A program made the translations under genes and the position numbers. Below are positions 1 to 64,000 of a stretch of 64,000 bases of DNA, piece after piece. How positions within the stretch are numbered: position 1 is the first letter of the stretch; every line of letters begins with the position of its first letter. A model generated the notes under the pieces. The model worked only from the letters and a program-made list of their open reading frames with translations, made no database searches and had not been told where the DNA came from. This stretch comes from Deltaproteobacteria bacterium (GTDB taxonomy: Bacteria > Bdellovibrionota > Bdellovibrionia > Bdellovibrionales > Bdellovibrionaceae), in assembly GCA_017302835.1 (NCBI GenBank), contig JAFLCC010000004.1, forward strand, positions 248,001-312,000, written 5' to 3'.

Positions 1-675
1 GAAGAAACCCAAAATGGTCTAAAAAAAGAAATCGAGCACCTTCACGATCAAAAGAATTTTATTATCAGCCTTGGTGGAGGACACGACTATGGATATCCAG
101 ATGCCCATGGATTTATCTCTTCTTGTTTAAAAAAAAATCCATCGGTAAAACCATTAATTCTAAATTTTGATGCTCATTTGGATGTCAGATCTGACAACTC
201 TGGAATTAACTCAGGAACTCCCTTCTATAAAATCTTAAAAGAATTTTCTCAAAAAATTGATTTTTATGAAGTGGGGATTCAAGAGCATTGCAATTCAAGT
301 TATCATGCCCATTTTGTTAAAAATCATCTAGGAAAAGTGATCAGCATTGAAGACATTCATACTCACTCTCTTTCTTATTTTTTAAATCTGATATTTAAAT
401 CCCATGGGGATCAACCTCTTTTTGTGAGCTTAGATATTGACGTCTTAAGCTCTCAAGAAGCACCTGGCTGTTCGCAATCTTGGCCTATCGGATTACAAGT
501 CCGAGATTTATTGTCAGGTCTTTCTATTTTGAGCCACTTTAAAAATTGGCAACATCTGGGCATTTACGAAGTATCTCCCCCCTTAGACCTTAATTCTAAC
601 ACCCAAAGAGCCGCTGCCCTTTTTATGAATCAATATTTTAAATATTTTAAGGAGAACCATTATGAGTCTTGTTAG
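1..675 (+). CDS. hutG: Formimidoylglutamase-like ureohydrolase, 3' part (5' end outside window)
   Basis: The reading frame is open from base 1 and ends at TAG 673-675, so the N-terminus lies off the window. Metal-binding ureohydrolase motifs are visible in order: GGGHD (about residues 26-30 of this fragment), NFDAHLD (about 56-62) and SLDIDVL (about 143-149). These carry the His/Asp ligands of the two-manganese centre in the arginase/agmatinase family. The NSGTPF segment after the DAHLD motif and APGCSQSWPIGL after the third resemble formimidoylglutamase (histidine degradation), which gives formamide and glutamate. Agmatinase or another ureohydrolase cannot be excluded. The gene overlaps the next one by 14 bp, suggesting translational coupling. 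Confidence 0.75.
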   Translation, partial: EETQNGLKKEIEHLHDQKNFIISLGGGHDYGYPDAHGFISSCLKKNPSVKPLILNFDAHLDVRSDNSGINSGTPFYKILKEFSQKIDFYEVGIQEHCNSSYHAHFVKNHLGKVISIEDIHTHSLSYFLNLIFKSHGDQPLFVSLDIDVLSSQEAPGCSQSWPIGLQVRDLLSGLSILSHFKNWQHLGIYEVSPPLDLNSNTQRAAALFMNQYFKYFKENHYESC

Positions 676-1717
676 AGGTTTTGGAAGCGACAATCATGCC
701 GAAGTTCATCCTGATATCTTCAATTCAATGCTCCAGGCAAATCAGGGCCATGCGCACAGTTATGGATTCGATGAAAATACCGAAGCTGTTGAAAAGAAAA
801 TAAAAGACTTATTTGGTCTATCCCATTCAAATAATCTGGCCTCTACATCTTCTTATTTTGTTTATAATGGAACTGCCGCTAATATTTTGGCACTCAAGGC
901 TTGCCTTGAGTCCTTCAACTCTGTCATTTGTAGTGATATTGCCCATATCAATGTCGACGAATGCGGGGGACCTGAGGTCTATGGAGGATTTAAATTAATT
1001 CCGGTGAAATCAAAAAATGGAAAAATTTCTTTAGAAGATATCAAAGCTCAGTTTGTTCGTAAAGGTGACCAACATTTCTCACAAGTCAAAGTGATCAGCT
1101 TAACCCAACCAACAGAACTTGGTACCTGTTACAGCTTAAAAGAAATAAAAGAAATTTGTGATTGGGCCCACCAGAATAAGCTCTACGTTCATGTTGATGG
1201 AGCTCGATTTGCAAATGCCTGTGTTTACCTAAAGAGTAGTTTTTCTGAAATGACCACTCATTTAGGAGTTGATGTTATTTCCTTTGGGGGAACAAAAAAT
1301 GGGCTCTTGGCTGGTGAAATTGTGATTTTTATAAATCCCCATTTAGGAAATAACTTTAAATACTTTCGAAAACAATTTGGACAACTTCCTTCTAAATCCA
1401 GATTTATTGCAGCTCAATTTCAAGCTTATTTTGATAATAACCTATGGCATCAGATTGCAAGCCACTCTTTAAAAATGGCCAAATACTTAGAGGAAAAATT
1501 ATCAAACTTTTCAGAAATTAAAATCATTTATCCTGTGGAATCAAACTCAGTATTTGTTTTATTTCCTAAGATCCATATAAAAGAACTAAAAAATTCAAAG
1601 TTTTTTTATATCTGGGACGAACTCACTTTCTCAGCAAGACTCATGCTTTCATGGGATTCCAAACCCTCTGATGTCGATGAATTTATCGAGAAAATGAATT
1701 CTCTTGGAATAAAATAG
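662..1717 (+). CDS. ltaE: Low-specificity L-threonine aldolase-like PLP enzyme
   Basis: This is a 351-residue beta-eliminating-lyase/threonine-aldolase family protein, close to the usual family length. The N-terminus (RGFGSDNHAEVHPDI) matches the substrate-entry segment of the family. VHVDGARFANA (about 178-188) carries the Asp that binds the PLP ring nitrogen, and SFGGTKNGLLAGE carries the probable Schiff-base lysine. The expected reaction is cleavage of threonine or allo-threonine to glycine and acetaldehyde. The ATG lies inside the end of the ureohydrolase gene and is preceded by AAGGAG at 648-653, so the two are probably co-transcribed. Substrate preference is not decidable from sequence. 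Confidence 0.82.
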   Translation: MSLVRGFGSDNHAEVHPDIFNSMLQANQGHAHSYGFDENTEAVEKKIKDLFGLSHSNNLASTSSYFVYNGTAANILALKACLESFNSVICSDIAHINVDECGGPEVYGGFKLIPVKSKNGKISLEDIKAQFVRKGDQHFSQVKVISLTQPTELGTCYSLKEIKEICDWAHQNKLYVHVDGARFANACVYLKSSFSEMTTHLGVDVISFGGTKNGLLAGEIVIFINPHLGNNFKYFRKQFGQLPSKSRFIAAQFQAYFDNNLWHQIASHSLKMAKYLEEKLSNFSEIKIIYPVESNSVFVLFPKIHIKELKNSKFFYIWDELTFSARLMLSWDSKPSDVDEFIEKMNSLGIK

Positions 1718-1735
1718 TTTTATTAATTAATAAAA
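1718..1735. terminator. Perfect AT palindrome after the aldolase gene
   Basis: TTTTATTAATTAATAAAA is its own reverse complement and begins directly after the stop codon of the preceding gene. It could form a weak terminator hairpin, but it has no GC stem and no clear T-tract beyond the right arm, so it may simply be AT-rich spacer. Confidence 0.3.
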
Positions 1736-2172
1736 TCTGAGTATTGTTTTATTCCATCCGTGTAAAAAGTGCTTATTTTTACTCTTGACGTATTAGTAAT
1801 TTTATTTAGTTCAGAATTTTTTGATTTATCAACACTTAAAATTAAAGTGTTATTATTTAAATTTAAATAGGTATCACTGAGCAAATTATTAACAAAATAT
1901 TGAAAAATCTTCTTTTGTTCCTAAAAACTATTTTCAATTTGTACTGCAAAAAATACATGAACAGACCTGCCTTTTCGAATCGAAATTAACTATCTAAAGG
2001 CAATGAATATTTTTGAAGTTTTATGGTTAGTTTTCTCTGTTACCGTGCAGTGTTCTAGGGTGAACTGAGGCGTTTACTTTGGACAAAGATGTCTCTCAAT
2101 GACATAAATAATTGTTGACTTTCGTGTCTAAATAGGAGAAGCTGTTCGTCGACAGGTGGAGATTTTTGGAAG
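1736..2172. other. Intergenic region of about 440 bp, no gene seen
   Basis: No credible coding frame is visible on either strand. The sequence is very AT-rich up to about 2030 and more balanced after that. TTGACT at 2115-2120 could be a -35 box for the downstream pair, but no good -10 box follows at 16-18 bp. AGGTGGA at 2154-2160 is the likely ribosome-binding site for the gene at 2173, with long spacing. Confidence 0.5.
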
Positions 2173-2436
2173 ATGAAAGTAAAGTTCGACGGTGAAATTT
2201 ATCAAGTTGTTTTTACAGATCACGCCAGGGAAAGAATGACATTACGGCTTGTTTCAGAGGATCTTGTTTATTTTGTTTTGACAAAGGGTCAGAAAATCCG
2301 GAAAGAAAAACCTAATCAATTCTGGATTTTTAAAAGTATCCCCAAAAGACAAGACAACTTTATTTGCCTTTCTGTCTCTCTTGAAAACCCATTTTTAATT
2401 GTCATAACAACTCTTGTAAACTGGAGGCCTTTGTGA
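2173..2436 (+). CDS. DUF4258-like small protein, putative toxin
   Basis: The product has 87 residues with the segment FTDHARERMTLRLVSEDLV, typical of DUF4258 proteins (a small basic fold resembling RelE-type toxins). A basic patch (KGQKIRKEKP) and a strand pair (FWIFKSI, NPFLIVITTLV) follow. It overlaps the next gene by 4 bp (GTGA), the usual layout of DUF4258-DUF2283 pairs. I infer a type II toxin-antitoxin role by family association and context; catalytic activity is not shown by any motif I can name. Confidence 0.55.
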   Translation: MKVKFDGEIYQVVFTDHARERMTLRLVSEDLVYFVLTKGQKIRKEKPNQFWIFKSIPKRQDNFICLSVSLENPFLIVITTLVNWRPL

Positions 2437-2744
2437 AAATTTCATATGATAAAAGCTCAGATGCTTTATCCATAGTTTTTAAGAAGGAACGTATTTCGAA
2501 AGATATTCAATTATCACCGAATGTTTTTGCTGGACTTACCCGCTCTGGCGATTTAGTTGAAATTCAAATTTTAGAGGTCTCACGCACAGAGTCCCCTTGG
2601 TTTACGTTGGAGGCTGCTGCGAAATACCTTGGAAAATCAGAACGAACCCTTTTGCGCTGGATTAAGTCTGGACAACTCAAATCTAAGAAAATTGGCAAAG
2701 AGTATCGAATTTTACCAGAGGACTTAGATAAACTTGCCTCTTAA
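2433..2744 (+). CDS. DUF2283 domain fused to excisionase-type HTH, putative antitoxin
   Basis: It starts at GTG with GGAGG six bases upstream, overlapping the preceding stop. Residues 1-50 (YDKSSDALSIVF, then a beta strand and a VEIQILEVS strand) match DUF2283. Residues about 56-103 (WFTLEAAAKYLGKSERTLLRWIKSGQLKSKKIGKEYRI, split here as one helix-turn-helix plus wing) match the HTH_17/excisionase family. The usual DUF2283 partner is a short protein without a DNA-binding domain. This fusion would let the antitoxin bind its own promoter. Function is inferred. Confidence 0.6.
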   Translation: MKISYDKSSDALSIVFKKERISKDIQLSPNVFAGLTRSGDLVEIQILEVSRTESPWFTLEAAAKYLGKSERTLLRWIKSGQLKSKKIGKEYRILPEDLDKLAS

Positions 2745-2817
2745 TTCTAAAACTAAAAGGGTTAAATAAACAATGAATGAGTTGTCACTTTATCCTATGA
2801 ATTCACTAGATGAATAT

Positions 2818-2839
2818 CTTAACTTTTTTAAGGAAGTTA
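2818..2839. terminator. Weak hairpin between the TA-like pair and the minus-strand operon
   Basis: TTAACTT and AAGTTAA form a 7-bp stem around an 8-base loop, in the gap between two convergent genes. There is no strong T-run, so termination is only a possibility. Confidence 0.25.
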
Positions 2840-2865
2840 ACTTTTAAAGATTACCGTGGCTTATT

Positions 2866-3960
2866 TTAAAGTTGAAAAATATGAAACTCATAAATTCCTG
2901 TGCCGTCTAAATGATGGGCCTGTTTTTCTTTTTCTTTATTTTGAGTCCAATGAGCCAAGTTTAGACTTTTTGGTTTTCTCATAAAGGAGCGGATCACGAC
3001 CTGAGATCCTGCAGCCGTTTCAGGATGCAGTTTTTGGAGGATCTCGCAAGCTTCAGATTCAGGAAGATAGGAAATTGTATCTGACAAAGAAATAAAATCA
3101 TATGGGTTTCGTGGTAATAATTCTAACAAATTTCCTACATGATATTTTACTTGAGTGCTCGATGCTTTCACTTGCTGAATGATGCGCGAATGAGCCTCCA
3201 AAGGAAGTCCTTCTTGATAACGGATTTCTCCTAAAAAAAGAATTTGCATAAAATAATTTTTTCTTACTAATTGAGTTCGAAAAACTCTTTCAAATTCTTC
3301 CATGATAAATTGATGAGGAGGGCGGTTCTCTGTACGATGATCTTGGGTACCACTAAAGTGTCCCTTATATAAGTATTTGTTAAATACATATTCACTGGCA
3401 AGGACCCTCATAAATGATTTCCAACGTAGATGAGGCCACTTGGCTTCATATATCTGAATTTGTTCACTAAGACTTTGTGCCTTGAAAATCTCTGAAAAGT
3501 CACACTTCAGATAATCTCTAAATATTTTTCCAAGTTTTTGAAAGTGAGACTCCCAACGACCTAAAAGAATAAACCCTTTACTTAACCAAGCTTCTTTTCT
3601 TTCACTCCAAAAACTCTTAGCGCTTTGGCTGATTTTAATCTTTAAAAATAAACTCCATCGGTCATCACCGGCTTGATTACCAGCCTGCAGGCCTCCACGG
3701 TATCCCATAAAATACAGCCATTCATCCTCTGACAACTGCTTCATGGCCTCAATTCTCAACTCACATAAATAAATTTGCTCTTGGCTCATATCAATAATAT
3801 CAAGTACCTCAGGATTTTGCGCGATGAGGGGTAGGCATCTAGCACCCGATCCAGCGATGCTAAAAACTCTGCTAACTTTTTGAGGAAGGAGCGCATGCTC
3901 GATAAAAGTATCCTCATTGGCCAAGGTGTAATTTAAACTTGAAAAATATTCTGCGGACAT
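2866..3960 (-). CDS. BtaA-like DUF3419 protein (S-adenosylmethionine:diacylglycerol 3-amino-3-carboxypropyltransferase family)
   Basis: The 364-residue protein begins MSAEYFSSLNYTLANEDTF and has a Rossmann-like SAM site (VFSIAGSGARCLPLIAQ, about 32-48, then DIIDMSQEQIYLCELRIEA, about 54-72). The C-terminal half contains YDFISLSDTISYLPESEA and ends with VVIRSFMRKP. This arrangement matches DUF3419/BtaA, which transfers the 3-amino-3-carboxypropyl group of SAM to diacylglycerol as the first step of betaine-lipid synthesis. No BtaB methyltransferase is adjacent, so the acceptor and product are uncertain. AGGAG lies nine bases before the ATG. It is the last gene of the twelve-gene operon. Confidence 0.68.
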   Translation of the reverse strand: MSAEYFSSLNYTLANEDTFIEHALLPQKVSRVFSIAGSGARCLPLIAQNPEVLDIIDMSQEQIYLCELRIEAMKQLSEDEWLYFMGYRGGLQAGNQAGDDRWSLFLKIKISQSAKSFWSERKEAWLSKGFILLGRWESHFQKLGKIFRDYLKCDFSEIFKAQSLSEQIQIYEAKWPHLRWKSFMRVLASEYVFNKYLYKGHFSGTQDHRTENRPPHQFIMEEFERVFRTQLVRKNYFMQILFLGEIRYQEGLPLEAHSRIIQQVKASSTQVKYHVGNLLELLPRNPYDFISLSDTISYLPESEACEILQKLHPETAAGSQVVIRSFMRKPKSLNLAHWTQNKEKEKQAHHLDGTGIYEFHIFQL

Positions 3961-3999
3961 AAGTTTTTTCTCCTAATGCTAAAATTGATGAGAGCTTGT

Positions 4000-5082
4000 T
4001 TATAAAAGGCTTGCAAAGTATTGAAATTTTAATCCAATAAATTCTCCACCCGTTTTTTCTTCTACCAGCCCCGTAAAACTTCCATTGCCCCCTTTATATT
4101 CTTGATAAAATAGGGCCATCGACAATTTTTGTTTAAGAGTGATAGCATACTGAAAGCTCCAGAATAAATCTTTATAATAAGTATTGGCATACTCCTGAAG
4201 TTGGAGTTCATGTATACCTTTCGTATAAAGAACAGAAATATAATGCAGACCTTGAGTTACATGGTCCACATCCGAATCCTCTGTGAATAAAATATATTGA
4301 GGGGTCAAAGTGAATTTTCCAATAAAGATGTCAGCCCCAAGACTTGCAAACTCAGAATTTTTATACTTTAAAAAAACATTTTTTTGCTCATTTTCACGAT
4401 AACCCATCTCTATTTTAGGCACCCATTTTTCAAAAGCATAATTAACCCCATAGCCAACCTGATTCTTCTTTAAAGATCGAGCTAAAACAAAAGAATTCTG
4501 GAATCCAAGCAAATCATATTTAAACCTGGCTCCTGGATTTAAACTTTCTTTTTCAAATGGAGTTTGCCATAAAAAAGCCGGATAGGTATCCTCCGCGGCG
4601 TCGAAAAAACCAACCAAATCCAATTGCCATTTCTCTTTAGAAAAACTAAGACTAACCCCCGAAGAGTGGGTTAATTGAAAGGCCAAGGGATCTAAATAGA
4701 GTCTTTCATATTTCCTTGCCGTCCAAATATCTAAGGACGGCAGAACCCAGGAATCACTCCACCGTGTGGCTTGTTTACCTACCTTCGCAAAAAAAATGTC
4801 ACTTGAATACTCCACATAAAGTTCTTGTAAGTAGGCCTTGGATTGGGCGGTCCTCCAGGAGTAATCCTCAGTCGAATTTAAATTAGATTCCCCAAAAAAA
4901 TCTAAGTAGTATTTTAATTTCTCAGTTTGAAAATCTGCCTGAGCCGATAAAATAAGTCGATTCACTCCTATTTTTTGAGAGTTAAAAAAATCATAACTCG
5001 GATTGATGCGAACTCCCCCAAAAAGAACGTCGCTAAAACCAAAAATAATTACTAAAAAAAAAGAAATGACTTTTAATTTCAC
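4000..5082 (-). CDS. Outer-membrane beta-barrel protein of the lipid-export module
   Basis: It starts at GTG, one base after the preceding gene's stop. Residues 1-22 are a signal peptide (VISFFLVIIFGFSDVLFGG). The rest is a series of alternating amphipathic strands with many aromatic residues, ending in a short strand with near-terminal Phe (GLKFQYFASLL), as expected for a barrel. Segment QATRWSDSWVLPSLDIW recalls DUF1302-like proteins often found beside FtsX-type transporters. Together with the LolA-like, permease and ATPase genes upstream it suggests the outer-membrane end of a transport route. Exact function unknown. Confidence 0.6.
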   Translation of the reverse strand: MKLKVISFFLVIIFGFSDVLFGGVRINPSYDFFNSQKIGVNRLILSAQADFQTEKLKYYLDFFGESNLNSTEDYSWRTAQSKAYLQELYVEYSSDIFFAKVGKQATRWSDSWVLPSLDIWTARKYERLYLDPLAFQLTHSSGVSLSFSKEKWQLDLVGFFDAAEDTYPAFLWQTPFEKESLNPGARFKYDLLGFQNSFVLARSLKKNQVGYGVNYAFEKWVPKIEMGYRENEQKNVFLKYKNSEFASLGADIFIGKFTLTPQYILFTEDSDVDHVTQGLHYISVLYTKGIHELQLQEYANTYYKDLFWSFQYAITLKQKLSMALFYQEYKGGNGSFTGLVEEKTGGEFIGLKFQYFASLL

Positions 5083-5083
5083 T

Positions 5084-5797
5084 TTACTTTAAGGACTCCA
5101 TTTTTTTAAGAGAAAAAAAAGCATCGCTGTATTCTTTTTTTTCCATGGACTTAATTCGAATAAAAGAGGTTTTATTTGCTTTATCTTCAATGCGGATAAG
5201 TGAAGGCCTTTGGGCCCCTGCTAGGTTTTTGTAATTTTCAAAATAAGCATTTTTTAAAACGGTCTTTCCATTTAACCCTAAGTACTCAGCACGTAAAGGG
5301 TGTCCTGATTTTTTTTCAACCCACAGACGAATCCACGCATAAGTAAGGTTATCTTTTTTTCCTTCAAGAAGAAGTTGAACCTCGCTCGTATTTTCAGTTT
5401 CAATTTTAGCCACATAATCACCATACCACCGGGTTCTTGAAATATCTCCGTTGGAAACTTGGCCTGATAACTTTTGCGATAAGGATAGTCTTATCGATCT
5501 TTTTAAGTTCGGAACATAGGCCTGAAAATCTCTGTCTAGCATCAACATATTTCTACCCATATCTTTGCTCGGAGCTTTCGTCACAACGATGGTTCGATCT
5601 TGACCCTTGAGAAAAACTTGAAATTCTGAAGTCTCTTCCTCTGCTTGGACTTCAATCATCATCTCATAGGACTCGGCGGGATTTCTAATTTCATCTGCTT
5701 TTTTTATTATATCATTGGCTCGATCAGCCCACACCCTTCCTGAAAAGAATACGAAGAGGGAAGTAAGTGCTAAAAATTTAATTGTTTTTTGATTCAT
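5084..5797 (-). CDS. Periplasmic LolA-like outer-membrane lipoprotein-sorting protein
   Basis: The protein has 237 residues with a signal peptide (FLALTSLFVFFSGRVWA, cleavage after about residue 24). The mature part (DIIKKADEIRNP, MMIEVQA, MLMLDRDFQAYVPNLKRSIRLSLSQKLSG, DYVAKIE, HPLRAEYL) follows the pattern of the 'outer membrane lipoprotein-sorting protein' branch of the LolA/LolB fold. It would carry a lipidated substrate across the periplasm. AAGGAA is seven bases before the ATG. It sits between an FtsX permease and an outer-membrane barrel, which supports the export-chain reading. Confidence 0.72.
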   Translation of the reverse strand: MNQKTIKFLALTSLFVFFSGRVWADRANDIIKKADEIRNPAESYEMMIEVQAEEETSEFQVFLKGQDRTIVVTKAPSKDMGRNMLMLDRDFQAYVPNLKRSIRLSLSQKLSGQVSNGDISRTRWYGDYVAKIETENTSEVQLLLEGKKDNLTYAWIRLWVEKKSGHPLRAEYLGLNGKTVLKNAYFENYKNLAGAQRPSLIRIEDKANKTSFIRIKSMEKKEYSDAFFSLKKMESLK

Positions 5798-5842
5798 AAA
5801 TTTTCCTTAGGTTTTATATTTATAATACATCCTCATGATGAA

Positions 5843-7051
5843 TCATGTAGCTCGTAATAGATCTGGAATTGATTTTTTTAAAATTTTAAAAATAGGCCAA
5901 ATACCGGCTAACCCGGCTGTTACCGCTGGTAACAGCAACGCATTCACAAAATGTATCGGCTGGATTTCTAAAAATATAAGAAAGCTTCTGGTAATTCCAG
6001 GACCTGGAGGCATGGGAATACCTGAAGAGAGAAAGGTTTTCTCAATTAAGAGAGCGATAAGAATTCCAACAACCCCTCCAATAGTTCCTAAAATTAAATT
6101 TTCAATAAATAAAATAGTAAATAATCTTTTACGACTCTCACCATTAGCCCTTAAAGCCCCAATCTCTCCAGATCTTTCAAGTAAGGAAACGGCTATCGTA
6201 TTAAAAATTCCTAAAGCCACAATAATTAAGATAATGGTACGAATAAAACCAAATTGAGCTTCCAGGAAATCAACTGAGTTTTGATAATATGCCTTATCCA
6301 AAATATCAAAAGAGATGGGGTCTAATTTTAGATCTAAGGCTTTAACTTGTTTTTCAACCAGAGGCCAATCTTTTACAGAGGTAATGGACAGGGAAAACTT
6401 TTCGATTCTATCGGTATTCAGGAGTTTTTGTGCTTCAGCCAAGGGAATTCTAAAAAAAATATCATCTATACTTTTTTGTCCCATATGAAAAATTCCGGCC
6501 ACGATAAAATCGGCTCCATTCAATTGTCCCGTTAAGGTTTGGGACAAAACAGTTACCGTATCCCCTACCTTAGCCCCTAGGGAATGAGCCAGCCCCTTGC
6601 CTAAAATAATTTCATTGGCTGATTTAATTTCATTTCCTTCTATAAAATTCATCTGGTTAAAAAATAAACCTTCTCTTCCAGGATGAATTCCCTCTCCCCG
6701 TCCTCCTAAATTGATATCGCCCTTCACTAAAAAAGCATAAAAACTAATTCTTGGAAAGACCTCAAGAATTTGTGGGATTTTCTTTAATTTAATTTCCAGT
6801 TGATCTTGATTTTCAAGCCAAAGTTTCCAGGGTTTTTCGTGAACTTTGTTGTAATACCCTTCCGCATAGACTTCACCATGCCCATAGTAACCATGAATTG
6901 TATTTTCACGGTATTGATTCATAATTCCCGCATTAAATCCCTGGTAAATCAATAAACCAGAGGCTCCTAAGGCTACAGTGAATAAACTAGCCAGTGTACG
7001 TCGCACATTTCTAAAAAGATTTCGCCAAGCTAAAGTTACCAGGATTTTCAT
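5843..7051 (-). CDS. FtsX/LolC-like ABC transporter permease
   Basis: This 402-residue protein has one N-terminal transmembrane helix (TLASLFTVALGASGLLIYQGF), a large periplasmic MacB-PCD-type domain (about 40-270) and three C-terminal helices (FIRTIILIIVALGIFNTIAVSLL, ILFIENLILGTIGGVVGILIALL, ALLLPAVTAGLAGIWPIF). GEIGALRANGESRKRL between helices is the coupling segment of this family. This is the LolC/E-MacB topology, which extracts substrates from the outer leaflet of the inner membrane. It overlaps the ATPase gene by 4 bp. Substrate inferred from context: a lipid or lipoprotein. Confidence 0.82.
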   Translation of the reverse strand: MKILVTLAWRNLFRNVRRTLASLFTVALGASGLLIYQGFNAGIMNQYRENTIHGYYGHGEVYAEGYYNKVHEKPWKLWLENQDQLEIKLKKIPQILEVFPRISFYAFLVKGDINLGGRGEGIHPGREGLFFNQMNFIEGNEIKSANEIILGKGLAHSLGAKVGDTVTVLSQTLTGQLNGADFIVAGIFHMGQKSIDDIFFRIPLAEAQKLLNTDRIEKFSLSITSVKDWPLVEKQVKALDLKLDPISFDILDKAYYQNSVDFLEAQFGFIRTIILIIVALGIFNTIAVSLLERSGEIGALRANGESRKRLFTILFIENLILGTIGGVVGILIALLIEKTFLSSGIPMPPGPGITRSFLIFLEIQPIHFVNALLLPAVTAGLAGIWPIFKILKKSIPDLLRAT

Positions 7052-7737
7052 AACTCTTCTCTTTTCAAGATGGTGCCATCTTTTAAATAAAAAATTTCTC
7101 TAGCGTAGGTCATTAAATGTTGGTCATGTGTTGAAAAAATAAAACTCGTATTTTCTTGGCTTTGTAACTCTTTAAACGCCTTGATTATTTTTTCTGAAGT
7201 CTCTGAGTCTAAATTAGCCGTTGGCTCATCAGCGAGTATCACCTTGGGCTTTTTAGCTAAAGCCCTGGCAATAGCCACCCTCTGGCGTTGCCCTCCAGAT
7301 AACTCTAGGGGTTTTTTATTTAAATGATCTTTAAGCCCTACGAGATCTAAAATTTGTTTGCCTTGTTTGAGAGATTCTTCAGGTGACAGACCCAGCAGGG
7401 GAAGAAAGTAGGTTGTGTTTTCTAAAACAGTCAAGGTGGGAATTAAATAAAATGATTGAAAAATAAATCCAATTTTTTTTAATCTCATTTTTTCTTTTTC
7501 AGATTCACTTTTATGAGTTACCTCTTCATCACAAAAAAATATTTGGCCCTTACTTGGATGATCAATCAATCCAAGAATATTGAGCAATGTGGTTTTACCA
7601 GTTCCACTCGGGCCAACAAAACAAGTAAAGCAGCCATTTTTCAAATCAAAATTAAGTTGATTTAACACCGGTACACTTTGTTGATTCCATTGATAGGCGT
7701 AGTGTAAATTTTTAATCTGATACAAGTGTTTTTCCAT
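7048..7737 (-). CDS. ABC transporter ATPase, LolD/MacB type
   Basis: The 229-residue ATPase carries all canonical motifs: Walker A GPSGTGKTTLLN (about 42-53), Q-loop IFQSFYLIPTLTVLEN, signature LSGGQRQRVAIARAL (about 142-156), Walker B KVILADEPTANLD and the H-loop FIFSTHD. Length and motif spacing fit the LolD subfamily that partners FtsX-like permeases. It energises the permease encoded by the next gene, with which it overlaps by 4 bp. Confidence 0.9.
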   Translation of the reverse strand: MEKHLYQIKNLHYAYQWNQQSVPVLNQLNFDLKNGCFTCFVGPSGTGKTTLLNILGLIDHPSKGQIFFCDEEVTHKSESEKEKMRLKKIGFIFQSFYLIPTLTVLENTTYFLPLLGLSPEESLKQGKQILDLVGLKDHLNKKPLELSGGQRQRVAIARALAKKPKVILADEPTANLDSETSEKIIKAFKELQSQENTSFIFSTHDQHLMTYAREIFYLKDGTILKREEL

Positions 7738-7774
7738 CGTCTCAACCTATATTTCTTTTTAAACAGTGTAAAGT

Positions 7775-9910
7775 TTAATTGTTTTTCCTTTTAGACATCG
7801 CTATTTCCCTTACTAGCGAAATTTCCTTATCAGAAATTCTTCCCATATGACCTTGAATATGGGCCAACTTGACTCCATGTTTTTGTGATAATTTATAAAT
7901 CTCTTTCACCTTGGTCCATTCAATATCTCGACCTAAAGTGAAACTTTCATACCGCTCTTCCATGGCTAGAACGGCCGTCTCTGCTAGGCAGGCATAGACC
8001 ATATTTTTTGGCAATCCAATATCACAAGTCATATTGTATTTTCCAGGAAGAATCAGTTCTCCTGACTCGATAATAAGTACATCGGGTCGTCTTTGTGCCT
8101 CTTCTTTCGAAAAATCCAAGGGCCTTGAGCAATCACAAACAACACATCCTGGTTTAAGTTCCATCACATCCACAATTTTCTGGTCAAAGGCCGAAGTGGC
8201 TGTCACCAGAACATCAGCAAAGGAAGCAAAATCATTAGCACTCGTGGTAATCACGACCTCACAACGAGGATTCAATTTCTTTAACTCAGTTTTTAACTCA
8301 AAAAGTCTTTCCATTCTTGGAGAGACTAAGATCAACTTGTCAAAAACTAAGCTCAATAGTTTGGCTGAAACCTTTCCAATGGACCCGGTAGCACCGATCA
8401 CCATGGCTGTCCCCTGCACCAAACCTGATTGCGGATTGTGTTTGAGCAATTTCATTTTCAGAACCACCTCGTACAATGCCCACAAGGTGGCAGAGGCGCT
8501 TAAGCTATTTCCTGTCGTCACAGGAAGTGGAGAGTTTTTATTGATAGTCACTCCTGAATCACCGACGACTTTAGTGTAGGCTCCTAAGCCTATAATTTTG
8601 GCACCTCGTTCAGCGGCATCGACACAACATTGATGAATTTGATTGTAAACAAACTCAGGATCACTATTTTTCAAAACTTTTGGTGTAGAAAAAAGTGCAT
8701 AAATAATCCCATTAACCTCTCGACCAGTGGATTGTGAAACAACTTGCGTGATCCTCCCATAGGAAATAGGTGGAAGTTTAGCCACTTGACGATCAAAAGT
8801 GTCGTTCAATTGACTTGGCAAAGACCGAATAAGAGATCCTACAACAGGAAGTCTTTGAAAGTCCCGATGGGACAAAGCATGCACGACAAAAGCGAAATCT
8901 GGGGCTTTTTGTTTTAGAACTTTATTTTTGAATCCATGATATTCTTTGTTGATTCTTGCTTGTAAAGACATATTTCTTTTTAATGAATATTTTCGAACTT
9001 CATGCATCACCTCATTCGGCGTTACTAAAAGTTGCTGCCACTCTTCAAAATTTAAACTTGAATTTCTTTCATTTAACAAACGAAAGACCGCTTCTAATAA
9101 ACTATAGTCCGTATATTTTCCTAAATCAGACGTTTCAGGAATCAAATGATGAACCTTGGTAAAGCCATAGGTTGAAATCACTTTTTCCAATTGAGGATGC
9201 TTTGACCAAGTGATGAGTTCCTTGCCTTTAAAAATATCGGTTTCTCGATGATAGAATGAAATGATTGGTAAATCGCCGACAACGTACTGACAATCTTTAA
9301 TTTGGTTAACCAAAAGATTTTTCCCTTTTTCTTGCCATGAACTCTCTAAAGAAACGGATTGACCCTTCATCGATTTTATCGTTGCAAGATGAAGAGACGA
9401 TTGAGCCATCGTCATTAAACCAAAAAATGGTTTAATGACCAAAGGCATACCAGTTAAAGCATACAAATCGCCAAAATAAACTCGACTCCCCTCTAGATGA
9501 CGAAGGTATTCCTCAATGTCTGGAGCTATCAATGTCAACGGAAAATAAAAACCCGCTTGAGGGTTAATCGCTTTATTCTTAATTAATTCCATTAAGGTTT
9601 GTAGGGTTTGAATTTCTCTGATACCCGTTCCATCACACAAGGGGACTGAACAAGGAGTATCCATAATTTCAAAATACTGACGATGGATAAAACTTTTATT
9701 TCTAAGACACAGTGAAGGGGGAAGCGATGTTAAGGCAAAGGCATCGACTTCTGGTCCCAAATTTTTAATTAAGGTTTTCAACGCCGAAACTGAAAAATTA
9801 GCACCAAATCGCTGAACTTCAAATTCAGCTGAATGAAATTTGAAATGATGGCTATAGTCCCAGTGAGAATAGCCAAAACTAATTTCAGCGATCCGAAATG
9901 AATTTTTCAT
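7775..9910 (-). CDS. Long-chain acyl-ACP reductase-like protein with an unidentified N-terminal half
   Basis: I place the start at the second Met (position 9910, protein MKNSFRIAEISF) because GGAGAGG lies just upstream; the longer frame from 9934 lacks a site. The product has 711 residues. The C-terminal part, about 330-711, resembles cyanobacterial acyl-ACP reductase (AAR): IIGLGAYTKVVGDSG, PLPVTTGNSLSASA, dinucleotide-binding VIGATGSIGKVSA, and near the end NMVYACLAETAVLAMEERY, aligning with the AAR segment that holds the acyl-binding Cys. AAR reduces acyl-ACP to fatty aldehyde. The first 330 residues are unfamiliar to me and roughly double the usual AAR length. No aldehyde-deformylating oxygenase is nearby, so an aldehyde or alcohol intermediate is more likely than an alkane. 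Confidence 0.75.
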   Translation of the reverse strand: MKNSFRIAEISFGYSHWDYSHHFKFHSAEFEVQRFGANFSVSALKTLIKNLGPEVDAFALTSLPPSLCLRNKSFIHRQYFEIMDTPCSVPLCDGTGIREIQTLQTLMELIKNKAINPQAGFYFPLTLIAPDIEEYLRHLEGSRVYFGDLYALTGMPLVIKPFFGLMTMAQSSLHLATIKSMKGQSVSLESSWQEKGKNLLVNQIKDCQYVVGDLPIISFYHRETDIFKGKELITWSKHPQLEKVISTYGFTKVHHLIPETSDLGKYTDYSLLEAVFRLLNERNSSLNFEEWQQLLVTPNEVMHEVRKYSLKRNMSLQARINKEYHGFKNKVLKQKAPDFAFVVHALSHRDFQRLPVVGSLIRSLPSQLNDTFDRQVAKLPPISYGRITQVVSQSTGREVNGIIYALFSTPKVLKNSDPEFVYNQIHQCCVDAAERGAKIIGLGAYTKVVGDSGVTINKNSPLPVTTGNSLSASATLWALYEVVLKMKLLKHNPQSGLVQGTAMVIGATGSIGKVSAKLLSLVFDKLILVSPRMERLFELKTELKKLNPRCEVVITTSANDFASFADVLVTATSAFDQKIVDVMELKPGCVVCDCSRPLDFSKEEAQRRPDVLIIESGELILPGKYNMTCDIGLPKNMVYACLAETAVLAMEERYESFTLGRDIEWTKVKEIYKLSQKHGVKLAHIQGHMGRISDKEISLVREIAMSKRKNN

Positions 9911-10946
9911 AACCTCTCCAAAATGATTGTTCATATTCTGAAAATTCAGGACACCAGTTTAAACCTAACATTTTTTCGGTGTCCTCCGTATTAAAAGAGG
10001 GCAGATCCAAAGCATATCTTAATTGTTCTTTAGGAAACTCTAACAGGCTATGCGCCAAACTCGCTGTCATCTCTGTTGGTAAATCTTTTACCAACTTAAA
10101 ATCAAAATTAGAAATTCCTAAATGGGACATTACCGATGTATAAAACTTCCTGATTTCTACACCCTGTCGCGGAGCTAAATAATAACTTTGATAGTCTCGA
10201 GAAATTGAATGTCCATCTTGAAGAGAGAGTAAAGATTTAAATAATATATCAAGAACTCCTTGAGCCGCTATATCTACTGGAACAAAAGGAAGCCGTACCT
10301 TTTCATTTCCTGGAAGAAAATAAACTCCTGACCATTTACCAAGAAAGGTTTTCAGTTTTCGAAAACCCTTTACGGCTTCATAGGGCCCATCAACTCTATC
10401 AATTTTACCAGTTTTAGAATGACCCACCAAAATTCCCAAACGTAAATTTAATTTGGAAAAATTCGCCGAACTCCAATTCAGAATTTGGGTTTCTGTTAAG
10501 GCTTTGCCTTCTGAGTAAGCATCCGGAAAATGTTCTTTGAGATTTAAATCATAGGCAGAAACAGTACCAAGACAATTTGAAACAGCAGCGATAGAGCTAG
10601 CATTTACAAACAAAGGAACCTGTAATTCCTGTGCCAATTTTAATGCCATATTCGTTCCAAAAACATTATTCACAATGACCTCTTGATAAGAGGCATTCAA
10701 GTCGTACAAACTGGCCAAATGAAGAAAGACATCGAATTTAGTTTTCTTAAGCTCCGTGAGATTTAATCCTGCATTAAAAAGCGTTAAATTCCCTTTCCAA
10801 GAAGAATGATAATTCATTAAAGCGGGGGGATTACGTGAGAGAACATGAACTTCAACATCTGGATTCAACTGTAATAAAGCAAGGACTTCCTTTCCGAGAA
10901 AGCCTGTACCTCCAGTCATAAAAATTCGGATGGGTTTACTTTTCAT
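9885..10946 (-). CDS. Extended SDR / NAD(P)-dependent epimerase-reductase
   Basis: The 353-residue protein opens with the nucleotide-binding motif MTGGTGFLGKEVL (about 10-22) and has VLSRNP after beta-2, FLHLASLYD, NVFGTNMAL, and the catalytic YSEGK (Tyr-x-x-x-Lys, about 145-149) preceded by NASSIAAVS. This is the extended SDR pattern shared by OleD, thioester-reductase domains and sugar epimerases. Lying between a lipid kinase and an acyl-ACP-reductase-like gene, reduction of a lipid ketone, or of a fatty acyl or aldehyde group, is plausible. Its 3' end overlaps the start of the downstream gene by 26 bp. Confidence 0.72.
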   Translation of the reverse strand: MKSKPIRIFMTGGTGFLGKEVLALLQLNPDVEVHVLSRNPPALMNYHSSWKGNLTLFNAGLNLTELKKTKFDVFLHLASLYDLNASYQEVIVNNVFGTNMALKLAQELQVPLFVNASSIAAVSNCLGTVSAYDLNLKEHFPDAYSEGKALTETQILNWSSANFSKLNLRLGILVGHSKTGKIDRVDGPYEAVKGFRKLKTFLGKWSGVYFLPGNEKVRLPFVPVDIAAQGVLDILFKSLLSLQDGHSISRDYQSYYLAPRQGVEIRKFYTSVMSHLGISNFDFKLVKDLPTEMTASLAHSLLEFPKEQLRYALDLPSFNTEDTEKMLGLNWCPEFSEYEQSFWRGYEKFISDR

Positions 10947-10950
10947 GAAG

Positions 10951-11943
10951 CTACACCAGCACCGTTAGTTTTTGATGGAGACATTTAAATTTCACTTCTT
11001 CAGCATTACGGAAAAGAATCTCACCATCACCAAAAAAAGTGAGCAATCTTTTATTATTTAAAGTTCTCACCGTAAAGCTTTTTTTCTCCTTCGTATTGAC
11101 AACGGAACTTTCTCTTAATTTTCCTCTTAAAACTTTTAAGACGGACAGTATTTGTGTTGCCATATTATGGGATTCAATCATTGTTAAATTCATTTCGCCA
11201 TCGGAATTATTAGTAAAGGGGGCAATAAGATATTTTCTACCTAGATAAGGCTGATTATTAATTAACAAAAAGGGCGATTGAGTTCTTTTTTTACTTCCAT
11301 CATCAAATTCAATTTCTAAGTTCCAATTTTTTTGATCCCACTTTAAAAGAGATTGAGCCAAGAGCGCTGAGTACACTTCTGATCCTAATTTTTTTACCGC
11401 TCTGTGAGTTATCTTAGATAAACCTCTGAAAAATGGATTGACCTCTGAATTGATGGATTGCAGTTGCAAGAAAGATCTGAGTTGATTCGCTTTATCTGAA
11501 GTCATAGCAGGAATTCCGAAACCACCATTAGTAAGCATATACTTTTTTACGCCCTTGGATTCCACCTCAATGACATCTATCTTTCTTTCCTTCCCTTCAA
11601 GTATCACGCGAGCCGCAATATTTACCTTCTCGCTAATACCTAGTTCATGACTTAAATCATTTGCTGTTCCTGAACTAATCAAACTGATAGGGGGAATTTC
11701 ACCTACATGATGAAGTGACATGATCATTTGCAAGGTCTCATTAATCGTGCCATCACCACCGCAAATAAGAAAGGCATCTGTATTATTTTGAATTTCATTT
11801 TTAACAAAACCCAAAGACTCCTCTCGAGTTTCAGCGATCAAAAAATGCAATCGACATCGAAATAATGCCTGAGATATTTTTTCTTGCAAAAGCCCGATAT
11901 CCACGGCACCTGCTTTGGGGTTTATGACTACGGAGACGAGCAT
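10951..11943 (-). CDS. Diacylglycerol kinase family (DgkB/YegS-like) lipid kinase
   Basis: The 330-residue protein starts VSVVINPKAGAVD and carries the nucleotide-binding GGDGTINETL (about 82-91) and SSGTANDLSHELGI (about 107-120), both hallmarks of the DAGK catalytic domain. The C-terminal half forms the family's beta-rich substrate lobe (PFLLINNQPYLGRKYLIAPF, TFFGDGEILFR). It should phosphorylate a lipid hydroxyl using ATP; diacylglycerol, sphingosine-like bases and other lipids are all used in this family. GGAG precedes the ATG, which overlaps the dikinase gene by 16 bp. Confidence 0.82.
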   Translation of the reverse strand: MLVSVVINPKAGAVDIGLLQEKISQALFRCRLHFLIAETREESLGFVKNEIQNNTDAFLICGGDGTINETLQMIMSLHHVGEIPPISLISSGTANDLSHELGISEKVNIAARVILEGKERKIDVIEVESKGVKKYMLTNGGFGIPAMTSDKANQLRSFLQLQSINSEVNPFFRGLSKITHRAVKKLGSEVYSALLAQSLLKWDQKNWNLEIEFDDGSKKRTQSPFLLINNQPYLGRKYLIAPFTNNSDGEMNLTMIESHNMATQILSVLKVLRGKLRESSVVNTKEKKSFTVRTLNNKRLLTFFGDGEILFRNAEEVKFKCLHQKLTVLV

Positions 11944-14639
11944 ATAGATTCTCCCTCACTTAAAATTTTAATAGTACCAGCTTTACCATCTAACTTGACT
12001 TTCATTCCAGATTTTAATTTTTTTGTCAAACCAGGTATAGAAACAATTGTAGGTATTCCCATTTCTCTAGCTACAATAGCTGAATGAGATAACAGACTTC
12101 CTCTTTCCACCAAAAGTCCCTTAATACTCGGATAAAGAGGCACCCAACCGGGATCAGTTCGGTCAGCAACTAATATTTCACCATTGAGTTCTAAATTATC
12201 TTGAGGTGAAGAAATATATTTGACGACACCTTCAATAATTCCCGGACAACAAGGCATTCCTTTTAAATCACAATCTTCTCCGTCGTAACTGGGTGCTTCT
12301 ACTTCCTTGACAAATTGATTATGCCAATAAACAGCACCGCGCGTGAGGATGCGAACATCAGGAGTAGTTAACTCAAAACTTTTATAAGACTTTTTTCTTA
12401 ACTCAATGAATGACTGTAAATCATAACTTGTTAAGGTTCCATTATAAATACCAAATATCTCTTCAATGTTGAGCCAAAAAATATCCCTGTCTTTTTCAAT
12501 AATTCCGAGCTGAGCTAAATCTTGTCCCACATATTGAAATATATTTCTCGCAATTCCATAGACTCTGGTTCTTGCAAATCGGGTATTTTCTCTATTCTTT
12601 ACGGCTTTTCTCGCATGCTTTAAAACCCAAAAATAAAAAACTTTTTGAAACCCCTTTAATGAGGTCTCGACCTTCGCTTCCGCCGTTTTTCTTAAAGCTG
12701 ATTCTTCTTCAATCTGTATAAGTTCCAAGGAACTCGATTTCAGATAATTTTTAATGCAAACAAATAAATAAGTAGGATCTGTGTTTAAATCTATTTCTTC
12801 TAATTTCATCTCGCTCATACATCGAAAACCAAAACGATCCAGATAGCTCATTACCTCTGCATAAAATTCCTGATAAGTACTCTGCTTAAGAAACTCTAAT
12901 AACTCAGAAGACTCATATTTAAGAAAATCATTTCTTAAACTTGGATTATTGAAAACAATCATCGTCAATTTTTTAAGTGCCTTCATGGGCTCGGCACTTT
13001 CTAGGCCACCTTCACCAGACAGCAAGTCGTTCTGAATCGTTGAATCGAACTGAGAGAGCCACTTTAAGGTTAACTTTCTAAGTAGTCCAAAGTGGACCAT
13101 ACACAAAAAATCATTTACAATGGGAGCTTTCCATCGACCCAACATATTCATTTCAAGCTCGGAATAAACTTGAATGAGCTGATCTCCTCGCAGTTTCTTC
13201 AGAGGCAAAGATCTATAATAGTCATAGTCCTTATGAAAGGTTTTCAAGAAATCAGTCACCATGGATTGAATGGTAAGATGATATTTAAAAAAACTAAGAC
13301 CGGTAACCAACTTCCGTACCTTGCCTTCCAAGGTATTCCAAGAGGGATGAGGCTTTATTCTTTCAGTGATCTCATCTGTCAGTTTCTCAGAAACTCCCAT
13401 CATGGTTTCCATAAACTCACGATTTTGTTTAAATCCTGGCAATATGCCTACAAGTTTGTACCAATTGAATAAATTATAATAAACTCTTCCATTAATATTT
13501 CCCAACATGTAACTAAGATAGCTATCCATTTCCTTAATTACCTGACGAGGAACATTAAGTACCTCACAAAATTGGACGTAAACATTTTTGTAATTTCGCA
13601 ATGCAAATGAAAAACTCAAGGGCAAAGTTAATCCCCCATAGGATTCAACGATATTTGAATTGTCCCATAAGTTAGGATACCCAACTAAATCTTGTTCTAA
13701 GTGGGTGACGGGTCTAGTTTGCAATATGTATAATTTTTCACCTTGAATGGCCCATTCAATATCTTGTGGACGTTGAAAATAACCCTCTATGAATTTTCCC
13801 AATTTCCATATTTCTAGGAGCTGTTTCTCAGATAATGCGGGCCTGAGCCATTCTCTCTCTTCCATATCTATTAATACTGTTTCGCCCTGTTTTCCCTTCT
13901 TCATCGCCGTTTTTTTCTCAACAATATCCCGTTTTACCATTAAACCTGTTGAGTTCTCTAGCCAAAAAGTATCTGCTGGTAAGGCACCAGAAACAAGACC
14001 TTCACCAACTCCACGAACGGCGCTAATGACGTAATGATCTAACTTCTGCGAAACTGGGTCACAGGTAAACAAAACACCTGATTCATCAGGGTCTATCATT
14101 TTCTGCAGAACAACTGAAACTTGAATTTTATTAACAGAAATATTATTTTTTCTTCGATAAACAAGCCCTCTTTCTGTAAAACCTGAAGCCCAACATTTTC
14201 TCATGGCAAAAATAATTTCTTCAAAATCTGATAAATATAGAAAACTAGATAATTGCCCAGCAAATGAATGAGAAACCCCATCTTCATCCGCTGCAGAACT
14301 GCGAACTGAGAACATTAAAGTATCTTCGCTTGAAAAATGCCTCAAAGCTTTTTTCAACTCTTGAACCAAAAAATCTGGCGTGGGAGGATCTAAAAAAAGC
14401 TTAGAAAACTCATTTTCAGCTTGAGACGCAGATATTTTATTCCTATTTAATTCATCGATAATTTGATTCATTTTTTCAGTTAAAGAATAATAATCAACAT
14501 AGCTTTGAAAATATCTTTTACCAAATACAACCCAATCAGGTACAGGCAAACCCTGCTCTGTCATTAGATACAAATTAAATCCCTTACCACCGGATTCTTT
14601 TTTTGCATAAGCATAAGTAGAATTTTTTGTAACTAACAT
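11928..14639 (-). CDS. PEP-synthase/rifampicin-phosphotransferase-like dikinase
   Basis: This is a 903-residue protein. Residues about 1-310 form the PPDK_N ATP-grasp domain (GGKGFNLYLMTE, MFSVRSSAADEDGVSHSFAG, SGVLFTCDP, DIEWAIQGEKLYILQTRPV). The C-terminal 100 residues are the swivelling phosphohistidine domain (VADRTDPGWVPLYPSIKGLL, SLLSHSAIVAREMGIPTIVS) with its active-site His. The pyruvate/PEP-binding TIM barrel of true PEP synthase is missing. Instead a 450-residue middle region lies between the two domains, the architecture of rifampicin phosphotransferases. Reaction likely: ATP-driven transfer of the beta-phosphate to a small molecule or lipid alcohol. GGAG is seven bases before the ATG. 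Confidence 0.75.
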   Translation of the reverse strand: MLVTKNSTYAYAKKESGGKGFNLYLMTEQGLPVPDWVVFGKRYFQSYVDYYSLTEKMNQIIDELNRNKISASQAENEFSKLFLDPPTPDFLVQELKKALRHFSSEDTLMFSVRSSAADEDGVSHSFAGQLSSFLYLSDFEEIIFAMRKCWASGFTERGLVYRRKNNISVNKIQVSVVLQKMIDPDESGVLFTCDPVSQKLDHYVISAVRGVGEGLVSGALPADTFWLENSTGLMVKRDIVEKKTAMKKGKQGETVLIDMEEREWLRPALSEKQLLEIWKLGKFIEGYFQRPQDIEWAIQGEKLYILQTRPVTHLEQDLVGYPNLWDNSNIVESYGGLTLPLSFSFALRNYKNVYVQFCEVLNVPRQVIKEMDSYLSYMLGNINGRVYYNLFNWYKLVGILPGFKQNREFMETMMGVSEKLTDEITERIKPHPSWNTLEGKVRKLVTGLSFFKYHLTIQSMVTDFLKTFHKDYDYYRSLPLKKLRGDQLIQVYSELEMNMLGRWKAPIVNDFLCMVHFGLLRKLTLKWLSQFDSTIQNDLLSGEGGLESAEPMKALKKLTMIVFNNPSLRNDFLKYESSELLEFLKQSTYQEFYAEVMSYLDRFGFRCMSEMKLEEIDLNTDPTYLFVCIKNYLKSSSLELIQIEEESALRKTAEAKVETSLKGFQKVFYFWVLKHARKAVKNRENTRFARTRVYGIARNIFQYVGQDLAQLGIIEKDRDIFWLNIEEIFGIYNGTLTSYDLQSFIELRKKSYKSFELTTPDVRILTRGAVYWHNQFVKEVEAPSYDGEDCDLKGMPCCPGIIEGVVKYISSPQDNLELNGEILVADRTDPGWVPLYPSIKGLLVERGSLLSHSAIVAREMGIPTIVSIPGLTKKLKSGMKVKLDGKAGTIKILSEGESICSSP

Positions 14640-14642
14640 ATA

Positions 14643-15515
14643 CTAACTCCAGTAACTCGCTGTTAACAGCATAAAATGACCCACTAAAAATAGCCCCGTT
14701 GAATTTCTAAATAACTTCGCTGAAAAAATGGACCCAGAAAAGACATACATAAGACTTACCAAAAAATAGATAAGGCTTAAAATAAGAAAATAATTAATAT
14801 TTCTTATTTGTAAGTAGTTTAAAAAAATCAATCCTAGCAACACCTGAGACATTGCCAAGGCCCAGGCCCAGCGGATTCCAAAAATTCCCGAGTAACTAGC
14901 TACCATGGGCCGTTCCTCAACCTGAGAAAATATCTTTCTCGCAAACTCAAACAAATTAAAGTAAAACCACGGGGTCAGAAAGAAAAGAACCACATCAAGA
15001 CTCACTTGATTCAAATCAATTCTGGAAAACATATAAGCTCCTGAAAAACCTGAAAAACAGCTCACAAATGTATGAACTATTCCGTAGGTAGTTAAATGTG
15101 GCCTTAGCAAAGAGCCTATAAAAAATTCTTCGAACATTAATAGGGAATAAAAAACGGCAACGAGATGAACAAAAAAATAAGACCTGCCTAGCGTTCCTGA
15201 AACAAGAAGTTCGAAGGCAATTAAAACTAACAAAGCCATTTTAGTCTGATCGATGGTCAACGCCCCCCGAGCCAGCGGACGGGTTGGATTGAATTTAGTA
15301 TCAAAAGCATAGTCTTTGATTTCGTCAAAGAGTCGTAATCGAAAGAAAAAAGAAAGTTGAATTATGAAAGAAATTAAAAACTTTTCAAGGGAAAAAGAGT
15401 TTCCGCTTTTATCCAGTAGATAAAACCCCAAACCTAAATTAAAAAATAAAATCATTGGAAGGTAACTTCCTGGATTAAACCTTTCTTTAATCAAACAAAT
15501 AAGACCTTTAATCAA
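14643..15515 (-). CDS. UbiA-family membrane prenyltransferase
   Basis: Translation begins at a TTG codon, supported by GAGGTG five to six bases upstream; no ATG fits. The 290-residue product has seven to nine hydrophobic segments. FDEIKDYAFDTKFNPTRPLA (about 64-83) is the first aspartate-rich prenyl-diphosphate-binding motif of UbiA proteins (DxxxDxxxD). The second aspartate-rich motif is not obvious; FARKIFSQVEE near 190 lies where it is expected but lacks the Asp pair. The enzyme would join a prenyl group to a lipid or aromatic acceptor in the inner membrane. Its neighbours argue against ubiquinone synthesis. It overlaps the upstream gene by 8 bp. Confidence 0.7.
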   Translation of the reverse strand: MIKGLICLIKERFNPGSYLPMILFFNLGLGFYLLDKSGNSFSLEKFLISFIIQLSFFFRLRLFDEIKDYAFDTKFNPTRPLARGALTIDQTKMALLVLIAFELLVSGTLGRSYFFVHLVAVFYSLLMFEEFFIGSLLRPHLTTYGIVHTFVSCFSGFSGAYMFSRIDLNQVSLDVVLFFLTPWFYFNLFEFARKIFSQVEERPMVASYSGIFGIRWAWALAMSQVLLGLIFLNYLQIRNINYFLILSLIYFLVSLMYVFSGSIFSAKLFRNSTGLFLVGHFMLLTASYWS

Positions 15516-17925
15516 TTATCACCTCTGGAGAATCAGTAATCATTTTGCGTAAAACGGCATACTCAACTTTGGAATGGTGGCGAGGATCCATGGGAATCGC
15601 CGTTACGAACAATATTTCATCAGCAGGAATGTCATTCTTTTTAAAAACTCTTTGGATTTCATTTCGAGCCTTTGAAAAATCAAATGTTTTGGAATCAAAT
15701 TCTTGTTTTAACTCAATCGCTACTACTGTCTGTGTCTCAGCATTGAGTTCCAAACCTAAATAAGCACACCGGTAGGTAAAGTCTAATCTTTTTAGCAAGA
15801 CTTCCGCCTGAACAGGAAAATGATATCTTCCCTTACGTTGAATGGCATTATTAGTTCGTCCTACAATCCAAAGATTTTTTTTTGTATCCAAATAGCCTAA
15901 ATCTCCCGTACGATGCCAAACTTTATTTTTATCATCTAAAATTTTTGCTGATTTAAATGCCTCTTTATTATTATAGTATTCACGGCAAACATGATCGCCT
16001 GTACATATAAATTCCCCAACCAGCAAGCTGGGATCTTTGACTTCAGAATATTTGATTTCAATATCACTCCAAGCACTTGCACCAAGAACGATGGGACCAT
16101 CTACAATCTTAATAAATTTGTATTCAAGATCTTCACTGATGTGTCCTACATTGACTCCCAGTTCAACGATCTCTGGATCAGATGCCACTTCCTCTTTCAG
16201 CATCTCATGACCTTCGATATGGGCCATAGGTTCGGCCTCTGTGGATCCGTACAAAATCCAAAGTTCCGATTGGGGAGCTACATCATAGAAAGCTCTGACG
16301 TCGTCTTTACTTATAGGTGCTCCTCCCGTAACAACTCTCCGTAAATGGCTTAGAACTATTTTTTGTTCTTTGCAAAACCGAGAAAGACCCACAAGCATCG
16401 ATGGCGCCAAGGTCGTACAAGACAGCTTTTCACCCATAATTTGAGTTGCCAAAATTGCGGAATCCCTATTCGAAGGTTGAGCTAAATTAATAGCTGGTAA
16501 GATAGTAGTTACGCCTGCAGCTAAAGAGTTGAGTGAAAAGATCGGAAATGCAGGCATATCTTTATCAAAAATAGTAAAAGGAATGACATGTGTTAAAGCA
16601 TGATGTTGCGCTACTAAAAAGCGGTGGGATCTATTGGCACCTTTGGGTTTTCCAGTGCTCCCCGTTGTGAAGGTAATTAGAGCTGGGAATTCACTATCAA
16701 CGGCAGTGATTTCAGAAAAGGAATGATTTAACAACTCATCAAATCGATGAGTCATTTTTTCTCCAGGACCATAAAGAACTCGAATTGGCATGGAGCTGAA
16801 TTCAGGAACTTGATCCACTAATTGAAAGGCCAGTTCAAAACTGATCATGGCCTTAGGCTGAACACAATCTGCACTTGCGCCCAAATGATGACTTCGAGCC
16901 CAAGAATCTAAAAACACAGCAATAGCTCCTATCCTTTGGGTGGCAAACATCGCCACATACATCTCGAGACTCATCGGTAGAAAAATGATGACCCGATCCC
17001 CTTTTTCTATGCCAATGGATTTTAATCCTTGGGCAAATTTAGAAATCATTTCTTCGAATTTTTTAAAAGAAATTTCTTGATGAGGAAGACTGTCCGAGAC
17101 AGCACCGGTCCATTTTTTTAGATCCTCTGTATTTACCCATTTCAAAGCAATTCCGTTTGGATTTTCATGTACATGTTTTTCTATAAAGCCTATGACATTG
17201 TTATTTATAGTCGATTCTGGAAAGTACCCTATCTTATCGATCATCGCATTTATATCCTCTGCAATTAGCTGGGCATCTGTCCACAAAGCACCATGCCCTG
17301 ATTGCGATAACCATCGAGGCTTTAAATAACGAAATCTTTCAACTTCTATTTTTTGAATGTCCAGGTTCATGGCTCTATCCTGAAGTCCCATGTAATAATA
17401 TCCAAGAACGTCTGATTTAAGATCTAGAGGCTTTTCTTGTTGAAGTTTTTTTCCTTCGATGGCTTGGAACCAAGTATTTGGATCCGACAAGAGATTTAGT
17501 TTATGGACATAATGTTTTTTGCCGTTTGAGGCATCAGACAATTCATCTGGGTAAATCATGTTTCTAAAATAATCTTCATAGTTTTTTTTGTGATTCATTT
17601 TGACAAGAATGTCGCTGACCACAGGCAAGGACAATAATCCCTTTGCGACGTTACTTAAAGCGGACTCATTTCTTAAATAAGGATTAATTAAAAATACTCT
17701 TTCTACTTTACTTTCAATCATATTCATTAAACTCATTAAACGATAACAACCCCAAGAATGAGCCACAACCATGACTCGACTTGAAGAATTTTGAATATCT
17801 AAAACCCATTTGTCGGAATAAGCATCTACGGCAATGAAATCAGCATTGGGAGATAAAAATGATTTTAATAAGTCACCATCAGAAGGATGTCCTGGATTTC
17901 CGTGAAGAAAATAAACGCGCATCAT
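15508..17925 (-). CDS. Alpha/beta hydrolase fused to an OleC-like acyl-adenylating enzyme
   Basis: The 805-residue fusion has an N-terminal serine hydrolase (1-245): VYFLHGNPGHPSD oxyanion segment, AHSWG with Ser57 as nucleophile, and SGHGALW with the probable catalytic His. Residues about 250-805 are an ANL-family ligase: ITFTTGSTGKPKGANRSH (P-loop), WILYGSTEAEPMA, HRTGDLGY, and HHSKVEYAVLRK with the C-terminal lysine. The stretch MPAFPIFSLNSLAAGVTTIL resembles OleC beta-lactone synthetases and related proteins. OleBC fusions are known in some Actinobacteria, but OleB uses an Asp nucleophile, whereas this hydrolase has Ser. It probably activates a fatty acid and transfers or hydrolyses the product. 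AAAGGG is eight bases before the ATG. Confidence 0.75.
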   Translation of the reverse strand: MMRVYFLHGNPGHPSDGDLLKSFLSPNADFIAVDAYSDKWVLDIQNSSSRVMVVAHSWGCYRLMSLMNMIESKVERVFLINPYLRNESALSNVAKGLLSLPVVSDILVKMNHKKNYEDYFRNMIYPDELSDASNGKKHYVHKLNLLSDPNTWFQAIEGKKLQQEKPLDLKSDVLGYYYMGLQDRAMNLDIQKIEVERFRYLKPRWLSQSGHGALWTDAQLIAEDINAMIDKIGYFPESTINNNVIGFIEKHVHENPNGIALKWVNTEDLKKWTGAVSDSLPHQEISFKKFEEMISKFAQGLKSIGIEKGDRVIIFLPMSLEMYVAMFATQRIGAIAVFLDSWARSHHLGASADCVQPKAMISFELAFQLVDQVPEFSSMPIRVLYGPGEKMTHRFDELLNHSFSEITAVDSEFPALITFTTGSTGKPKGANRSHRFLVAQHHALTHVIPFTIFDKDMPAFPIFSLNSLAAGVTTILPAINLAQPSNRDSAILATQIMGEKLSCTTLAPSMLVGLSRFCKEQKIVLSHLRRVVTGGAPISKDDVRAFYDVAPQSELWILYGSTEAEPMAHIEGHEMLKEEVASDPEIVELGVNVGHISEDLEYKFIKIVDGPIVLGASAWSDIEIKYSEVKDPSLLVGEFICTGDHVCREYYNNKEAFKSAKILDDKNKVWHRTGDLGYLDTKKNLWIVGRTNNAIQRKGRYHFPVQAEVLLKRLDFTYRCAYLGLELNAETQTVVAIELKQEFDSKTFDFSKARNEIQRVFKKNDIPADEILFVTAIPMDPRHHSKVEYAVLRKMITDSPEVIID

Positions 17926-18662
17926 ATTTTGATCCCTTTCACATTTAATTTTTGAAAATCTTTAATTTTTGGATTCTTGAAATAGATTGGGCTGTCCGAT
18001 TTATTCTTGATAATCAAAACTTTATTTTCATTTTTATCAATTTCAGAAAGCAATTCCGAACACACGACAGCCTCTTGAATGGAGGCATTTAAAATAGCTT
18101 CCAAATAACTCTGATAATTGTGAGAAAAAGGATAGACCTTCAAAATATCACCATCATCAATTTTAGAAGTCATTCGATGAATTGAAAATCCAAAATTATC
18201 TCCTTCTAAATGGGCCCAAAAATCACACATCAGTCCCCTCTGTTTCGGCAATAGACCATGATGGATGTTCACACAACCCCACTTTGGAGCTTGCAATAGA
18301 TTTCTTTTAAAAATTTCCCTAGTTCGAGCATTTACAATTAAATCAATCTCTTCGTCTTTAATAATTTGTAATACCTCTGGCAAATTAATAGTTGAAAAAC
18401 TCCAAACTTTTTTTCCTAAGCTCAAATACTTATTTTTACGAACGGTATCTGATCTTGAAAAATAATTTTTTATCAATTGAGCACCCAATCTTGTACCCGC
18501 ACCAGATAGAATTAAAACAAGGGCTTTTAATAAAATAGAAAAACTTTTATTTTTAATAATAATAAGACCAACAATATGAGTATCCTCAGCCATTTTTAGA
18601 ACAAAACGGTTGTAATTGAAAGGGACAAAGGTCAGATCAGAAGTGACTAATAAAGTTTTCAT
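17922..18662 (-). CDS. Formyltransferase-family protein (first gene of the lipid operon)
   Basis: The 246-residue protein carries the catalytic triad context of folate-dependent formyltransferases: NIHHGLLPKQRG (Asn and His) and SIHRMTSKIDDGDIL (Asp), preceded by IDLIVNARTREI. It lacks the C-terminal OB domain of methionyl-tRNA formyltransferase and is shorter, so it is more like the sugar-amine N-formyltransferases. The substrate may be an amino group on the lipid built by this operon. It overlaps the next gene by 4 bp. The first 90 residues are divergent and contain a hydrophobic stretch (ILLKALVLILSGAG). Confidence 0.68.
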   Translation of the reverse strand: MKTLLVTSDLTFVPFNYNRFVLKMAEDTHIVGLIIIKNKSFSILLKALVLILSGAGTRLGAQLIKNYFSRSDTVRKNKYLSLGKKVWSFSTINLPEVLQIIKDEEIDLIVNARTREIFKRNLLQAPKWGCVNIHHGLLPKQRGLMCDFWAHLEGDNFGFSIHRMTSKIDDGDILKVYPFSHNYQSYLEAILNASIQEAVVCSELLSEIDKNENKVLIIKNKSDSPIYFKNPKIKDFQKLNVKGIKI

Positions 18663-18787
18663 TTGGAACGTAAGATTAGTATAAGCTCGTGCTGTTATCC
18701 ACTGTAGACTTTTATACAGTCTAATAGTTCATTTCAAACAAGACCCAAGCCCTGTCATCTAATTAGAAATTATACCGATAGGATTAG
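18663..18787. promoter_or_regulatory. Divergent control region between the lipid operon and the AsmA-like gene, with inverted repeat
   Basis: TAGACT-N7-AGTCTA at 18705-18723 is a perfect 6-bp inverted repeat, a possible operator. On the minus strand TATACT (complement of 18678-18683) could be the -10 box of the operon, though its -35 match is poor and the leader would be very short. The plus-strand gene starts at GTG 18788 after GATAGGA. All regulatory assignments here are tentative. Confidence 0.35.
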
Positions 18788-21709
18788 GTGTTAAAAATTA
18801 GATACTTATTCTACTTATTTCCCTTCGTTTTAGGACTTGGACTGTACAAGTTTTATACAAATCATAAACCTAAACTATATGACGAAATAAAATTATTTTC
18901 TCAAGAGAAGTTGAATATCCAATTGGATTTCAAGGATATCTATGTAAATTCTATCTCTCCTTTAGGCATTGGATTTAGTGATATTTCTATAAAACAAAAT
19001 ACTCAACTCAGCCTGAAAGCCAAGGCTTTTGAAATAAAACTTATTGATTTAATTAAAACGATTATTTCTCATAACAAACAACTCATAGTTAAAATTAAGT
19101 TATCTGAGTTTAATATCTCCCTAAGTCCCTTAATTTCAGAAACGAAAAATGAAATGCCCTCTTCAAAAATACAATCATCAAGCAGTTCAGGTCAAAAAAT
19201 TGAAAACCTACAACAATTCATTCCCAGAAATAATTTTATTTCTGATTTAAATTTACAACTGGAATTAGAAAACGGAACTATGATTTTACTTACTCCAAAT
19301 GCCCCAGACATACAAACTAGGATTGAAAAATCGAATATCTATCTGTCAACTATTAAATCAGATATTTTATTCGACTTTAAGGGCAGCCTCCTCACAAGCG
19401 ACAAGAATCTCAACATAGACTTTCCTCTCGCGGTTTCTTCTCACTTAGAATTAAACAAAGGTTGGCTCCGCTCAAAAGAAACAACTCTGAATTTTATGGG
19501 AATTGAAAGTCAGATTTTTATAAATTATCATTTAGACAAAAAGTATATCGATTTGAAAAGTTCTGTTGAAATTTTAAATTTAAATTCTATACCTTATTCT
19601 TTGATTAAAAATATGCCCGTAAAGAAACTCATAGGATCCTTGCAAACAGACATCAAAATTGTCGGATATCTTGAAAAGTCTCCATTAATTTCTGGAAATA
19701 TTAATTTAAATATTATTTCCGGAAATTTAGAGTTTAAAAGAAATGACATTTCCACCTTAGGAACCTTCAAATTAATTTTAAAAACGAAATTTGAATACTT
19801 AAAAAATTTGAGTTTAAATGATTTTAATTGGGATATTGATTTGACCCCACTCTATTTTGAAAAATCAAAATTAATTAAAAAACCCACATCAACGGTTTTT
19901 TTATCTAAAGGCTCAGGAAGCTATAATGGAGATCTCTCTTTAAATCATTTCAATCTTCAATTTGACGACTTTTTAATTAAAGCTTCCGGTTTTTTAAGCC
20001 CTACAAAAAAATCAAATTTTACTTTCGAACTGCCAGAATTTAATTTGGCCGGAGTCGAAAAATTCCTGACCTTTTTGCCTCAATATCCAATTAATGGGAC
20101 TGTTGAGGCCAAAGGAGAAGTTCAAGGCTATTTAAATGATCCAAAAAATTTGAGCCTAAAATTAGAACCTTTTAGAGTGAGTCATTTTTCGTATATCCTA
20201 TACAAAACAATCAACGATGTTGTGATCGAGGGTCCAATTAAAGGAAATATCCTTGGAAACATTTCAATAAAAAATCAGGTAGCAGAAAAAGGGGATATCA
20301 AGGGCTCTCTCGACGCACAAAGCATGACAATTAGGAAAAATGGAGAATCTTTAAAAATCAAAGATGAACCATTAAAAATAGATTTTGCAACCATTGTAAA
20401 AGATAAAGTGATTCAAATTCCAAATTGCAATATCAAATCACTATTAGGTCATTTAAATATAAATGGCAGACCTCCACTTTCCCTTACTGATAATTTTGAA
20501 CTTAATATCATTTTGAATAGCATGAATTGGGATAGAATTAGAAATTTTTTGCCTAAAAATGAATTACTAGCAAATATAAAAAACCTTACAGGAAATGGCA
20601 AAGTCAATGTAAAAGGAAGGCTAAATCCATCAGATCTGAAAAAATCTGAAGTTAAAATTGTGAGCCAAACCCAATTTAATATAGGCGAAGTGAAACTTCC
20701 CTGGGACTTAAAAATCAACACTGACAATATAAAAAAAGAATCTAAAAATAGCACTCCTGATATTGAGAGCAAACCCTTTTTAGAAAGCATCCCTTTTCTT
20801 AGGAACTTGACAATTAATAACACCCTTCACATCGATAAAATTATTTTTAAAGATAATCAAACAATCGAAGATCTGAACCTAAATACAACTCTCAAGTCCG
20901 AATCCTTAATATTCACTGGTGCCATCAACAAATTTTTTGCAGGCACTTTAAACATTCTCAATATGACGGTTCCTCTGACTACCGCAGATCCAAAGATGGA
21001 TTTCAAAGTGCATTCAAAAAGTATCAACTTAGGGCAACTCATCACCTCCATTCTTCCTGAATATAAAGAGATTATCAAAGGGTCTTCCTCTCTCAATGCA
21101 GAGGGATCTTCGTATTTACCATCATCTCTTAAATTTAAAAAAGGACTTTTTGTAAAAGGTGACTTCAAATATGAGAATGGAAGAATTGAATCCTTTAACT
21201 TTATCAACTTAATAAAATCAAAATTAGTCAGCAATCCTGTAATTTCTACTCCGATAGCCTTGAAAGAAAACCCATTGGAAGGTATCATCGTCTCTTCTTT
21301 CATACTGAAAGATACCAATATAATCATTGAATCCTTTCTCGCGAAGACCAAAAGAAAAGAAGAAATAAGCATTAAAGGAACGTTGTCCAGTGAAATGAAT
21401 GCCAATTTAACTGCGAATTTAAAATTAACAGACCTGCCCCTAAAAGGGGATTTTATCTCAGCAAATAAAGACTCTGAAGGCTTTATTCATTTTCCAATTG
21501 AAATCAAAGGAAATTTACAAAAACCAGAGTGGTCCTTTCTTGGAAACACCCTAGATAAAATGATACAAAACTATTTACAAAGCGAAAAATCAAAAGTCAT
21601 TGCTTCAGCCAAATCTACGGCAACAAGAGTTATTCAGAGTGAAATAGAAAAGCAAAAAAAGAATCTCGAAGAGGACGCAAAGAAAAAACTTCAAGGTCTG
21701 TTTAAATAA
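18788..21709 (+). CDS. AsmA-like envelope protein
   Basis: The 973-residue protein starts at GTG and has a single N-terminal signal-anchor helix (YLFYLFPFVLGLGLYKFY). The remainder is long runs of short beta strands with recurring patterns such as GNINLNIISGNLEF, GTVEAKGEVQGYL and VNVKGRL, and the C-terminal FPIEIKGNLQKPEWSFLGNTLDKMIQ motif typical of AsmA C-terminal regions. It ends in a charged coiled-coil (SEIEKQKKNLEEDAKKKLQ). AsmA/TamB-type proteins bridge the periplasm and are linked to lipid transport to the outer membrane, which fits its position divergent from the lipid operon. Confidence 0.75.
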   Translation: MLKIRYLFYLFPFVLGLGLYKFYTNHKPKLYDEIKLFSQEKLNIQLDFKDIYVNSISPLGIGFSDISIKQNTQLSLKAKAFEIKLIDLIKTIISHNKQLIVKIKLSEFNISLSPLISETKNEMPSSKIQSSSSSGQKIENLQQFIPRNNFISDLNLQLELENGTMILLTPNAPDIQTRIEKSNIYLSTIKSDILFDFKGSLLTSDKNLNIDFPLAVSSHLELNKGWLRSKETTLNFMGIESQIFINYHLDKKYIDLKSSVEILNLNSIPYSLIKNMPVKKLIGSLQTDIKIVGYLEKSPLISGNINLNIISGNLEFKRNDISTLGTFKLILKTKFEYLKNLSLNDFNWDIDLTPLYFEKSKLIKKPTSTVFLSKGSGSYNGDLSLNHFNLQFDDFLIKASGFLSPTKKSNFTFELPEFNLAGVEKFLTFLPQYPINGTVEAKGEVQGYLNDPKNLSLKLEPFRVSHFSYILYKTINDVVIEGPIKGNILGNISIKNQVAEKGDIKGSLDAQSMTIRKNGESLKIKDEPLKIDFATIVKDKVIQIPNCNIKSLLGHLNINGRPPLSLTDNFELNIILNSMNWDRIRNFLPKNELLANIKNLTGNGKVNVKGRLNPSDLKKSEVKIVSQTQFNIGEVKLPWDLKINTDNIKKESKNSTPDIESKPFLESIPFLRNLTINNTLHIDKIIFKDNQTIEDLNLNTTLKSESLIFTGAINKFFAGTLNILNMTVPLTTADPKMDFKVHSKSINLGQLITSILPEYKEIIKGSSSLNAEGSSYLPSSLKFKKGLFVKGDFKYENGRIESFNFINLIKSKLVSNPVISTPIALKENPLEGIIVSSFILKDTNIIIESFLAKTKRKEEISIKGTLSSEMNANLTANLKLTDLPLKGDFISANKDSEGFIHFPIEIKGNLQKPEWSFLGNTLDKMIQNYLQSEKSKVIASAKSTATRVIQSEIEKQKKNLEEDAKKKLQGLFK

Positions 21710-21711
21710 TT

Positions 21712-23349
21712 TCAATTTATATGAATAATCATACTTTTCATTAGTGAATTCTGATGAGGGTAATCAAAATCCAAACTTTGCGAGGGTGCTTTGAAAATTT
21801 CATAGTTAAATCCTTTTAAGTTTTTCTTAACATTGCTAATTAAATCAAAATAATTCCACTTTTCAAAATTCGTAGATAAGAGTATTTTCCCCCCCTCCGA
21901 AACAAGCAAAGAAACATTTGTAAGCAATTCATCAAAATTTTTTTCAATTTGGAATACGCCAAATTTACTCCGACCAAAAGTAGGAGGATCAAGGACAATC
22001 AAATCCCACTTCTTTCTCTTCTTGACTGCAATTTTTAAAAAAACAAGACAGTCCTGCACCCAAAATCTGAATTTCTTTTCAGAGTCACTCGTTACCAAAT
22101 CATTAATTTCAAAATTTTTCTGACTCCATTGAATAAATTTTTGACTCACATCAACGGTATCAATGCCGCTAGCTCCGCCAACGGCTGCCATCAAGCTAAA
22201 ACCTCCAGTATAAGAAAATAAGTTTAAAATATTCTTACCCTTGGAGTTTTCAAAGACCCATCTTCGATTTTCCCTTTGGTCTAAAAAAAGCCCTGGAGAA
22301 AGTCCTTGATGGGTTCTTAACTCATATTTCGATCCATTTTCATAAGCAATCCATGAAATGGGCTCTATCACTTTTTCTCTTTTTTGCTCTTGAAGTCGAA
22401 AAATCCACAAATTGTTTTCATTAGGATCATCTCCTCGATTTTTCATTTGACGAATAAATACTGATTTTTTGAAAAACTTAGAAATTAATTCTATTACCTC
22501 GCCAGAAAAAGAAGCCTCTGAACTGTAGTCATAAAGATATAAATACTCCCCAAACTGGTCTAATTTTAATACAGGAATTTCTTGATGGAGCCAACGAAAA
22601 CAATCATTTGAATCCACTTGATAATTGAGTTTTCGTTTTTCAAATGCCTCTAAAGTTATTTGAAGTTCTCGCTTTAAATTTAAAAATTGACTCGCGAACT
22701 CTTCGGCCCACAAAGGCAAATCCGACTCATATGATTTTCCGAAAAAAGTTAATTTACCAGAATGTAAACAAAGTCTATAGAAGGAAGTTCCCTGGTAAAG
22801 ACTGTCTCCTAGAATGGGCATTTGAAGATTTTGACAGTGCAGGCGTATTTGGTGGGTTTTACCCGTATGTAGACGAACCGACCACAAGTACGTCTCTCCC
22901 ATTTTTCTGACAAACGAGAACTCAGATTCAGCATTTGTCTGAGAATTTAAATGACTCTTATAAATTTTATCCTTTTGAGTTATCTCTGTTTTGAATAAAA
23001 AATGAGGTTTTTCTTCTGAGTGATTTTTCAATAAAGAGAAATGACACTTATCAAGTTCATGAACCCTAGAAAGATTAAATGGCCTATCCGTTAACAAGAG
23101 ATATTCTTTAATAATCTCTTTATCTGCCTCTAATTGGCTGATTTTTTGAACACTCGACGCTTTGGCAAACAAAATAATCCCAGAAGTCGCCTGATCAAGC
23201 CTTGAAACTGGATACAACTTCTGTTTCAATTTTTCCGAAAGAAATTCTACCAGTCCATCCTTGCCTGAATCAACCGCATGGGTGTTTAATCCAATGGGCT
23301 TATTAAAAATAATAAATTCATCCGTCTCTTCATAACATAACCGCACCAT
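21712..23349 (-). CDS. RluA-type pseudouridine synthase fused to RlmK/RlmI-type methyltransferase
   Basis: Residues about 1-230 form a pseudouridine synthase domain: catalytic motif VSRLDQATSGIILFAK (Asp nucleophile) and RLHTGKTHQIRLHCQNLQMPILGD. Residues about 270-545 form a class I SAM methyltransferase of the RlmI/RlmK type: GLFLDQRENRRWV, NLFSYTGGFSLMAAVGGAS (SAM loop), VLDPPTFGRSK (NPPY-like motif) and ILLSTNFEKW. Both parts act on rRNA, so the fusion may modify two 23S rRNA positions. It converges with the AsmA gene with two bases between them. I did not see an upstream ribosome-binding site. Confidence 0.8.
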   Translation of the reverse strand: MVRLCYEETDEFIIFNKPIGLNTHAVDSGKDGLVEFLSEKLKQKLYPVSRLDQATSGIILFAKASSVQKISQLEADKEIIKEYLLLTDRPFNLSRVHELDKCHFSLLKNHSEEKPHFLFKTEITQKDKIYKSHLNSQTNAESEFSFVRKMGETYLWSVRLHTGKTHQIRLHCQNLQMPILGDSLYQGTSFYRLCLHSGKLTFFGKSYESDLPLWAEEFASQFLNLKRELQITLEAFEKRKLNYQVDSNDCFRWLHQEIPVLKLDQFGEYLYLYDYSSEASFSGEVIELISKFFKKSVFIRQMKNRGDDPNENNLWIFRLQEQKREKVIEPISWIAYENGSKYELRTHQGLSPGLFLDQRENRRWVFENSKGKNILNLFSYTGGFSLMAAVGGASGIDTVDVSQKFIQWSQKNFEINDLVTSDSEKKFRFWVQDCLVFLKIAVKKRKKWDLIVLDPPTFGRSKFGVFQIEKNFDELLTNVSLLVSEGGKILLSTNFEKWNYFDLISNVKKNLKGFNYEIFKAPSQSLDFDYPHQNSLMKSMIIHIN

Positions 23350-23428
23350 TCACAGGATAGTACTGCAAAAACAGAGCAATGGCCATTTGTTACAGTGACA
23401 CTATATTAAATTCCTAAGAATAATTTTT

Positions 23429-23454
23429 AAAAATTCAAATTAATTTGAATTTTT
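23429..23454. repeat. Perfect 26-bp AT palindrome
   Basis: The sequence reads AAAAATTCAAATT and then its exact reverse complement. It lies in the gap between the 5' end of the minus-strand fusion gene and the tRNA-Arg gene, so it could be an operator or an upstream element of either promoter. A small hairpin is also possible. Confidence 0.45.
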
Positions 23455-23514
23455 CCATAAAAGATATTGTTTTTATTTCTATATTTCACTAAAATAGGCG
23501 CCAGTATCTTAAGT

Positions 23515-23591
23515 GCGCCCTTAGCTCAGCTGGATAGAGTAATCGGCTTCGAACCGATTGGTCGGGAGTTCGAATCTCTCAGGGCGCACCA
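23515..23591 (+). tRNA. tRNA-Arg (anticodon TCG)
   Basis: A full cloverleaf can be drawn: acceptor GCGCCCT pairs with AGGGCGC; D-arm GCTC/GAGT; anticodon stem ATCGG/CCGAT with loop CTTCGAA (anticodon TCG, reads CGN arginine codons); T-arm GGGAG/CTCTC with loop TTCGAAT. The 3' CCA (23589-23591) is encoded. A 23-bp inverted-repeat element begins two bases after the CCA. Confidence 0.96.
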
Positions 23592-23592
23592 T

Positions 23593-23721
23593 CCTAAAAT
23601 TCCTAATAGGTCAAACTGACTTCGTTGCCACTTCGGGGCTTGCTTGTGCGACGTGGCTCACGCCACGCCTCCGCGCAAACCCCTCGGGCGCCTCGCATTT
23701 TGACCTATTAGGAATTTTAGG
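23593..23721. repeat. 129-bp GC-rich element with perfect 23-bp terminal inverted repeats
   Basis: Arms at 23593-23615 and 23699-23721 are exact reverse complements over 23 bases (left arm starts CCTAAAATTCC). The interior is much GC-richer than its surroundings and can fold on: GGGG/CCCC, then TTGTGCG/CGCGCAA, then an apical CGTGGC-TCAC-GCCACG hairpin at 23652-23667. The whole element could form one long stem. It separates the tRNA from a beheaded toxin gene. It could be a MITE- or REP-like mobile repeat or a structured RNA; no transposase is present. Confidence 0.8.
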
Positions 23722-23863
23722 TGTGCTTGTCTCGTGGTTTTTTTTTAGAGGGGCTAAGGCAAAATCACTTAGTGAGCAGTGCCGAGTTATTTACGTCATT
23801 AAAGGTGGCGCCGTGAAGATTTTGGTTTTAAAAATTACGCCTCATGATTATAGGAGAAAATAA
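23722..23863 (+). pseudogene. 3' remnant of a RelE/HigB-like toxin
   Basis: Only the C-terminal portion survives: SEQCRVIYVIKGGAVKILVL followed by KITPHDYRRK and TAA at 23861-23863. Residues RVIYVI and ITPHDYRR match the last strands of RelE/HigB-family toxins. The frame runs upstream into the inverted-repeat element and the tRNA, which cannot encode the missing N-terminus (expected catalytic helices absent). It is therefore broken. The antitoxin gene starts two bases later, the normal layout for this family. Confidence 0.6.
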
Positions 23864-23864
23864 T

Positions 23865-24155
23865 ATGCCTTTAGGAAAAAAAGAACGTGAGTTTCTGGAT
23901 AGTGAATTTGTAGTTGCAAAAAAGTATGGAAAATTGACCCCCGGTAAAGCACTAAAAATTTATCGTGAATTGCAAGGTTACACGCAGGCAGAGCTTGCGC
24001 AGAAATCTGGGCTTAAGCAGGCAACGATTTCTTCTTTGGAGCATGATCGTATCGTGATGGGCATTGACCGGGCTAAAATGCTTGGGCGGGCTCTTAAAGT
24101 CCACCCGGCGGTTCTTGCTTTTGCTGACTGGGATATGGATGCTGAGGCGGCCTAA
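23865..24155 (+). CDS. XRE-family HTH antitoxin (HigA-like)
   Basis: I choose the Met at 23865 (MPLGKKEREFLDSEF) because AGGAG lies seven bases upstream; the frame itself extends to 23844. The 96-residue protein has an intact helix-turn-helix, YTQAELAQKSGLKQATISSL (about 43-62), and a C-terminal tail LKVHPAVLAFADWD seen in antitoxins that pair with RelE/HigB toxins. Its toxin partner upstream is truncated, so it is an orphan antitoxin that might still regulate its own or other TA promoters. Confidence 0.75.
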   Translation: MPLGKKEREFLDSEFVVAKKYGKLTPGKALKIYRELQGYTQAELAQKSGLKQATISSLEHDRIVMGIDRAKMLGRALKVHPAVLAFADWDMDAEAA

Positions 24156-24295
24156 AAGACATTAGGTGCATAGGCTTTGATTTTTGGTGTAAACGTCGGA
24201 ATTAATTCAGCAAAAGTCTATTCAAGAAGGTTCCTGAAAACGGGAGCCTATAACGCCTAGTAAGTAGTTGTTTATCTACAGCCTCAAAATTTCAT
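24156..24295. other. Short gap downstream of the antitoxin gene
   Basis: No coding frame or clear hairpin terminator was recognised in this stretch between the antitoxin and the ParB-like fragment. Confidence 0.4.
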
Positions 24296-24466
24296 TTACC
24301 GGCCTGAAATTACTGCTGGAACAGCAGAGTCACCGGCTTGATCTAGTAAAAACATCCTGTGATGGCCATCGCCGATATGGTATGTTCCGTCAGGAAGAAA
24401 AGTAACTTTAACGGGATTATTTCGAGTATTAAAATTAAGCCGATTGCTTTTTTGACCGGAGCGGTA
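24296..24466 (-). pseudogene. Fragment of a ParB-like nuclease-fold protein
   Basis: A 56-codon open frame on the minus strand reads VKVTFLPDGTYHIGDGHHRM and then FLLDQAGDSAVPAVISGR before TAA. DGHHR preceded by a two-strand segment is the hallmark of the ParB/sulfiredoxin-fold domain. There is no ATG and an in-frame TAG lies immediately upstream (complement of 24467-24469), so this is a decayed remnant rather than a gene. It supports the view that this stretch is a degraded accessory region. Confidence 0.5.
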
Positions 24467-24479
24467 CTAAGCAAATAAA

Positions 24480-24502
24480 AGGGCCCCAGATTATGGAGCC
24501 CT
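24480..24502 (-). terminator. Minus-strand intrinsic terminator
   Basis: AGGGCCCC and GGAGCCCT form an 8-bp stem with one mismatch around AGATTAT; on the minus strand the hairpin is followed by TTTTATTT. It lies 30 bases beyond the stop of the in-frame extension of the exported protein at 24667-25017 and 165 bases beyond that protein's first (amber) stop. Confidence 0.65.
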
Positions 24503-24531
24503 ATTGATTTAGATTTTCTTAAAACCGAGGG

Positions 24532-24666
24532 TTAACAAATAGAATTCATGAGATCGACTAATTTCTGACAACCTTCACAGGCAATTCTATTATCAATATT
24601 TACAACTTCTCTATATCTATTTGCCCTATTCTTTTTATATCTATTGAGGCAGATCGGAGCGTTACT
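24532..24666 (-). other. 44-codon in-frame continuation after the amber stop of the exported protein
   Basis: After TAG (complement of 24667-24669) the same frame stays open for 44 codons and ends at TAA (complement of 24532-24534). The product would include CLNRYKKNRANRYREVVNID and IACEGCQKLVDLMNSIC, a protein-like mix with three more Cys in its last 15 residues. It has no start codon near its beginning. A terminator follows within 30 bases. Possibilities: amber readthrough, a recent nonsense mutation, or chance. Confidence 0.4.
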
Positions 24667-25017
24667 CTATCGTTGTTTTACGATCGATACACCGTTTTTA
24701 CCTAAAACTTCCACTGATGTGAAATCAAAAATCATATAACTTTCCTGACCACCAGATAAAGTATATACCTGAGTTTTGTTCCCAGGGGTGCCATAGACAG
24801 GTTTAACTGGAACTAACTTTTCGCATTTAGGACCCCGTCCTTGTTGCAACATAAATAGAACAATCCTTGTGTGCTCGCTGCCGGAAAAAATAGTTTTCTG
24901 AGTTAAAATCCTGTGCATAATCGCGTAGTCCGCGGGTGCGCAATTTACTGGCTTTACAGTCAATTCAGCCGATGCATAACTTGCAGTAACAAAAAGCATT
25001 GAAAAGAATAGTTTCAT
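24667..25017 (-). CDS. Small exported protein of unknown function
   Basis: The 116-residue product has a signal peptide (MKLFFSMLFVTASYASA) with cleavage near residue 17. The mature part has two Cys (VNCAPADYA and GPKCEKLVPV) and a run of beta strands (HTRIVLFMLQQG, TQVYTLSGGQESYMIFDF, SVEVLGKNGVSIV). A strong AAGGAG lies six bases before the ATG. I do not recognise the family. The open frame resumes after the TAG stop, as described in the neighbouring entry. It is transcribed divergently from the TetR gene. Confidence 0.65.
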   Translation of the reverse strand: MKLFFSMLFVTASYASAELTVKPVNCAPADYAIMHRILTQKTIFSGSEHTRIVLFMLQQGRGPKCEKLVPVKPVYGTPGNKTQVYTLSGGQESYMIFDFTSVEVLGKNGVSIVKQR

Positions 25018-25144
25018 AATGATCTCCTTTGTTGGGTAAATTTAAGGTCTAATATAACGGGTTCGAGACTAGTTTTAACGCATTGCATTTTAAAAGTCAA
25101 TAAAAAGTTAAGTTTTATAACAAATTAGTTATTATTAGTAATAT

Positions 25145-25732
25145 ATGAAAATAACTAAAGGCCTGAAAACAAAAGAAAAAATCATCGAAATAGCTACTAA
25201 ACATTTTTTTCAATTTGGCCTTTATGAGGTAACTTACCAAGGGATTGCTACCGAGGCTGGGCTCACACAACCAGCGATCTATAGACACTTTCAAAGCATG
25301 GATGATTTATTTTTAGCGGCCTGTCAGCACTGGGACGCTAAGGCAAGAGAAGTAGTGTACGAAGATTCTCGTAGTTTGGCACCAGCTACAACACAGCTCA
25401 AAAATTACGTAGAAAGGCATTTTACGTACACGGCGAAAAATCGTTCTCACGATAGCTTGGTTTTTGGACTTTACTATTATTCGATTCGTTCAAAAAAAAT
25501 GTTTGCTTACTATAGTGAGCTACGTTCTTCGGCCGTCAAGAACTTGGAAGTGATATTAAAGTTTGGGAACATTGATGGTAGCTGGAAGGTTCGTGATACT
25601 GCATCAGTTGCGGAAACAACGCATAGCCTAATTGCCGGAGAAATTTTCAAATTTCTAATACAGCCAATGGAAGAAAGCGTGACTAAACGATCGGCCCGGG
25701 TCTTATCGGCGATAAAAAAAATAATACGTTAG
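25145..25732 (+). CDS. TetR/AcrR-family transcriptional regulator
   Basis: The 195-residue protein has the TetR N-terminal HTH: KEKIIEIATKHFFQFGLYEV then YQGIATEAGLTQPAIYRHFQ (about 27-46), ending in the YRHF signature of the recognition helix. The C-terminal ligand domain is divergent. It faces an exported-protein gene across 127 bp, so it may control that divergent promoter. It ends one base before the convergent secreted-protein gene. Confidence 0.88.
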   Translation: MKITKGLKTKEKIIEIATKHFFQFGLYEVTYQGIATEAGLTQPAIYRHFQSMDDLFLAACQHWDAKAREVVYEDSRSLAPATTQLKNYVERHFTYTAKNRSHDSLVFGLYYYSIRSKKMFAYYSELRSSAVKNLEVILKFGNIDGSWKVRDTASVAETTHSLIAGEIFKFLIQPMEESVTKRSARVLSAIKKIIR

Positions 25733-26653
25733 TTATTTTGATTTTTTTATTATGCGCTCTACTTTTGCGCGCATAGTTTTTATATCCGATATTAAAATAT
25801 AGTTGGGCTCTTCGAGCCGCGGAATAAACAGCTCGGGTGCCAGCACTTGAGCACCGAAATTCTTTATCGTAGAATCGCGACGGTCTTCATTAAAAACGTC
25901 GAAAACAAAAATGATTTTGGAGGCTCCTTGGAGTATCCCCTCGTCTAAGAAATATTTGTAAAACCACTTCCAAAGCTCAACCTTCGCCGCTGCGTAGTCG
26001 CGAGGACTCAGGTCGCCGTCGATAAAGTATTTTCCAACCTCAAATATGCGATATCCTTGGCGACGGAATTCATCCAGTATGGGAGTTTGAACTCCTCGAT
26101 AGTCTAATATATGCTCGGCGGGCACAAAGTAGTCCGGGGTCGAGTTCCCTTTGTTTTGGCTTAGACCATTTCCCGAACCGTCAATCACGCGCAAGTGGGC
26201 GCGACGAAGCCCGTTTGGGGTACGAATGTTCAGCAGCGCGTAGGACATTCGACCTTCTACGGAATATTTCTCCATCCATTTTTCATCAAGTTTTTTGGTA
26301 ATTTCCAATTCTCGCGAGTCGGCCGCATCGCCATAACCTTTATGGGTTGCGTTTTGGCCACTTCTCGGACCCACATATTTAAAATCTAAACCCATTGAAT
26401 TTGCGAGCATGCGCGAAAAACCGTCGCCAGACTCGTCCGCAAGCATAACTCGAGATTCGTTCGTAACATCACCGATTTCAATTATTCTTGCAGACTTAGA
26501 AAGGGCGACGCTGGCTTTAATGTTAATCGTCGAAACAGGTGAGTAAAACTCAATACACCAATTAATGGTGCCGGCTGCCCAAACATTTGACAGCGGCAAG
26601 GCCAACAGGAAAGCTAAATTAAAACTTGTGAGAACCTTCAGTAGACCCTTCAT
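25733..26653 (-). CDS. Exported protein of unknown function
   Basis: The 306-residue product carries a signal peptide (VLTSFNLAFLLALPLSNVWA, cleavage near residue 26). The mature part has repeated charged/aromatic segments with LRRAHLRVIDGSGNG, DYFVPAEHILDYRG and ELWKWFYKYFLDEG, ending in a basic helix (MRAKVERIIKKSK). Some of this recalls GNAT-fold autoinducer-synthase-like proteins, but a secreted GNAT would be odd and I cannot support it. No catalytic motif identified. It looks less AT-rich than its neighbours. Confidence 0.6.
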   Translation of the reverse strand: MKGLLKVLTSFNLAFLLALPLSNVWAAGTINWCIEFYSPVSTINIKASVALSKSARIIEIGDVTNESRVMLADESGDGFSRMLANSMGLDFKYVGPRSGQNATHKGYGDAADSRELEITKKLDEKWMEKYSVEGRMSYALLNIRTPNGLRRAHLRVIDGSGNGLSQNKGNSTPDYFVPAEHILDYRGVQTPILDEFRRQGYRIFEVGKYFIDGDLSPRDYAAAKVELWKWFYKYFLDEGILQGASKIIFVFDVFNEDRRDSTIKNFGAQVLAPELFIPRLEEPNYILISDIKTMRAKVERIIKKSK

Positions 26654-26777
26654 TCAGGGTAAATTCAGCAAACTACAGGCCATTTTAGAGGAACAATACG
26701 GCGGGTTTGAAACGCGTCTCAAAATGATACAAAACCAAAGGTATTTTTCTAACAGGTTGTAATACTTGATTTGCATA

Positions 26778-26948
26778 TTACTTGCTGGCTTTCTTTGTTA
26801 GTTGTCGCGCAAAGGGAGCAAGATTCGGAAGTCCCTCTGCCGATTTTTCTAATGCGGCCTTCCGAACTGAAGCATAGATTCTATCGGCGGCAACGGTTCC
26901 ACCAAATAATGTCGCGATTAAAATAGCAGTGCTAATCAGATCATTCAT
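26778..26948 (-). CDS. Small single-pass membrane protein
   Basis: The start at 26948 (MNDLISTAILIATLFGG) is preferred because AAAGGA lies seven bases upstream; the frame extends to 26981 without a site. The 56-residue product has one hydrophobic helix (ISTAILIATLFGGTVAA) followed by a basic tail rich in Ala, Leu and Lys. It lies 14 bp downstream of the recombinase-like gene and is probably co-transcribed. Function unknown. Confidence 0.5.
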   Translation of the reverse strand: MNDLISTAILIATLFGGTVAADRIYASVRKAALEKSAEGLPNLAPFARQLTKKASK

Positions 26949-26962
26949 AGAGTAATCCTTTG

Positions 26963-27544
26963 TTAAAGTTTGTCTTTCCATCGTTTAAAAATATTAAAAA
27001 TCGTTTTACTGTCCCATTTCACTTTCCCGGTGCGAGTTTTTAATCCACGTCGGACAAGCTCTCTGGCGACTTCACTGTGATTGCGACCTTCACGCTGGAT
27101 CAATTCAATGACGAGACGGCAAATTTTCATTTCCATTCGGTTGGGAAGTAGTTTCCCATCCCGAACCTGGAAACCATAGGGTGGGGTAGTGTAGCGGTAG
27201 TTTTCAGGATTTGTTGAGACAGGCTTTACGGCGTCAATATCAATCCCAAGGTCGCGAAGTCGAGACCTGATGGCAAATCTTGAAACCTTAAATTTGGATG
27301 CGATTTGATTGAGGGAAAGCTTCTCTTCTAGGTAAAGTCTGCCAATTTCTTCTGAATTCAGAAGCTTGGCGGAGAGACAAACCTGAATGAAATCAACGAA
27401 GTACGCATAGTTCGTACCGTATTCGGGTTGGTGCACCAATCTTGATACGGGACGAACTCCCGACAGGTTGCTTCGAGCTATTGAATTTACCCATTGACGA
27501 AATCTGGCACTATCAAAGATGATGAATTCATGACCAGTAGACAT
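26963..27544 (-). CDS. Recombinase-like protein without a catalytic domain
   Basis: Of 193 residues, about 70-105 contain a Hin-like helix-turn-helix (LSLNQIASKFKVSRFAIRSR). Residues about 120-190 (PPYGFQVRDGKLLPNRMEMK, ICRLVIELIQREGRNHSEVA, RELVRRGLKTRTG, WDSKTIFNIFKRW) match the 'Recombinase' domain (PF07508) of large serine recombinases. The N-terminal resolvase domain with its catalytic Ser is absent; residues 1-65 are unrelated as far as I can see. It may be a DNA-binding remnant or a regulator derived from a recombinase. Its start region overlaps the divergent membrane-protein gene. Confidence 0.6.
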   Translation of the reverse strand: MSTGHEFIIFDSARFRQWVNSIARSNLSGVRPVSRLVHQPEYGTNYAYFVDFIQVCLSAKLLNSEEIGRLYLEEKLSLNQIASKFKVSRFAIRSRLRDLGIDIDAVKPVSTNPENYRYTTPPYGFQVRDGKLLPNRMEMKICRLVIELIQREGRNHSEVARELVRRGLKTRTGKVKWDSKTIFNIFKRWKDKL

Positions 27545-27982
27545 AACTTACTCACATATAGTCTATTTATTATAAAATCAGTTAGCGCAGCCACGGTTGT
27601 TATGTTTTCGTGTATGGCAATGGGCGAGCTCTTTTTTGATAAAAATTTATTCAGCGGTTTTCTGCAAAGACCCTCTTTGTGGCCATTAATTTTCATTGAG
27701 ACTTGTGTAGCTGCGGTGCCTATGACAGTGTTAGGGGCTCTTTTTCTGTACCGTTTTCGCCTAGCAATTAAAGAAAAATTTGTAATGGTGTCTGTCACAA
27801 CTTGGCTTTCGCTGAGTGCCCTTCTGGTTGGTTTATACGCCCATTTCTATTGGACTCGGGAATGGCATCTGACTTCTATGGCTCCTGGGCTCTTTTTCGG
27901 CTGGATTTTACCTGGAAGTCTAACGTTAATTTGCTTTGTTAAATTCTCATTGAATCTTCGACAAGAACCAAGCGCTTTATAG
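27530..27982 (+). CDS. Four-helix integral membrane protein
   Basis: The frame is open from 27494, but the Met at 27530 gives a membrane protein starting MTSRHNLLTYSLF. Four transmembrane helices are clear: IIKSVSAATVVMFSCMAMG, LWPLIFIETCVAAVPMTVLG, FVMVSVTTWLSLSALLVGLY and LFFGWILPGSLTLICFVKF. No family recognised. It overlaps the 5' end of the opposite-strand recombinase-like gene by 15 bp, so one of the two starts may be wrong. Confidence 0.5.
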   Translation: MTSRHNLLTYSLFIIKSVSAATVVMFSCMAMGELFFDKNLFSGFLQRPSLWPLIFIETCVAAVPMTVLGALFLYRFRLAIKEKFVMVSVTTWLSLSALLVGLYAHFYWTREWHLTSMAPGLFFGWILPGSLTLICFVKFSLNLRQEPSAL

Positions 27983-28300
27983 GCACTACTTTCCCGATCA
28001 AAACCCTAACTTAAATGCATTGAATAGCTCTGCTATCACGATAGACTTATAGTCGAATACACCCTCATTTTCGAAAGGTCCAATTCCTGTAATTTAAAAG
28101 TCTTACGTCACCTATGCCCGATCCGCACGTTACAGGGTAAAAATCGGCCTTGGGGATCAGGCAAGTGCGCCTGAAGATACTCAATGATTTGTCCTTCAGG
28201 ACTCTTTAGTATGAGTCGTTACTAATGAATAAAGCCTATCGACTTATTTATCATGTGATCCAATACCGGTTTCACATTGAATAACTGGAGGTTCATAAAC
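27983..28300. other. Gap of about 320 bp upstream of the truncated antitoxin
   Basis: No gene recognised. CCTGAAG and CTTCAGG (near 28170-28205) form a 7-bp inverted repeat. A short frame just before the antitoxin (ATG at about 28225) encodes only 19 residues and may be debris of a toxin gene. GGAGG ahead of 28301 is the ribosome-binding site for the next gene. Confidence 0.4.
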
Positions 28301-28522
28301 ATGATTACGAAATCTTATTTTGAAAAATTAGAAAAAATGTACGGCCCTTTAACCTTTGGTGGACTTTTTAAAGCATGGAGAGAAGGCGAAGAACTTACTC
28401 AAACTGCCTTTGCCAAAAAACTTGGACTGCCTGAAATTGGATTAATTCAATTAGCCCTTCGAGACTCTCTGGTTAAAGAGGGTTTTCACTACGAAGTTAA
28501 GTTGGAATCAGCCTTAGTGTAG
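28301..28522 (+). CDS. Truncated XRE antitoxin-like protein with deleted HTH core
   Basis: GGAGG nine bases upstream supports a start at 28301 (MITKSYFEKLEKMYG), giving 73 residues. The N-terminal part ends LTQTAFAKKLGLPE, the first half of an HTH, and then passes directly into IGLIQLALRDSLVKEGFHYE, which resembles the C-terminal tail of XRE antitoxins (typically separated by about 30 residues containing the recognition helix). An in-frame internal deletion is the simplest reading. No toxin partner is intact nearby. Confidence 0.5.
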   Translation: MITKSYFEKLEKMYGPLTFGGLFKAWREGEELTQTAFAKKLGLPEIGLIQLALRDSLVKEGFHYEVKLESALV

Positions 28523-28524
28523 CA

Positions 28525-29856
28525 CTATTGACTTGCTGGTTGTAAATGCTTGACTTTGATGATCACTCGACGATTAGCGGCTCGGCCTTGAAAATTAGTA
28601 TTCGGTGCCACGGGTTGCGATTCTCCAAATCCTTTGGCTTCGATCGGATAATATTTCTTTTGTTTTGCCAAATAATCCCCCAGCCTTTTCTTCAGGTATT
28701 CGGCTCGATCTTGACTGAGCTTCATGTTGTAATTATCATCCCCCAAACTATCAGTGTGGCCCTCGATCGTAATATTTTGTACCGAAGTCATTTCGGCGAC
28801 TTGTTGGCTCACTTCATCCAGTATCACTTCAGAACTTTGAGTTAAAGAAGTAGAATCAAATTCGAAAGACATATTAGCTAAGTTAAAGCTTTTTTGGTTG
28901 TCCTGATTGAGCTCTATTTTTTGCGGGGAAGTAACACCAAAAGAATAATTAATTCCCACATAAACTCTCAGGTCAGGTGTGCCGAAACCTTTTAAAACCT
29001 CACGCCCCAAACCTGTGTGCAAGGCTATTTTATGTGTCCATTGATGCTTGATGCCGATCAAGACCTCGAGGGCTTTATCCTTGCGGTCTTGAAATTCTAT
29101 CTGATCAGGAAAGGACTGGGATGCTTGGCTTCCAAAAAGCTCTGCAATTAAATTGGAGTCCCAATTTTCTTTGAAGTAGCTTAATCCAAAAGAATAAATA
29201 TACTGATTGGGGACCCGACTGACAAAAGAATTACTCGCAGTCGCCGTACCTATTTGGCGCCAACGATGACCAAAGTTAAAGGCAAAATTAAATTTTCCAA
29301 GGGATCGGTCAAAGAAAAATTCTAAATTAGTAGTCGGTCCACTTCCTTGTCCAGCATAGGGATTGTTTTCAATGCGATTCATATTAAACGAAAGCATCCA
29401 AGCAAATCCCCACTCGGCCCATTGATAATTTCCATTTTTAATTCCAAGTCGAGTTTCAGTAAAACCAGGGTCTTTAAAAAACACACACGATTGACAACCT
29501 TGATTTTCCTTACTCAATAAGTAAGGTGAATGAAGGTCCAATTCCCATCCAGAGCCAATTCCCATACCCGCATTCAAATCCAAAGAATAAATTCGATCAC
29601 GGCTATTAAATAGTGTTTGCGATTGGGCCTCTTGCAAATACGATAAAGTATTAGAAGCTCCGTTAGCAAAGAGACCCAAATTAATAGTTTGCGGGCTTAA
29701 TACTTGGCTCGATTGCACTGTAACAAATGATAACCCGTTAGCAGAAGGATTAAAAGTTTGAGCATCAGTGCCCAACACATTGGCCTTTACTTGAATCAAA
29801 TATAAAAATAATACCACAGGTAAAATCAAACCCAGCCTGACGTTCAGATACTTCAT
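28525..29856 (-). CDS. OmpA-family outer-membrane protein with N-terminal barrel
   Basis: I place the start at 29856 (MKYLNVRLGLILPVVL), with AAGGAA six bases upstream; the longer frame begins at 29880. A signal peptide is followed by about 290 residues of amphipathic strands (SGWELDLHSPYLLS, FNFAFNFGHRWRQIG, YIYSFGLSYFKENW), then an OmpA-like peptidoglycan-binding domain: NITIEGHTDSLGDDNYNMKL, SQDRAEYLKKRL and GRAANRRVIIKV. The last domain anchors the barrel to the cell wall. Three 12-bp repeats lie just upstream, on the far side of its start. Confidence 0.85.
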   Translation of the reverse strand: MKYLNVRLGLILPVVLFLYLIQVKANVLGTDAQTFNPSANGLSFVTVQSSQVLSPQTINLGLFANGASNTLSYLQEAQSQTLFNSRDRIYSLDLNAGMGIGSGWELDLHSPYLLSKENQGCQSCVFFKDPGFTETRLGIKNGNYQWAEWGFAWMLSFNMNRIENNPYAGQGSGPTTNLEFFFDRSLGKFNFAFNFGHRWRQIGTATASNSFVSRVPNQYIYSFGLSYFKENWDSNLIAELFGSQASQSFPDQIEFQDRKDKALEVLIGIKHQWTHKIALHTGLGREVLKGFGTPDLRVYVGINYSFGVTSPQKIELNQDNQKSFNLANMSFEFDSTSLTQSSEVILDEVSQQVAEMTSVQNITIEGHTDSLGDDNYNMKLSQDRAEYLKKRLGDYLAKQKKYYPIEAKGFGESQPVAPNTNFQGRAANRRVIIKVKHLQPASQ

Positions 29857-29946
29857 ACCGCATTCCTTGCTTTTTTTCATATTATTCTTTAATAATTCAA
29901 AAGGGACAACAAATTTGATTTCCCTTTAGCAATTAATAGATTCAAC

Positions 29947-29982
29947 TTATAGTTTCAATTATAGTTTTAATTATAGATTTAA
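29947..29982. repeat. Three 12-bp direct repeats in a divergent promoter region
   Basis: TTATAGTTTCAA, TTATAGTTTTAA and TTATAGATTTAA lie head to tail between the OmpA-family gene and the haem lipoprotein gene. Such phased repeats can be regulator sites; AT-rich drift is the alternative. Confidence 0.45.
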
Positions 29983-30023
29983 CTAAATATGATTAGGATG
30001 TAATTACATAATTAGGAGATTTT

Positions 30024-31226
30024 ATGAATATAAAGTGGATAAGTATCCTTTACATTTCCTTAATGGCTTGTTTTGGATTGCTTTCTTGCCGAAGCAATTC
30101 TAAGAATTCTAACCAACAAGTTCAAATGCTCGTTAGTGATAAATCCACTATTCAATCGCCAATGGTGCAAATGAAAATTTTTTCTGAACTAATGGGTGAG
30201 CTTATCCCCTACTATGGTGCAGATGTGGATATAAGCCCAACTAAAACGTCCCATTTGCAAGCCACCTTGGGCCGTTTCAAAACAACTTCCTTTCACGCCA
30301 ATCAAGGAATTGGCAGACTAGGACCTTTATATGAAAGTGCCACTAAATATTTGGTCAAAGAAACAAACCAAGCGCTTTGGTATTTAGAGCAAAATCGTCC
30401 TAAGCTGGCCATTGAGATCAGCAAAAAAATGGTCGGAGCCTGCATCACTTGCCACACACAATCATCCTCATACAGTCGTCAATGGCCAGATCCATGGAAC
30501 CTTAATAACAAAATCTCTAATAAAGATAAGGCTAATTATTATCTGGCAACTCGCCAATATGACAATGCCTTGGATTCCTATAATACCGTTTTAACAGAAC
30601 ATCGCAAAGGCGAACTACCAGTGGCTCAGTGGTACGAATCCACCACCCGTTCTTTGGCTGTTGCCATCAGAGTAAAAAAAAATCCAAGTCTGGCCTTAGA
30701 AGTGGTTTCTTCATTGTTTGATGCCAAAAGTGTTCCTGACCATTTAGCCCAGGGCTGCAGGCTGTGGCAAAGATCACTAAAAAAATGGCGAACAGAAATA
30801 AAACAGCATAAAGATTTGAAAACAAAAAATCCAAAGATTCTTATAAATGAAATCGAGCAGTGGTTAGCTCGAATGGAGAGCGAAAACAAGGCTAAACAAT
30901 ATTATCTAATCGATCGTTTAAGAATTTCAGAAGCGCTCAATAATTTGATGTTGCAGTCGGATATACAAAATAAACATTTGGCTCAAGCTTATTTATTAGC
31001 TGGAATAAATTCAAAATATCTAGAGGACGTAGATCTTACAAGCCCTTCACTGTTTTATTATCAGGCTTGTATTCGTACCCTGCCAAAAAGTGACCTAGCC
31101 GCACGTTGTTTTGAAAATTATGAAAAAACAGTCCAGCTTTTACAAGCTGAACTGCCAAAAAATCAAGGCACCGTAAAAAGCGAAACCTTATCAGAACAAG
31201 ACGAATTGCGTGGACTAGCATTATAG
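30024..31226 (+). CDS. Lipoprotein with a c-type haem-binding motif
   Basis: The 400-residue product has a lipoprotein signal with lipobox LLSC (Cys22). CITCH at residues 140-144 is a CxxCH haem-c attachment motif. Only one such motif is visible. The C-terminal half is helical (TPR-like, for example YYLATRQYDNALDSYNTVLT). It resembles exported cytochromes of predatory bacteria in style, but I cannot assign an electron partner. AGGAG precedes the ATG by five bases. It is convergent with the VWA lipoprotein gene. Confidence 0.7.
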   Translation: MNIKWISILYISLMACFGLLSCRSNSKNSNQQVQMLVSDKSTIQSPMVQMKIFSELMGELIPYYGADVDISPTKTSHLQATLGRFKTTSFHANQGIGRLGPLYESATKYLVKETNQALWYLEQNRPKLAIEISKKMVGACITCHTQSSSYSRQWPDPWNLNNKISNKDKANYYLATRQYDNALDSYNTVLTEHRKGELPVAQWYESTTRSLAVAIRVKKNPSLALEVVSSLFDAKSVPDHLAQGCRLWQRSLKKWRTEIKQHKDLKTKNPKILINEIEQWLARMESENKAKQYYLIDRLRISEALNNLMLQSDIQNKHLAQAYLLAGINSKYLEDVDLTSPSLFYYQACIRTLPKSDLAARCFENYEKTVQLLQAELPKNQGTVKSETLSEQDELRGLAL

Positions 31227-31251
31227 GATTACCAACGATAGATCACTGAGT

Positions 31252-32562
31252 CTAAAACAACGGCGCTCCAGTTATATCATCTACCCCATCCTCATTAGCA
31301 TCAACGGCGCCAGGTGGTAACTGAAGATCTGGATTGAATTCCGAGGCTGGTGATAATTCTGGTTGTTTGGTCACCATGGTGGGTTGCGTTAGCTTTTGTA
31401 ACTGAATTGGAATTTCACAATAATTAGCAATGATTCGCGAACCTGGGCCCCCCAGTTGTTCAATCAACTGAATACCACCATCTATGTATTCTGCTTTGAC
31501 CAAATTGCCATCAATGAAAACACGCAAGGACGCGGCATCAATTGAATGAATATGAGATAGCGCAAATCGATTTTGTAACTGCAAGCGTTTGTGGGTCAAT
31601 TCTCCAATTTTTTTAAGCCCCTCGTGAAAGCTCTGTTGTGCTAAATCGACCTTGATGCCGTGATTAAGATCAATGATGTCTAAATAGCCATAACCCAATT
31701 CATTTTCGCCATTTTTTATTATGGTCTTAAGATCGGTATAGATGACTCCACTGACAAGTAAGGGACGATCCTCTTGAATGGCTAACAACTGTGAATAAAC
31801 TGAAGAAGGTGTAATATTAGAGCAGTCGCGAGTAAAGGCGGGACCTTCAACTTTATCAGGATCTGGAACTCTGACAAGGCCTTCAGGGTAGCGGTAACAA
31901 ATGTCATTTTCATCAGATACAAACAATACTGCCAGTGCTGCATCGGCTCTGAAAAAACCCTGCTGACGAGCCAAAGCCATTGCATTACTTGATAGTCCTT
32001 GGCTCAAAGAAAAAAGACCTTCTTCACCGCCATCTGAATAAGAATCCCCTTTCATATTTAGAAAACTTTTTCCCAGGGAAGTGCTGATTTGCTCGACACT
32101 CATCTTATTTGAAGAGAGCACTAAGGGTTCACCTTGTAAGCTCCATAATTTTCCCGAAAAAGAACTGCGACTGCCATGGGCAGGCATAATGGCTATTTGA
32201 TAATCCACCGCACTTGGTATTTCTTGAACTAGGGCCTTTATTTCAGCAGCAATTTTAGCTCGTTCCTCACTTAAGGATCCCGAAGTGTCGGCTACGATTA
32301 AAATATCAGTTTTTTTTGAAATCAATTCAGAAGCTTGGTTAAAACTGTCCGTATAACAAGTTTTGTAAAAACTAGGATCAGGATTATTATCCCCTTCACC
32401 CAAGTTTGCATTTCCCTGATCATTACCCTGGTCTATAATGGTTGAAGAGCTATCTTTTAGAGGAGGTTCGATGTCCATTTTAGCATTTTGGCAATTTTGA
32501 AAAACAATTATGAGGAAATAACTCAACAGTAGAACCCCCATTACTCTTATTTGTTTTAGCAT
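31252..32562 (-). CDS. FQNC-type lipoprotein with a von Willebrand A-like domain
   Basis: The 436-residue protein has a lipoprotein signal ending in VFQNC, the FQNC lipobox frequent in Bdellovibrionota. Residues about 70-290 resemble a VWA domain: KTDILIVADTSGSLSEERAK carries the DxSxS metal-site start, and later LAVLFVSDENDICYR gives a second strand with Asp. The C-terminus (DANEDGVDDITGAPLF) looks like a thrombospondin-type-3-like calcium motif. Probable surface or periplasmic adhesion or scaffold protein; role unknown. Confidence 0.72.
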   Translation of the reverse strand: MLKQIRVMGVLLLSYFLIIVFQNCQNAKMDIEPPLKDSSSTIIDQGNDQGNANLGEGDNNPDPSFYKTCYTDSFNQASELISKKTDILIVADTSGSLSEERAKIAAEIKALVQEIPSAVDYQIAIMPAHGSRSSFSGKLWSLQGEPLVLSSNKMSVEQISTSLGKSFLNMKGDSYSDGGEEGLFSLSQGLSSNAMALARQQGFFRADAALAVLFVSDENDICYRYPEGLVRVPDPDKVEGPAFTRDCSNITPSSVYSQLLAIQEDRPLLVSGVIYTDLKTIIKNGENELGYGYLDIIDLNHGIKVDLAQQSFHEGLKKIGELTHKRLQLQNRFALSHIHSIDAASLRVFIDGNLVKAEYIDGGIQLIEQLGGPGSRIIANYCEIPIQLQKLTQPTMVTKQPELSPASEFNPDLQLPPGAVDANEDGVDDITGAPLF

Positions 32563-32617
32563 AATTTCCCCTTCTAATACGGCATTGTGAATATTAGAAT
32601 ATTATAACCATTCTTGT

Positions 32618-32636
32618 TGAATTTTTTTAAAATTCA
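32618..32636. repeat. Short palindrome downstream of the AraC gene
   Basis: TGAATTTT and AAAATTCA flank TTT, giving an 8-bp stem with a 3-base loop in the gap between two minus-strand genes. It might terminate the AraC transcript, though no GC stem is present. Confidence 0.3.
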
Positions 32637-32734
32637 TTGAACCTATATTAAATTGAGACAATTGACTCATTTTGCGACGACTGTTTTTTTAAACGAATCC
32701 GATTTATCAAGACAATTTGAAAAATAGTCTGCAT

Positions 32735-33550
32735 TTACTTGGTTGGAACAACTGATTTAAATTGACTTGGAATGGCTCTCATTTTTTCTTTAAACTGTTT
32801 GTTAAAGCGTGAAAGATCTTGAAATCCAACCTCATGAGCGGCCTCGGTAACTGTCTCACCTTTTAATAATTTTAAACTGGCATCAAAGACTCTTAATTGA
32901 TTACGATAAAACAGGGGTGAAATATCATAGGTAATTTTAAAGGCGCGACTGATGGGCGATGCTGTACTATTAATATTTTTGGCAATATCCCCTATGGAAA
33001 TGGAGCTATTGAAGTTTAAATCAATCGCCCTTTTGACTTTAAGACTTAAAGGGATAAGCTTTTCTTCCTTATCGACTCGTTGGCCACTTTTCTTTATCTG
33101 ATCAAAAATTTCACTATTAATTCCTGATTTGGTAAAGGGCAATTCGTAATTTAGTGGAAAAAGCGTCGCAAACTTTGGGGCTGTTTCTGGTGGCTCTGAA
33201 AACATCAATACTGATTTCCATTCAAACTGCCCGATGTTAAGACGCCAATCCAATATAGAAAAAGGGGGAATAAACAATCCCATATTGCCGATGACAGGCA
33301 GTGGCTGCCCATGACGAAATAGGGACAATAGGCCTTGTGGAAGATCCAGTGCATAGGCAAGACACCAAAAATTTGCAAGAGCATCAACTATCCGTGATGG
33401 TACAAATGTTTTTTGCGTATTTTCTAAATACAAATTACCATCTAAAAAACCAAAATACTTACTATCCATATAAGGTGTTTCGATTCTTTTGATCATAGGG
33501 GAGTAGTACTGTAAGTTATTCGGCGACTTATTCTTTGAGCTATTCTTCAC
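32735..33550 (-). CDS. AraC-family transcriptional regulator
   Basis: It starts at GTG with AGGGAT upstream. The C-terminal 100 residues hold the two-HTH AraC domain (NINSTASPISRAFKITYDIS, FYRNQLRVFDASLKLLKGET and the signature AAHEVGFQDLSRFNKQFKEK). The N-terminal 160 residues match the pattern of cytoplasmic sensor domains in this family (about 25-150: FLDGNLYLENTQKTFVPSRI, GQFEWKSVLMFSEPPETAP). The ligand is unknown. It is divergent from the acyltransferase-PilZ gene and may control it. Confidence 0.85.
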   Translation of the reverse strand: MKNSSKNKSPNNLQYYSPMIKRIETPYMDSKYFGFLDGNLYLENTQKTFVPSRIVDALANFWCLAYALDLPQGLLSLFRHGQPLPVIGNMGLFIPPFSILDWRLNIGQFEWKSVLMFSEPPETAPKFATLFPLNYELPFTKSGINSEIFDQIKKSGQRVDKEEKLIPLSLKVKRAIDLNFNSSISIGDIAKNINSTASPISRAFKITYDISPLFYRNQLRVFDASLKLLKGETVTEAAHEVGFQDLSRFNKQFKEKMRAIPSQFKSVVPTK

Positions 33551-33946
33551 ATTTATCCCTGATTTGCGAGTTCTATAATCGTCTCACTGCTATAAATTCT
33601 TTCAGTAAAATATTAATCTGTCCAAAGTAATATCAAAAAACGCCTAGGTTTTCTGAAAACTAGGTCTTGACTAGCTAAATTTCTCTTTTTCAATTTTTTG
33701 ATTCTCGATTAAGGACGCTAACTTGATAAACATAATAACAATTTTAAAAATTATTTGGGCAAAAAACCTCTTTTAGTCAGCAAAAACAATTGAATTTAAA
33801 AAAAGTGAATAAACTTTTATCATTTTCATTAAATTTAATTGAAAAAGACATTTCAAACTTAAGAAATTTTTGCTTCTCTAAAATACGCCGGGCTGATTGG
33901 TTCCTAAAGTGCAAAAATAAATCTAAAAAAAAGGAATAACAAAGCC
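33551..33946. other. 396-bp divergent intergenic region
   Basis: No gene seen. It contains the minus-strand hairpin described next and, from 33720 on, a very AT-rich tract. TTGAC near 33667 could be part of a promoter but no -10 box is convincing. AAGGA near 33930 serves the gene at 33947. Confidence 0.4.
33635..33664 (-). terminator. Orphan minus-strand hairpin with T-run
   Basis: CCTAG(G)TTTT and AAAACTAGG form a 9-bp stem with a one-base bulge; read on the minus strand it is followed by CGTTTTTT. No annotated minus-strand gene ends here, as the AraC gene only begins 85 bases further on. It may be an attenuator in the AraC leader or the end of an unseen small RNA. Confidence 0.45.
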
Positions 33947-35197
33947 ATGAGCCTAAAACTAATAAAAAAATTAATTAAACTTTCCCACATTTTACCAAAA
34001 CACACCCGACACTCGCTGCTGCGTGAATCTTTATCACTGCCCTGGGATCTAGACATTGGAATTCAATTTAAATTTATCACCGACCAAGGCGAATTTATGG
34101 AAGCGATTCGTATTCTGCATAGCGCTTATGTTGAAAAGTCCTACATGGATCCAGATCCACTGAAAATTCGCTTAACCCCTTATCATCTAATGCCAAGCAC
34201 CCTGATGGCTATCGCCAAAATTGACGGCAAGGTAGCGGCAACCATGTCTTTGATTCGTGATAATCCCCTTGGCCTACCTATGGAAAAAATCTTTGATCTT
34301 TCACACCTGCGAACACGGGGCGAAGTGCTTTGTGAATTTTCCGCTTTAGCTATAGCACCAGAATATCGAGGCCAAGGCGGCTACCTTTTACATTCTTTTT
34401 TCCGTTTTTTCTATCGTTATATAAAAACCTGGTGCGGAGTCGATTACTTTGTAGCCGCTGTTAATCCATCAATGGCCGACCTTTATGAAGCTTTTTATCT
34501 GTTTGAACCCTGCGCCTTTTCGACCCCTATTGATTCGTATCAGTTTGTTAAAGGTGCTCCTGCAGTGCCTCTCACCCTGCCATTGAATGGATTCGAAACA
34601 AAGCTAAAGACTGTTTATCTGAAAAAAAATATAAAAAAAAATCTATTCCGTTTTCTGCAATCCTCCCATGCAAATTCCGATTTCTATCCAAATCATGAAT
34701 ATTTTCAAATCAAGAGCACCTTTATATCTCCAGAGTTCATTGTAAACCTAAGAACAGAAATACCTGATATAGAAACTCGATTCAGTGACAATGATAAATT
34801 ACGAATTGCACAAAGCCTTGGATCAAGTTCCTTCGCTGATATTGGCCGCAATAGAACGCACGAAGCCCCAAGGATCCAAATAAATACGTCGACCCTAATA
34901 TACCTGGAAAACACAACGAAACCTTCCCTGGCAAGAGTTTGTGATGTTTCTCTTGGAGGGATAAAACTCTATGTTGGAGCCAAGCAAAAAATAATAAAAG
35001 GCAATCAACAAATTCGCATTAAACTTGGACCTAATGTTTTTAGCAACGTCAAGTTTGAGCCTGTATGGCAAAATGAGCAAGGCTATGCCGGAGTTAAGCT
35101 CATCGAAACTGATCACGAATGGACCCGATTTGTTAACAAATTCAACGCTCAAGGGAACTCAACAGAAAATAATGAAACTGCAAAGATGGCGTCTTAA
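33947..35197 (+). CDS. GNAT-like N-acyltransferase fused to a PilZ-type domain
   Basis: Residues about 1-210 look like a GNAT-fold acyltransferase of the N-acyl-amino-acid-synthase type: DQGEFMEAIRILHSAYVEKS, then LCEFSALAIAPEYRGQGGYL with the acyl-donor loop, then FVAAVNPSMADLYEAFYLF. Residues about 300-400 (ARVCDVSLGGIKLYVGAKQ, FSNVKFEPVWQNEQGYAGVK) match PilZ, a cyclic-di-GMP-binding fold. The N-terminal RxxxR part of the PilZ site is degenerate (APRIQIN), so nucleotide binding is uncertain. The pairing suggests c-di-GMP-controlled synthesis of an acylated molecule. Confidence 0.65.
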   Translation: MSLKLIKKLIKLSHILPKHTRHSLLRESLSLPWDLDIGIQFKFITDQGEFMEAIRILHSAYVEKSYMDPDPLKIRLTPYHLMPSTLMAIAKIDGKVAATMSLIRDNPLGLPMEKIFDLSHLRTRGEVLCEFSALAIAPEYRGQGGYLLHSFFRFFYRYIKTWCGVDYFVAAVNPSMADLYEAFYLFEPCAFSTPIDSYQFVKGAPAVPLTLPLNGFETKLKTVYLKKNIKKNLFRFLQSSHANSDFYPNHEYFQIKSTFISPEFIVNLRTEIPDIETRFSDNDKLRIAQSLGSSSFADIGRNRTHEAPRIQINTSTLIYLENTTKPSLARVCDVSLGGIKLYVGAKQKIIKGNQQIRIKLGPNVFSNVKFEPVWQNEQGYAGVKLIETDHEWTRFVNKFNAQGNSTENNETAKMAS

Positions 35198-35397
35198 TCT
35201 GAACCTTGCCAGGATTTTATCTAGAACCCCTTGGCCACAGAAAAAACTGGATTTGTTGAATAAAACTTTGTTCATTTATACGATCGAGTTGTTTATTTTG
35301 TTTTTTAAAATCCTCTAAAATTTAAAGACTTAGATAAATAAAGTCTTGACATCTACTTGCTCCTTGTTTTTCAAAGGTTTTTCATGGATAATAAAGT

Positions 35398-35613
35398 ATG
35401 GAGAAACAATCCACTCTTTCTACTAGTGTAGATTCTGATCTTAAAAAGACACTTGCGGCTTTTTGTAAAAAGCGAGGGCTTAAAATTCAAAGCTTCGTTG
35501 AAAATGCCATTCGCGAGCAGCCTGAAGATGAAATCGATCTTGCTAGTTATGACGAACGAAAAAAAGAAGAAGAAATTTCCCTGTCTGCGGAACTTAAGAA
35601 AATTAAAAAATGA
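35398..35613 (+). CDS. Putative ribbon-helix-helix antitoxin
   Basis: The 71-residue protein begins STLSTSVDSDLKKTLAAFCK and continues RGLKIQSFVENAIRE, a ribbon-helix-helix pattern (strand, helix, helix) common to CopG/RelB-type antitoxins. The C-terminal charged tail (DERKKEEEISLSAELKKI) would wrap the toxin. It overlaps the following toxin fragment by ATGA, the classical TA layout. Confidence 0.65.
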   Translation: MEKQSTLSTSVDSDLKKTLAAFCKKRGLKIQSFVENAIREQPEDEIDLASYDERKKEEEISLSAELKKIKK

Positions 35614-35753
35614 GTTCAAAGGCATACGAAATCGTTTTCAAAAAGAGTGCTCTTAAAGAACTCCAAGGATTTCCCCAAAACGTCCAACAGAAAATGTTAG
35701 ATGCTGTTCAGCTTCTTTCTTTAAAACCCTACACTGAAGAACTCTATGAGTAG
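35610..35753 (+). pseudogene. N-terminal fragment of a RelE/ParE-like toxin
   Basis: The frame encodes only 47 residues: KAYEIVFKKSALKELQGFPQ then NVQQKMLDAVQLLSLKPY, the first strand and helical hairpin of RelE/ParE toxins, and stops at TAG 35751-35753. The catalytic C-terminal strands are missing. It is therefore a truncated toxin, or just possibly a minimal form. The next gene (DUF192) starts inside its last codons. Confidence 0.6.
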
Positions 35754-36096
35754 ACGAAGCGTACAGATCAAGTTTCGAGAAAAAATAATCGTAGCAGCAG
35801 CTCTGGTCGCAGATAATTTTTGGTTGAGATTATCGGGCTATATGTTTAGAAAAAAACCTCACGTTTCTGGAATTTTGTTCGAATCATGTGGGAGTATTCA
35901 AACGAGCTTTATGAATTTTGACCTCGATATCGTTTTTCTGACGAAAACAAACTCTGTAAGTAAAATTCAAAGAAATGTGAAGCCATGGAGATTTGTTTTT
36001 TCCACGTTAAACTCAAAGAAGGTGCTAGAACTTCCCGCTGGAGGTCTCCCCTCTGATTTAAAGATCGGCGATGTTCTAGGAATTACTCCAGTATAA
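35746..36096 (+). CDS. DUF192 family protein
   Basis: The 116-residue product matches DUF192: LRLSGYMFRKKPHVSGILFE, then TSFMNFDLDIVFLTKTNSVS, then NVKPWRFVF and KVLELPAGGLPSDLKIGDVL. The family is a small beta-barrel often exported; here no signal peptide is seen. Its ATG overlaps the end of the toxin fragment, possibly because a recombination event joined them. Function in the family is unknown. Confidence 0.8.
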   Translation: MSRRSVQIKFREKIIVAAALVADNFWLRLSGYMFRKKPHVSGILFESCGSIQTSFMNFDLDIVFLTKTNSVSKIQRNVKPWRFVFSTLNSKKVLELPAGGLPSDLKIGDVLGITPV

Positions 36097-36206
36097 AGTA
36101 TAAATCGCAAGCGCTTTGATACTCCTCAAACAGGAACGTATTCAAAAAAGAGAATGAATATATTAATGCTCCCTGTAGATACTGGAGGGTTATCTCTATT
36201 TATTTT

Positions 36207-36225
36207 TTAATGCAGCTAGCATTAA
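36207..36225. promoter_or_regulatory. Inverted repeat ahead of the metal-uptake cluster
   Basis: TTAATGC-AGCTA-GCATTAA is a perfect 7-bp inverted repeat 43 bp upstream of the first gene of the zinc/manganese uptake cluster. Its size and spacing suit a dimeric repressor such as Zur or MntR, or a terminator hairpin for the DUF192 transcript. Neither is proven; it lacks a T-tract. Confidence 0.4.
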
Positions 36226-36267
36226 TTTGAGTTTGACCATTCAACTTTTTTTGGTGCAGAGTGTGGC

Positions 36268-36633
36268 GTGCGAAATAGAAAGCGCTTCATTGCGATTTTG
36301 ATGCTCATCATTTTGGGAGTAATCTCCCTCAAAGTTTTGCTTCCCAATATAGGAATATATGTGGATTGCAATGAGTTTGCTCATATTCATTTTCATGCTT
36401 TTCAAAAAAATGAACTAGATAAAAGTAATCTTCAAACAAACTCAGCCCCAACTGAGAGTGATGATGGTTGTCATGAAGGAAAATCTGTTCTGAGTTACTC
36501 ACTTTTTCCTGCCGCCGTTTTTAATTTAGAACTTCCAAATCATGATATTATTTTCAATTTGGTTTTTATTCTTGATAGTCATTTCAAAAGCCCTCATCTT
36601 GAGCCCCATCGAAAACCTCCAAAAGTTTCCTAA
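36268..36633 (+). CDS. Small membrane-anchored protein at the head of a metal-uptake cluster
   Basis: It starts at GTG. One N-terminal hydrophobic helix (FIAILMLIILGVISLKVLL) is followed by a periplasmic segment with FAHIHFHAF and DDGCHEGK, rich in His and Cys as possible metal ligands. The 121 residues otherwise look undefined, ending HFKSPHLEPHRKPP. Its place immediately before a metal-binding ABC system suggests a role in metal handling, but the family is not one I recognise. Confidence 0.5.
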   Translation: MRNRKRFIAILMLIILGVISLKVLLPNIGIYVDCNEFAHIHFHAFQKNELDKSNLQTNSAPTESDDGCHEGKSVLSYSLFPAAVFNLELPNHDIIFNLVFILDSHFKSPHLEPHRKPPKVS

Positions 36634-36718
36634 CTAATCTCTCAAAAAAAATTCATGCGCAAATACCCAATCGGTGTTTTTGCTTTTTTCTTAGGATTTT
36701 AACCAAAGGATATTTACT

Positions 36719-37834
36719 ATGCATTTTAGAATCATTTGTTTATTTTTATTTGTAGTTACTTCGATTTTCAGCTTCGAAGGGCTCTGTCTGACCGCACCTA
36801 ACATCAGTGCCAACGCCTTATTCCTTTATAGAAATTCAAATTTTCATAGGGATGATGTCAATGTAATAACACCAGACCAGACACCCAATGGCCTGAATGT
36901 GCCTGAAACCGAAATTCAGTTTTATTCCGATGTTGATCCTTACACGAGGCTGAGTTTGCTTCTTTCCATTGCTCCCAAATACACCACGGATGGAACAAAA
37001 GTTTCAGAGGAGTGGGGGCTAGAACCAGAGGAGGCATTTGCTGAGAGCAACCTAATTCCTGACCTTACCTTTAAAATGGGAAAATTTAAAGCGGCCATGG
37101 GTAAGCATAATGTTCTTCACACCCACGCTTTTCCAATGATTGAAGCACCTTTAGCGAACTCCAAATTGTTAGGAGATGAGGGGCTTACCGATGTCGGAAT
37201 TTCTGCTGCTATTTTGATTCCTTCGCCATGGTTCAATGAACTGACCCTTCAGTTTATTCGGGGAAAGGGTGAAAATGAAGAATTCAGTTCACCTTCGCCT
37301 GGGGGTGGCGTCGGAATTGCTCACTGGAAAAATCTTATGGACCTGTCTGATGACCTCACATTGGAATTAGGTGCTTCGTTGGCGCAAGGAGGGAACTCTT
37401 TTGGACAAACAACTTCGGTTACTGGAGCCGATCTTACTTTCAAGTGGCGCCCATCTGTAGGTGGAAAATACCAATCTGTATTTTGGACCACTGAATATTT
37501 ATCAAGAAATCAGTCGCAGGCGACAATTCCTGATGAAAAAGGCACTGGCTTAGCTACATGGATTCAGTATCAGTTTGCTGAAAAATGGGCTGGAGTTTAC
37601 CGTTACGATAACCTGAATATCAAAAATACTTTTGATGAAACGAATCTGCCTAATGATACTTGGGAGCGGCACTCCTTTGGCTTTGTCTATTCCCCATCAG
37701 AGTTTTCATCATATAGACTTGAGTACGATCAAAGAGTTGGTGGCACGCCAAATAATAACAATGAAACCACAGAGAAAACTATTTTTATTCAAGCCAATTT
37801 CACCATCGGTGCTCACCCAACACACTCTTATTAA
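36719..37834 (+). CDS. Outer-membrane porin-like protein of the metal-uptake cluster
   Basis: The 371-residue protein has a signal peptide (FRIICLFLFVVTSIFSFEGLC). The mature part is a run of amphipathic strands (FKMGKFKAAMGKHNVLHTHA, LTLELGASLAQGGNSFGQ, SFGFVYSPSEFSSYRLEYDQ) and ends in a strand with His-rich tail (TIGAHPTHSY). Segment GKFKAAMGKHNVLHTHAFPM is typical of zinc-regulated outer-membrane proteins found beside znuA-like genes. It likely lets metal cross the outer membrane; transport is inferred from context. Confidence 0.65.
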   Translation: MHFRIICLFLFVVTSIFSFEGLCLTAPNISANALFLYRNSNFHRDDVNVITPDQTPNGLNVPETEIQFYSDVDPYTRLSLLLSIAPKYTTDGTKVSEEWGLEPEEAFAESNLIPDLTFKMGKFKAAMGKHNVLHTHAFPMIEAPLANSKLLGDEGLTDVGISAAILIPSPWFNELTLQFIRGKGENEEFSSPSPGGGVGIAHWKNLMDLSDDLTLELGASLAQGGNSFGQTTSVTGADLTFKWRPSVGGKYQSVFWTTEYLSRNQSQATIPDEKGTGLATWIQYQFAEKWAGVYRYDNLNIKNTFDETNLPNDTWERHSFGFVYSPSEFSSYRLEYDQRVGGTPNNNNETTEKTIFIQANFTIGAHPTHSY

Positions 37835-37842
37835 GGATGAAT

Positions 37843-38733
37843 ATGAAAAAAACAATATTGTTAATTTTAAGCATTCCCTTTTTTTCATTTGCTAGAATCC
37901 AAGTGGCAACGACAACCACAGATCTTGCAGCCATTGTCAGAAAAGTAGGTCAAAACCAAGTGGATGTCTTCTCGATTGCCAAGGGCACCCAAGATCCTCA
38001 CCAAATTGAGGCCAAGCCCTCATTTATGGTTAAACTAAGATCTACAGATATCGTCATCGCTCAAGGTCTTGAACTTGAATCGGCCTGGATCATTCCTCTC
38101 ATTAAAGGGACTAGAAATCCAAAATTGATTGCAAAAAATGGACTTTTTGAATTGGCACCTAAACTTGATCCCATCGAAATTCCCAAGGGAGATGTCTCTC
38201 GCGCCGATGGTGATGTACATCCGGGGGGAAATCCACACTTTCAACTGGATCCCCAAAGACTCGGCAAAGCAGCTCTTTTGATAGCCACGAGATTTGGAGA
38301 AATAGATCCGACACAAAAGGAATTTTTTCTTAAAAATGCCAATTCCTTTCAAAAAGAAATGACGGATAAAACTAAGGAATGGCAATTGCGAATCAAAAAT
38401 AGTGGCATCACTGAAATGGTGACTTATCATAAAACACTTGCCTACTTTTGTGATAGATTCGAAATCAAATGTGAAGTGCAGTTAGAACCAAAGCCTGGAA
38501 TTCCACCTACAGCAAGTCATATTCTTTCCGTAATTGATCAAATGAAAAAACGAAAAATCAATTTGGTGCTTATCGAAAATCTTTATGAAGACACCATTGG
38601 AAAAAAAATAAAAATTGATATTCCAAACGCCGTTGTAAAACGAGTCCCTGTAGCCGTGGAAGGAGATACTGGATTACCAACAAACGAGCACCTTATTGAG
38701 CGATTGGTTGTAACGATTGAAGGAACTCACTAA
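37843..38733 (+). CDS. ZnuA/MntC-like metal-binding periplasmic protein
   Basis: The second Met (37843) is preferred because AAGGA lies five bases before it; the first ATG overlaps that site. A signal peptide (ILLILSIPFFSFA) precedes a cluster A-I solute-binding fold with candidate ligands: DPHQIEAKPSFM, HPGGNPHFQLDPQRLG, VTYHKTLAYFCDRF and LIENLYEDTIG. These His/Glu positions match the zinc/manganese-binding family. It should deliver the metal to the permease encoded next. Confidence 0.82.
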   Translation: MKKTILLILSIPFFSFARIQVATTTTDLAAIVRKVGQNQVDVFSIAKGTQDPHQIEAKPSFMVKLRSTDIVIAQGLELESAWIIPLIKGTRNPKLIAKNGLFELAPKLDPIEIPKGDVSRADGDVHPGGNPHFQLDPQRLGKAALLIATRFGEIDPTQKEFFLKNANSFQKEMTDKTKEWQLRIKNSGITEMVTYHKTLAYFCDRFEIKCEVQLEPKPGIPPTASHILSVIDQMKKRKINLVLIENLYEDTIGKKIKIDIPNAVVKRVPVAVEGDTGLPTNEHLIERLVVTIEGTH

Positions 38734-39551
38734 TGCAGGCTATTGAGTTTCTAGCCGCCCCCTTCGCATTGGCAATCCTTTTGGTTGGCATTCACGCTTA
38801 CTTGGGATTGCATGTGCTCAAGCGTGATGTGATCTTTGTCGACATTAGTCTTTCGCAAGTGGCCGCCCTGGGAAGCGCTGTGAGTTTGTTTTTTGTTCAC
38901 GAGGGAGATGGCGCCGCTTTGGCGCTGACTCTCTCCCTCACTTTTTGTCTGGCAACATCCTTTGCATTGGCACTTTTGCGACACCATGAAAAATCGGTGT
39001 CACAAGAGGCCTTGATCGGAATGACCTATGCCTTAGCAAGTGGAGCGTTAATTTTAGTTGCCGACAAACTTCCCCACGGTTCAGAACATTTAAAGGAAGC
39101 GCTTATTGGGAATATTCTTTTTGTAACTTGGCCACAAGTACTTCAGACATTTTCGATCTATTCAGTGATTGGAGTTATTCATTGGATTTTTCGTAAGCAA
39201 TTTTGGCAGGCCACTTATGGCAAAGAAGGAATGTTTTGGTGGGATTTTCTTTTCTATTTTCTGTTCGGAATTGTAATCACCTTTTCGACCAGGCATGCGG
39301 GCGTCCTCGTTGTGTTCTCAATTTTAGTGGCTCCAGCATCTCTTGCCATGAGATTTTTTCCGGGAAATAATGGAAAATTGGCATCACGGCTTAGTCTTTC
39401 TTGGATTTTTGGAACGATCGGACTCGGTTTGGCTTTCCTCCTCAGTTACAATTTGGATCTTCCTTCGGGAGCAAGCATTGTCTGCACTCTGACGAGCCTT
39501 TTTTTCCTGGCCCTTTTGATCAGAAGGAAACGGTTTGATGGAGATTCCTGA
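38733..39551 (+). CDS. ZnuB-like metal ABC transporter permease
   Basis: The 272-residue protein has eight to nine hydrophobic helices, including the family's IFVDISLSQVAALGSAVSLF and FGIVITFSTRHAGVLVVFSI, then LVAPASLAMRFF. It starts in the TAATG junction with the preceding gene, so they are translated together. No ATPase gene follows, so the transporter must use an ATPase encoded elsewhere. It imports zinc or manganese. Confidence 0.82.
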   Translation: MQAIEFLAAPFALAILLVGIHAYLGLHVLKRDVIFVDISLSQVAALGSAVSLFFVHEGDGAALALTLSLTFCLATSFALALLRHHEKSVSQEALIGMTYALASGALILVADKLPHGSEHLKEALIGNILFVTWPQVLQTFSIYSVIGVIHWIFRKQFWQATYGKEGMFWWDFLFYFLFGIVITFSTRHAGVLVVFSILVAPASLAMRFFPGNNGKLASRLSLSWIFGTIGLGLAFLLSYNLDLPSGASIVCTLTSLFFLALLIRRKRFDGDS

Positions 39552-39736
39552 TATTTGATATTTGTGGCTCCATATCATCGATGGTCCTGCCAATGTTTAA
39601 GATTTATACAATCATGAAAATTTTACTTAAATGAGCATAACATTTTCTGCTGAAATCGATAACAATTGAAAACATTGAAAGCTACATATACATCTTTGTA
39701 GCCAGTAAAAAAATTAATTTAATAAGGAGTCTCCCT

Positions 39737-40924
39737 ATGTTTAAACAAGTTATATATGCTGCCATTTTAATTTTATCGGTAGCCTTACAAGCACAAGAAG
39801 TCTATTGGAAAAAGCAAAGTGTTAATTTAACTGTAAATAGTTCAGATAACAATAAAAGCTCTTACAATCAAGTTTTTCAAAGAGTTGTTTTACAACACAA
39901 TTATTATGAGTGTGGATATTATACGGATCCAGTTGTTCAAGTAGTTACTGGAACTTGTTATGAAACCACTTGTACTGGTTCCGCGGGAAAAAGTGCCGCT
40001 TGGGATGCTTTTTATTCAGCCAAAAAAGAAGATAAAGCAAATCGATTAGCTGCTGCGATTAAGGGAGTTGGAAAGTCTTCTGCTGAAAGCCTTTTAGCTC
40101 AAGGGTTTTTTCATTCAAAACCAAGATCTTGGAATGAATTTAAAACTGAAATTAATAGAGCCGCTTCACAAGGCGCCATTACCGCTCAGGTTGCGACTCT
40201 TGTCCTAAGCACCTACCGTTCAGATAATATGGCTAATTTAGGCTACTCGGGAGGTTGCACATCAACGCCCTATGCGTGTGATGAAGTTCGGGTAATTAGA
40301 GAAGGTTATTACGTTCCGCAAACTTGTGATAATGCTATGGAACAAGTAATTGACACCAAACCAATGTCTTTTCAATTTGAGGTAAAGAATGCGGTGTTGT
40401 TGCCATCAGAACAAGAACAATTAACCTTTCATCTATCTGGAAACCTAAATGAAATCACCTTGGATTCATCTAATTACAATAATTATCAATTTGTTGTTAA
40501 TCCCATATCAAACAATGCAGCTAATATTGATGTCCTTGGAAGCGGCCGAAAACAAGTTTATTTGCCAGGAAATGCTTTTCAATCAGTCCAACTTATACCT
40601 GTTGATAAAAAAGCAGCAACGCTTCAAGTTTCAGTTTCTCCGAATGTACTTCCCGTAGATGCCACTGAGCAGTTGATGCTTTCCTACGAGGTGCGCACCT
40701 GCGCCGTTGGTTGGTTGGGAACTTGTGGTTTCGGTTGGGACAAAAAACAAACTTTCAATGGTTCTTTAACAACAACCGTTACGAATTTTCCAGTTTCAAC
40801 AGATCTTGCTCCTGGAAAAAAAGGATTGAGAATGGAAGTGGAAGTTAAAATTTATAAACAAAATAGCATTTACCATAATGCGACACCTGCATCTAAAGTA
40901 TCTGATAAAATCACTTTAAAATAA
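39737..40924 (+). CDS. Exported cysteine-containing protein of unknown function
   Basis: The 395-residue product has a signal peptide (VIYAAILILSVALQAQ, cleavage after about residue 21). Mature Cys occur in several spaced pairs (YYECGYY, TGTCYETTC, GGCTSTPYACDE, VRTCAVGWLGTCGF), suggesting disulphides. A helical block (ANRLAAAIKGVGKSSAESLL) looks like a helix-hairpin-helix, and the C-terminal half is beta-rich. Family not recognised. AAGGAG is seven bases before the ATG, and a strong terminator follows. Confidence 0.6.
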   Translation: MFKQVIYAAILILSVALQAQEVYWKKQSVNLTVNSSDNNKSSYNQVFQRVVLQHNYYECGYYTDPVVQVVTGTCYETTCTGSAGKSAAWDAFYSAKKEDKANRLAAAIKGVGKSSAESLLAQGFFHSKPRSWNEFKTEINRAASQGAITAQVATLVLSTYRSDNMANLGYSGGCTSTPYACDEVRVIREGYYVPQTCDNAMEQVIDTKPMSFQFEVKNAVLLPSEQEQLTFHLSGNLNEITLDSSNYNNYQFVVNPISNNAANIDVLGSGRKQVYLPGNAFQSVQLIPVDKKAATLQVSVSPNVLPVDATEQLMLSYEVRTCAVGWLGTCGFGWDKKQTFNGSLTTTVTNFPVSTDLAPGKKGLRMEVEVKIYKQNSIYHNATPASKVSDKITLK

Positions 40925-40931
40925 TTTAGTT

Positions 40932-40972
40932 AGAGTAACCATTTTCTCTCACTTTGTGAAAATGGTTACTCT
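40932..40972. terminator. Strong bidirectional terminator
   Basis: AGAGTAACCATTTTC and its exact reverse complement form a perfect 15-bp stem around an 11-base loop. It serves the exported-protein gene on the plus strand and overlaps the last codons of the hydrolase gene on the minus strand. Confidence 0.85.
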
Positions 40973-42225
40973 TGATTGCCTTCAAGAATGGATTTTAGAA
41001 ATTTCTTATTTATTGAAAAAGAGAAATTACCACAATGGCCACCCAGAGGAAAAATAACGGCACGATCTAAAAAGCTTGCTTCTAAAAAAGCAATATCACC
41101 CTCCTCAAGTAAAAAATCATTTGCATTATGAAACAAATAGAATCTTTTATCATTTTGAAATTTATTTTTAAATTTCTTCAAATTATAACCTTCCACAAGC
41201 TCATTAAGTTTTAAATTAGGCACTGACTCCTTTTGGACATTTGGTAATACTATTTTTTCTAAATAGGTAGTAAATGAAAAACTTTTAGCTTCTTCAAACC
41301 TTAGAGAACGATAACCCCAAGAAATATTTGAAGATAAGAATTTCTGGTTCAATAGAAGCTCCGTAGTATAAATAATTTCAGCCAAGCTTTCACGATAGCT
41401 ATTGCCAATTAGATATCGTTGTTGATTTTTAGTTAATTGGATTTCTTTTAAAACCTCTGCGGCTGATAGGTTTTTATTATTTATTAATTTTTCACCAAAA
41501 CTTAATAAATAACCCATAAGCATGTCTTTTTGTTCAGCCGTCCATGGAGCGCCAAGGTGATAGTAGGCATCTAAGGTTTTCACTCCATGATCAAAATTGA
41601 CTGGAGGGTTTATTAACAAAATTTTCTTAAATAAGAACGCTTTTTGATCCTCATCAATTTCAGAAAGTTCAGGTAATAATCCAGCCCCCAAAGAATAGCC
41701 AAGGATATTATAATTAGAAACTGGCAAATTAAGAGTCTGAGTTGTTTTTTTCATAAGGGAATAGAGGTCTAAAACATCCCAATTGAGATAACCTGCAATT
41801 CCTCGCTGAGAGGCACCTAACACAAATGTCCATGATAACGGATTTGGTAAAGCGACGACGTGATAACCCAGTTCATACAATTGTTCCATGAGTATTTTAA
41901 TGACAGTGCCCTTTCCCGTTCCCCCGACTCCGGGAATAATAAAAATCAAGGGCGCCTGATGATTTTGTTTAAGAAAATTTATCTCAATTTGATGACGGTT
42001 TTCTAAAAGATAAACATTTGATCGAGCCGGGAACAATTCGACATTTACTTTCTGCACTTCCAACTTCATATCATAGGGTGCTACCGAAGCTATTGTGGAT
42101 AACTCTGCACTTTGAATTGGGAAGGGATAACTCGCAAGTTCCAGAGTAAATCCTCGAGAAACAGTACTAATTAAACTGAGGCTTATGAACAAAATAACTT
42201 TGAATTTCAAAATGTAGCTCATCAT
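40966..42225 (-). CDS. Exported alpha/beta hydrolase
   Basis: The 419-residue protein has a signal peptide (VILFISLSLISTVSRG). The catalytic set is visible: FIIPGVGGTGKGTVIKIL (oxyanion region), ILGYSLGAGLLPEL with the nucleophile Ser in GxSxG form, and GGHCGNF with the probable His near the C-terminus. It ends inside the terminator stem. It likely acts on lipids or esters in the periplasm; substrate unknown. Confidence 0.68.
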   Translation of the reverse strand: MMSYILKFKVILFISLSLISTVSRGFTLELASYPFPIQSAELSTIASVAPYDMKLEVQKVNVELFPARSNVYLLENRHQIEINFLKQNHQAPLIFIIPGVGGTGKGTVIKILMEQLYELGYHVVALPNPLSWTFVLGASQRGIAGYLNWDVLDLYSLMKKTTQTLNLPVSNYNILGYSLGAGLLPELSEIDEDQKAFLFKKILLINPPVNFDHGVKTLDAYYHLGAPWTAEQKDMLMGYLLSFGEKLINNKNLSAAEVLKEIQLTKNQQRYLIGNSYRESLAEIIYTTELLLNQKFLSSNISWGYRSLRFEEAKSFSFTTYLEKIVLPNVQKESVPNLKLNELVEGYNLKKFKNKFQNDKRFYLFHNANDFLLEEGDIAFLEASFLDRAVIFPLGGHCGNFSFSINKKFLKSILEGNQE

Positions 42226-42491
42226 AACTGCCTTATTGAAGGGTTTTTAGGTAAATTGTTTCACACTGTATCGGGTATTTTTCAAGATTTAATTTTGTTT
42301 ATTGATTTTATTAACTGATCAATTTTTGCCCAAAAGAGTCATCGAAGTATTCTAGTTGACATTTATTTTTTGCAAAGAAAAGGATACTATCCGTGGTCAA
42401 ATTAGACAACTTTGGTAGGGGATGCGAACAGCTCCGAACAATTAAAAACAACATCACTATCAATTCAATGAATTCATAGTAGAGTAAATAA

Positions 42492-44108
42492 ATGAATGAA
42501 AATTTAATTACTTGTCTTAATGCAATTAAACATATCGTCGGTGATGCGAATGTTGTAGATGAAGAGCAAAAAGTATTCGAACTTTCAAAGGATATAATTC
42601 CATCAACTGAAAAGTCTTTGGCTTTTGTTTACCCTTCAGATTTGAGTCAATTGCAAAATATTTTAAGTTTAGCAAATCAATATAAAATTCCCGTGTGCCC
42701 CGTCTCTCAAGGGAAAAATTGGGGTTACGGAGGAAAAAGCCCCTATCAAAAAGATTCAATCGTTTTGGTATTAAGACATTTAAATAAAATAATTGAAATC
42801 AATGTCGATTTAGCCTATGCCGTTGTTGAACCTGGTGTTACCTTTAGACAACTTCATAAACACTTAGTTGAAAATAAGATTCCACTCTGGATAGATTGTA
42901 CCGATGGTCCTGCAGACGGAAGCGTTGTAGGTAATTCGCTAGAACGTGGCATTGGGGAGACCGATTATGGTGATCACTTTGGAAATATTTGCGGCTTAGA
43001 GGTGATGCTGCCTGACGGGAAAATGATAAGAACAGGTGGCGGTCCAATTAATAACTTTCGTTCTTGGAATACCTACAAATGGGGTCTAGGCCCTTATATC
43101 GAGGGGCTTTTTAGTCAATCCAATTTTGGAATTGTAACAAAAATGGGGCTCTGGTTGCGTCCTATACCTGAAGGATTTGTTTCATGTGTTTTTGAGCTTC
43201 ATCATAAAGAAGATTTTCCGCTATTAATTAACTCCATCCGTAAACTTCAATTGGATAACCTATTAGTTAGCAAAATACATTTAATTAATGAAGTCGCTAC
43301 AAAAGCAGTAGCTATCGAAGACTTTATGAATCCAGAGTTGACTTTAGATGGCTACAGCTATTCTTCATGGAGTTTTGCAGCAGGAATCTATGGCCTTAAA
43401 AATCACGTTAAAGTGGCTCAGAGCGAAATCAGAAAAGTCTTGTCACCCTTAGGTCGCGTCGAATTTATTGACGAAAAAAAAATTAAAATCATAGTAGGAC
43501 TCACAAATTTACTTAAAAAATGGCAAAAAAATAGATTTTTAAAGAGCATTTCTCAGTTTTTTTGCAAAAAAATTATTGGAAAACCCTATACATTGCTTGA
43601 AATTCTGCCACATGTTCACGCTATCGAAAAAGGATATCCCAGTGACTTTTTTGTGAGGCATGCCTATTTAAAATCTAAAACACCAAAACCAAAAGAAGGA
43701 TTTGTTAATCCTGTTCGAGATAATTGTGGGCTTATTTGGTTAGGACCAATGGTGCCTATGTTAGGATTAGAAGTAGATCATTTTTTAAAAACTGTTGAGC
43801 CTTTATTTAAAAAATACGGGTTTGAAATGTATGTGGCTTTGATGGTAGGAAATGCAAGAACAGCTATTGTGTTGCTATCCATTTTTTATGATAAAACAAA
43901 TAATACGGAAACTAATAATGCATCCGCATTATATTTTGAAATTGGTGCCTTAACCGAAAAAATGGGATATCAACAGTACAGAACTAGCACAATGTACATG
44001 GATAGAATATTTTCTGGCGCGCCTGAATATAAGGAATTTTGTCAGAAGCTTAAAAATGCCATTGATCCAAATGGTATCATGGCTCCAGGTAAATACGGAC
44101 TTAGCTAA
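42492..44108 (+). CDS. VAO-family FAD oxidase/dehydrogenase (4-cresol dehydrogenase-like)
   Basis: The 538-residue flavoprotein has the PCMH-type FAD domain: PVCPVSQGKNWGYGGKSPYQ, then EPGVTFRQLHKHLVE, GSVVGNSLERGIGETDYGDH and EVMLPDGKMIRTGGG. These match vanillyl-alcohol oxidase and 4-cresol dehydrogenase, which oxidise para-substituted phenols. A cytochrome partner, needed by 4-cresol dehydrogenase, is not next to it. The substrate is unproven. It heads a three-gene run with a TIGR02147 protein and an acyltransferase. Confidence 0.78.
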   Translation: MNENLITCLNAIKHIVGDANVVDEEQKVFELSKDIIPSTEKSLAFVYPSDLSQLQNILSLANQYKIPVCPVSQGKNWGYGGKSPYQKDSIVLVLRHLNKIIEINVDLAYAVVEPGVTFRQLHKHLVENKIPLWIDCTDGPADGSVVGNSLERGIGETDYGDHFGNICGLEVMLPDGKMIRTGGGPINNFRSWNTYKWGLGPYIEGLFSQSNFGIVTKMGLWLRPIPEGFVSCVFELHHKEDFPLLINSIRKLQLDNLLVSKIHLINEVATKAVAIEDFMNPELTLDGYSYSSWSFAAGIYGLKNHVKVAQSEIRKVLSPLGRVEFIDEKKIKIIVGLTNLLKKWQKNRFLKSISQFFCKKIIGKPYTLLEILPHVHAIEKGYPSDFFVRHAYLKSKTPKPKEGFVNPVRDNCGLIWLGPMVPMLGLEVDHFLKTVEPLFKKYGFEMYVALMVGNARTAIVLLSIFYDKTNNTETNNASALYFEIGALTEKMGYQQYRTSTMYMDRIFSGAPEYKEFCQKLKNAIDPNGIMAPGKYGLS

Positions 44109-44144
44109 GGTATTATGATCAGGGGTTAGGTAAAGGAGTAAGTC

Positions 44145-44960
44145 ATGAATAAAACTCTGTTTAATTATGACGACTACAGACTGTTACTCCACGATGAATT
44201 TATTAATCGATCAATAAGAAATTCATTGTATTCGCTACGAGCCTTTGCTCGTGATTTGAAAATTTCAGTTGGTTTTTTATCTGACATACTGAATGGAAAA
44301 AGTGATCTGAGCCTAGTAAAGGCTCATAAAATTTTTGAAGCTCTCGGATATTCAGAACAGGAACTTCAATACATTTTTAATCTAATTAAATTAAAAATAT
44401 CAAAAAACAAAATGGAATTATTTGAAGCTAGAAATTATATAAACAAATATTGCACTCAGCTGAAGTATAAAAAAGATAAATCCAAAGAAAAATATGCGAA
44501 ATCAGTTAAACTTTTTTTTATATACGGACTTTTGGAAAATATTAAACAAATTGAAATCATTAAAAAGTATTCTTCTCAGTTAAACATAAATGAAAAAGAA
44601 TTGAATCTCATTTTAAATGAATTTATTGAAGATGGGTATATTATCGAAAAAAACAATGAAGTCGTCATTATTCAGGATATCTATGCAGATTATTCTGCTT
44701 CTGGAATATTGAATGTCTTTAAAGATTTTACTAAGCTATTAGTTGAAGAAATAATCAAAAATGGTGGGATGCACGTCCCAGACCGAATTTTTCAATTTGG
44801 AGTTTGGGGCCTAGATGAAAGTTCATATCAACTGGCAGTTGGCGCTCATAGGGTTTTTTTAAAATCGTTAGAAAGGTTGACAAGCAACTCTAAAGGGTCA
44901 GACTATATTATTCTGACATCTGAAATTTTATACACTTTAAAAAATCAGCTCCAACCGTAG
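44145..44960 (+). CDS. TIGR02147-family regulatory protein
   Basis: The 271-residue protein matches the TIGR02147 pattern: DDYRLLLHDEFINRS, then LYSLRAFARDLKISVGFLSD and ILNGKSDLSLVKAHKIFEA, an HTH-like N-terminal region, followed by a helical effector half. The family is abundant in Bdellovibrionota and Fibrobacteres. Its role is probably regulation of the neighbouring genes. AAAGGAG precedes the ATG. Confidence 0.82.
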   Translation: MNKTLFNYDDYRLLLHDEFINRSIRNSLYSLRAFARDLKISVGFLSDILNGKSDLSLVKAHKIFEALGYSEQELQYIFNLIKLKISKNKMELFEARNYINKYCTQLKYKKDKSKEKYAKSVKLFFIYGLLENIKQIEIIKKYSSQLNINEKELNLILNEFIEDGYIIEKNNEVVIIQDIYADYSASGILNVFKDFTKLLVEEIIKNGGMHVPDRIFQFGVWGLDESSYQLAVGAHRVFLKSLERLTSNSKGSDYIILTSEILYTLKNQLQP

Positions 44961-45004
44961 ACCCTTGATATACCTCAAATCGAGGCCGCAGGAGGGAGAC
45001 GACG

Positions 45005-45679
45005 TTGCTTATGGAAGTGGAGGACTTGTTGCGACCAATCGGGATTTTTCCATTAATATTTTTTTTAATCTATCTTATCTTTTGTGGTTTGATTGCAACA
45101 TTGTTTCAGCAAGGTTTTAAATATTTTGGAATGGATAGTCTTTTTATATTCATTTGTCTGTTCTACTTTATCTCAATTAGTTTATATCGTCTCATAATTA
45201 AATACTGTAAATTTAATTTGGGCGAAATTCCTAAAGGATCTAGGGACGAATTTTTTTATCATGTTTACGTTTCTATTAAGCTCTTCTTATACGATCCTTG
45301 GCTCATGGGAAATTATTTACCTACCCCTATAGCTACCTTATTTTATCGTTTTTTGGGACTAAAGATCGGTAAAAATTCCTTTGTGTCTGGGACCATCTGT
45401 GATCCCCATCTTGTTAAAATTGGAAACAATTCCTATACGGGTTACCGCTCAACCTTAGTTCCTCATATAATGGAGGATGAATTTCTTTCCCATATTCCTA
45501 TTCAAATTGGAAATCATGTGACCATTGGTGCTGGCTCGACAATATTAGCAGGAGTTGAAATTGATGACTATGCCATTATTGGAGCCCAGTCTTTAGTAAG
45601 AAAAAATACTAAAATTGGAAAATATGAAATTTGGGGTGGCGTTCCTGCTAAAAAGATTTCCACTCGAAATGTTAAATAA
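45005..45679 (+). CDS. Hexapeptide-repeat (LbH) acyltransferase with N-terminal membrane helices
   Basis: I choose the TTG at 45005 because GGAGG lies nine bases upstream; the ATG at 45011 would be too far. Two hydrophobic helices (IFPLIFFLIYLIFCGLIATL, LFIFICLFYFISISLYRLI) precede a left-handed beta-helix acyltransferase region: LGLKIGKNSFVSGTICDPHL, VTIGAGSTILAGVEIDDYAI and IGAQSLVRKNTKIGKYEIWG. It transfers an acyl or acetyl group to a hydroxyl or amine. The acceptor may be a surface polymer or lipid. Confidence 0.72.
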   Translation: MLMEVEDLLRPIGIFPLIFFLIYLIFCGLIATLFQQGFKYFGMDSLFIFICLFYFISISLYRLIIKYCKFNLGEIPKGSRDEFFYHVYVSIKLFLYDPWLMGNYLPTPIATLFYRFLGLKIGKNSFVSGTICDPHLVKIGNNSYTGYRSTLVPHIMEDEFLSHIPIQIGNHVTIGAGSTILAGVEIDDYAIIGAQSLVRKNTKIGKYEIWGGVPAKKISTRNVK

Positions 45680-45705
45680 GGCGACATTTAGTCAACATCC
45701 GACAA

Positions 45706-47808
45706 TTACCCCAGATCGGCGTTTCTCTTCTTGTTCACGTATTCTTTAATAAAATGATTATCTGGAAATTTCAATTCTGGATCAGCAACTAATATCTCGA
45801 AGGCACTTTGTCTTGCTTGCAATAAAAGATCTTGATTCTTCACGATATCCGCGATTTTAAAACCGATCAGTCCTGATTGTTTTGTTCCTAAATACTCTCC
45901 AGGACCTCTGAGTTCTAAATCAAATTCGGCTAATTTGAAACCGTCTGTGGTTGACTCCATAAACATCACTCTTTCCTTCGCTTCTGGACTCACGGCATAG
46001 CCCATGAGCAGGATGCAAAAGCTTTTATGCTCACCGCGGCCGACACGGCCTCTTAACTGATGCAACTGAGATAAACCAAAACGCTCGGAATGTTCGATCA
46101 TCATTATATTCGCATTTGGCACATCGACCCCGACTTCGATCACTGTTGTGGAAACTAAAACGTCAAACTGATGATTGCGAAATTGATTCATGATTTCTTC
46201 TTTTTCTGAAGATTTCATTTTACCATGGAGCAAGGCCCATCTTATTCCGGGATACTGAATTTTTAATCTCTCGTATTCATCAGTGGCATTTTTTAAATCC
46301 AACTTTTCACTTTCTTCAACCAACGGAAAAACCATATAACCTTGGCGCCCTTTTTTAATTTGCTCCTGTAAAAAATCTAAAGCTTGCTGCCGTTTATTTT
46401 GAAAGGCGACCCGAGTTTGAATGGGGGCCCTTCCAGGGGGAAGCTCATTGATGATACTGATATCTAGATCACCAAAGGCAGTCATGGCAAGGGTTCTAGG
46501 GATGGGCGTAGCGGTCATAATCAAGAAGTGAGGGGCTGGGCCTTTTTGTTTTAGACGCAATCGTTGATTCACTCCAAAACGATGTTGCTCGTCGATCACC
46601 ACAAAAGCTAATTTTTGAAAGATCACATCTTCTTCAATTAGCGCATGGGTTCCTATCAATAAATCAATTTCACCTCTTGCTAATTTTTCTAAAATTTCTT
46701 TCCTTTCAGAATTTTTCGTTTTTCCACTTAAAATTTCAATCCGAAGGCCTGCAGGAAGCAAATATTTCTGCGCGTTTTTAAAATGCTGTTCAGCCAAAAT
46801 CTCTGTAGGCACCATAAGACAACTTTGTAACTGATTCTCTGCAACGATCGCACAGGAAAGAAAAGCCACCAAGGTTTTACCACACCCCACATCTCCTTGA
46901 ACCAATCGATGCATCGGATGCCCCGTCAAAAAATCACCTTGAACTTCAGCTAAGGCCTGTTTTTGCCCCTGGGTTAATTGGAATGGCAAGTTTTGAAGGA
47001 TCTTTTTTTTCATTTCCTCATAAAGGATTATCGGTAAAGATTGTTCTTTTTTTAAACTTATTTTTTTTGAAGCCAAAAAAACTTCTAAAAAAAAGAACTC
47101 CTCAAATATTAAACGTCGATGGGATTCACTTTTAGACTCTAAGAAAAGAGGGAATTCATTTTTTGGTGGTCGGTGTATTTTTTTTAAGGCCTCCGTGTAG
47201 CCAATTAAAGAATTTTTTTCTCTCACAAGATAAGGAATTTTATCATATTTTAAAAATTGTGGATCCTTGTAAATATCCAAAAAAATAGAATCAATTATTT
47301 TTTGCCATTTAGAACTACTGACTCCATCCATTTCTATATAAATAGGAATAATTTCATCTTGTAATTCTTCTTCAGGGTCCATATCACGAAGATCCGGATG
47401 ATGAAACTCTTTATTTCCTCGATAATTAATAACTTTTCCGACCACTCTTATTTCTTGAAAAAGTTTAAATCGTTCGAAATACCCTTTATAAGGAATACGA
47501 AAAAACTTACAATGAATAACGCCCGTTGCATCTTTTAAAGTGATATCATAAATCTTACGTTGAGTTCTCCCAAGGGAAATACCCTGAATTTTTATAATCT
47601 GAGCTTTTAGGCTTACCAGCTGATCATATTGAAGCTGGGCTATCGTAACTCCAAACCGACGGTCCTCATAGGTTCTTGGATAATTTTCCAATAAATCTAA
47701 CACCGTTTTAATTCCACGTTTTCCAAGGATCTCTCCCAGTTTAGGACCAACACCTTTGATATATTGAACGGGAGTTTCTAGCGTCAAATTGGGAATTTTT
47801 TTTTTCAT
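45706..47808 (-). CDS. recG: ATP-dependent DNA helicase RecG
   Basis: The 700-residue protein matches RecG: an N-terminal wedge/OB region, Walker A in LVQGDVGCGKTLVAF, VIDEQHRFGVNQRLRL with the DEQHRFG box, TATPIPRTLAMTAFGDLDIS, and the C-terminal TRG motif region SERFGLSQLHQLRGRVGRGE. It acts in replication-fork reversal and recombination. Length is normal. The ribosome-binding site is weak. Confidence 0.95.
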   Translation of the reverse strand: MKKKIPNLTLETPVQYIKGVGPKLGEILGKRGIKTVLDLLENYPRTYEDRRFGVTIAQLQYDQLVSLKAQIIKIQGISLGRTQRKIYDITLKDATGVIHCKFFRIPYKGYFERFKLFQEIRVVGKVINYRGNKEFHHPDLRDMDPEEELQDEIIPIYIEMDGVSSSKWQKIIDSIFLDIYKDPQFLKYDKIPYLVREKNSLIGYTEALKKIHRPPKNEFPLFLESKSESHRRLIFEEFFFLEVFLASKKISLKKEQSLPIILYEEMKKKILQNLPFQLTQGQKQALAEVQGDFLTGHPMHRLVQGDVGCGKTLVAFLSCAIVAENQLQSCLMVPTEILAEQHFKNAQKYLLPAGLRIEILSGKTKNSERKEILEKLARGEIDLLIGTHALIEEDVIFQKLAFVVIDEQHRFGVNQRLRLKQKGPAPHFLIMTATPIPRTLAMTAFGDLDISIINELPPGRAPIQTRVAFQNKRQQALDFLQEQIKKGRQGYMVFPLVEESEKLDLKNATDEYERLKIQYPGIRWALLHGKMKSSEKEEIMNQFRNHQFDVLVSTTVIEVGVDVPNANIMMIEHSERFGLSQLHQLRGRVGRGEHKSFCILLMGYAVSPEAKERVMFMESTTDGFKLAEFDLELRGPGEYLGTKQSGLIGFKIADIVKNQDLLLQARQSAFEILVADPELKFPDNHFIKEYVNKKRNADLG

Positions 47809-47964
47809 GATCTAACAAGTAAATAAAGTTTAGTTCCAAAGTCAAATAGGATATTCAATTGAATCAATGTCTCAGAAAAAGACATCACCCTTCACCTGAA
47901 ATTCCCATTCTATTTCTGGACAAAAGTCTCTAGAAGTTGACTGGAAATAATGCTCTAATAGGTC

Positions 47965-48909
47965 ATGGATATTTCTCATTTTTTTCGTATACGCCTCAGC
48001 ACCATCAGACCGGATAAGAAAACGGCTTTTGATATCTATATTCACATTGATAACAAGGCCGTGCTCTTTCGAAGAGCCGGTGACGTTCTTTTTACAGATA
48101 AAATTGAAACTCTGCACTCTCGGGATACGGGAAACTCATTTTTTATTAAAATGGAAGATAAAGAAACTTACAGGTCTTGGGTCAAAGAAGAAATAAATTC
48201 TGAAAGCATTAATAATAAACAAAAAGCCAATATCCTTCGCGAGTCTTCTTTAGCTATCATGGAAGATCTTTTTGAAAATCCTGACGTTAATGAAGCTCTG
48301 AACGAATCCAAACCCATCATCACTGATTTTTTACATTTTATGGATCAGGCACCTGAAAGTGTGGGTTACCTGCTAAGTCTCTCTGGACATGATTTTTATA
48401 CTTATAATCATTCGTTGGATGTCAGCATCTATTCTCTGGGCTTGGGTAAGGTTTTAGGCTTTGATAGCAAACAACTTGAAAATTTAGGCCTTGGTTGCTT
48501 ATTTCATGATATTGGCAAACGAAACGTCGCTTTAGAAATTCTTTGTAAAAAAGGACCACTAGATGAAGCTGAATGGGAACAAATGAAACGACACCCACAA
48601 TATGGTCTGGTTATTTTAAATCAAAATGAAAATATCTCTGACGAAATTAAAGCAGCTTGCTTTGAGCACCATGAATCTTGGGCTGGAAATGGTTACCCAC
48701 AACAAATTGCTGGAAATGAAATTCATCCCTTTGCGCGCATTGTGGCCATCTGTGATACCTACGATGCCATGACCACTCAAAGGTCATATAATACCCCTCT
48801 AAAACCCACGGAAGCGCTCACCATGATGCGAGACAAATTAGCTGGCCGTTATGACCCAGACATGTTAAAAGCCATGTATTCGGTCTTGTTTAAAATCCAG
48901 GCGGCTTAA
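47965..48909 (+). CDS. HD-GYP domain protein (putative c-di-GMP phosphodiesterase)
   Basis: Of 314 residues, about 1-65 form the N-terminal sensor domain common to HD-GYP proteins of Bdellovibrio. The HD-GYP domain (about 140-310) has LFHDIGKRNVALEIL (HD), MKRHPQYGLVILN, HHESWAGNGYPQQI (the D of HHExxDGxGYP is replaced by Ala) and CDTYDAMTTQRSYN. GYP is intact. The substitution may alter activity. c-di-GMP hydrolysis is inferred from the family. Confidence 0.8.
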   Translation: MDISHFFRIRLSTIRPDKKTAFDIYIHIDNKAVLFRRAGDVLFTDKIETLHSRDTGNSFFIKMEDKETYRSWVKEEINSESINNKQKANILRESSLAIMEDLFENPDVNEALNESKPIITDFLHFMDQAPESVGYLLSLSGHDFYTYNHSLDVSIYSLGLGKVLGFDSKQLENLGLGCLFHDIGKRNVALEILCKKGPLDEAEWEQMKRHPQYGLVILNQNENISDEIKAACFEHHESWAGNGYPQQIAGNEIHPFARIVAICDTYDAMTTQRSYNTPLKPTEALTMMRDKLAGRYDPDMLKAMYSVLFKIQAA

Positions 48910-48916
48910 TCTGAAT

Positions 48917-49846
48917 GTGATAAAAACTAAATCTACTCTTCTCAAAGTTGGCATCCAAGGTGGTAAAGCTTCCTTCCATGACTCAGCTGCAGATCTTTAT
49001 TTGACTCAATACCTTGCAAAATGCCTTGGAAAAAACTCTGATTCTAATTCTAATAATGAATTTTTCACCCATGACACTGTCGAATTTGATACCTTTAGAG
49101 GCCTGTGTGAAGCATTGGCCAAGGAAGAGTTAGATTTAGCCATCATGGCAATTGAAAACTCAATCGCCGGAAGTATTCTGCCAAACTACCACCTTCTTGA
49201 AAGTTTTCAATTCACAATTCTAGGGGAAATTTATCTGCGGATCATCATGAATCTGATGGCTTTGCCAGGGCAAAAGATCGAAGATCTTCAATTTGTCCAA
49301 TCCCACCCGATGGCCCTGCTTCAATGTCTAGATTTTTTAGCTCGTTATCCCTTTATAAAAGCAGTGGAAGCTTCGGATACGGCGGATAGTGCAAAATTCA
49401 TCAAGGAAAATAAATTAAAGAATTATGGTGCCATTGCAAGCCAAAAGGCAGCCGCACTTTATGGCTTAGACCTACTCGCTGAAAGCATTGAAACAAACAA
49501 ACAAAATTTCACTCGGTTTTTAGTTCTTTGTAAAAAACCTCTACGAACAAGACCTCATTTTAATTTCCAACAACTATTACGTGAGCCAGATAAATCAAGT
49601 CTCCGATTTGAGCTTCCCCATCGTCCAGGAGCATTAAGTGCTGTTTTATTGCGATTTGCCCAATCTAAAATCAACATGACGAAAATACAATCCTTACCGA
49701 TTTTGGGAAAACCCTATGAATATTCATTTCATGTAGATGTGGAATGGGAAAACAAAAAAGAATATGCGCATTGCCTGAAGGATCTCCTCCCCCTGACTCA
49801 AAATTTATTAGTTCTAGGAGAGTATCCAAAGGGCCCAAAATATTAG
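48917..49846 (+). CDS. pheA: Prephenate dehydratase
   Basis: The 309-residue protein starts at GTG, as no ATG is in frame. Residues 1-205 form the dehydratase domain (KVGIQGGKASFHDSA, MAIENSIAGSILPNYHLLES, and NKQNFTRFLVL with the Thr-Arg-Phe active-site motif). Residues about 215-300 are an ACT regulatory domain (SSLRFELPHRPGALSAVLL, YEYSFHVDVEW). It converts prephenate to phenylpyruvate and is feedback-controlled by phenylalanine in the family. Confidence 0.92.
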   Translation: MIKTKSTLLKVGIQGGKASFHDSAADLYLTQYLAKCLGKNSDSNSNNEFFTHDTVEFDTFRGLCEALAKEELDLAIMAIENSIAGSILPNYHLLESFQFTILGEIYLRIIMNLMALPGQKIEDLQFVQSHPMALLQCLDFLARYPFIKAVEASDTADSAKFIKENKLKNYGAIASQKAAALYGLDLLAESIETNKQNFTRFLVLCKKPLRTRPHFNFQQLLREPDKSSLRFELPHRPGALSAVLLRFAQSKINMTKIQSLPILGKPYEYSFHVDVEWENKKEYAHCLKDLLPLTQNLLVLGEYPKGPKY

Positions 49847-49878
49847 CGTGTAGTTCAAAAGACTTTTTATTCACTCGC

Positions 49879-51900
49879 TTAAATATATTCTAATGACTTT
49901 TTCTCTAAAGCTTGAAGTACTGTATACAGAAGTTTTTCACTATTAACAGGTTTACTTAAATAAGCATCACACCCTGAATTAAGACATCTTTCGCTATCTT
50001 CTTTCATTGCGTAGCCAGTGATAGCAATGATGGGAATTTTACAACCTAATTTTCTTAGTTCTTCGGTGGCTGAATAACCATCTAAAATTGGCATTTGCAT
50101 ATCCATTAAAATAAAATCAGGCTTGATTTTTAAATACATCCTCAAAGCCTCGCTTCCGTTAGCGGCCATAAAAGAATTTACATTTTTTCGCTTCAAATAA
50201 GTTTGTAACAACAATTGATTTTCAAGAGAATCTTCAACAATTAAGGCTTTAAGATGACTCAAAGTGTCCTCGCGATAACATCTATTTGTGGAAAAGGGTA
50301 ATGATTTAGATTCAAATTCTACTTTTTCCTTTGGCGTGTAGGTGATGTAAAACTCAAAGATGCTACCATAGTTTATAGCGCTTGACTTGAGATTAATTTC
50401 ACCGCCAAGCATCTGACACAGTTTATTGGATAGAAATAAGCCTAATCCACTTCCTCCATATTTCTTACGATTTGAAACATCCCCCTGTGAAAAAGGAAAA
50501 AATAATTTTACTTTTTCGGATTCAGAGACGCCAATACCAGAATCCGCGACTTTGAAAAGTAAATTGTTGTTCGAAACTTGAAAGGTGACCATGACAAATC
50601 CCTTTTCCGTAAATTTAATTGCATTCCCAACGACATTCATTAAAATTTGTCTCAATCTGATGGGATCTGAAAAAATAAACTCTGAAACGTCTCCTTCTTT
50701 TTTAATTTTAAGATCGATTCCTTTTTCCTGACAGCGATAATCTAAAATGATTTTTAATTCTTCTAATAATTCAAATAACGAGAATACTCTCATCTCAATA
50801 ACCAACTTATTGTTCTCGATTTTTGAAATATCGAGAACATCATTTATGATTGTCGACAAAACACTGCCAGCTTTTTTTACGATATCTAGATACACATTTT
50901 TGTCTGTTTCAGAAAGATTTGGAGCTCGTAACAATTCAGAAAAACCGAGAATCGAATTAAGGGGATTTCTTATCTCATGGCTCATATTGGCCATAAATAA
51001 ATTCTTAACTAAATTAGAATGTTCCGCCAACTCCCTAGCCTCAATATGCTTTTCTAAGTTGAAAATCATACGTTTAAAAGAACTTGTTAATTCTTGAAAA
51101 TCACATTTAAATTTTTCATCAAAGTGAATATCAAAATCACCATTACCAATCTTTTTGGCAATATCACTAAACTTAGCAATGGCTTCGGACAATCTTTTGT
51201 TAAACTTAATTGTTAAGAGTAAAATTAAGGATCCAAAAATTAACAGGGAAATAACCAACACCTTTGAAATGACCGATTCCGCATAGCGAGCTGCCTCAAA
51301 AAGGCGTGATGAAAATTCATTCTCATATATACTTAATTTTTCATTAAAGTTTTCAATATTATGGTTAACATCATTTCTTTCAATGGACGTCAAAACACTG
51401 CCATTTTCAATTTTCTGTCTTATTGCATTGGCAAATTCTCGCAATTCACTAATAAGACTATCGGCATCTTTCCAAATTCCTAGGGCCTTCGAAAAATAAA
51501 TATTATTTTTGAAAACTTTGACTAATTTAATCATGACTGGAATATCTGCTGGAGAGATTTTCCCTATTAGAAATCCTTCGGTGATGGTTTCAACATTAAA
51601 GTCTCCAGAATCCTTTTCAAACTCTTCTCTTGCAAGCGAATCCCCTCGAATCACTTCTAAGTCTTCTTGAAATTTTAAATAATATCTTTTTTCACTACTG
51701 TTTACATACAGATGTAAATTTAAAATTGCATTTTTTTGAGCTTTAGACCAAATGCCCTCACCTCCAACAAAAGCTCTCACTCCATGCAAACAATTCATTG
51801 CAAAAAAACAAATAAACAGTTCAAAAGAAATTAAAACTATAAAAATAGCTACAATGAGATACAATTTATTAAAAACGGACAACTTTCTCCAAAATGCCAC
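49879..51900 (-). CDS. Membrane hybrid sensor histidine kinase with receiver
   Basis: Of 673 residues, a transmembrane helix (about 12-33), a periplasmic sensor domain (about 34-210), a second helix (about 216-234) and HAMP-like linker precede HisKA (ANMSHEIRNPLNSILGFSE), HATPase_c (VVGNAIKFTEKGFVMV, KVADSGIGVSES, YGGSGLGLFLSNKL) and a C-terminal receiver (LIVEDSLENQLL, FILMDMQMPILDG, ITGYAM, LSKPVN). The His and receiver Asp are present. It is the top of the signalling island; a downstream HPt would complete a phosphorelay. Confidence 0.9.
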   Translation of the reverse strand: MAFWRKLSVFNKLYLIVAIFIVLISFELFICFFAMNCLHGVRAFVGGEGIWSKAQKNAILNLHLYVNSSEKRYYLKFQEDLEVIRGDSLAREEFEKDSGDFNVETITEGFLIGKISPADIPVMIKLVKVFKNNIYFSKALGIWKDADSLISELREFANAIRQKIENGSVLTSIERNDVNHNIENFNEKLSIYENEFSSRLFEAARYAESVISKVLVISLLIFGSLILLLTIKFNKRLSEAIAKFSDIAKKIGNGDFDIHFDEKFKCDFQELTSSFKRMIFNLEKHIEARELAEHSNLVKNLFMANMSHEIRNPLNSILGFSELLRAPNLSETDKNVYLDIVKKAGSVLSTIINDVLDISKIENNKLVIEMRVFSLFELLEELKIILDYRCQEKGIDLKIKKEGDVSEFIFSDPIRLRQILMNVVGNAIKFTEKGFVMVTFQVSNNNLLFKVADSGIGVSESEKVKLFFPFSQGDVSNRKKYGGSGLGLFLSNKLCQMLGGEINLKSSAINYGSIFEFYITYTPKEKVEFESKSLPFSTNRCYREDTLSHLKALIVEDSLENQLLLQTYLKRKNVNSFMAANGSEALRMYLKIKPDFILMDMQMPILDGYSATEELRKLGCKIPIIAITGYAMKEDSERCLNSGCDAYLSKPVNSEKLLYTVLQALEKKSLEYI

Positions 51901-52104
51901 CTAATCCCCTTTATTCAATCGCACTTTTTATTTTTTTGTAAATATACCCACTAAGCGATTTTTACCATACTTTATAACAAACTATGAAGAAATCTGGATA
52001 TTTTCATGAGTCTTTAAATCGAAACAACTATATTTGGTTTGACCTTAACATCTAATATCTATATCGTTTAGATTATAGTTTTTTACTTTTGCAGAAAGGA
52101 TTAT

Positions 52105-52815
52105 GTGAGAATACTCTCCCTTGAAGACAACAAAGAATTTCAATTGTTGATTAGTGAGTCTTTAAGAAATATTTTCACCGTTGATTTTTCTGAAACACTT
52201 TCTGACTTCGCAGAAAAAATTAAAAATTATAAATACAATGGATTGCTCATTGATTTGAAATTGACCGAGGGCAATGGGTTTGACGCTTTTAATATTTATA
52301 CAAATCACTACGGCCCAAACCAAATCCCCATTATATTTATTACCGGTGATGATCGTACTCAATCGCTAGTGGATGGCCTCGGATTGGGGGCCGATGATTA
52401 TATTATTAAACCTATTTCAATGAAAGCCCTTGCCGCTCGAGTCAGTTCAAACATTAATAAATTTTATAAAAGAGCACGAATGTTTTCTTTACATGAGGAG
52501 AAATTAATTGAAGTTGATTTAGAAAATTCTAAAGTCATGATTCATGCTAACAATTCATTGACAAATATTTTCTTGACACCGATTGAATTTAAAATATTTT
52601 TCCTTTTATATAAAAACAAAGGCACTGTTTTTTCTCGCAAAGAATTAGTTTCCAGCATCTGGGGCGAGAGTTACTATATCGATAATCGCATTGTCGACAA
52701 ACACATGTCGAGCCTTCGTTATAAGCTGAAACCCTATGATAAGGCCATAAAAACGATACCCAAATCAGGCTACCTTTTTCAAGACCCATCCTGTGAAAAA
52801 AGTTTAACAATTTAA
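52105..52815 (+). CDS. OmpR-family response regulator
   Basis: It starts at GTG after AAAGGA. The receiver (1-120) has ILSLEDN acidic residues, the phospho-Asp in LLIDLKLTEGNGF and IIKPIS. The C-terminal winged helix (about 135-230: TPIEFKIFFLLYKNKGTVFS, NRIVDKHMSSLRYKL) binds DNA. It lies divergent from the hybrid kinase and immediately upstream of an HPt gene, so it is likely a phosphorelay output. Confidence 0.88.
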   Translation: MRILSLEDNKEFQLLISESLRNIFTVDFSETLSDFAEKIKNYKYNGLLIDLKLTEGNGFDAFNIYTNHYGPNQIPIIFITGDDRTQSLVDGLGLGADDYIIKPISMKALAARVSSNINKFYKRARMFSLHEEKLIEVDLENSKVMIHANNSLTNIFLTPIEFKIFFLLYKNKGTVFSRKELVSSIWGESYYIDNRIVDKHMSSLRYKLKPYDKAIKTIPKSGYLFQDPSCEKSLTI

Positions 52816-52823
52816 GGAGTCCG

Positions 52824-53111
52824 ATGAAAACTGAAATTGATATCGAACTTGAAATGAAAAAACACTCTTCCTTTTTTTTAGACTCAAGAAAAAACGATGT
52901 AGATCTCATAAAAAAACATTCATCGGAACACGATTATAAATCTATTCAAAAAATTTGCCATAATATCAAGGGATTCTCAAAACCATTTGGCTTTCCTACG
53001 CTTGCTGAATTAGCCATTAAATTAGATGCTGAATGCTCTGTCAAAAATGATGAAAAAATAAATCAGATAACTAATGAAATGATGGATTACATTTGTTTTT
53101 ACAGATCTTAA
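52824..53111 (+). CDS. HPt-domain protein
   Basis: The 95-residue protein contains ICHNIKGFSKPFGFPTL, the HPt signature with the phosphorylated His, in a helical bundle (DSRKNDVDLIKKHSSEHD, LAIKLDAECSVKNDEK). It would pass phosphate between the hybrid kinase receiver and a response regulator. It begins eight bases after the regulator gene. Confidence 0.8.
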   Translation: MKTEIDIELEMKKHSSFFLDSRKNDVDLIKKHSSEHDYKSIQKICHNIKGFSKPFGFPTLAELAIKLDAECSVKNDEKINQITNEMMDYICFYRS

Positions 53112-53114
53112 GGG

Positions 53115-53144
53115 CAAGTAGAAAATAACTTGTAGATTTTTTTG
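53115..53144 (+). terminator. Possible weak terminator after the HPt gene
   Basis: CAAGT and ACTTG (53115-53119 and 53128-53132) can pair around an 8-base loop, followed by TAGATTTTTTTG. A 5-bp stem is short, so this is tentative. Confidence 0.3.
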
Positions 53145-53322
53145 AGAGACCGCCATTCTGTTTTGAATTCTTAACTCAACTTATTTTTATTGATCTTAAC
53201 TAAATTATTTTCTAAGCCTGCTAAATAAATTTATTTTTCAACAAACTGATATATTGGAATGCTTTTCATTGTGTGAGTTTTTTTGTTGTTAATTTATAAA
53301 ACAGGTTTAAAAAGAAGAGTCT

Positions 53323-54075
53323 ATGGCAAAAATTTTATCGATAGAAGACTGTGTTGAAACACAGATTATTATAAAAAGAGTTCTTGAAACCAGTCACGAT
53401 TTAACGATTTCGTATGACTTAAAAAGTGCACGTCAATTTATAAAACAAAACGATTACGACCTTATCTTGTTAGATTTGGTTTTGCCCGATGGAGATGGCC
53501 TTCAATTTTTTAAAGAATTGAGTTTTTCCAACTCCGCGTCGCAAGTACCGGTGATTATCCTTTCAGGGCTCTCAGATGTTAACACAAAAGTCCTAGGCTT
53601 TGAGTTTGGAGCTGATGACTACATTACTAAGCCATTTGAATATACTGAGCTAAAAGCCAGAATAGCCTCTGTACTAAGAAGAGGTCCCACAAGGCATCAC
53701 GATACAACAATCTCTATTTTAAACTTAGAATTGGATTTAATTAAGCAAACGGCTTTTCACAAAAATGCCAACACTGTTTATGAAATTACAATGACGCCCA
53801 TTGAATTTAAAATCTTAACCACCCTTTGTCGTTCCCTAGAAACATTTATTTCCCGTGAAGAATTAAAACTTCTTGTGTGGGGTAACACCTATATCTCTTT
53901 AAGAAACATTGATACTCATGTTTGCAATCTCAGAAAAAAGATTTCCTCAACTAAAATTGAAATATTCAACAAAAGAAATTTAGGATATATTGCAAGAATA
54001 AATGATTCTCATTTAAATAATCACTTTGACAATTCTTCAGGCTCTGATGATTCATTGATTCTTCCGTGTCGATAA
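53323..54075 (+). CDS. OmpR-family response regulator
   Basis: The receiver has LSIEDCVET, the phospho-Asp in LILLDLVLPDGDGL and the Thr/Ser position IILSG, and Lys in YITKPFEY. The C-terminal winged helix is MTPIEFKILTTLCRSLETFI and NIDTHVCNLRKKIS. It resembles the regulator at 52105 and is 250 residues. A possible second output of the same phosphorelay. Confidence 0.88.
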   Translation: MAKILSIEDCVETQIIIKRVLETSHDLTISYDLKSARQFIKQNDYDLILLDLVLPDGDGLQFFKELSFSNSASQVPVIILSGLSDVNTKVLGFEFGADDYITKPFEYTELKARIASVLRRGPTRHHDTTISILNLELDLIKQTAFHKNANTVYEITMTPIEFKILTTLCRSLETFISREELKLLVWGNTYISLRNIDTHVCNLRKKISSTKIEIFNKRNLGYIARINDSHLNNHFDNSSGSDDSLILPCR

Positions 54076-54180
54076 CAGCAGTTAACAAATGTTAATTTAA
54101 ATAAATATTCTATTTATCACTTTCTATTTTTCTTATTCTATTTTATTTTTTGATTTTCAAATATAGAAATGGAGGTCTAC

Positions 54181-54639
54181 ATGAAATCAAATGGTATCGC
54201 ATTTCAATTCGATGACGCTAATAATGAAGTTTCTTTATTTCCAAGTTTAGTTCCCGTTGGCTTTACAGATATCTTGATCGTTGAAGACGATCCTACAACC
54301 AGTCAATACATCAAATATGGAATTAATAAAACGGTTCATCACCCAACAAGAATTCGATCTTTTCTTTCAAGTGAGAAAGCGTTCACCTACATTATGAATT
54401 TAAAAATGAACAACTGCCAGGGACCAGCTTTAGCTATTGTCGATTATTTATTAAATGGATTTAAGGATGGAGTTTGGTTTTGCAACGAGCTTAAATTAAT
54501 TTTTCCGGAAACCCAGATAATCTTAACCTCAACTCTTCCTTACACTCAAATTGAGAATAAGCTTTCGACCTTTAAGTTGAAGCCAATATACTGGCAGAAG
54601 CCCCTCAATTTAAAATTTATTAATAACTTTTTAATTTAA
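54181..54639 (+). CDS. Stand-alone receiver-like protein
   Basis: The Met at 54181 is preferred since GGAGGT lies just upstream; the frame opens at 54169. The product (152 residues) is a receiver domain: DILIVEDDPTTSQY (acidic pair), ALAIVDYLLNG (phospho-Asp) and YWQKPL (Lys). No output domain follows, so it may act as a phosphate sink or relay inside this island. Confidence 0.75.
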   Translation: MKSNGIAFQFDDANNEVSLFPSLVPVGFTDILIVEDDPTTSQYIKYGINKTVHHPTRIRSFLSSEKAFTYIMNLKMNNCQGPALAIVDYLLNGFKDGVWFCNELKLIFPETQIILTSTLPYTQIENKLSTFKLKPIYWQKPLNLKFINNFLI

Positions 54640-54652
54640 GAAAGGACTTTTT

Positions 54653-54793
54653 ATGGAAACCCTATTGGTCGTTTCAATTTTTTTATTTCTGAGTGTTTGT
54701 GCTTTTTTTTTCGTTATTGTCACTTTGACAATTTGTTCTCATAGGTTTTGTTGCGCTTTACTAGACGAACAATACTTTAAAAATGTTTCTTAA
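54653..54793 (+). CDS. 46-residue single-pass membrane peptide
   Basis: The ATG is preceded by AAAGGA six bases upstream. The product begins METLLVVSIFLFLSVCAFFF and continues VIVTLTICSHRFCC, then a short cytosolic tail (ALLDEQYFKNVS). It is one hydrophobic helix with Cys at its end. Its tight position between a receiver and a CBS gene suggests a role in the island, possibly a membrane anchor or signal peptide-like regulator. Confidence 0.5.
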   Translation: METLLVVSIFLFLSVCAFFFVIVTLTICSHRFCCALLDEQYFKNVS

Positions 54794-54819
54794 TCTTTAA
54801 TCATTACCATGGAGGATAT

Positions 54820-55365
54820 ATGAATTCGATTAAATCGTTACTTAAGGGGAATACAAATTTAAATGACTTTATTGTCGAGGAAGGCAGTGAAGCCTTTTTT
54901 GCATTGAAAAAACTAACCCATAATAAAATGACAGCCTTATTTGTTTGCGACAGTAAGATTTCTAATAATATTGTTGGTATTTTTACGGAAAAAGACTATT
55001 ATAAAAATGTTGTTAATAGAGGCAACCTTTCCTTGGTTGTCACCGTTAAAGATATCGTCAACCGAAAAGTACCTTTTGTTAATTCTGACTGCAGCGTTGA
55101 AGACTGTTTCCAGCTGATGAAGGACTTGAACTTGCATTATATGCCTGTGATCGAAGACAATAAAGCCTTGGGCATTGTTACTAAGGAAGATATTATTGAT
55201 TCTCTTATTGAGAAAAAAGAATTTTTAATTAACCAGCTGACTGTCTATATTACCGGAAATAGTCAAGAGTACGACTCTTCAAACGCTAAGAAGGAAAAGT
55301 TAAAGGTAAATGAATTGGATTTTAACAATAGAGATAATTTTTTACTAAAAGTCAGCTCTGCCTAA
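54820..55365 (+). CDS. CBS-domain pair protein
   Basis: The 181-residue protein has two CBS domains: ALKKLTHNKMTALFVCDSKI with VGIFTEKDYYKN, then VKDIVNRKVPFVNSDCSVED with LHYMPVIEDNKALGIVTKED. Such pairs bind adenosine nucleotides. GGAGG precedes the ATG. It may sense energy state for the surrounding signalling genes. Confidence 0.8.
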   Translation: MNSIKSLLKGNTNLNDFIVEEGSEAFFALKKLTHNKMTALFVCDSKISNNIVGIFTEKDYYKNVVNRGNLSLVVTVKDIVNRKVPFVNSDCSVEDCFQLMKDLNLHYMPVIEDNKALGIVTKEDIIDSLIEKKEFLINQLTVYITGNSQEYDSSNAKKEKLKVNELDFNNRDNFLLKVSSA

Positions 55366-55383
55366 TCATTCAGTGATATGATA

Positions 55384-55415
55384 GAGACGAGTCCAAAACT
55401 CTTACAACTCGTTTC
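55384..55415 (+). terminator. Hairpin after the CBS gene
   Basis: GAGACGAGT pairs with ACTCGTTTC over nine positions with one G-U pair around a 14-base loop. It lies between the CBS and HPt-like genes and may partly end transcription. Confidence 0.45.
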
Positions 55416-55448
55416 TATTTCAATAAATAGATAAATAAAGGAGTATTT

Positions 55449-55877
55449 ATGAATCAGTTATACCCGAATCAAAACAATCCTCTGGTTTATTCGTTTAGCA
55501 GTGATTACATAGATTCTGAAAGACTTGAGGATCGGTTTTTTAAAGACTACGAGTTTTTAGAAAAAATCACTGAGAATTTCGATGATACTTGCAAAATTTG
55601 TTTACGGGATTTTCATGTGGCCATAAGAGAAAATGATAGCCTTCTGTTTGCAAACACTCTTCATAAGTTGATTGGGTCTATATTGATTTTTATCACTAAC
55701 AAGGATGTGATCTTAAACTTTAGAGCTTTGGAAGTTAAAATTAGAAATCAGGGTCTGAACTGCATTGACCATGACTTCATAGACCAAATAGAGTCTTTCA
55801 CTGAGAGCTTAATAAACGAACTCATTCTGATTACAAACAAGTGGAGGAATAAAAGGAATTTAAGAAGTCTATCTTGA
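55449..55877 (+). CDS. HPt-like protein
   Basis: The 142-residue helical protein contains TLHKLIGSILIF, which matches the HPt core HKLxGS with its phosphorylatable His, and flanking helices (YEFLEKITENFDDTCKICLR, FIDQIESFTESLINELILI). It is the second HPt of this island. AAGGAG precedes the ATG. Its end overlaps the convergent rhodanese gene. Confidence 0.65.
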   Translation: MNQLYPNQNNPLVYSFSSDYIDSERLEDRFFKDYEFLEKITENFDDTCKICLRDFHVAIRENDSLLFANTLHKLIGSILIFITNKDVILNFRALEVKIRNQGLNCIDHDFIDQIESFTESLINELILITNKWRNKRNLRSLS

Positions 55878-56921
55878 TGACTTTTTCTTTCTGAGCTTGC
55901 CCTTAGTGCTCTTTGAGTTTTTTTTCTTCTCTTTCTCATAGAAAATAGCGTTTAGCTTCTTTTCTAATTCTAAGGAGTTTTTAATGTAGTTATAACCTCC
56001 TGAAAAGTTTTTGGCATCTTGGTACCCTAGCTCACCCATGGCAAAAGCAACAGCGGCTGATCTGACTCCCTGATTTGAGATAGTGATCACAATATCTGCC
56101 TTTTCAATATGCAGATTTTCGAGGGTGTTCAAAATGTTAAAATTAATAATTCCCTCGTCAGTAAAGAATTGTCGCCACTCTATATTATGAATTTGAAATG
56201 TACTATCCCATGTTTTCAGGCTCTCTTTGTCAAATTCATTTTTGGATCTCACATCCAGATAGTGAATCTTTGCGTTCTTAATTCTTCCCACACGAAGACC
56301 GTTTTTTTCATCTTTATTTTTAAGCGTATAGAACTTAAAGTTATAATTAAATGGAAAGATCATCCTTTGGAACTCATCAAAAACAATTTCGGTCTTTGAT
56401 TCACCGATAGGCATCCACAAAGGTTTATTCTGAGGAGGTGATTCATTAAGACCGGGGACTTCCTTTTTAAATAATTCATAGTTGAAAGTTTTTACTTGTT
56501 TAACTCCCATTTCTTTTAACATCCAAGCCACTCTTCCAAAAAGAGCCACTTCATCGGCCTGAGCTCCATTGAGTTTGCCGAGAACGATAACTTTCGTATC
56601 TTGATCGATTCCCCACAAAGCTAAACGCCTTGTGATCTGAGTGGGATCACGATCTAACACGCCTTCTGATCCAGGCAGCTTCATAGAGAAATCTTGCCAG
56701 TCGACGAGAATGGATCCTGGAACTTTATTAGCGTAGAACTCTAGAGGTTTGCGGGTATCTAAGATCACTGTTCCACTTTGAACTTCGGTTCTTAACTGCT
56801 CTAACTTATCCTGCTTCATCTGAGGCATTTTAGTTTCCAAAATTTTCGTTGGTTTTGGCACGCACGCCTGGAAGATCATTGAAAATAAGATTAAAAATAA
56901 AAATTTCATCATCATACTCAT
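55869..56921 (-). CDS. Double-rhodanese lipoprotein lacking catalytic cysteines
   Basis: The 350-residue protein has a lipoprotein signal ending IFQAC. Two rhodanese domains follow (TVILDTRKPLEFYANKVPGS with VIVLGKLNGAQADE; YLDVRSKNEFDKES with ITISNQGVRSAAVAFAMGEL). The loop where Cys is expected reads LGKLNG in the first and SNQGVRS in the second, so neither is catalytic. A basic C-terminal tail is present. Sulphur transfer is unlikely; binding is more plausible. It lies eight bases downstream of lysS. Confidence 0.78.
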   Translation of the reverse strand: MSMMMKFLFLILFSMIFQACVPKPTKILETKMPQMKQDKLEQLRTEVQSGTVILDTRKPLEFYANKVPGSILVDWQDFSMKLPGSEGVLDRDPTQITRRLALWGIDQDTKVIVLGKLNGAQADEVALFGRVAWMLKEMGVKQVKTFNYELFKKEVPGLNESPPQNKPLWMPIGESKTEIVFDEFQRMIFPFNYNFKFYTLKNKDEKNGLRVGRIKNAKIHYLDVRSKNEFDKESLKTWDSTFQIHNIEWRQFFTDEGIINFNILNTLENLHIEKADIVITISNQGVRSAAVAFAMGELGYQDAKNFSGGYNYIKNSLELEKKLNAIFYEKEKKKNSKSTKGKLRKKKSSR

Positions 56922-56929
56922 TTTTTTGG

Positions 56930-58462
56930 CTATTTAAATTTCATTGTTGGGAAAAGAATAATATCTCTGATGCTGGGTCTATCCGTTAAGATCATGACGA
57001 CCCTTTCAATCCCGAGCCCCACTCCTCCCGTTGGTGGCATCCCCGTTTCAATCGCATGAAGAAAATCTTCGTCCATAGGATGGGCTTCCTCGTCTTGAAT
57101 TCTTTTAGCTTCCTGCTCCTTAAGTCGATTTCGTTGTTCAATAGGGTCATTCAGCTCGGAATAAGAATTGCCAATTTCCATACAGGCAGCAAAGGGTTCA
57201 AATCTTTCAACAAGCAAAGGATTTGATCTATGAATTTTGGTTAAAGGAGAAATTTCCACTGGGTGATCCATAACAAAAGTGGGTTGCCACAAATGCTCTT
57301 CCACCGTCAATTCAAAAAGCTCCATGATCATTTCACCTTTAGAAACGGCATTCATCAGTTTAGAACCTTTTTTCTTCAAAACTTGAAATAATTCAGCCGG
57401 GTTTATCTCAACGGGATCAATTCCTGCATACTCTTTGACTCCATCATACACGGTGAGTCTTCTCCAAGGTGGAGTAAAATCAATTTCTTTACCTTGATAA
57501 ATAATTTTAGTAGTTCCTTTAATTTTCATACAAAGGTCTGCTACTAATTCTTCAAATTGTTTTAGTTGGTAGTTGTAATCAGTATACGCTTCATACCATT
57601 CTAGCATCGTAAATTCAGGATTATGAGATCTATCAATACCTTCATTTCTGAAATTTTTTCCTATTTCAAAAACTTTTTCAAAACCACCTACGATCAATCT
57701 TTTCAAATACAACTCAGGGGAAATTTTCATAAACAATTTCATATCTAAAGCACGATGATGAGTCGAAAATGGATGAGCACTAGCCCCACCATAAATCGGT
57801 TGCAGCACCGGCGTTTCCACTTCGAGAAATCCTTTGCTTGTTAAAAAATTTCGTATCTCGGTTATAATTTTAGATCTGGTTTGAAACACTTTCCTTGAGT
57901 CGAGATCAGAAATTAAATCCAAATGTCGATGGCGGTATTTAATTTCAACGTCTTGAATTCCATGAAATTTTTCTGGTAAGGGTTCTAACGTTTTAGTTAA
58001 AATAATAAATTCGCTGGCATGCAAAGACAGTTCACCTTTCTGAGTTCTAAACACAAAGCCCTTAACACCCACGATATCGCCTAAATCAATCAAATCAAAC
58101 ATGACCTTCTGTTCGGCATTTAAAATCTCTGGTTTCAAGTAGACTTGAAACGATCCTGTTTGATCCTGTATATTAAAGAAAACCGCTTTGCCCATGGATC
58201 TAAGGGTCATCAATCTTCCAGCTACAGCATATTGAGTTTCTTCTTTTTTCTCGCCTGAAACTAAATAACTATAATTTTTACTTAATAAATCCAACGTCGC
58301 GTTTCTATCAAAAGAATAAGGAAAAGGATTAATACCTTTTTCTCTAAGATTTAATAATTTTCTTCTTTTTTCCTCTTTTAGCGGATTCTCTTTTTCTCGA
58401 TTTACTTCTTTATTTACTTCTTTATTTACTTCTTTATTTACTTCTTTATTTTCATTTGTCAT
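56930..58462 (-). CDS. lysS: Lysyl-tRNA synthetase (class II)
   Basis: The 510-residue enzyme has an OB-fold anticodon domain followed by class II motifs: FRNEGIDRSHNPEFTMLEWY (motif 2) and GVGLGIERVVMILTDRPSIR (motif 3), ending FPTMKFK. The first 25 residues are an unusual repeat of Lys-Glu-Val-Asn caused by a 12-bp tandem repeat. GGAG is nine bases before the ATG. Confidence 0.95.
   Translation of the reverse strand: MTNENKEVNKEVNKEVNKEVNREKENPLKEEKRRKLLNLREKGINPFPYSFDRNATLDLLSKNYSYLVSGEKKEETQYAVAGRLMTLRSMGKAVFFNIQDQTGSFQVYLKPEILNAEQKVMFDLIDLGDIVGVKGFVFRTQKGELSLHASEFIILTKTLEPLPEKFHGIQDVEIKYRHRHLDLISDLDSRKVFQTRSKIITEIRNFLTSKGFLEVETPVLQPIYGGASAHPFSTHHRALDMKLFMKISPELYLKRLIVGGFEKVFEIGKNFRNEGIDRSHNPEFTMLEWYEAYTDYNYQLKQFEELVADLCMKIKGTTKIIYQGKEIDFTPPWRRLTVYDGVKEYAGIDPVEINPAELFQVLKKKGSKLMNAVSKGEMIMELFELTVEEHLWQPTFVMDHPVEISPLTKIHRSNPLLVERFEPFAACMEIGNSYSELNDPIEQRNRLKEQEAKRIQDEEAHPMDEDFLHAIETGMPPTGGVGLGIERVVMILTDRPSIRDIILFPTMKFK
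58401..58448 (-). repeat. 12-bp tandem repeat at the 5' end of lysS
   Basis: The plus-strand unit TTTACTTCTTTA occurs four times without error and encodes the KEVN repeats in the first 20 residues of lysyl-tRNA synthetase. Unit length is a multiple of three, so copy-number changes keep the frame. Confidence 0.85.
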
Positions 58463-58523
58463 TTAAATATCACTCCATTTAAAATAATCTATTTACATTT
58501 CATTTTTCAAAAAACTAAGGCAC

Positions 58524-59375
58524 TTAAATTAAATTTCTACCAGCGTAACCATCCATTACATTTTGCAGTAACTGAATCGCTTCTTTTTTAGACCTCTGAA
58601 AAGCATTTCGACCCATAACACCACCAAAGGCACCCCCTTGAACCGTCTGCGAAACTTCGGATAATAAAACCTCGGGAGGTTTAAATTCGTCTCCTGAAAA
58701 AAGAAGGATTCTCTTGCCACTAAAACAGGATTGAATTAAATGCCGAGAACGGTCTGCTAATTTCGAAATTTTAATTCCATGAGTTTTGTAAATAAGTTGG
58801 TTCTTATCTAAGGCTAACTCATCCGTTGGAATGCCTACATTCACTATATGGACCCCTAACTGTGCAGCCATATGAGCTGCATTGGTCATGAGATCCAGAG
58901 GTTCATCAGGCTGAATATCCATAAGAATCACCAGACCTGCTTTTTTCGCCTCACTCATCAGGTTCATTACTTGGTTGTTCCATCCACTTACTCTGGATAA
59001 ACCCAGGCCAGAACAGCCAAGACGAAGAGCATTTTCGATCTCGGAATTCATCGTCTGGAAGTGACTTAATTTTAAAATGAAAGGTATTTCGCCTGCATAG
59101 TCACGAGCGCCAGATTCCAAAGCCCCAAGAGGAGCCATAAAAGCGTTGCACTTAGCTTCAATAGCCAGCTCTATATGATAGCACGGATCATAGGAATCAG
59201 GGTTCTTGGCGAAACTGTTTGCCACACCCGTTTCTAATCCCTGGTCAGCTTGCAAAATAACTATCTTGCCTGACCCTTTCAATTGACCCGAGTTCATTAT
59301 TCTTGCCAAATGATTTAAAACACCTGGATTTTCAGATCCATACCAATTTAAAATTTCACGAACCCTTGGGGTCAA
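58524..59375 (-). CDS. Class I fructose-bisphosphate aldolase-like (FbaB/DhnA family) protein
   Basis: Start is TTG with AGGAG six bases upstream. The 283 residues match FbaB: ARIMNSGQLKGSGKIVILQA and DQGLETGVANSFAKNP, then HIELAIEAKCNAFMAPLGAL and VQGGAFGGVMGRNAFQRSKK. It is about 65 residues shorter than E. coli FbaB. The Schiff-base lysine expected in the IVK segment reads IVNVGIPTDE here, with Asn instead. Without it aldolase activity is doubtful. It may be a pseudo-enzyme or have a different chemistry. Confidence 0.72.
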   Translation of the reverse strand: MTPRVREILNWYGSENPGVLNHLARIMNSGQLKGSGKIVILQADQGLETGVANSFAKNPDSYDPCYHIELAIEAKCNAFMAPLGALESGARDYAGEIPFILKLSHFQTMNSEIENALRLGCSGLGLSRVSGWNNQVMNLMSEAKKAGLVILMDIQPDEPLDLMTNAAHMAAQLGVHIVNVGIPTDELALDKNQLIYKTHGIKISKLADRSRHLIQSCFSGKRILLFSGDEFKPPEVLLSEVSQTVQGGAFGGVMGRNAFQRSKKEAIQLLQNVMDGYAGRNLI

Positions 59376-59390
59376 TCAATTCTCCTATTT

Positions 59391-59495
59391 ATGGTAAAAA
59401 ATTTTGTAAAACTTTTTGTAAAGGTTTTTATAAAAACTTTTGTAAAGACGAAGCTATTCATTATCTCCTTTTTAATCAAGATTTTAGCTTCATAA
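59391..59495 (+). other. Candidate 34-residue cationic amphipathic peptide
   Basis: A short frame encodes repeated Phe-Val-Lys units (NFVKLFVKVFIKTFVK) followed by a hydrophobic tail. The underlying DNA repeats TTTTGTAAA-like units. No ribosome-binding site is present and it sits in the gap between two divergent genes, so it may be chance from a simple repeat. Confidence 0.2.
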
Positions 59496-59566
59496 CACGC
59501 TTGCTATAGTTAATAAATAAATGTATGTTCCGCAACGAACCGTGCCCGCCCAAGCGAAAGGAATTT

Positions 59567-60136
59567 ATGAATCTCGATAACCCATTTAAAGTTAAAATTA
59601 GCTATGAAAGTACCCCCAACCCATCGACCTTTAAATTCCTTTTTCATCAAGACCTGGTGGAAAAAACCGCTGAGTTCAATACTCCCCAGGAAGCAGAAGT
59701 TTCTCCGTTGGCAACTAAAATTTTTGGTTTCCCATGGACCGCAAAAGTTTATCTTGGAAAAAATTTTATGAGCATCACCAAACAGGATTGGGTTGACTGG
59801 AATATCCTGGTAGAGCCTTTAGCTGGCTTGATCCAAGAACATCTGGATAAAAATGAAAAAATCATCCATGACGTTTCGAAAAACACACCCAGTTTAGACG
59901 CTGATCTTGATCCTCTGTCCAAAAAAATAAAAACTATTATTATTAATGAAATTCAACCTGTCGTCGCTCTTGATGGGGGTGAAATTGTTTTTCATAGCTT
60001 CAAAAATCAAACTGTTTATATCCACATGAAAGGCGCTTGTGCTGGTTGCCCCAGTTCTTCAGCCACACTTAAAGAAGGCATTGAGGTTAGAATTAAACAA
60101 CTTGTCCCGGAAGTAAATGAAGTTGTCGCTTTATAG
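59567..60136 (+). CDS. NfuA/NifU-type iron-sulphur carrier
   Basis: The ATG at 59567 is chosen because AAAGGAA lies just upstream; the frame opens earlier at 59525. The product (189 residues) has the Nfu N-terminal domain (VKISYESTPNPSTFKFLFHQ) and the C-terminal NifU domain (VVALDGGEIVFHS, KGACAGCPSSSATLKEGIEV) with the CxxC that holds a 4Fe-4S cluster. It delivers clusters to target enzymes. Confidence 0.88.
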   Translation: MNLDNPFKVKISYESTPNPSTFKFLFHQDLVEKTAEFNTPQEAEVSPLATKIFGFPWTAKVYLGKNFMSITKQDWVDWNILVEPLAGLIQEHLDKNEKIIHDVSKNTPSLDADLDPLSKKIKTIIINEIQPVVALDGGEIVFHSFKNQTVYIHMKGACAGCPSSSATLKEGIEVRIKQLVPEVNEVVAL

Positions 60137-60154
60137 TTGGCAACAAAATAAATA

Positions 60155-60739
60155 TCAAAATAAGTAAAGGAATTGGGATTCAATTCCCTTAATGGAAACA
60201 AAACTTGGCTTCAACTTTTCGTTCTCAATAAACTCGCCAAATATTCTAATAAAAGAAAATCCAAATTTAAGATTGAGTCTGCTGTTCACTTTGTACCCTA
60301 CTTGGTATTCGCTGCCGACATAGGAAATAAAGTTTTGATATTTCTCATCTTGCCATTTAAGCATAAAAATTCCTGCGGACACAAAAAACTGAGAATTTAA
60401 ACCGAAAATAACTTGCGTAAAGGGTCTAAAGGCCAGGAAATCAGGTAAAGATTTTTCTGTTTTAGAGTTTTGAAAAACCCCTACTCCCGTTGCCACCCCC
60501 CACCCCTCTTGAGGGGCGTACAAATACCCACCGGTAACTGTCAACCCCAGGCTCTCTTGGTTCTGTGACTTCAGCACGTCAACCTCAAAGGAAGGTGAAA
60601 TAAGCGAGTAGGAGACACTACTATAAAATCCCTGTTGAATTAAGCTAGGGTTCAGTTTTTTTTGCAGATTCATTGGCTCTGCACTCACCCGGAAGTAGGA
60701 TAGAAAAAGATAAGAAAAAAGGAGGAAATATAAATTCAT
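60155..60739 (-). CDS. Small outer-membrane beta-barrel-like protein
   Basis: The frame opens at 60760; the Met at 60739 gives a better signal peptide (YFLLFSYLFLSYFRVSA). About 170 residues of alternating strands follow (LGLTVTGGYLYAPQEGWGVA, VIFGLNSQFFVSAGIFMLKW, LNLKFGFSFIRIFG), ending in FLYLF with a terminal Phe, as expected for outer-membrane insertion. Family not recognised. It is divergent from ccoI. Confidence 0.55.
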   Translation of the reverse strand: MNLYFLLFSYLFLSYFRVSAEPMNLQKKLNPSLIQQGFYSSVSYSLISPSFEVDVLKSQNQESLGLTVTGGYLYAPQEGWGVATGVGVFQNSKTEKSLPDFLAFRPFTQVIFGLNSQFFVSAGIFMLKWQDEKYQNFISYVGSEYQVGYKVNSRLNLKFGFSFIRIFGEFIENEKLKPSFVSIKGIESQFLYLF

Positions 60740-60825
60740 GTTTCTACAATCTATCATCATATTTTCTGTAAAACTAGAGTAAATAGGTAACTATCTTTTT
60801 TTCCCACCTTCATCTAGAAAGAATC

Positions 60826-60874
60826 AAGAGCATGTTTAAAAAGTCTTCAAACACGCTCTTAAAATCATGATCAA
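60826..60874. promoter_or_regulatory. Hairpin and possible FNR half-site upstream of ccoI
   Basis: AAGAGCATGTTT (60826-60837) and AAACACGCTCTT (60849-60860) pair with one mismatch. ATCAA at 60870-60874 matches one half of an FNR box (TTGAT-N4-ATCAA), but the other half does not. Control by an oxygen-sensing regulator is typical for cbb3 genes; evidence here is weak. Confidence 0.3.
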
Positions 60875-60918
60875 AATCATATTTTTGCCAGAAAGATTCA
60901 CTTACTATTTCGACATCG

Positions 60919-63261
60919 ATGAACAACCTGATTTTAAATCCTTGTCTTTGTCTCCATTGCGGGTCCTTTACCCAAGAAAATAAGGATTTTTGCTGTTCAG
61001 CTTGCGAAATTTTACACCGGATTCAACTTCATGATTGGCACCCTCAAAATGAAAATCAATTTGAGGCTTATCGGGCTCAGTACTCATATATGGACCATCC
61101 TGATTTTAAGTCCTATTACGAATCTCCATCCCTGGTTTCTGGAAATGTCCTTGAAACAACCAATGAATTTACTTTTTTTGTCGAAGGCCTGCAGTGTTCT
61201 TCCTGTGTCCATTTAATTGAAAAACTTCCTGAGTTTTATGCTGAAGTCGGTTCCGCTGAGATAAATTTTGGGCTCTCTACTCTTGTCATCAAAGGCACCA
61301 AACAACTCTCCATAAGTCAGGTCATGGCAATTCTCAACGAGTTTGGATACAAGGGCTGGCCACTTTCTCCTAAAGAAAATATTGTGGATCGTTTTAAAAA
61401 TGAAAATCGAAAGTTTATAAAAAGAATCGCTGTGGCTGGAGCTTGTACAGGGAATATCATGCTTTTTGTTGTCCCAGTCTATGCCGGTCTTACCGGAACT
61501 TATGCCACTGTTTTTAACTGGCTCAGTTTATTGCTTTTTTTGCCGATATTATTTTATTCCGCAACTCCCTTTTATAAGGGGGCTCTTAATTCCATCAAAT
61601 ACAAAGTCATCAACGTAGACTTACCTATCACAATGGCTTTATTGGCTGGTTTTATTTTTTCAACTCTCAATTTAGTCCGCGGGCAGGGAGAAATTTACTT
61701 TGATTCTACAGCGAGTTTTATTTTTTTAATTCTTTCAACTCGGTTTTTAGTCAAGAGGGTCCAACAAAAGTCCCTCTCTGAAAGTTCATTAAGTCAATTT
61801 CTTCCCATTCAAGAAATCTCTTATAGACCTAACGAAAAAGAGTCTGCTGAAAATAAAATCTCCACGAAACCATCTCATAAAATAAACCCAGGTGACCATC
61901 TTCTCATCAAGCCCAACCAAATTGTGCCTGCAGATGGATGTCTTTCTTCGATTTCAGCGGATTTGGATGTTTCCCTATTAAATGGAGAATCTCTGCCTCA
62001 GTCCTACACCCAAGGCATGAAAGTTTTTGCTGGGACCAGGGTCTTGAACAAACCTCTGGAAATGATCGTTGAAAAAATTAACTCTGACACAGAGATAGGT
62101 CAGATCATGACTCAACTTGAAAGAGAGTCTTTACAAAAAACAAAGTTTATTACCCTATCTGACAAGTTAGCCCAATGGCTAATCGTCATTGTCTTTTCTA
62201 TTGCCATATTATTTTTCATATTTTACGGAGCTCTTTTCAACTATCAAACGGCCTTGAACCGATCTCTAGCTTTGATTGTGCTGGCCTGTCCCTGCGCGCT
62301 TGCCTTTGGAACTCCCTTAGCTTATGCCATGGCTTTAAGAAGAGCGAGAAATCATGGCGTTTTAATTAAAAACGGAAACGTTTTTGAAAAGATTTTAAAA
62401 ATGAAAATCATTTTCTTTGATAAGACAGGCACTTTAACCTCTGGGAGACTCAACCTGGTTCAGCATTTCCCAAATGAAATTTCAGATGAAATCAAAAGTC
62501 TGATTTTGGGACTTGAGGGAAACTCCACCCACCCTATCGCCTTTTCATTCAGAAATGCCTGGAAAGAAGTCACGCCAACTTCTTTGGATTCTCTCGAAGA
62601 AAAGTTAGGTTTCGGCGTTTTTGGCCGCCTCAATGAAAACGAATACACCCTTGAAGCCGATCAAAGAAGAAGCGATAGCGGTCTGTTGGGAGTGACTCTG
62701 AAAAAAAATAATCAGGCTCTTGGTTACTTTTATTTTTGTGATGAACTTCATCCTGACACTTCTAAAGTTATTCAAGAATTGCATTCAAAAAAATATAAGA
62801 TGGGCATCTTATCAGGAGATCGAAAATATATTGTTCAAAGCATCGCCAATGAAACAAAAATAGATCCTCTTCTTGTTTTTTCCGAACTTTCTCCCCAGGA
62901 AAAAGAAAGTAAAATTAGAGAGTTTGAAAATGTTTGTATGATTGGCGACGGTGCCAATGACGCCCTGGCCATGAAGGCCTCCCTTGTTAGCATTGCCGTG
63001 AAAGGATCTGTTTCATTGAGTTTATCCTCTTGTGATGTATACTTTACCCAACCTGGTTTAAAATCTTTACTCTTTCTGATTGATCTTTCAAAAAAATCTC
63101 AAGATACTTTGAAACGTAATTTATTCTTTGCTTTGATTTATAATTTTACAGGCGGAGTGTTGGCATTGTTTGGATTTATTAATCCGCTGATGGCGGCCAT
63201 TTTAATGCCTCTGAGTAGTGCTGTTATTTTGGGATCAACACTTTGGGGAGTCAGGAAATGA
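60919..63261 (+). CDS. ccoI: Copper-transporting P-type ATPase for cbb3 oxidase assembly
   Basis: The 780-residue ATPase has a Cys-rich N-terminus (CLCLHCGSF, CCSACEILH), an HMA domain with CSSCVHL, about eight membrane helices, ion-channel motif ACPCALAFG (CPC at about 457-459), phosphorylation site DKTGTLTSGRL (about 500) and MIGDGANDALAMKAS. The ATPase followed by CcoS and CcoN defines the CcoI subclass, which supplies copper to the cbb3 centre. It overlaps ccoS by ATGA. Confidence 0.92.
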   Translation: MNNLILNPCLCLHCGSFTQENKDFCCSACEILHRIQLHDWHPQNENQFEAYRAQYSYMDHPDFKSYYESPSLVSGNVLETTNEFTFFVEGLQCSSCVHLIEKLPEFYAEVGSAEINFGLSTLVIKGTKQLSISQVMAILNEFGYKGWPLSPKENIVDRFKNENRKFIKRIAVAGACTGNIMLFVVPVYAGLTGTYATVFNWLSLLLFLPILFYSATPFYKGALNSIKYKVINVDLPITMALLAGFIFSTLNLVRGQGEIYFDSTASFIFLILSTRFLVKRVQQKSLSESSLSQFLPIQEISYRPNEKESAENKISTKPSHKINPGDHLLIKPNQIVPADGCLSSISADLDVSLLNGESLPQSYTQGMKVFAGTRVLNKPLEMIVEKINSDTEIGQIMTQLERESLQKTKFITLSDKLAQWLIVIVFSIAILFFIFYGALFNYQTALNRSLALIVLACPCALAFGTPLAYAMALRRARNHGVLIKNGNVFEKILKMKIIFFDKTGTLTSGRLNLVQHFPNEISDEIKSLILGLEGNSTHPIAFSFRNAWKEVTPTSLDSLEEKLGFGVFGRLNENEYTLEADQRRSDSGLLGVTLKKNNQALGYFYFCDELHPDTSKVIQELHSKKYKMGILSGDRKYIVQSIANETKIDPLLVFSELSPQEKESKIREFENVCMIGDGANDALAMKASLVSIAVKGSVSLSLSSCDVYFTQPGLKSLLFLIDLSKKSQDTLKRNLFFALIYNFTGGVLALFGFINPLMAAILMPLSSAVILGSTLWGVRK

Positions 63262-63401
63262 ATATTCTCATTTTAACTATACCGATGGCTCTTATCTTTG
63301 CTGCCGGATTTGTTTTTGCTTTTGTTTGGGCTACCTCGAGGGGGCAATTTGATGATTTAGAAACCCCAGCAATGAGGATGCTAAAAGATGATGAAGAATG
63401 A
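63258..63401 (+). CDS. ccoS: cbb3 oxidase maturation protein CcoS
   Basis: The 47-residue peptide begins MNILILTIPMALIFAAGFVF and continues AFVWATSRGQFDDLETPAMR, the CcoS pattern of one helix followed by G-Q-F-D-D-L-E. It overlaps ccoI by 4 bp. CcoS is needed for cofactor insertion into cbb3 oxidase. Confidence 0.9.
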   Translation: MNILILTIPMALIFAAGFVFAFVWATSRGQFDDLETPAMRMLKDDEE

Positions 63402-63433
63402 TTTTTAGATTTTTTAGATTTATATTTTTTCAT

Positions 63434-63476
63434 AAACTAGTTCAATCTAGTTTAGTTTAGTTTAGTTTGGTTTTAT
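63434..63476. repeat. Inverted repeat and TTTAG tandem repeat before ccoN
   Basis: AAACTAG-N6-CTAGTTT at 63434-63453 is a 7-bp inverted repeat, and TTTAG units follow directly. These lie in the 127-bp gap before ccoN. Either may affect expression; no clean FNR box is seen. Confidence 0.35.
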
Positions 63477-63528
63477 TTAATTTGATTTTAAAAAAACAAT
63501 AAAGAAGAAGAAAAAGAAAGGGAACCCA

Positions 63529-64000
63529 GTGGAAAATCAGAAATCACTTAAAATGGAAAAAGTGACCTATGACGACAAAATCGTCAAAGCCTTTATCCTC
63601 GCCATGCTCGCTTTTGCGGGGATTGCTTTCCTCGTAGGATTGCTTGCAGCACTCCAGTTAGCTTACTGGCCATTTAACTTTAATTTAGAATGGCTCAGTT
63701 TTGGTCGAATTCGACCTTTACATACCAACGCTGCTATTTTTGCCTTTGCTGGCAATGCCGTGTTTGCTGGAATTTATTATTCAACCCAGAGACTTTGTAA
63801 AACACGACTTTTTAATGATACCTTGAGCTGGATCCATTTTTGGGGTTGGCAAGCTATCATTCTTTCCGCTGCCATCACCCTCCCCCTAGGTTACTCGCAA
63901 GGAAAGGAATATGCCGAGTTAGAATGGCCCATCGATATTTCAATCGCGGTTATTTGGGTTGTTTTTGCCGTTAATTTCTTTGGCACTCTAGCCAAAAGAA
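63529..64000 (+). CDS. ccoN: cbb3-type cytochrome c oxidase subunit I (partial, 3' end outside window)
   Basis: It starts at GTG after GAAAGGGA and runs off the window after 157 codons. The segment VKAFILAMLAFAGIAFLVGL is the first helix; LQLAYWPFNFNLEWLSFGRI, RPLHTNAAIFAFAGNAVFAG with the family's RPLHT and haem-ligating His, and WIHFWGWQ follow as in CcoN. It is the catalytic subunit of the high-affinity terminal oxidase. It may be fused to ccoO downstream, which cannot be seen. Confidence 0.93.
   Translation, partial: MENQKSLKMEKVTYDDKIVKAFILAMLAFAGIAFLVGLLAALQLAYWPFNFNLEWLSFGRIRPLHTNAAIFAFAGNAVFAGIYYSTQRLCKTRLFNDTLSWIHFWGWQAIILSAAITLPLGYSQGKEYAELEWPIDISIAVIWVVFAVNFFGTLAKR

Follow-up and report, generated by a model that had tools for sequence, protein, structure and literature searches.

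The twelve-gene operon at positions 2866–18662 of the window (the 64,000-nucleotide stretch of DNA analysed here) on balance appears to encode a modular pathway, so far undescribed, by which Bdellovibrionota make and export an amino lipid or a lipid-like metabolite. This reading builds on the genes observed, their intact catalytic residues, the conservation of the cluster and an exchange between two gene cassettes; the reactions, and the product with them, are predicted from protein families. Approximately one-third of the sampled Bdellovibrionota, including a genome matching B. bacteriovorus HD100, have this large conserved biosynthetic cluster, for which no product has been described.

Organization and conservation of the gene cluster

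The operon consists of twelve consecutive ORFs (g01 to g12, numbered from the high-coordinate end), all on the minus strand, and neighbouring ORFs overlap by 4–50 bp or are separated by 1–45 bp. This layout agrees with the original prediction, which had placed a tightly spaced, single-strand set of twelve genes at the same coordinates with all gaps below 50 bases, and nearly all of the family labels given there were matched by Pfam/NCBIfam scans. Just downstream of the operon lie two overlapping genes on the plus strand (2173–2744), encoding a DUF4258 protein and a DUF2283 plus HTH_17 protein, which look like a small toxin-antitoxin-type pair. At the other end, a 973-aa protein of AsmA-like appearance, with no family above cut-off, is encoded divergently from the operon (18788–21709, plus strand), and a single ORF (21712–23349, minus strand) combines an RluA-type pseudouridine synthase domain (aa 12–173) with an rRNA-methyltransferase domain (aa 332–506).

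A g07 profile scan of 84,980 species genomes yielded 68 loci, a set that may lack divergent copies because the scan rests on two peptide patterns. The titles of these loci all refer to Bdellovibrionota, except for a few loosely labelled metagenome bins, and the named relatives of the window's own genome (3.63 Mb) also belong to this phylum. Among the 34 long loci (≥20 kb), no fewer than seven of the families are found in 31, and the biosynthetic core is complete in 22. The families are thus clustered more than by chance, and synteny is wider than the few pairs to which it would have been limited had the prediction been wrong. The exact single-strand order was found only in the window and in one locus from the window's genus (L016); outside this genus, the same genes are rearranged, often into two divergent operons. 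Recurring 'genes' without any family also emerged from the neighbourhood clustering, and these were set aside as mostly antisense shadows of core genes.

In 290 genomes of the phylum, g07 is present in 90 (in one of them as the N-terminal domain only), and the families NF004881 (g04) and PF11899 (g12) are each present in 100. The gene co-occurs with g04 in 83 of the 90 genomes and with g12 in 87, with Fisher values of 1e-46 and below that are not corrected for phylogeny. Even within a genus some genomes have the genes and others do not, so that this co-occurrence cannot be put down to common descent alone. The fixed twelve-gene pathway that had been proposed did not hold; instead, the cluster comprises a backbone module and an exchangeable cassette.

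Backbone module

The common backbone consists of a lipid kinase, an SDR, an acyl-ACP-reductase-like protein and a DUF3419/BtaA-like transferase. The kinase, g05 (10951–11943, minus strand, as are all of g01 to g12), is of the DAGK/YegS type (DAGK_cat, 6e-20; YegS_C, 6e-11) and would put a phosphate on a lipid hydroxyl, while g06 (9885–10946) is an extended, FAR/NAD_binding_4-like SDR (PF07993, 1e-20; PRK07201, 9e-35).

The reductase-like region of g07 (7775–9934) occupies aa ~347–714 (PigE, 2e-49; AAR, 7e-15). Foldseek matched it to the cyanobacterial AAR structures 6jzq–6jzz with a target TM of about 0.78–0.79, the Rossmann motif GATGSIG is invariant, and Cys649, which is invariant in 40 orthologues, aligns with the catalytic Cys294 of 6jzz. 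The protein shares fold, Rossmann motif and position of the catalytic cysteine with AAR but differs in being fused behind a 346-aa domain and in having no aldehyde-deformylating oxygenase partner. It is predicted to form a fatty aldehyde from an acyl thioester via Cys649, in a reaction that may be NAD(P)H-dependent as in AAR, and g06 would carry the reduction further. Residues 1–346 belong to no known family and gave no relative by sequence or structure search. Stand-alone homologues of this N-terminal domain, about 320 aa in length, are encoded away from the cluster (L099:9862–10839, L100:9558–10541 and L101:8976–9914).

The last gene, g12 (2866–3960), encodes a DUF3419/BtaA-like aminocarboxypropyl-transferase family protein (PF11899, 5e-54, covering residues 4–363 of 364). 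In several genomes it lies only 9–21 bp from a GNAT gene, for example in the order PPDK-GNAT-DUF3419 in G213. BtaA transfers the 3-amino-3-carboxypropyl group of SAM, and by this family analogy g12 would move the same group onto a lipid or its precursor, giving a free amine and a carboxylate.

Cassette genes

The first gene, g01 (17922–18662; 246 aa), encodes a 10-formyl-THF-type N-formyltransferase (Pfam Formyl_trans_N, 1.8e-13), the capping enzyme of what we refer to as the F cassette. Its Asn-His-Asp catalytic triad (N132, H134 and D169) is invariant in 15 orthologues, and its PDB relatives are the N-formyltransferases ArnA, VioF, PseJ and LgrA. The 805-aa g02 consists of two domains. The N-terminal one (aa 1–238; 17212–17925) is an alpha/beta serine hydrolase with a weak Pfam match and an intact Ser57-Asp183-His211 triad that is conserved in 33 aligned rows. 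The C-terminal one (15508–17211) is an AMP-forming acyl ligase of the PRK09274/OleC-like type (PF00501, 1e-43; OleC-like AMP-binding, 1e-60; NF006754, 2e-103, below its cut-off).

The match of g03 (14643–15515) to the UbiA family of membrane transferases is weak (9e-6). The first motif, DExKDxxxD, is invariant (45 of 45), and the second reads ExxRK instead of DxxxD in 46 of 47 sequences; as the canonical second Asp motif is missing, the substrate may not be a diphosphate. Ligase and UbiA form one polypeptide in seven other loci, supporting their consecutive action: the ligase would activate a carboxylate, and the membrane-bound UbiA protein, often adjacent or fused, would join the pieces.

The remaining cassette gene, g04 (11928–14639), encodes a PEP-synthase/rifampicin-phosphotransferase/PigC-like dikinase (NF004881, 1131 bits; cut-off 883) with a PPDK_N (ATP-grasp) domain at residues 16–316 and a PEP-utilizers (phosphohistidine) domain at residues 819–888; the best PDB match is 5fbs. 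PEP-utilizers_C, the PEP-binding TIM barrel of true PEP synthase, was not matched, and the protein stops after the mobile domain, sharing the absence of the PEP barrel with rifampicin phosphotransferase and PigC. The dikinase would provide phosphate activation, either by placing a second phosphate on an alkyl phosphate or by a PigC-like activation of a carbonyl.

Two interchangeable cassettes

Two gene sets accompany the backbone. The F cassette comprises the formyltransferase, serine hydrolase, AMP-ligase, UbiA and PEP-synthase-like dikinase, and the N cassette comprises a GNAT acyltransferase together with a ligase, a UbiA protein and a dikinase that belong to it; in some loci without a formyltransferase, the GNAT-family protein adjoins g04. 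Both capping families are N-transferases. Genome-wide, 54 of the 99 core genomes encode the formyltransferase and 39 the GNAT protein, six encode neither, and none encodes both. In the genus of the HD100-type genome, GNAT is encoded in two genomes and the formyltransferase in the rest, with the surrounding gene order otherwise kept.

The F and N gene sets behave as alternative cassettes swapped against a common backbone, as judged from sequence trees. The g07 tree requires nine changes of the F/N label, of which at least seven are forced by well-supported branches, and the g12 tree likewise requires nine, at least four of them forced. By contrast, the label changes only once on each of the UbiA and ligase trees and twice on the dikinase tree; these single-copy trees come from quick searches, and the contrast between them is large. 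Such a distribution indicates that the cassettes move as units. The free amine would be N-formylated by g01 in F-type genomes or N-acylated by GNAT in N-type genomes, an acceptor suggested by gene adjacency. The formylation originally envisaged is therefore retained for genomes with a formyltransferase and is no constant step of the pathway, since approximately 40% of the genomes have GNAT instead and have lost the hydrolase.

The hydrolase itself follows the formyltransferase: it is present in all 30 scorable F-type loci, either as a domain of the ligase protein or encoded separately, between the formyltransferase and ligase genes, and in none of the 18 N-type loci. This association, together with the intact triad, would also fit a scheme in which a formyl group protects the amine during the ligase, UbiA and dikinase steps and is afterwards taken off by the serine hydrolase, leaving a free amine on the F-type product and an N-acylated N-type product. 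Transient acyl masking of amines has precedents in antibiotic biosynthesis. However, the hydrolase has no deformylase family match and could equally serve as a transacylase or thioesterase for its fused ligase, and we regard the masking scheme as rather unlikely. Under the reading that we prefer, the formyl or acyl cap stays on the product. Because formyl and acyl cassettes have been exchanged repeatedly in nature, there are matched pairs of closely related F-type and N-type genomes, such as G198 and G210, or the HD100-type genome and G122 or G146, whose products should differ by a single predicted group, so that the product should be findable by mass comparison.

Many N-type clusters contain cytochrome P450 genes (L053, L059, L072, L091, L095, L115 and L118), which suggests further diversification of the product, and a metallo-beta-lactamase-fold protein is also encoded in L053, L059 and L072. 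A replacement of formyltransferase plus UbiA by P450 plus GNAT was considered and ruled out, because UbiA is fused to the ligase in these clusters.

Comparison with known systems

The cluster was not found described in the open literature that we searched, and within that scope the pathway is new as a whole, although its enzyme families are not. As the original prediction had it, no named pathway combines these families: betaine lipid, Ole, prodiginine, elb ether lipid and Lol systems were each considered and each fails at least one defining feature.

The prodigiosin and tambjamine systems (PigE/TamH and PigC/TamQ) share with the cluster a thioester-reductase domain and a protein of the PEP-synthase-like ligase family. 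PigE reduces a thioester (PMC8341465), its reductase domain is the closest relative of g07, and g04 matches PigC (345 bits, 7e-103) and RedH (324 bits, 1e-97). Patchy distribution and cassette swapping also resemble specialised metabolism, and the product might accordingly be imagined as a diffusible specialised metabolite or pigment made by similar logic rather than as a membrane lipid. We consider this rather unlikely. The cluster has no transaminase or pyrrole-forming genes; in particular, no class III transaminase is fused to g07, which carries an extra N-terminal domain instead, and the full-length PigE alignment covers the reductase part only. The dikinase scores far higher with NF004881 than with PigC or RedH, whose cut-offs (1300 and 1350) it does not reach, and a DAGK-type kinase, UbiA and a LolA-like carrier suit a lipid better. 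A lipid-like product is the most economical reading of these genes, and the lipid synthesis first proposed is kept in this respect, while its scheme has been recast as modular and cassette-swapping.

The Myxococcus elb ether-lipid operon (PMC9131029) likewise encodes an acyl reductase, an acyl-CoA ligase and an NAD epimerase/dehydratase function next to one another. It differs from the present cluster, which is without an ACP or AGPAT-like acyltransferase domain, and DUF3419, UbiA, a dikinase and a capping enzyme are all missing from its described gene list (PMC9131029).

A betaine-lipid pathway of the DGTS type, extended by accessory genes, would account for the core membership of g12, given the DUF3419/BtaA-family protein and the expected use of SAM as a 3-amino-3-carboxypropyl donor in both systems, but is very unlikely. 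No BtaB-type methyltransferase was found among the twelve proteins or the families common to at least six loci; in its place, the cluster has the formyltransferase or GNAT, AMP-ligase, UbiA and dikinase, and the amine seems to receive a formyl or acyl cap.

Weakest of all, to the point of being hardly credible, is an OleABCD-type beta-lactone/olefin pathway: an OleC-like AMP-ligase, an alpha/beta hydrolase and an SDR with weak OleD similarity are shared, but no OleA thiolase is present among the twelve proteins (the two ACP_syn_III_C proteins of the window's genome, FabH or OleA, are on other contigs), the hydrolase is of the serine type, optional and missing from N-type clusters, and the ligase (203–208 bits against OleC equivalog cut-offs of 850–900) is under every OleC cut-off. 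The OleC-like ligase with hydrolase that had been proposed for g02 is thus correct in its two domains, whereas an identity as OleBC is not, because of the serine nucleophile and the absence of OleA from the cluster.

Transport genes

Four genes encode export-type families. g08 (7048–7737) is a LolD-like ABC ATPase (TIGR02211, 3.5e-62; 209.8 bits against a cut-off of 307.75), g09 (5843–7051) is an FtsX/LolCE-like permease (FtsX, 3e-19; MacB_PCD, 4e-10; lolCE, 5e-25, with 88.3 bits below the cut-off of 362.45) and g10 (5084–5797) is a LolA-like periplasmic carrier (PF17131, 1.1e-29). The 360-aa g11 (4000–5082) has no Pfam match, and its AlphaFold2 model (pLDDT 80) is an outer-membrane beta-barrel with an OprD/AlgE/MOMP-like fold, these being the closest of the porins matched by Foldseek (E = 1e-11 to 1e-9). 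LolD-like ATPase, LolCE-like permease and LolA-like periplasmic protein are common to the LolCDE-LolA export system, from which the operon differs in its single FtsX permease, porin-type barrel, position among biosynthetic genes and scores below the LolD and LolCE equivalog cut-offs.

Among the 34 long loci, g08 and g09 are near the cluster in 10, g10 in 10 and g11 in 4, and most long loci of the sister lineage are without transport genes. Export to the outer membrane had been predicted as part of the pathway. The families present fit this role, but they are lineage-specific neighbours rather than a constant part, and the LolDE/LolA/barrel genes are a lineage-specific addition, probably serving export. 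In the window's lineage, the LolDE-like ABC pair, LolA-like carrier and barrel would carry the product to the outer membrane.

Predicted product

More specifically, and more tentatively, the product could belong to a new class of envelope amino lipid with a homoserine-type head group that is N-formylated or N-acylated depending on the lineage. The UbiA/dikinase/AMP-ligase cassette that builds it would have been replaced as a whole on seven or more occasions, beside a conserved backbone derived from a fatty aldehyde; this cassette is also found on an alphaproteobacterial plasmid that has no fatty-aldehyde module. An envelope lipid, if true, would bear on how these predators construct membranes and surfaces that are out of the ordinary. 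Undescribed enzymology is further suggested by the N-terminal domain of g07, the variant UbiA motif and the dikinase.

Related clusters in other genomes

The plasmid of Roseinatronobacter sp. S2 (L128; NZ_CP121116.1, 123887–136713) carries a compact operon of overlapping genes in the order UbiA-dikinase-DUF3419-439-aa membrane protein-GNAT-ligase. Except for the 439-aa protein, which has no family match, the encoded proteins match the Bdellovibrionota profiles with E-values of about 1e-30 to 1e-198, and this cluster contains neither a reductase nor an SDR or DAGK kinase. A phytol/dolichol-kinase-like nature of the 439-aa protein was read by eye, is supported by no library and was not used as evidence. 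The composition of the plasmid cluster ties DUF3419 to the chemistry of the cassette and shows that the supply of fatty aldehyde forms a module that can be separated from it. The acyl-ACP reduction originally proposed is consistent with the fold and cysteine of g07 and is dispensable in this related cluster. Also outside the phylum, Deinobacterium chartae has both the NF004881 and the PF11899 family. Most genomes of one Bdellovibrionota lineage (f20) are also without a detectable full reductase and have kept DUF3419, ligase, UbiA, dikinase and GNAT.

The genome matching B. bacteriovorus HD100 (G114) contains all twelve genes and an acyl-CoA ligase gene beside g01. A Nudix gene at 3,099,816 fits Bd3179 (PMC4629899), and by gene counting g05, at 3,078,750, would correspond to Bd3162, which is predicted to be a kinase and is missing from Bdellovibrio sp. 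NC01 (PMC7137782). If this assignment is right, the natural absence in NC01 indicates that the cluster is unnecessary for predation as such. Between g04 and g12 of the same genome lies a gene for a small secreted protein (L107:5248–5580) without Pfam support; by gene counting it may be Bd3155, which is reported to be among the proteins most induced upon prey attachment (PMC12546842).

Distant reductase matches in G001, G004 and G005 were initially candidates for divergent copies of the cluster and turned out to represent a different two-gene unit. In G001 (L029:9565–14707), an 858-aa transaminase-plus-thioester-reductase protein (PigE/TamH-like) overlaps a PigC-like dikinase, beside a UbiE-like methyltransferase. 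Similar units are present in L027 and L028 of G005 and G004, respectively, and these congeners are without the twelve-gene cluster; the product of their two-gene unit may be an alkylamine.
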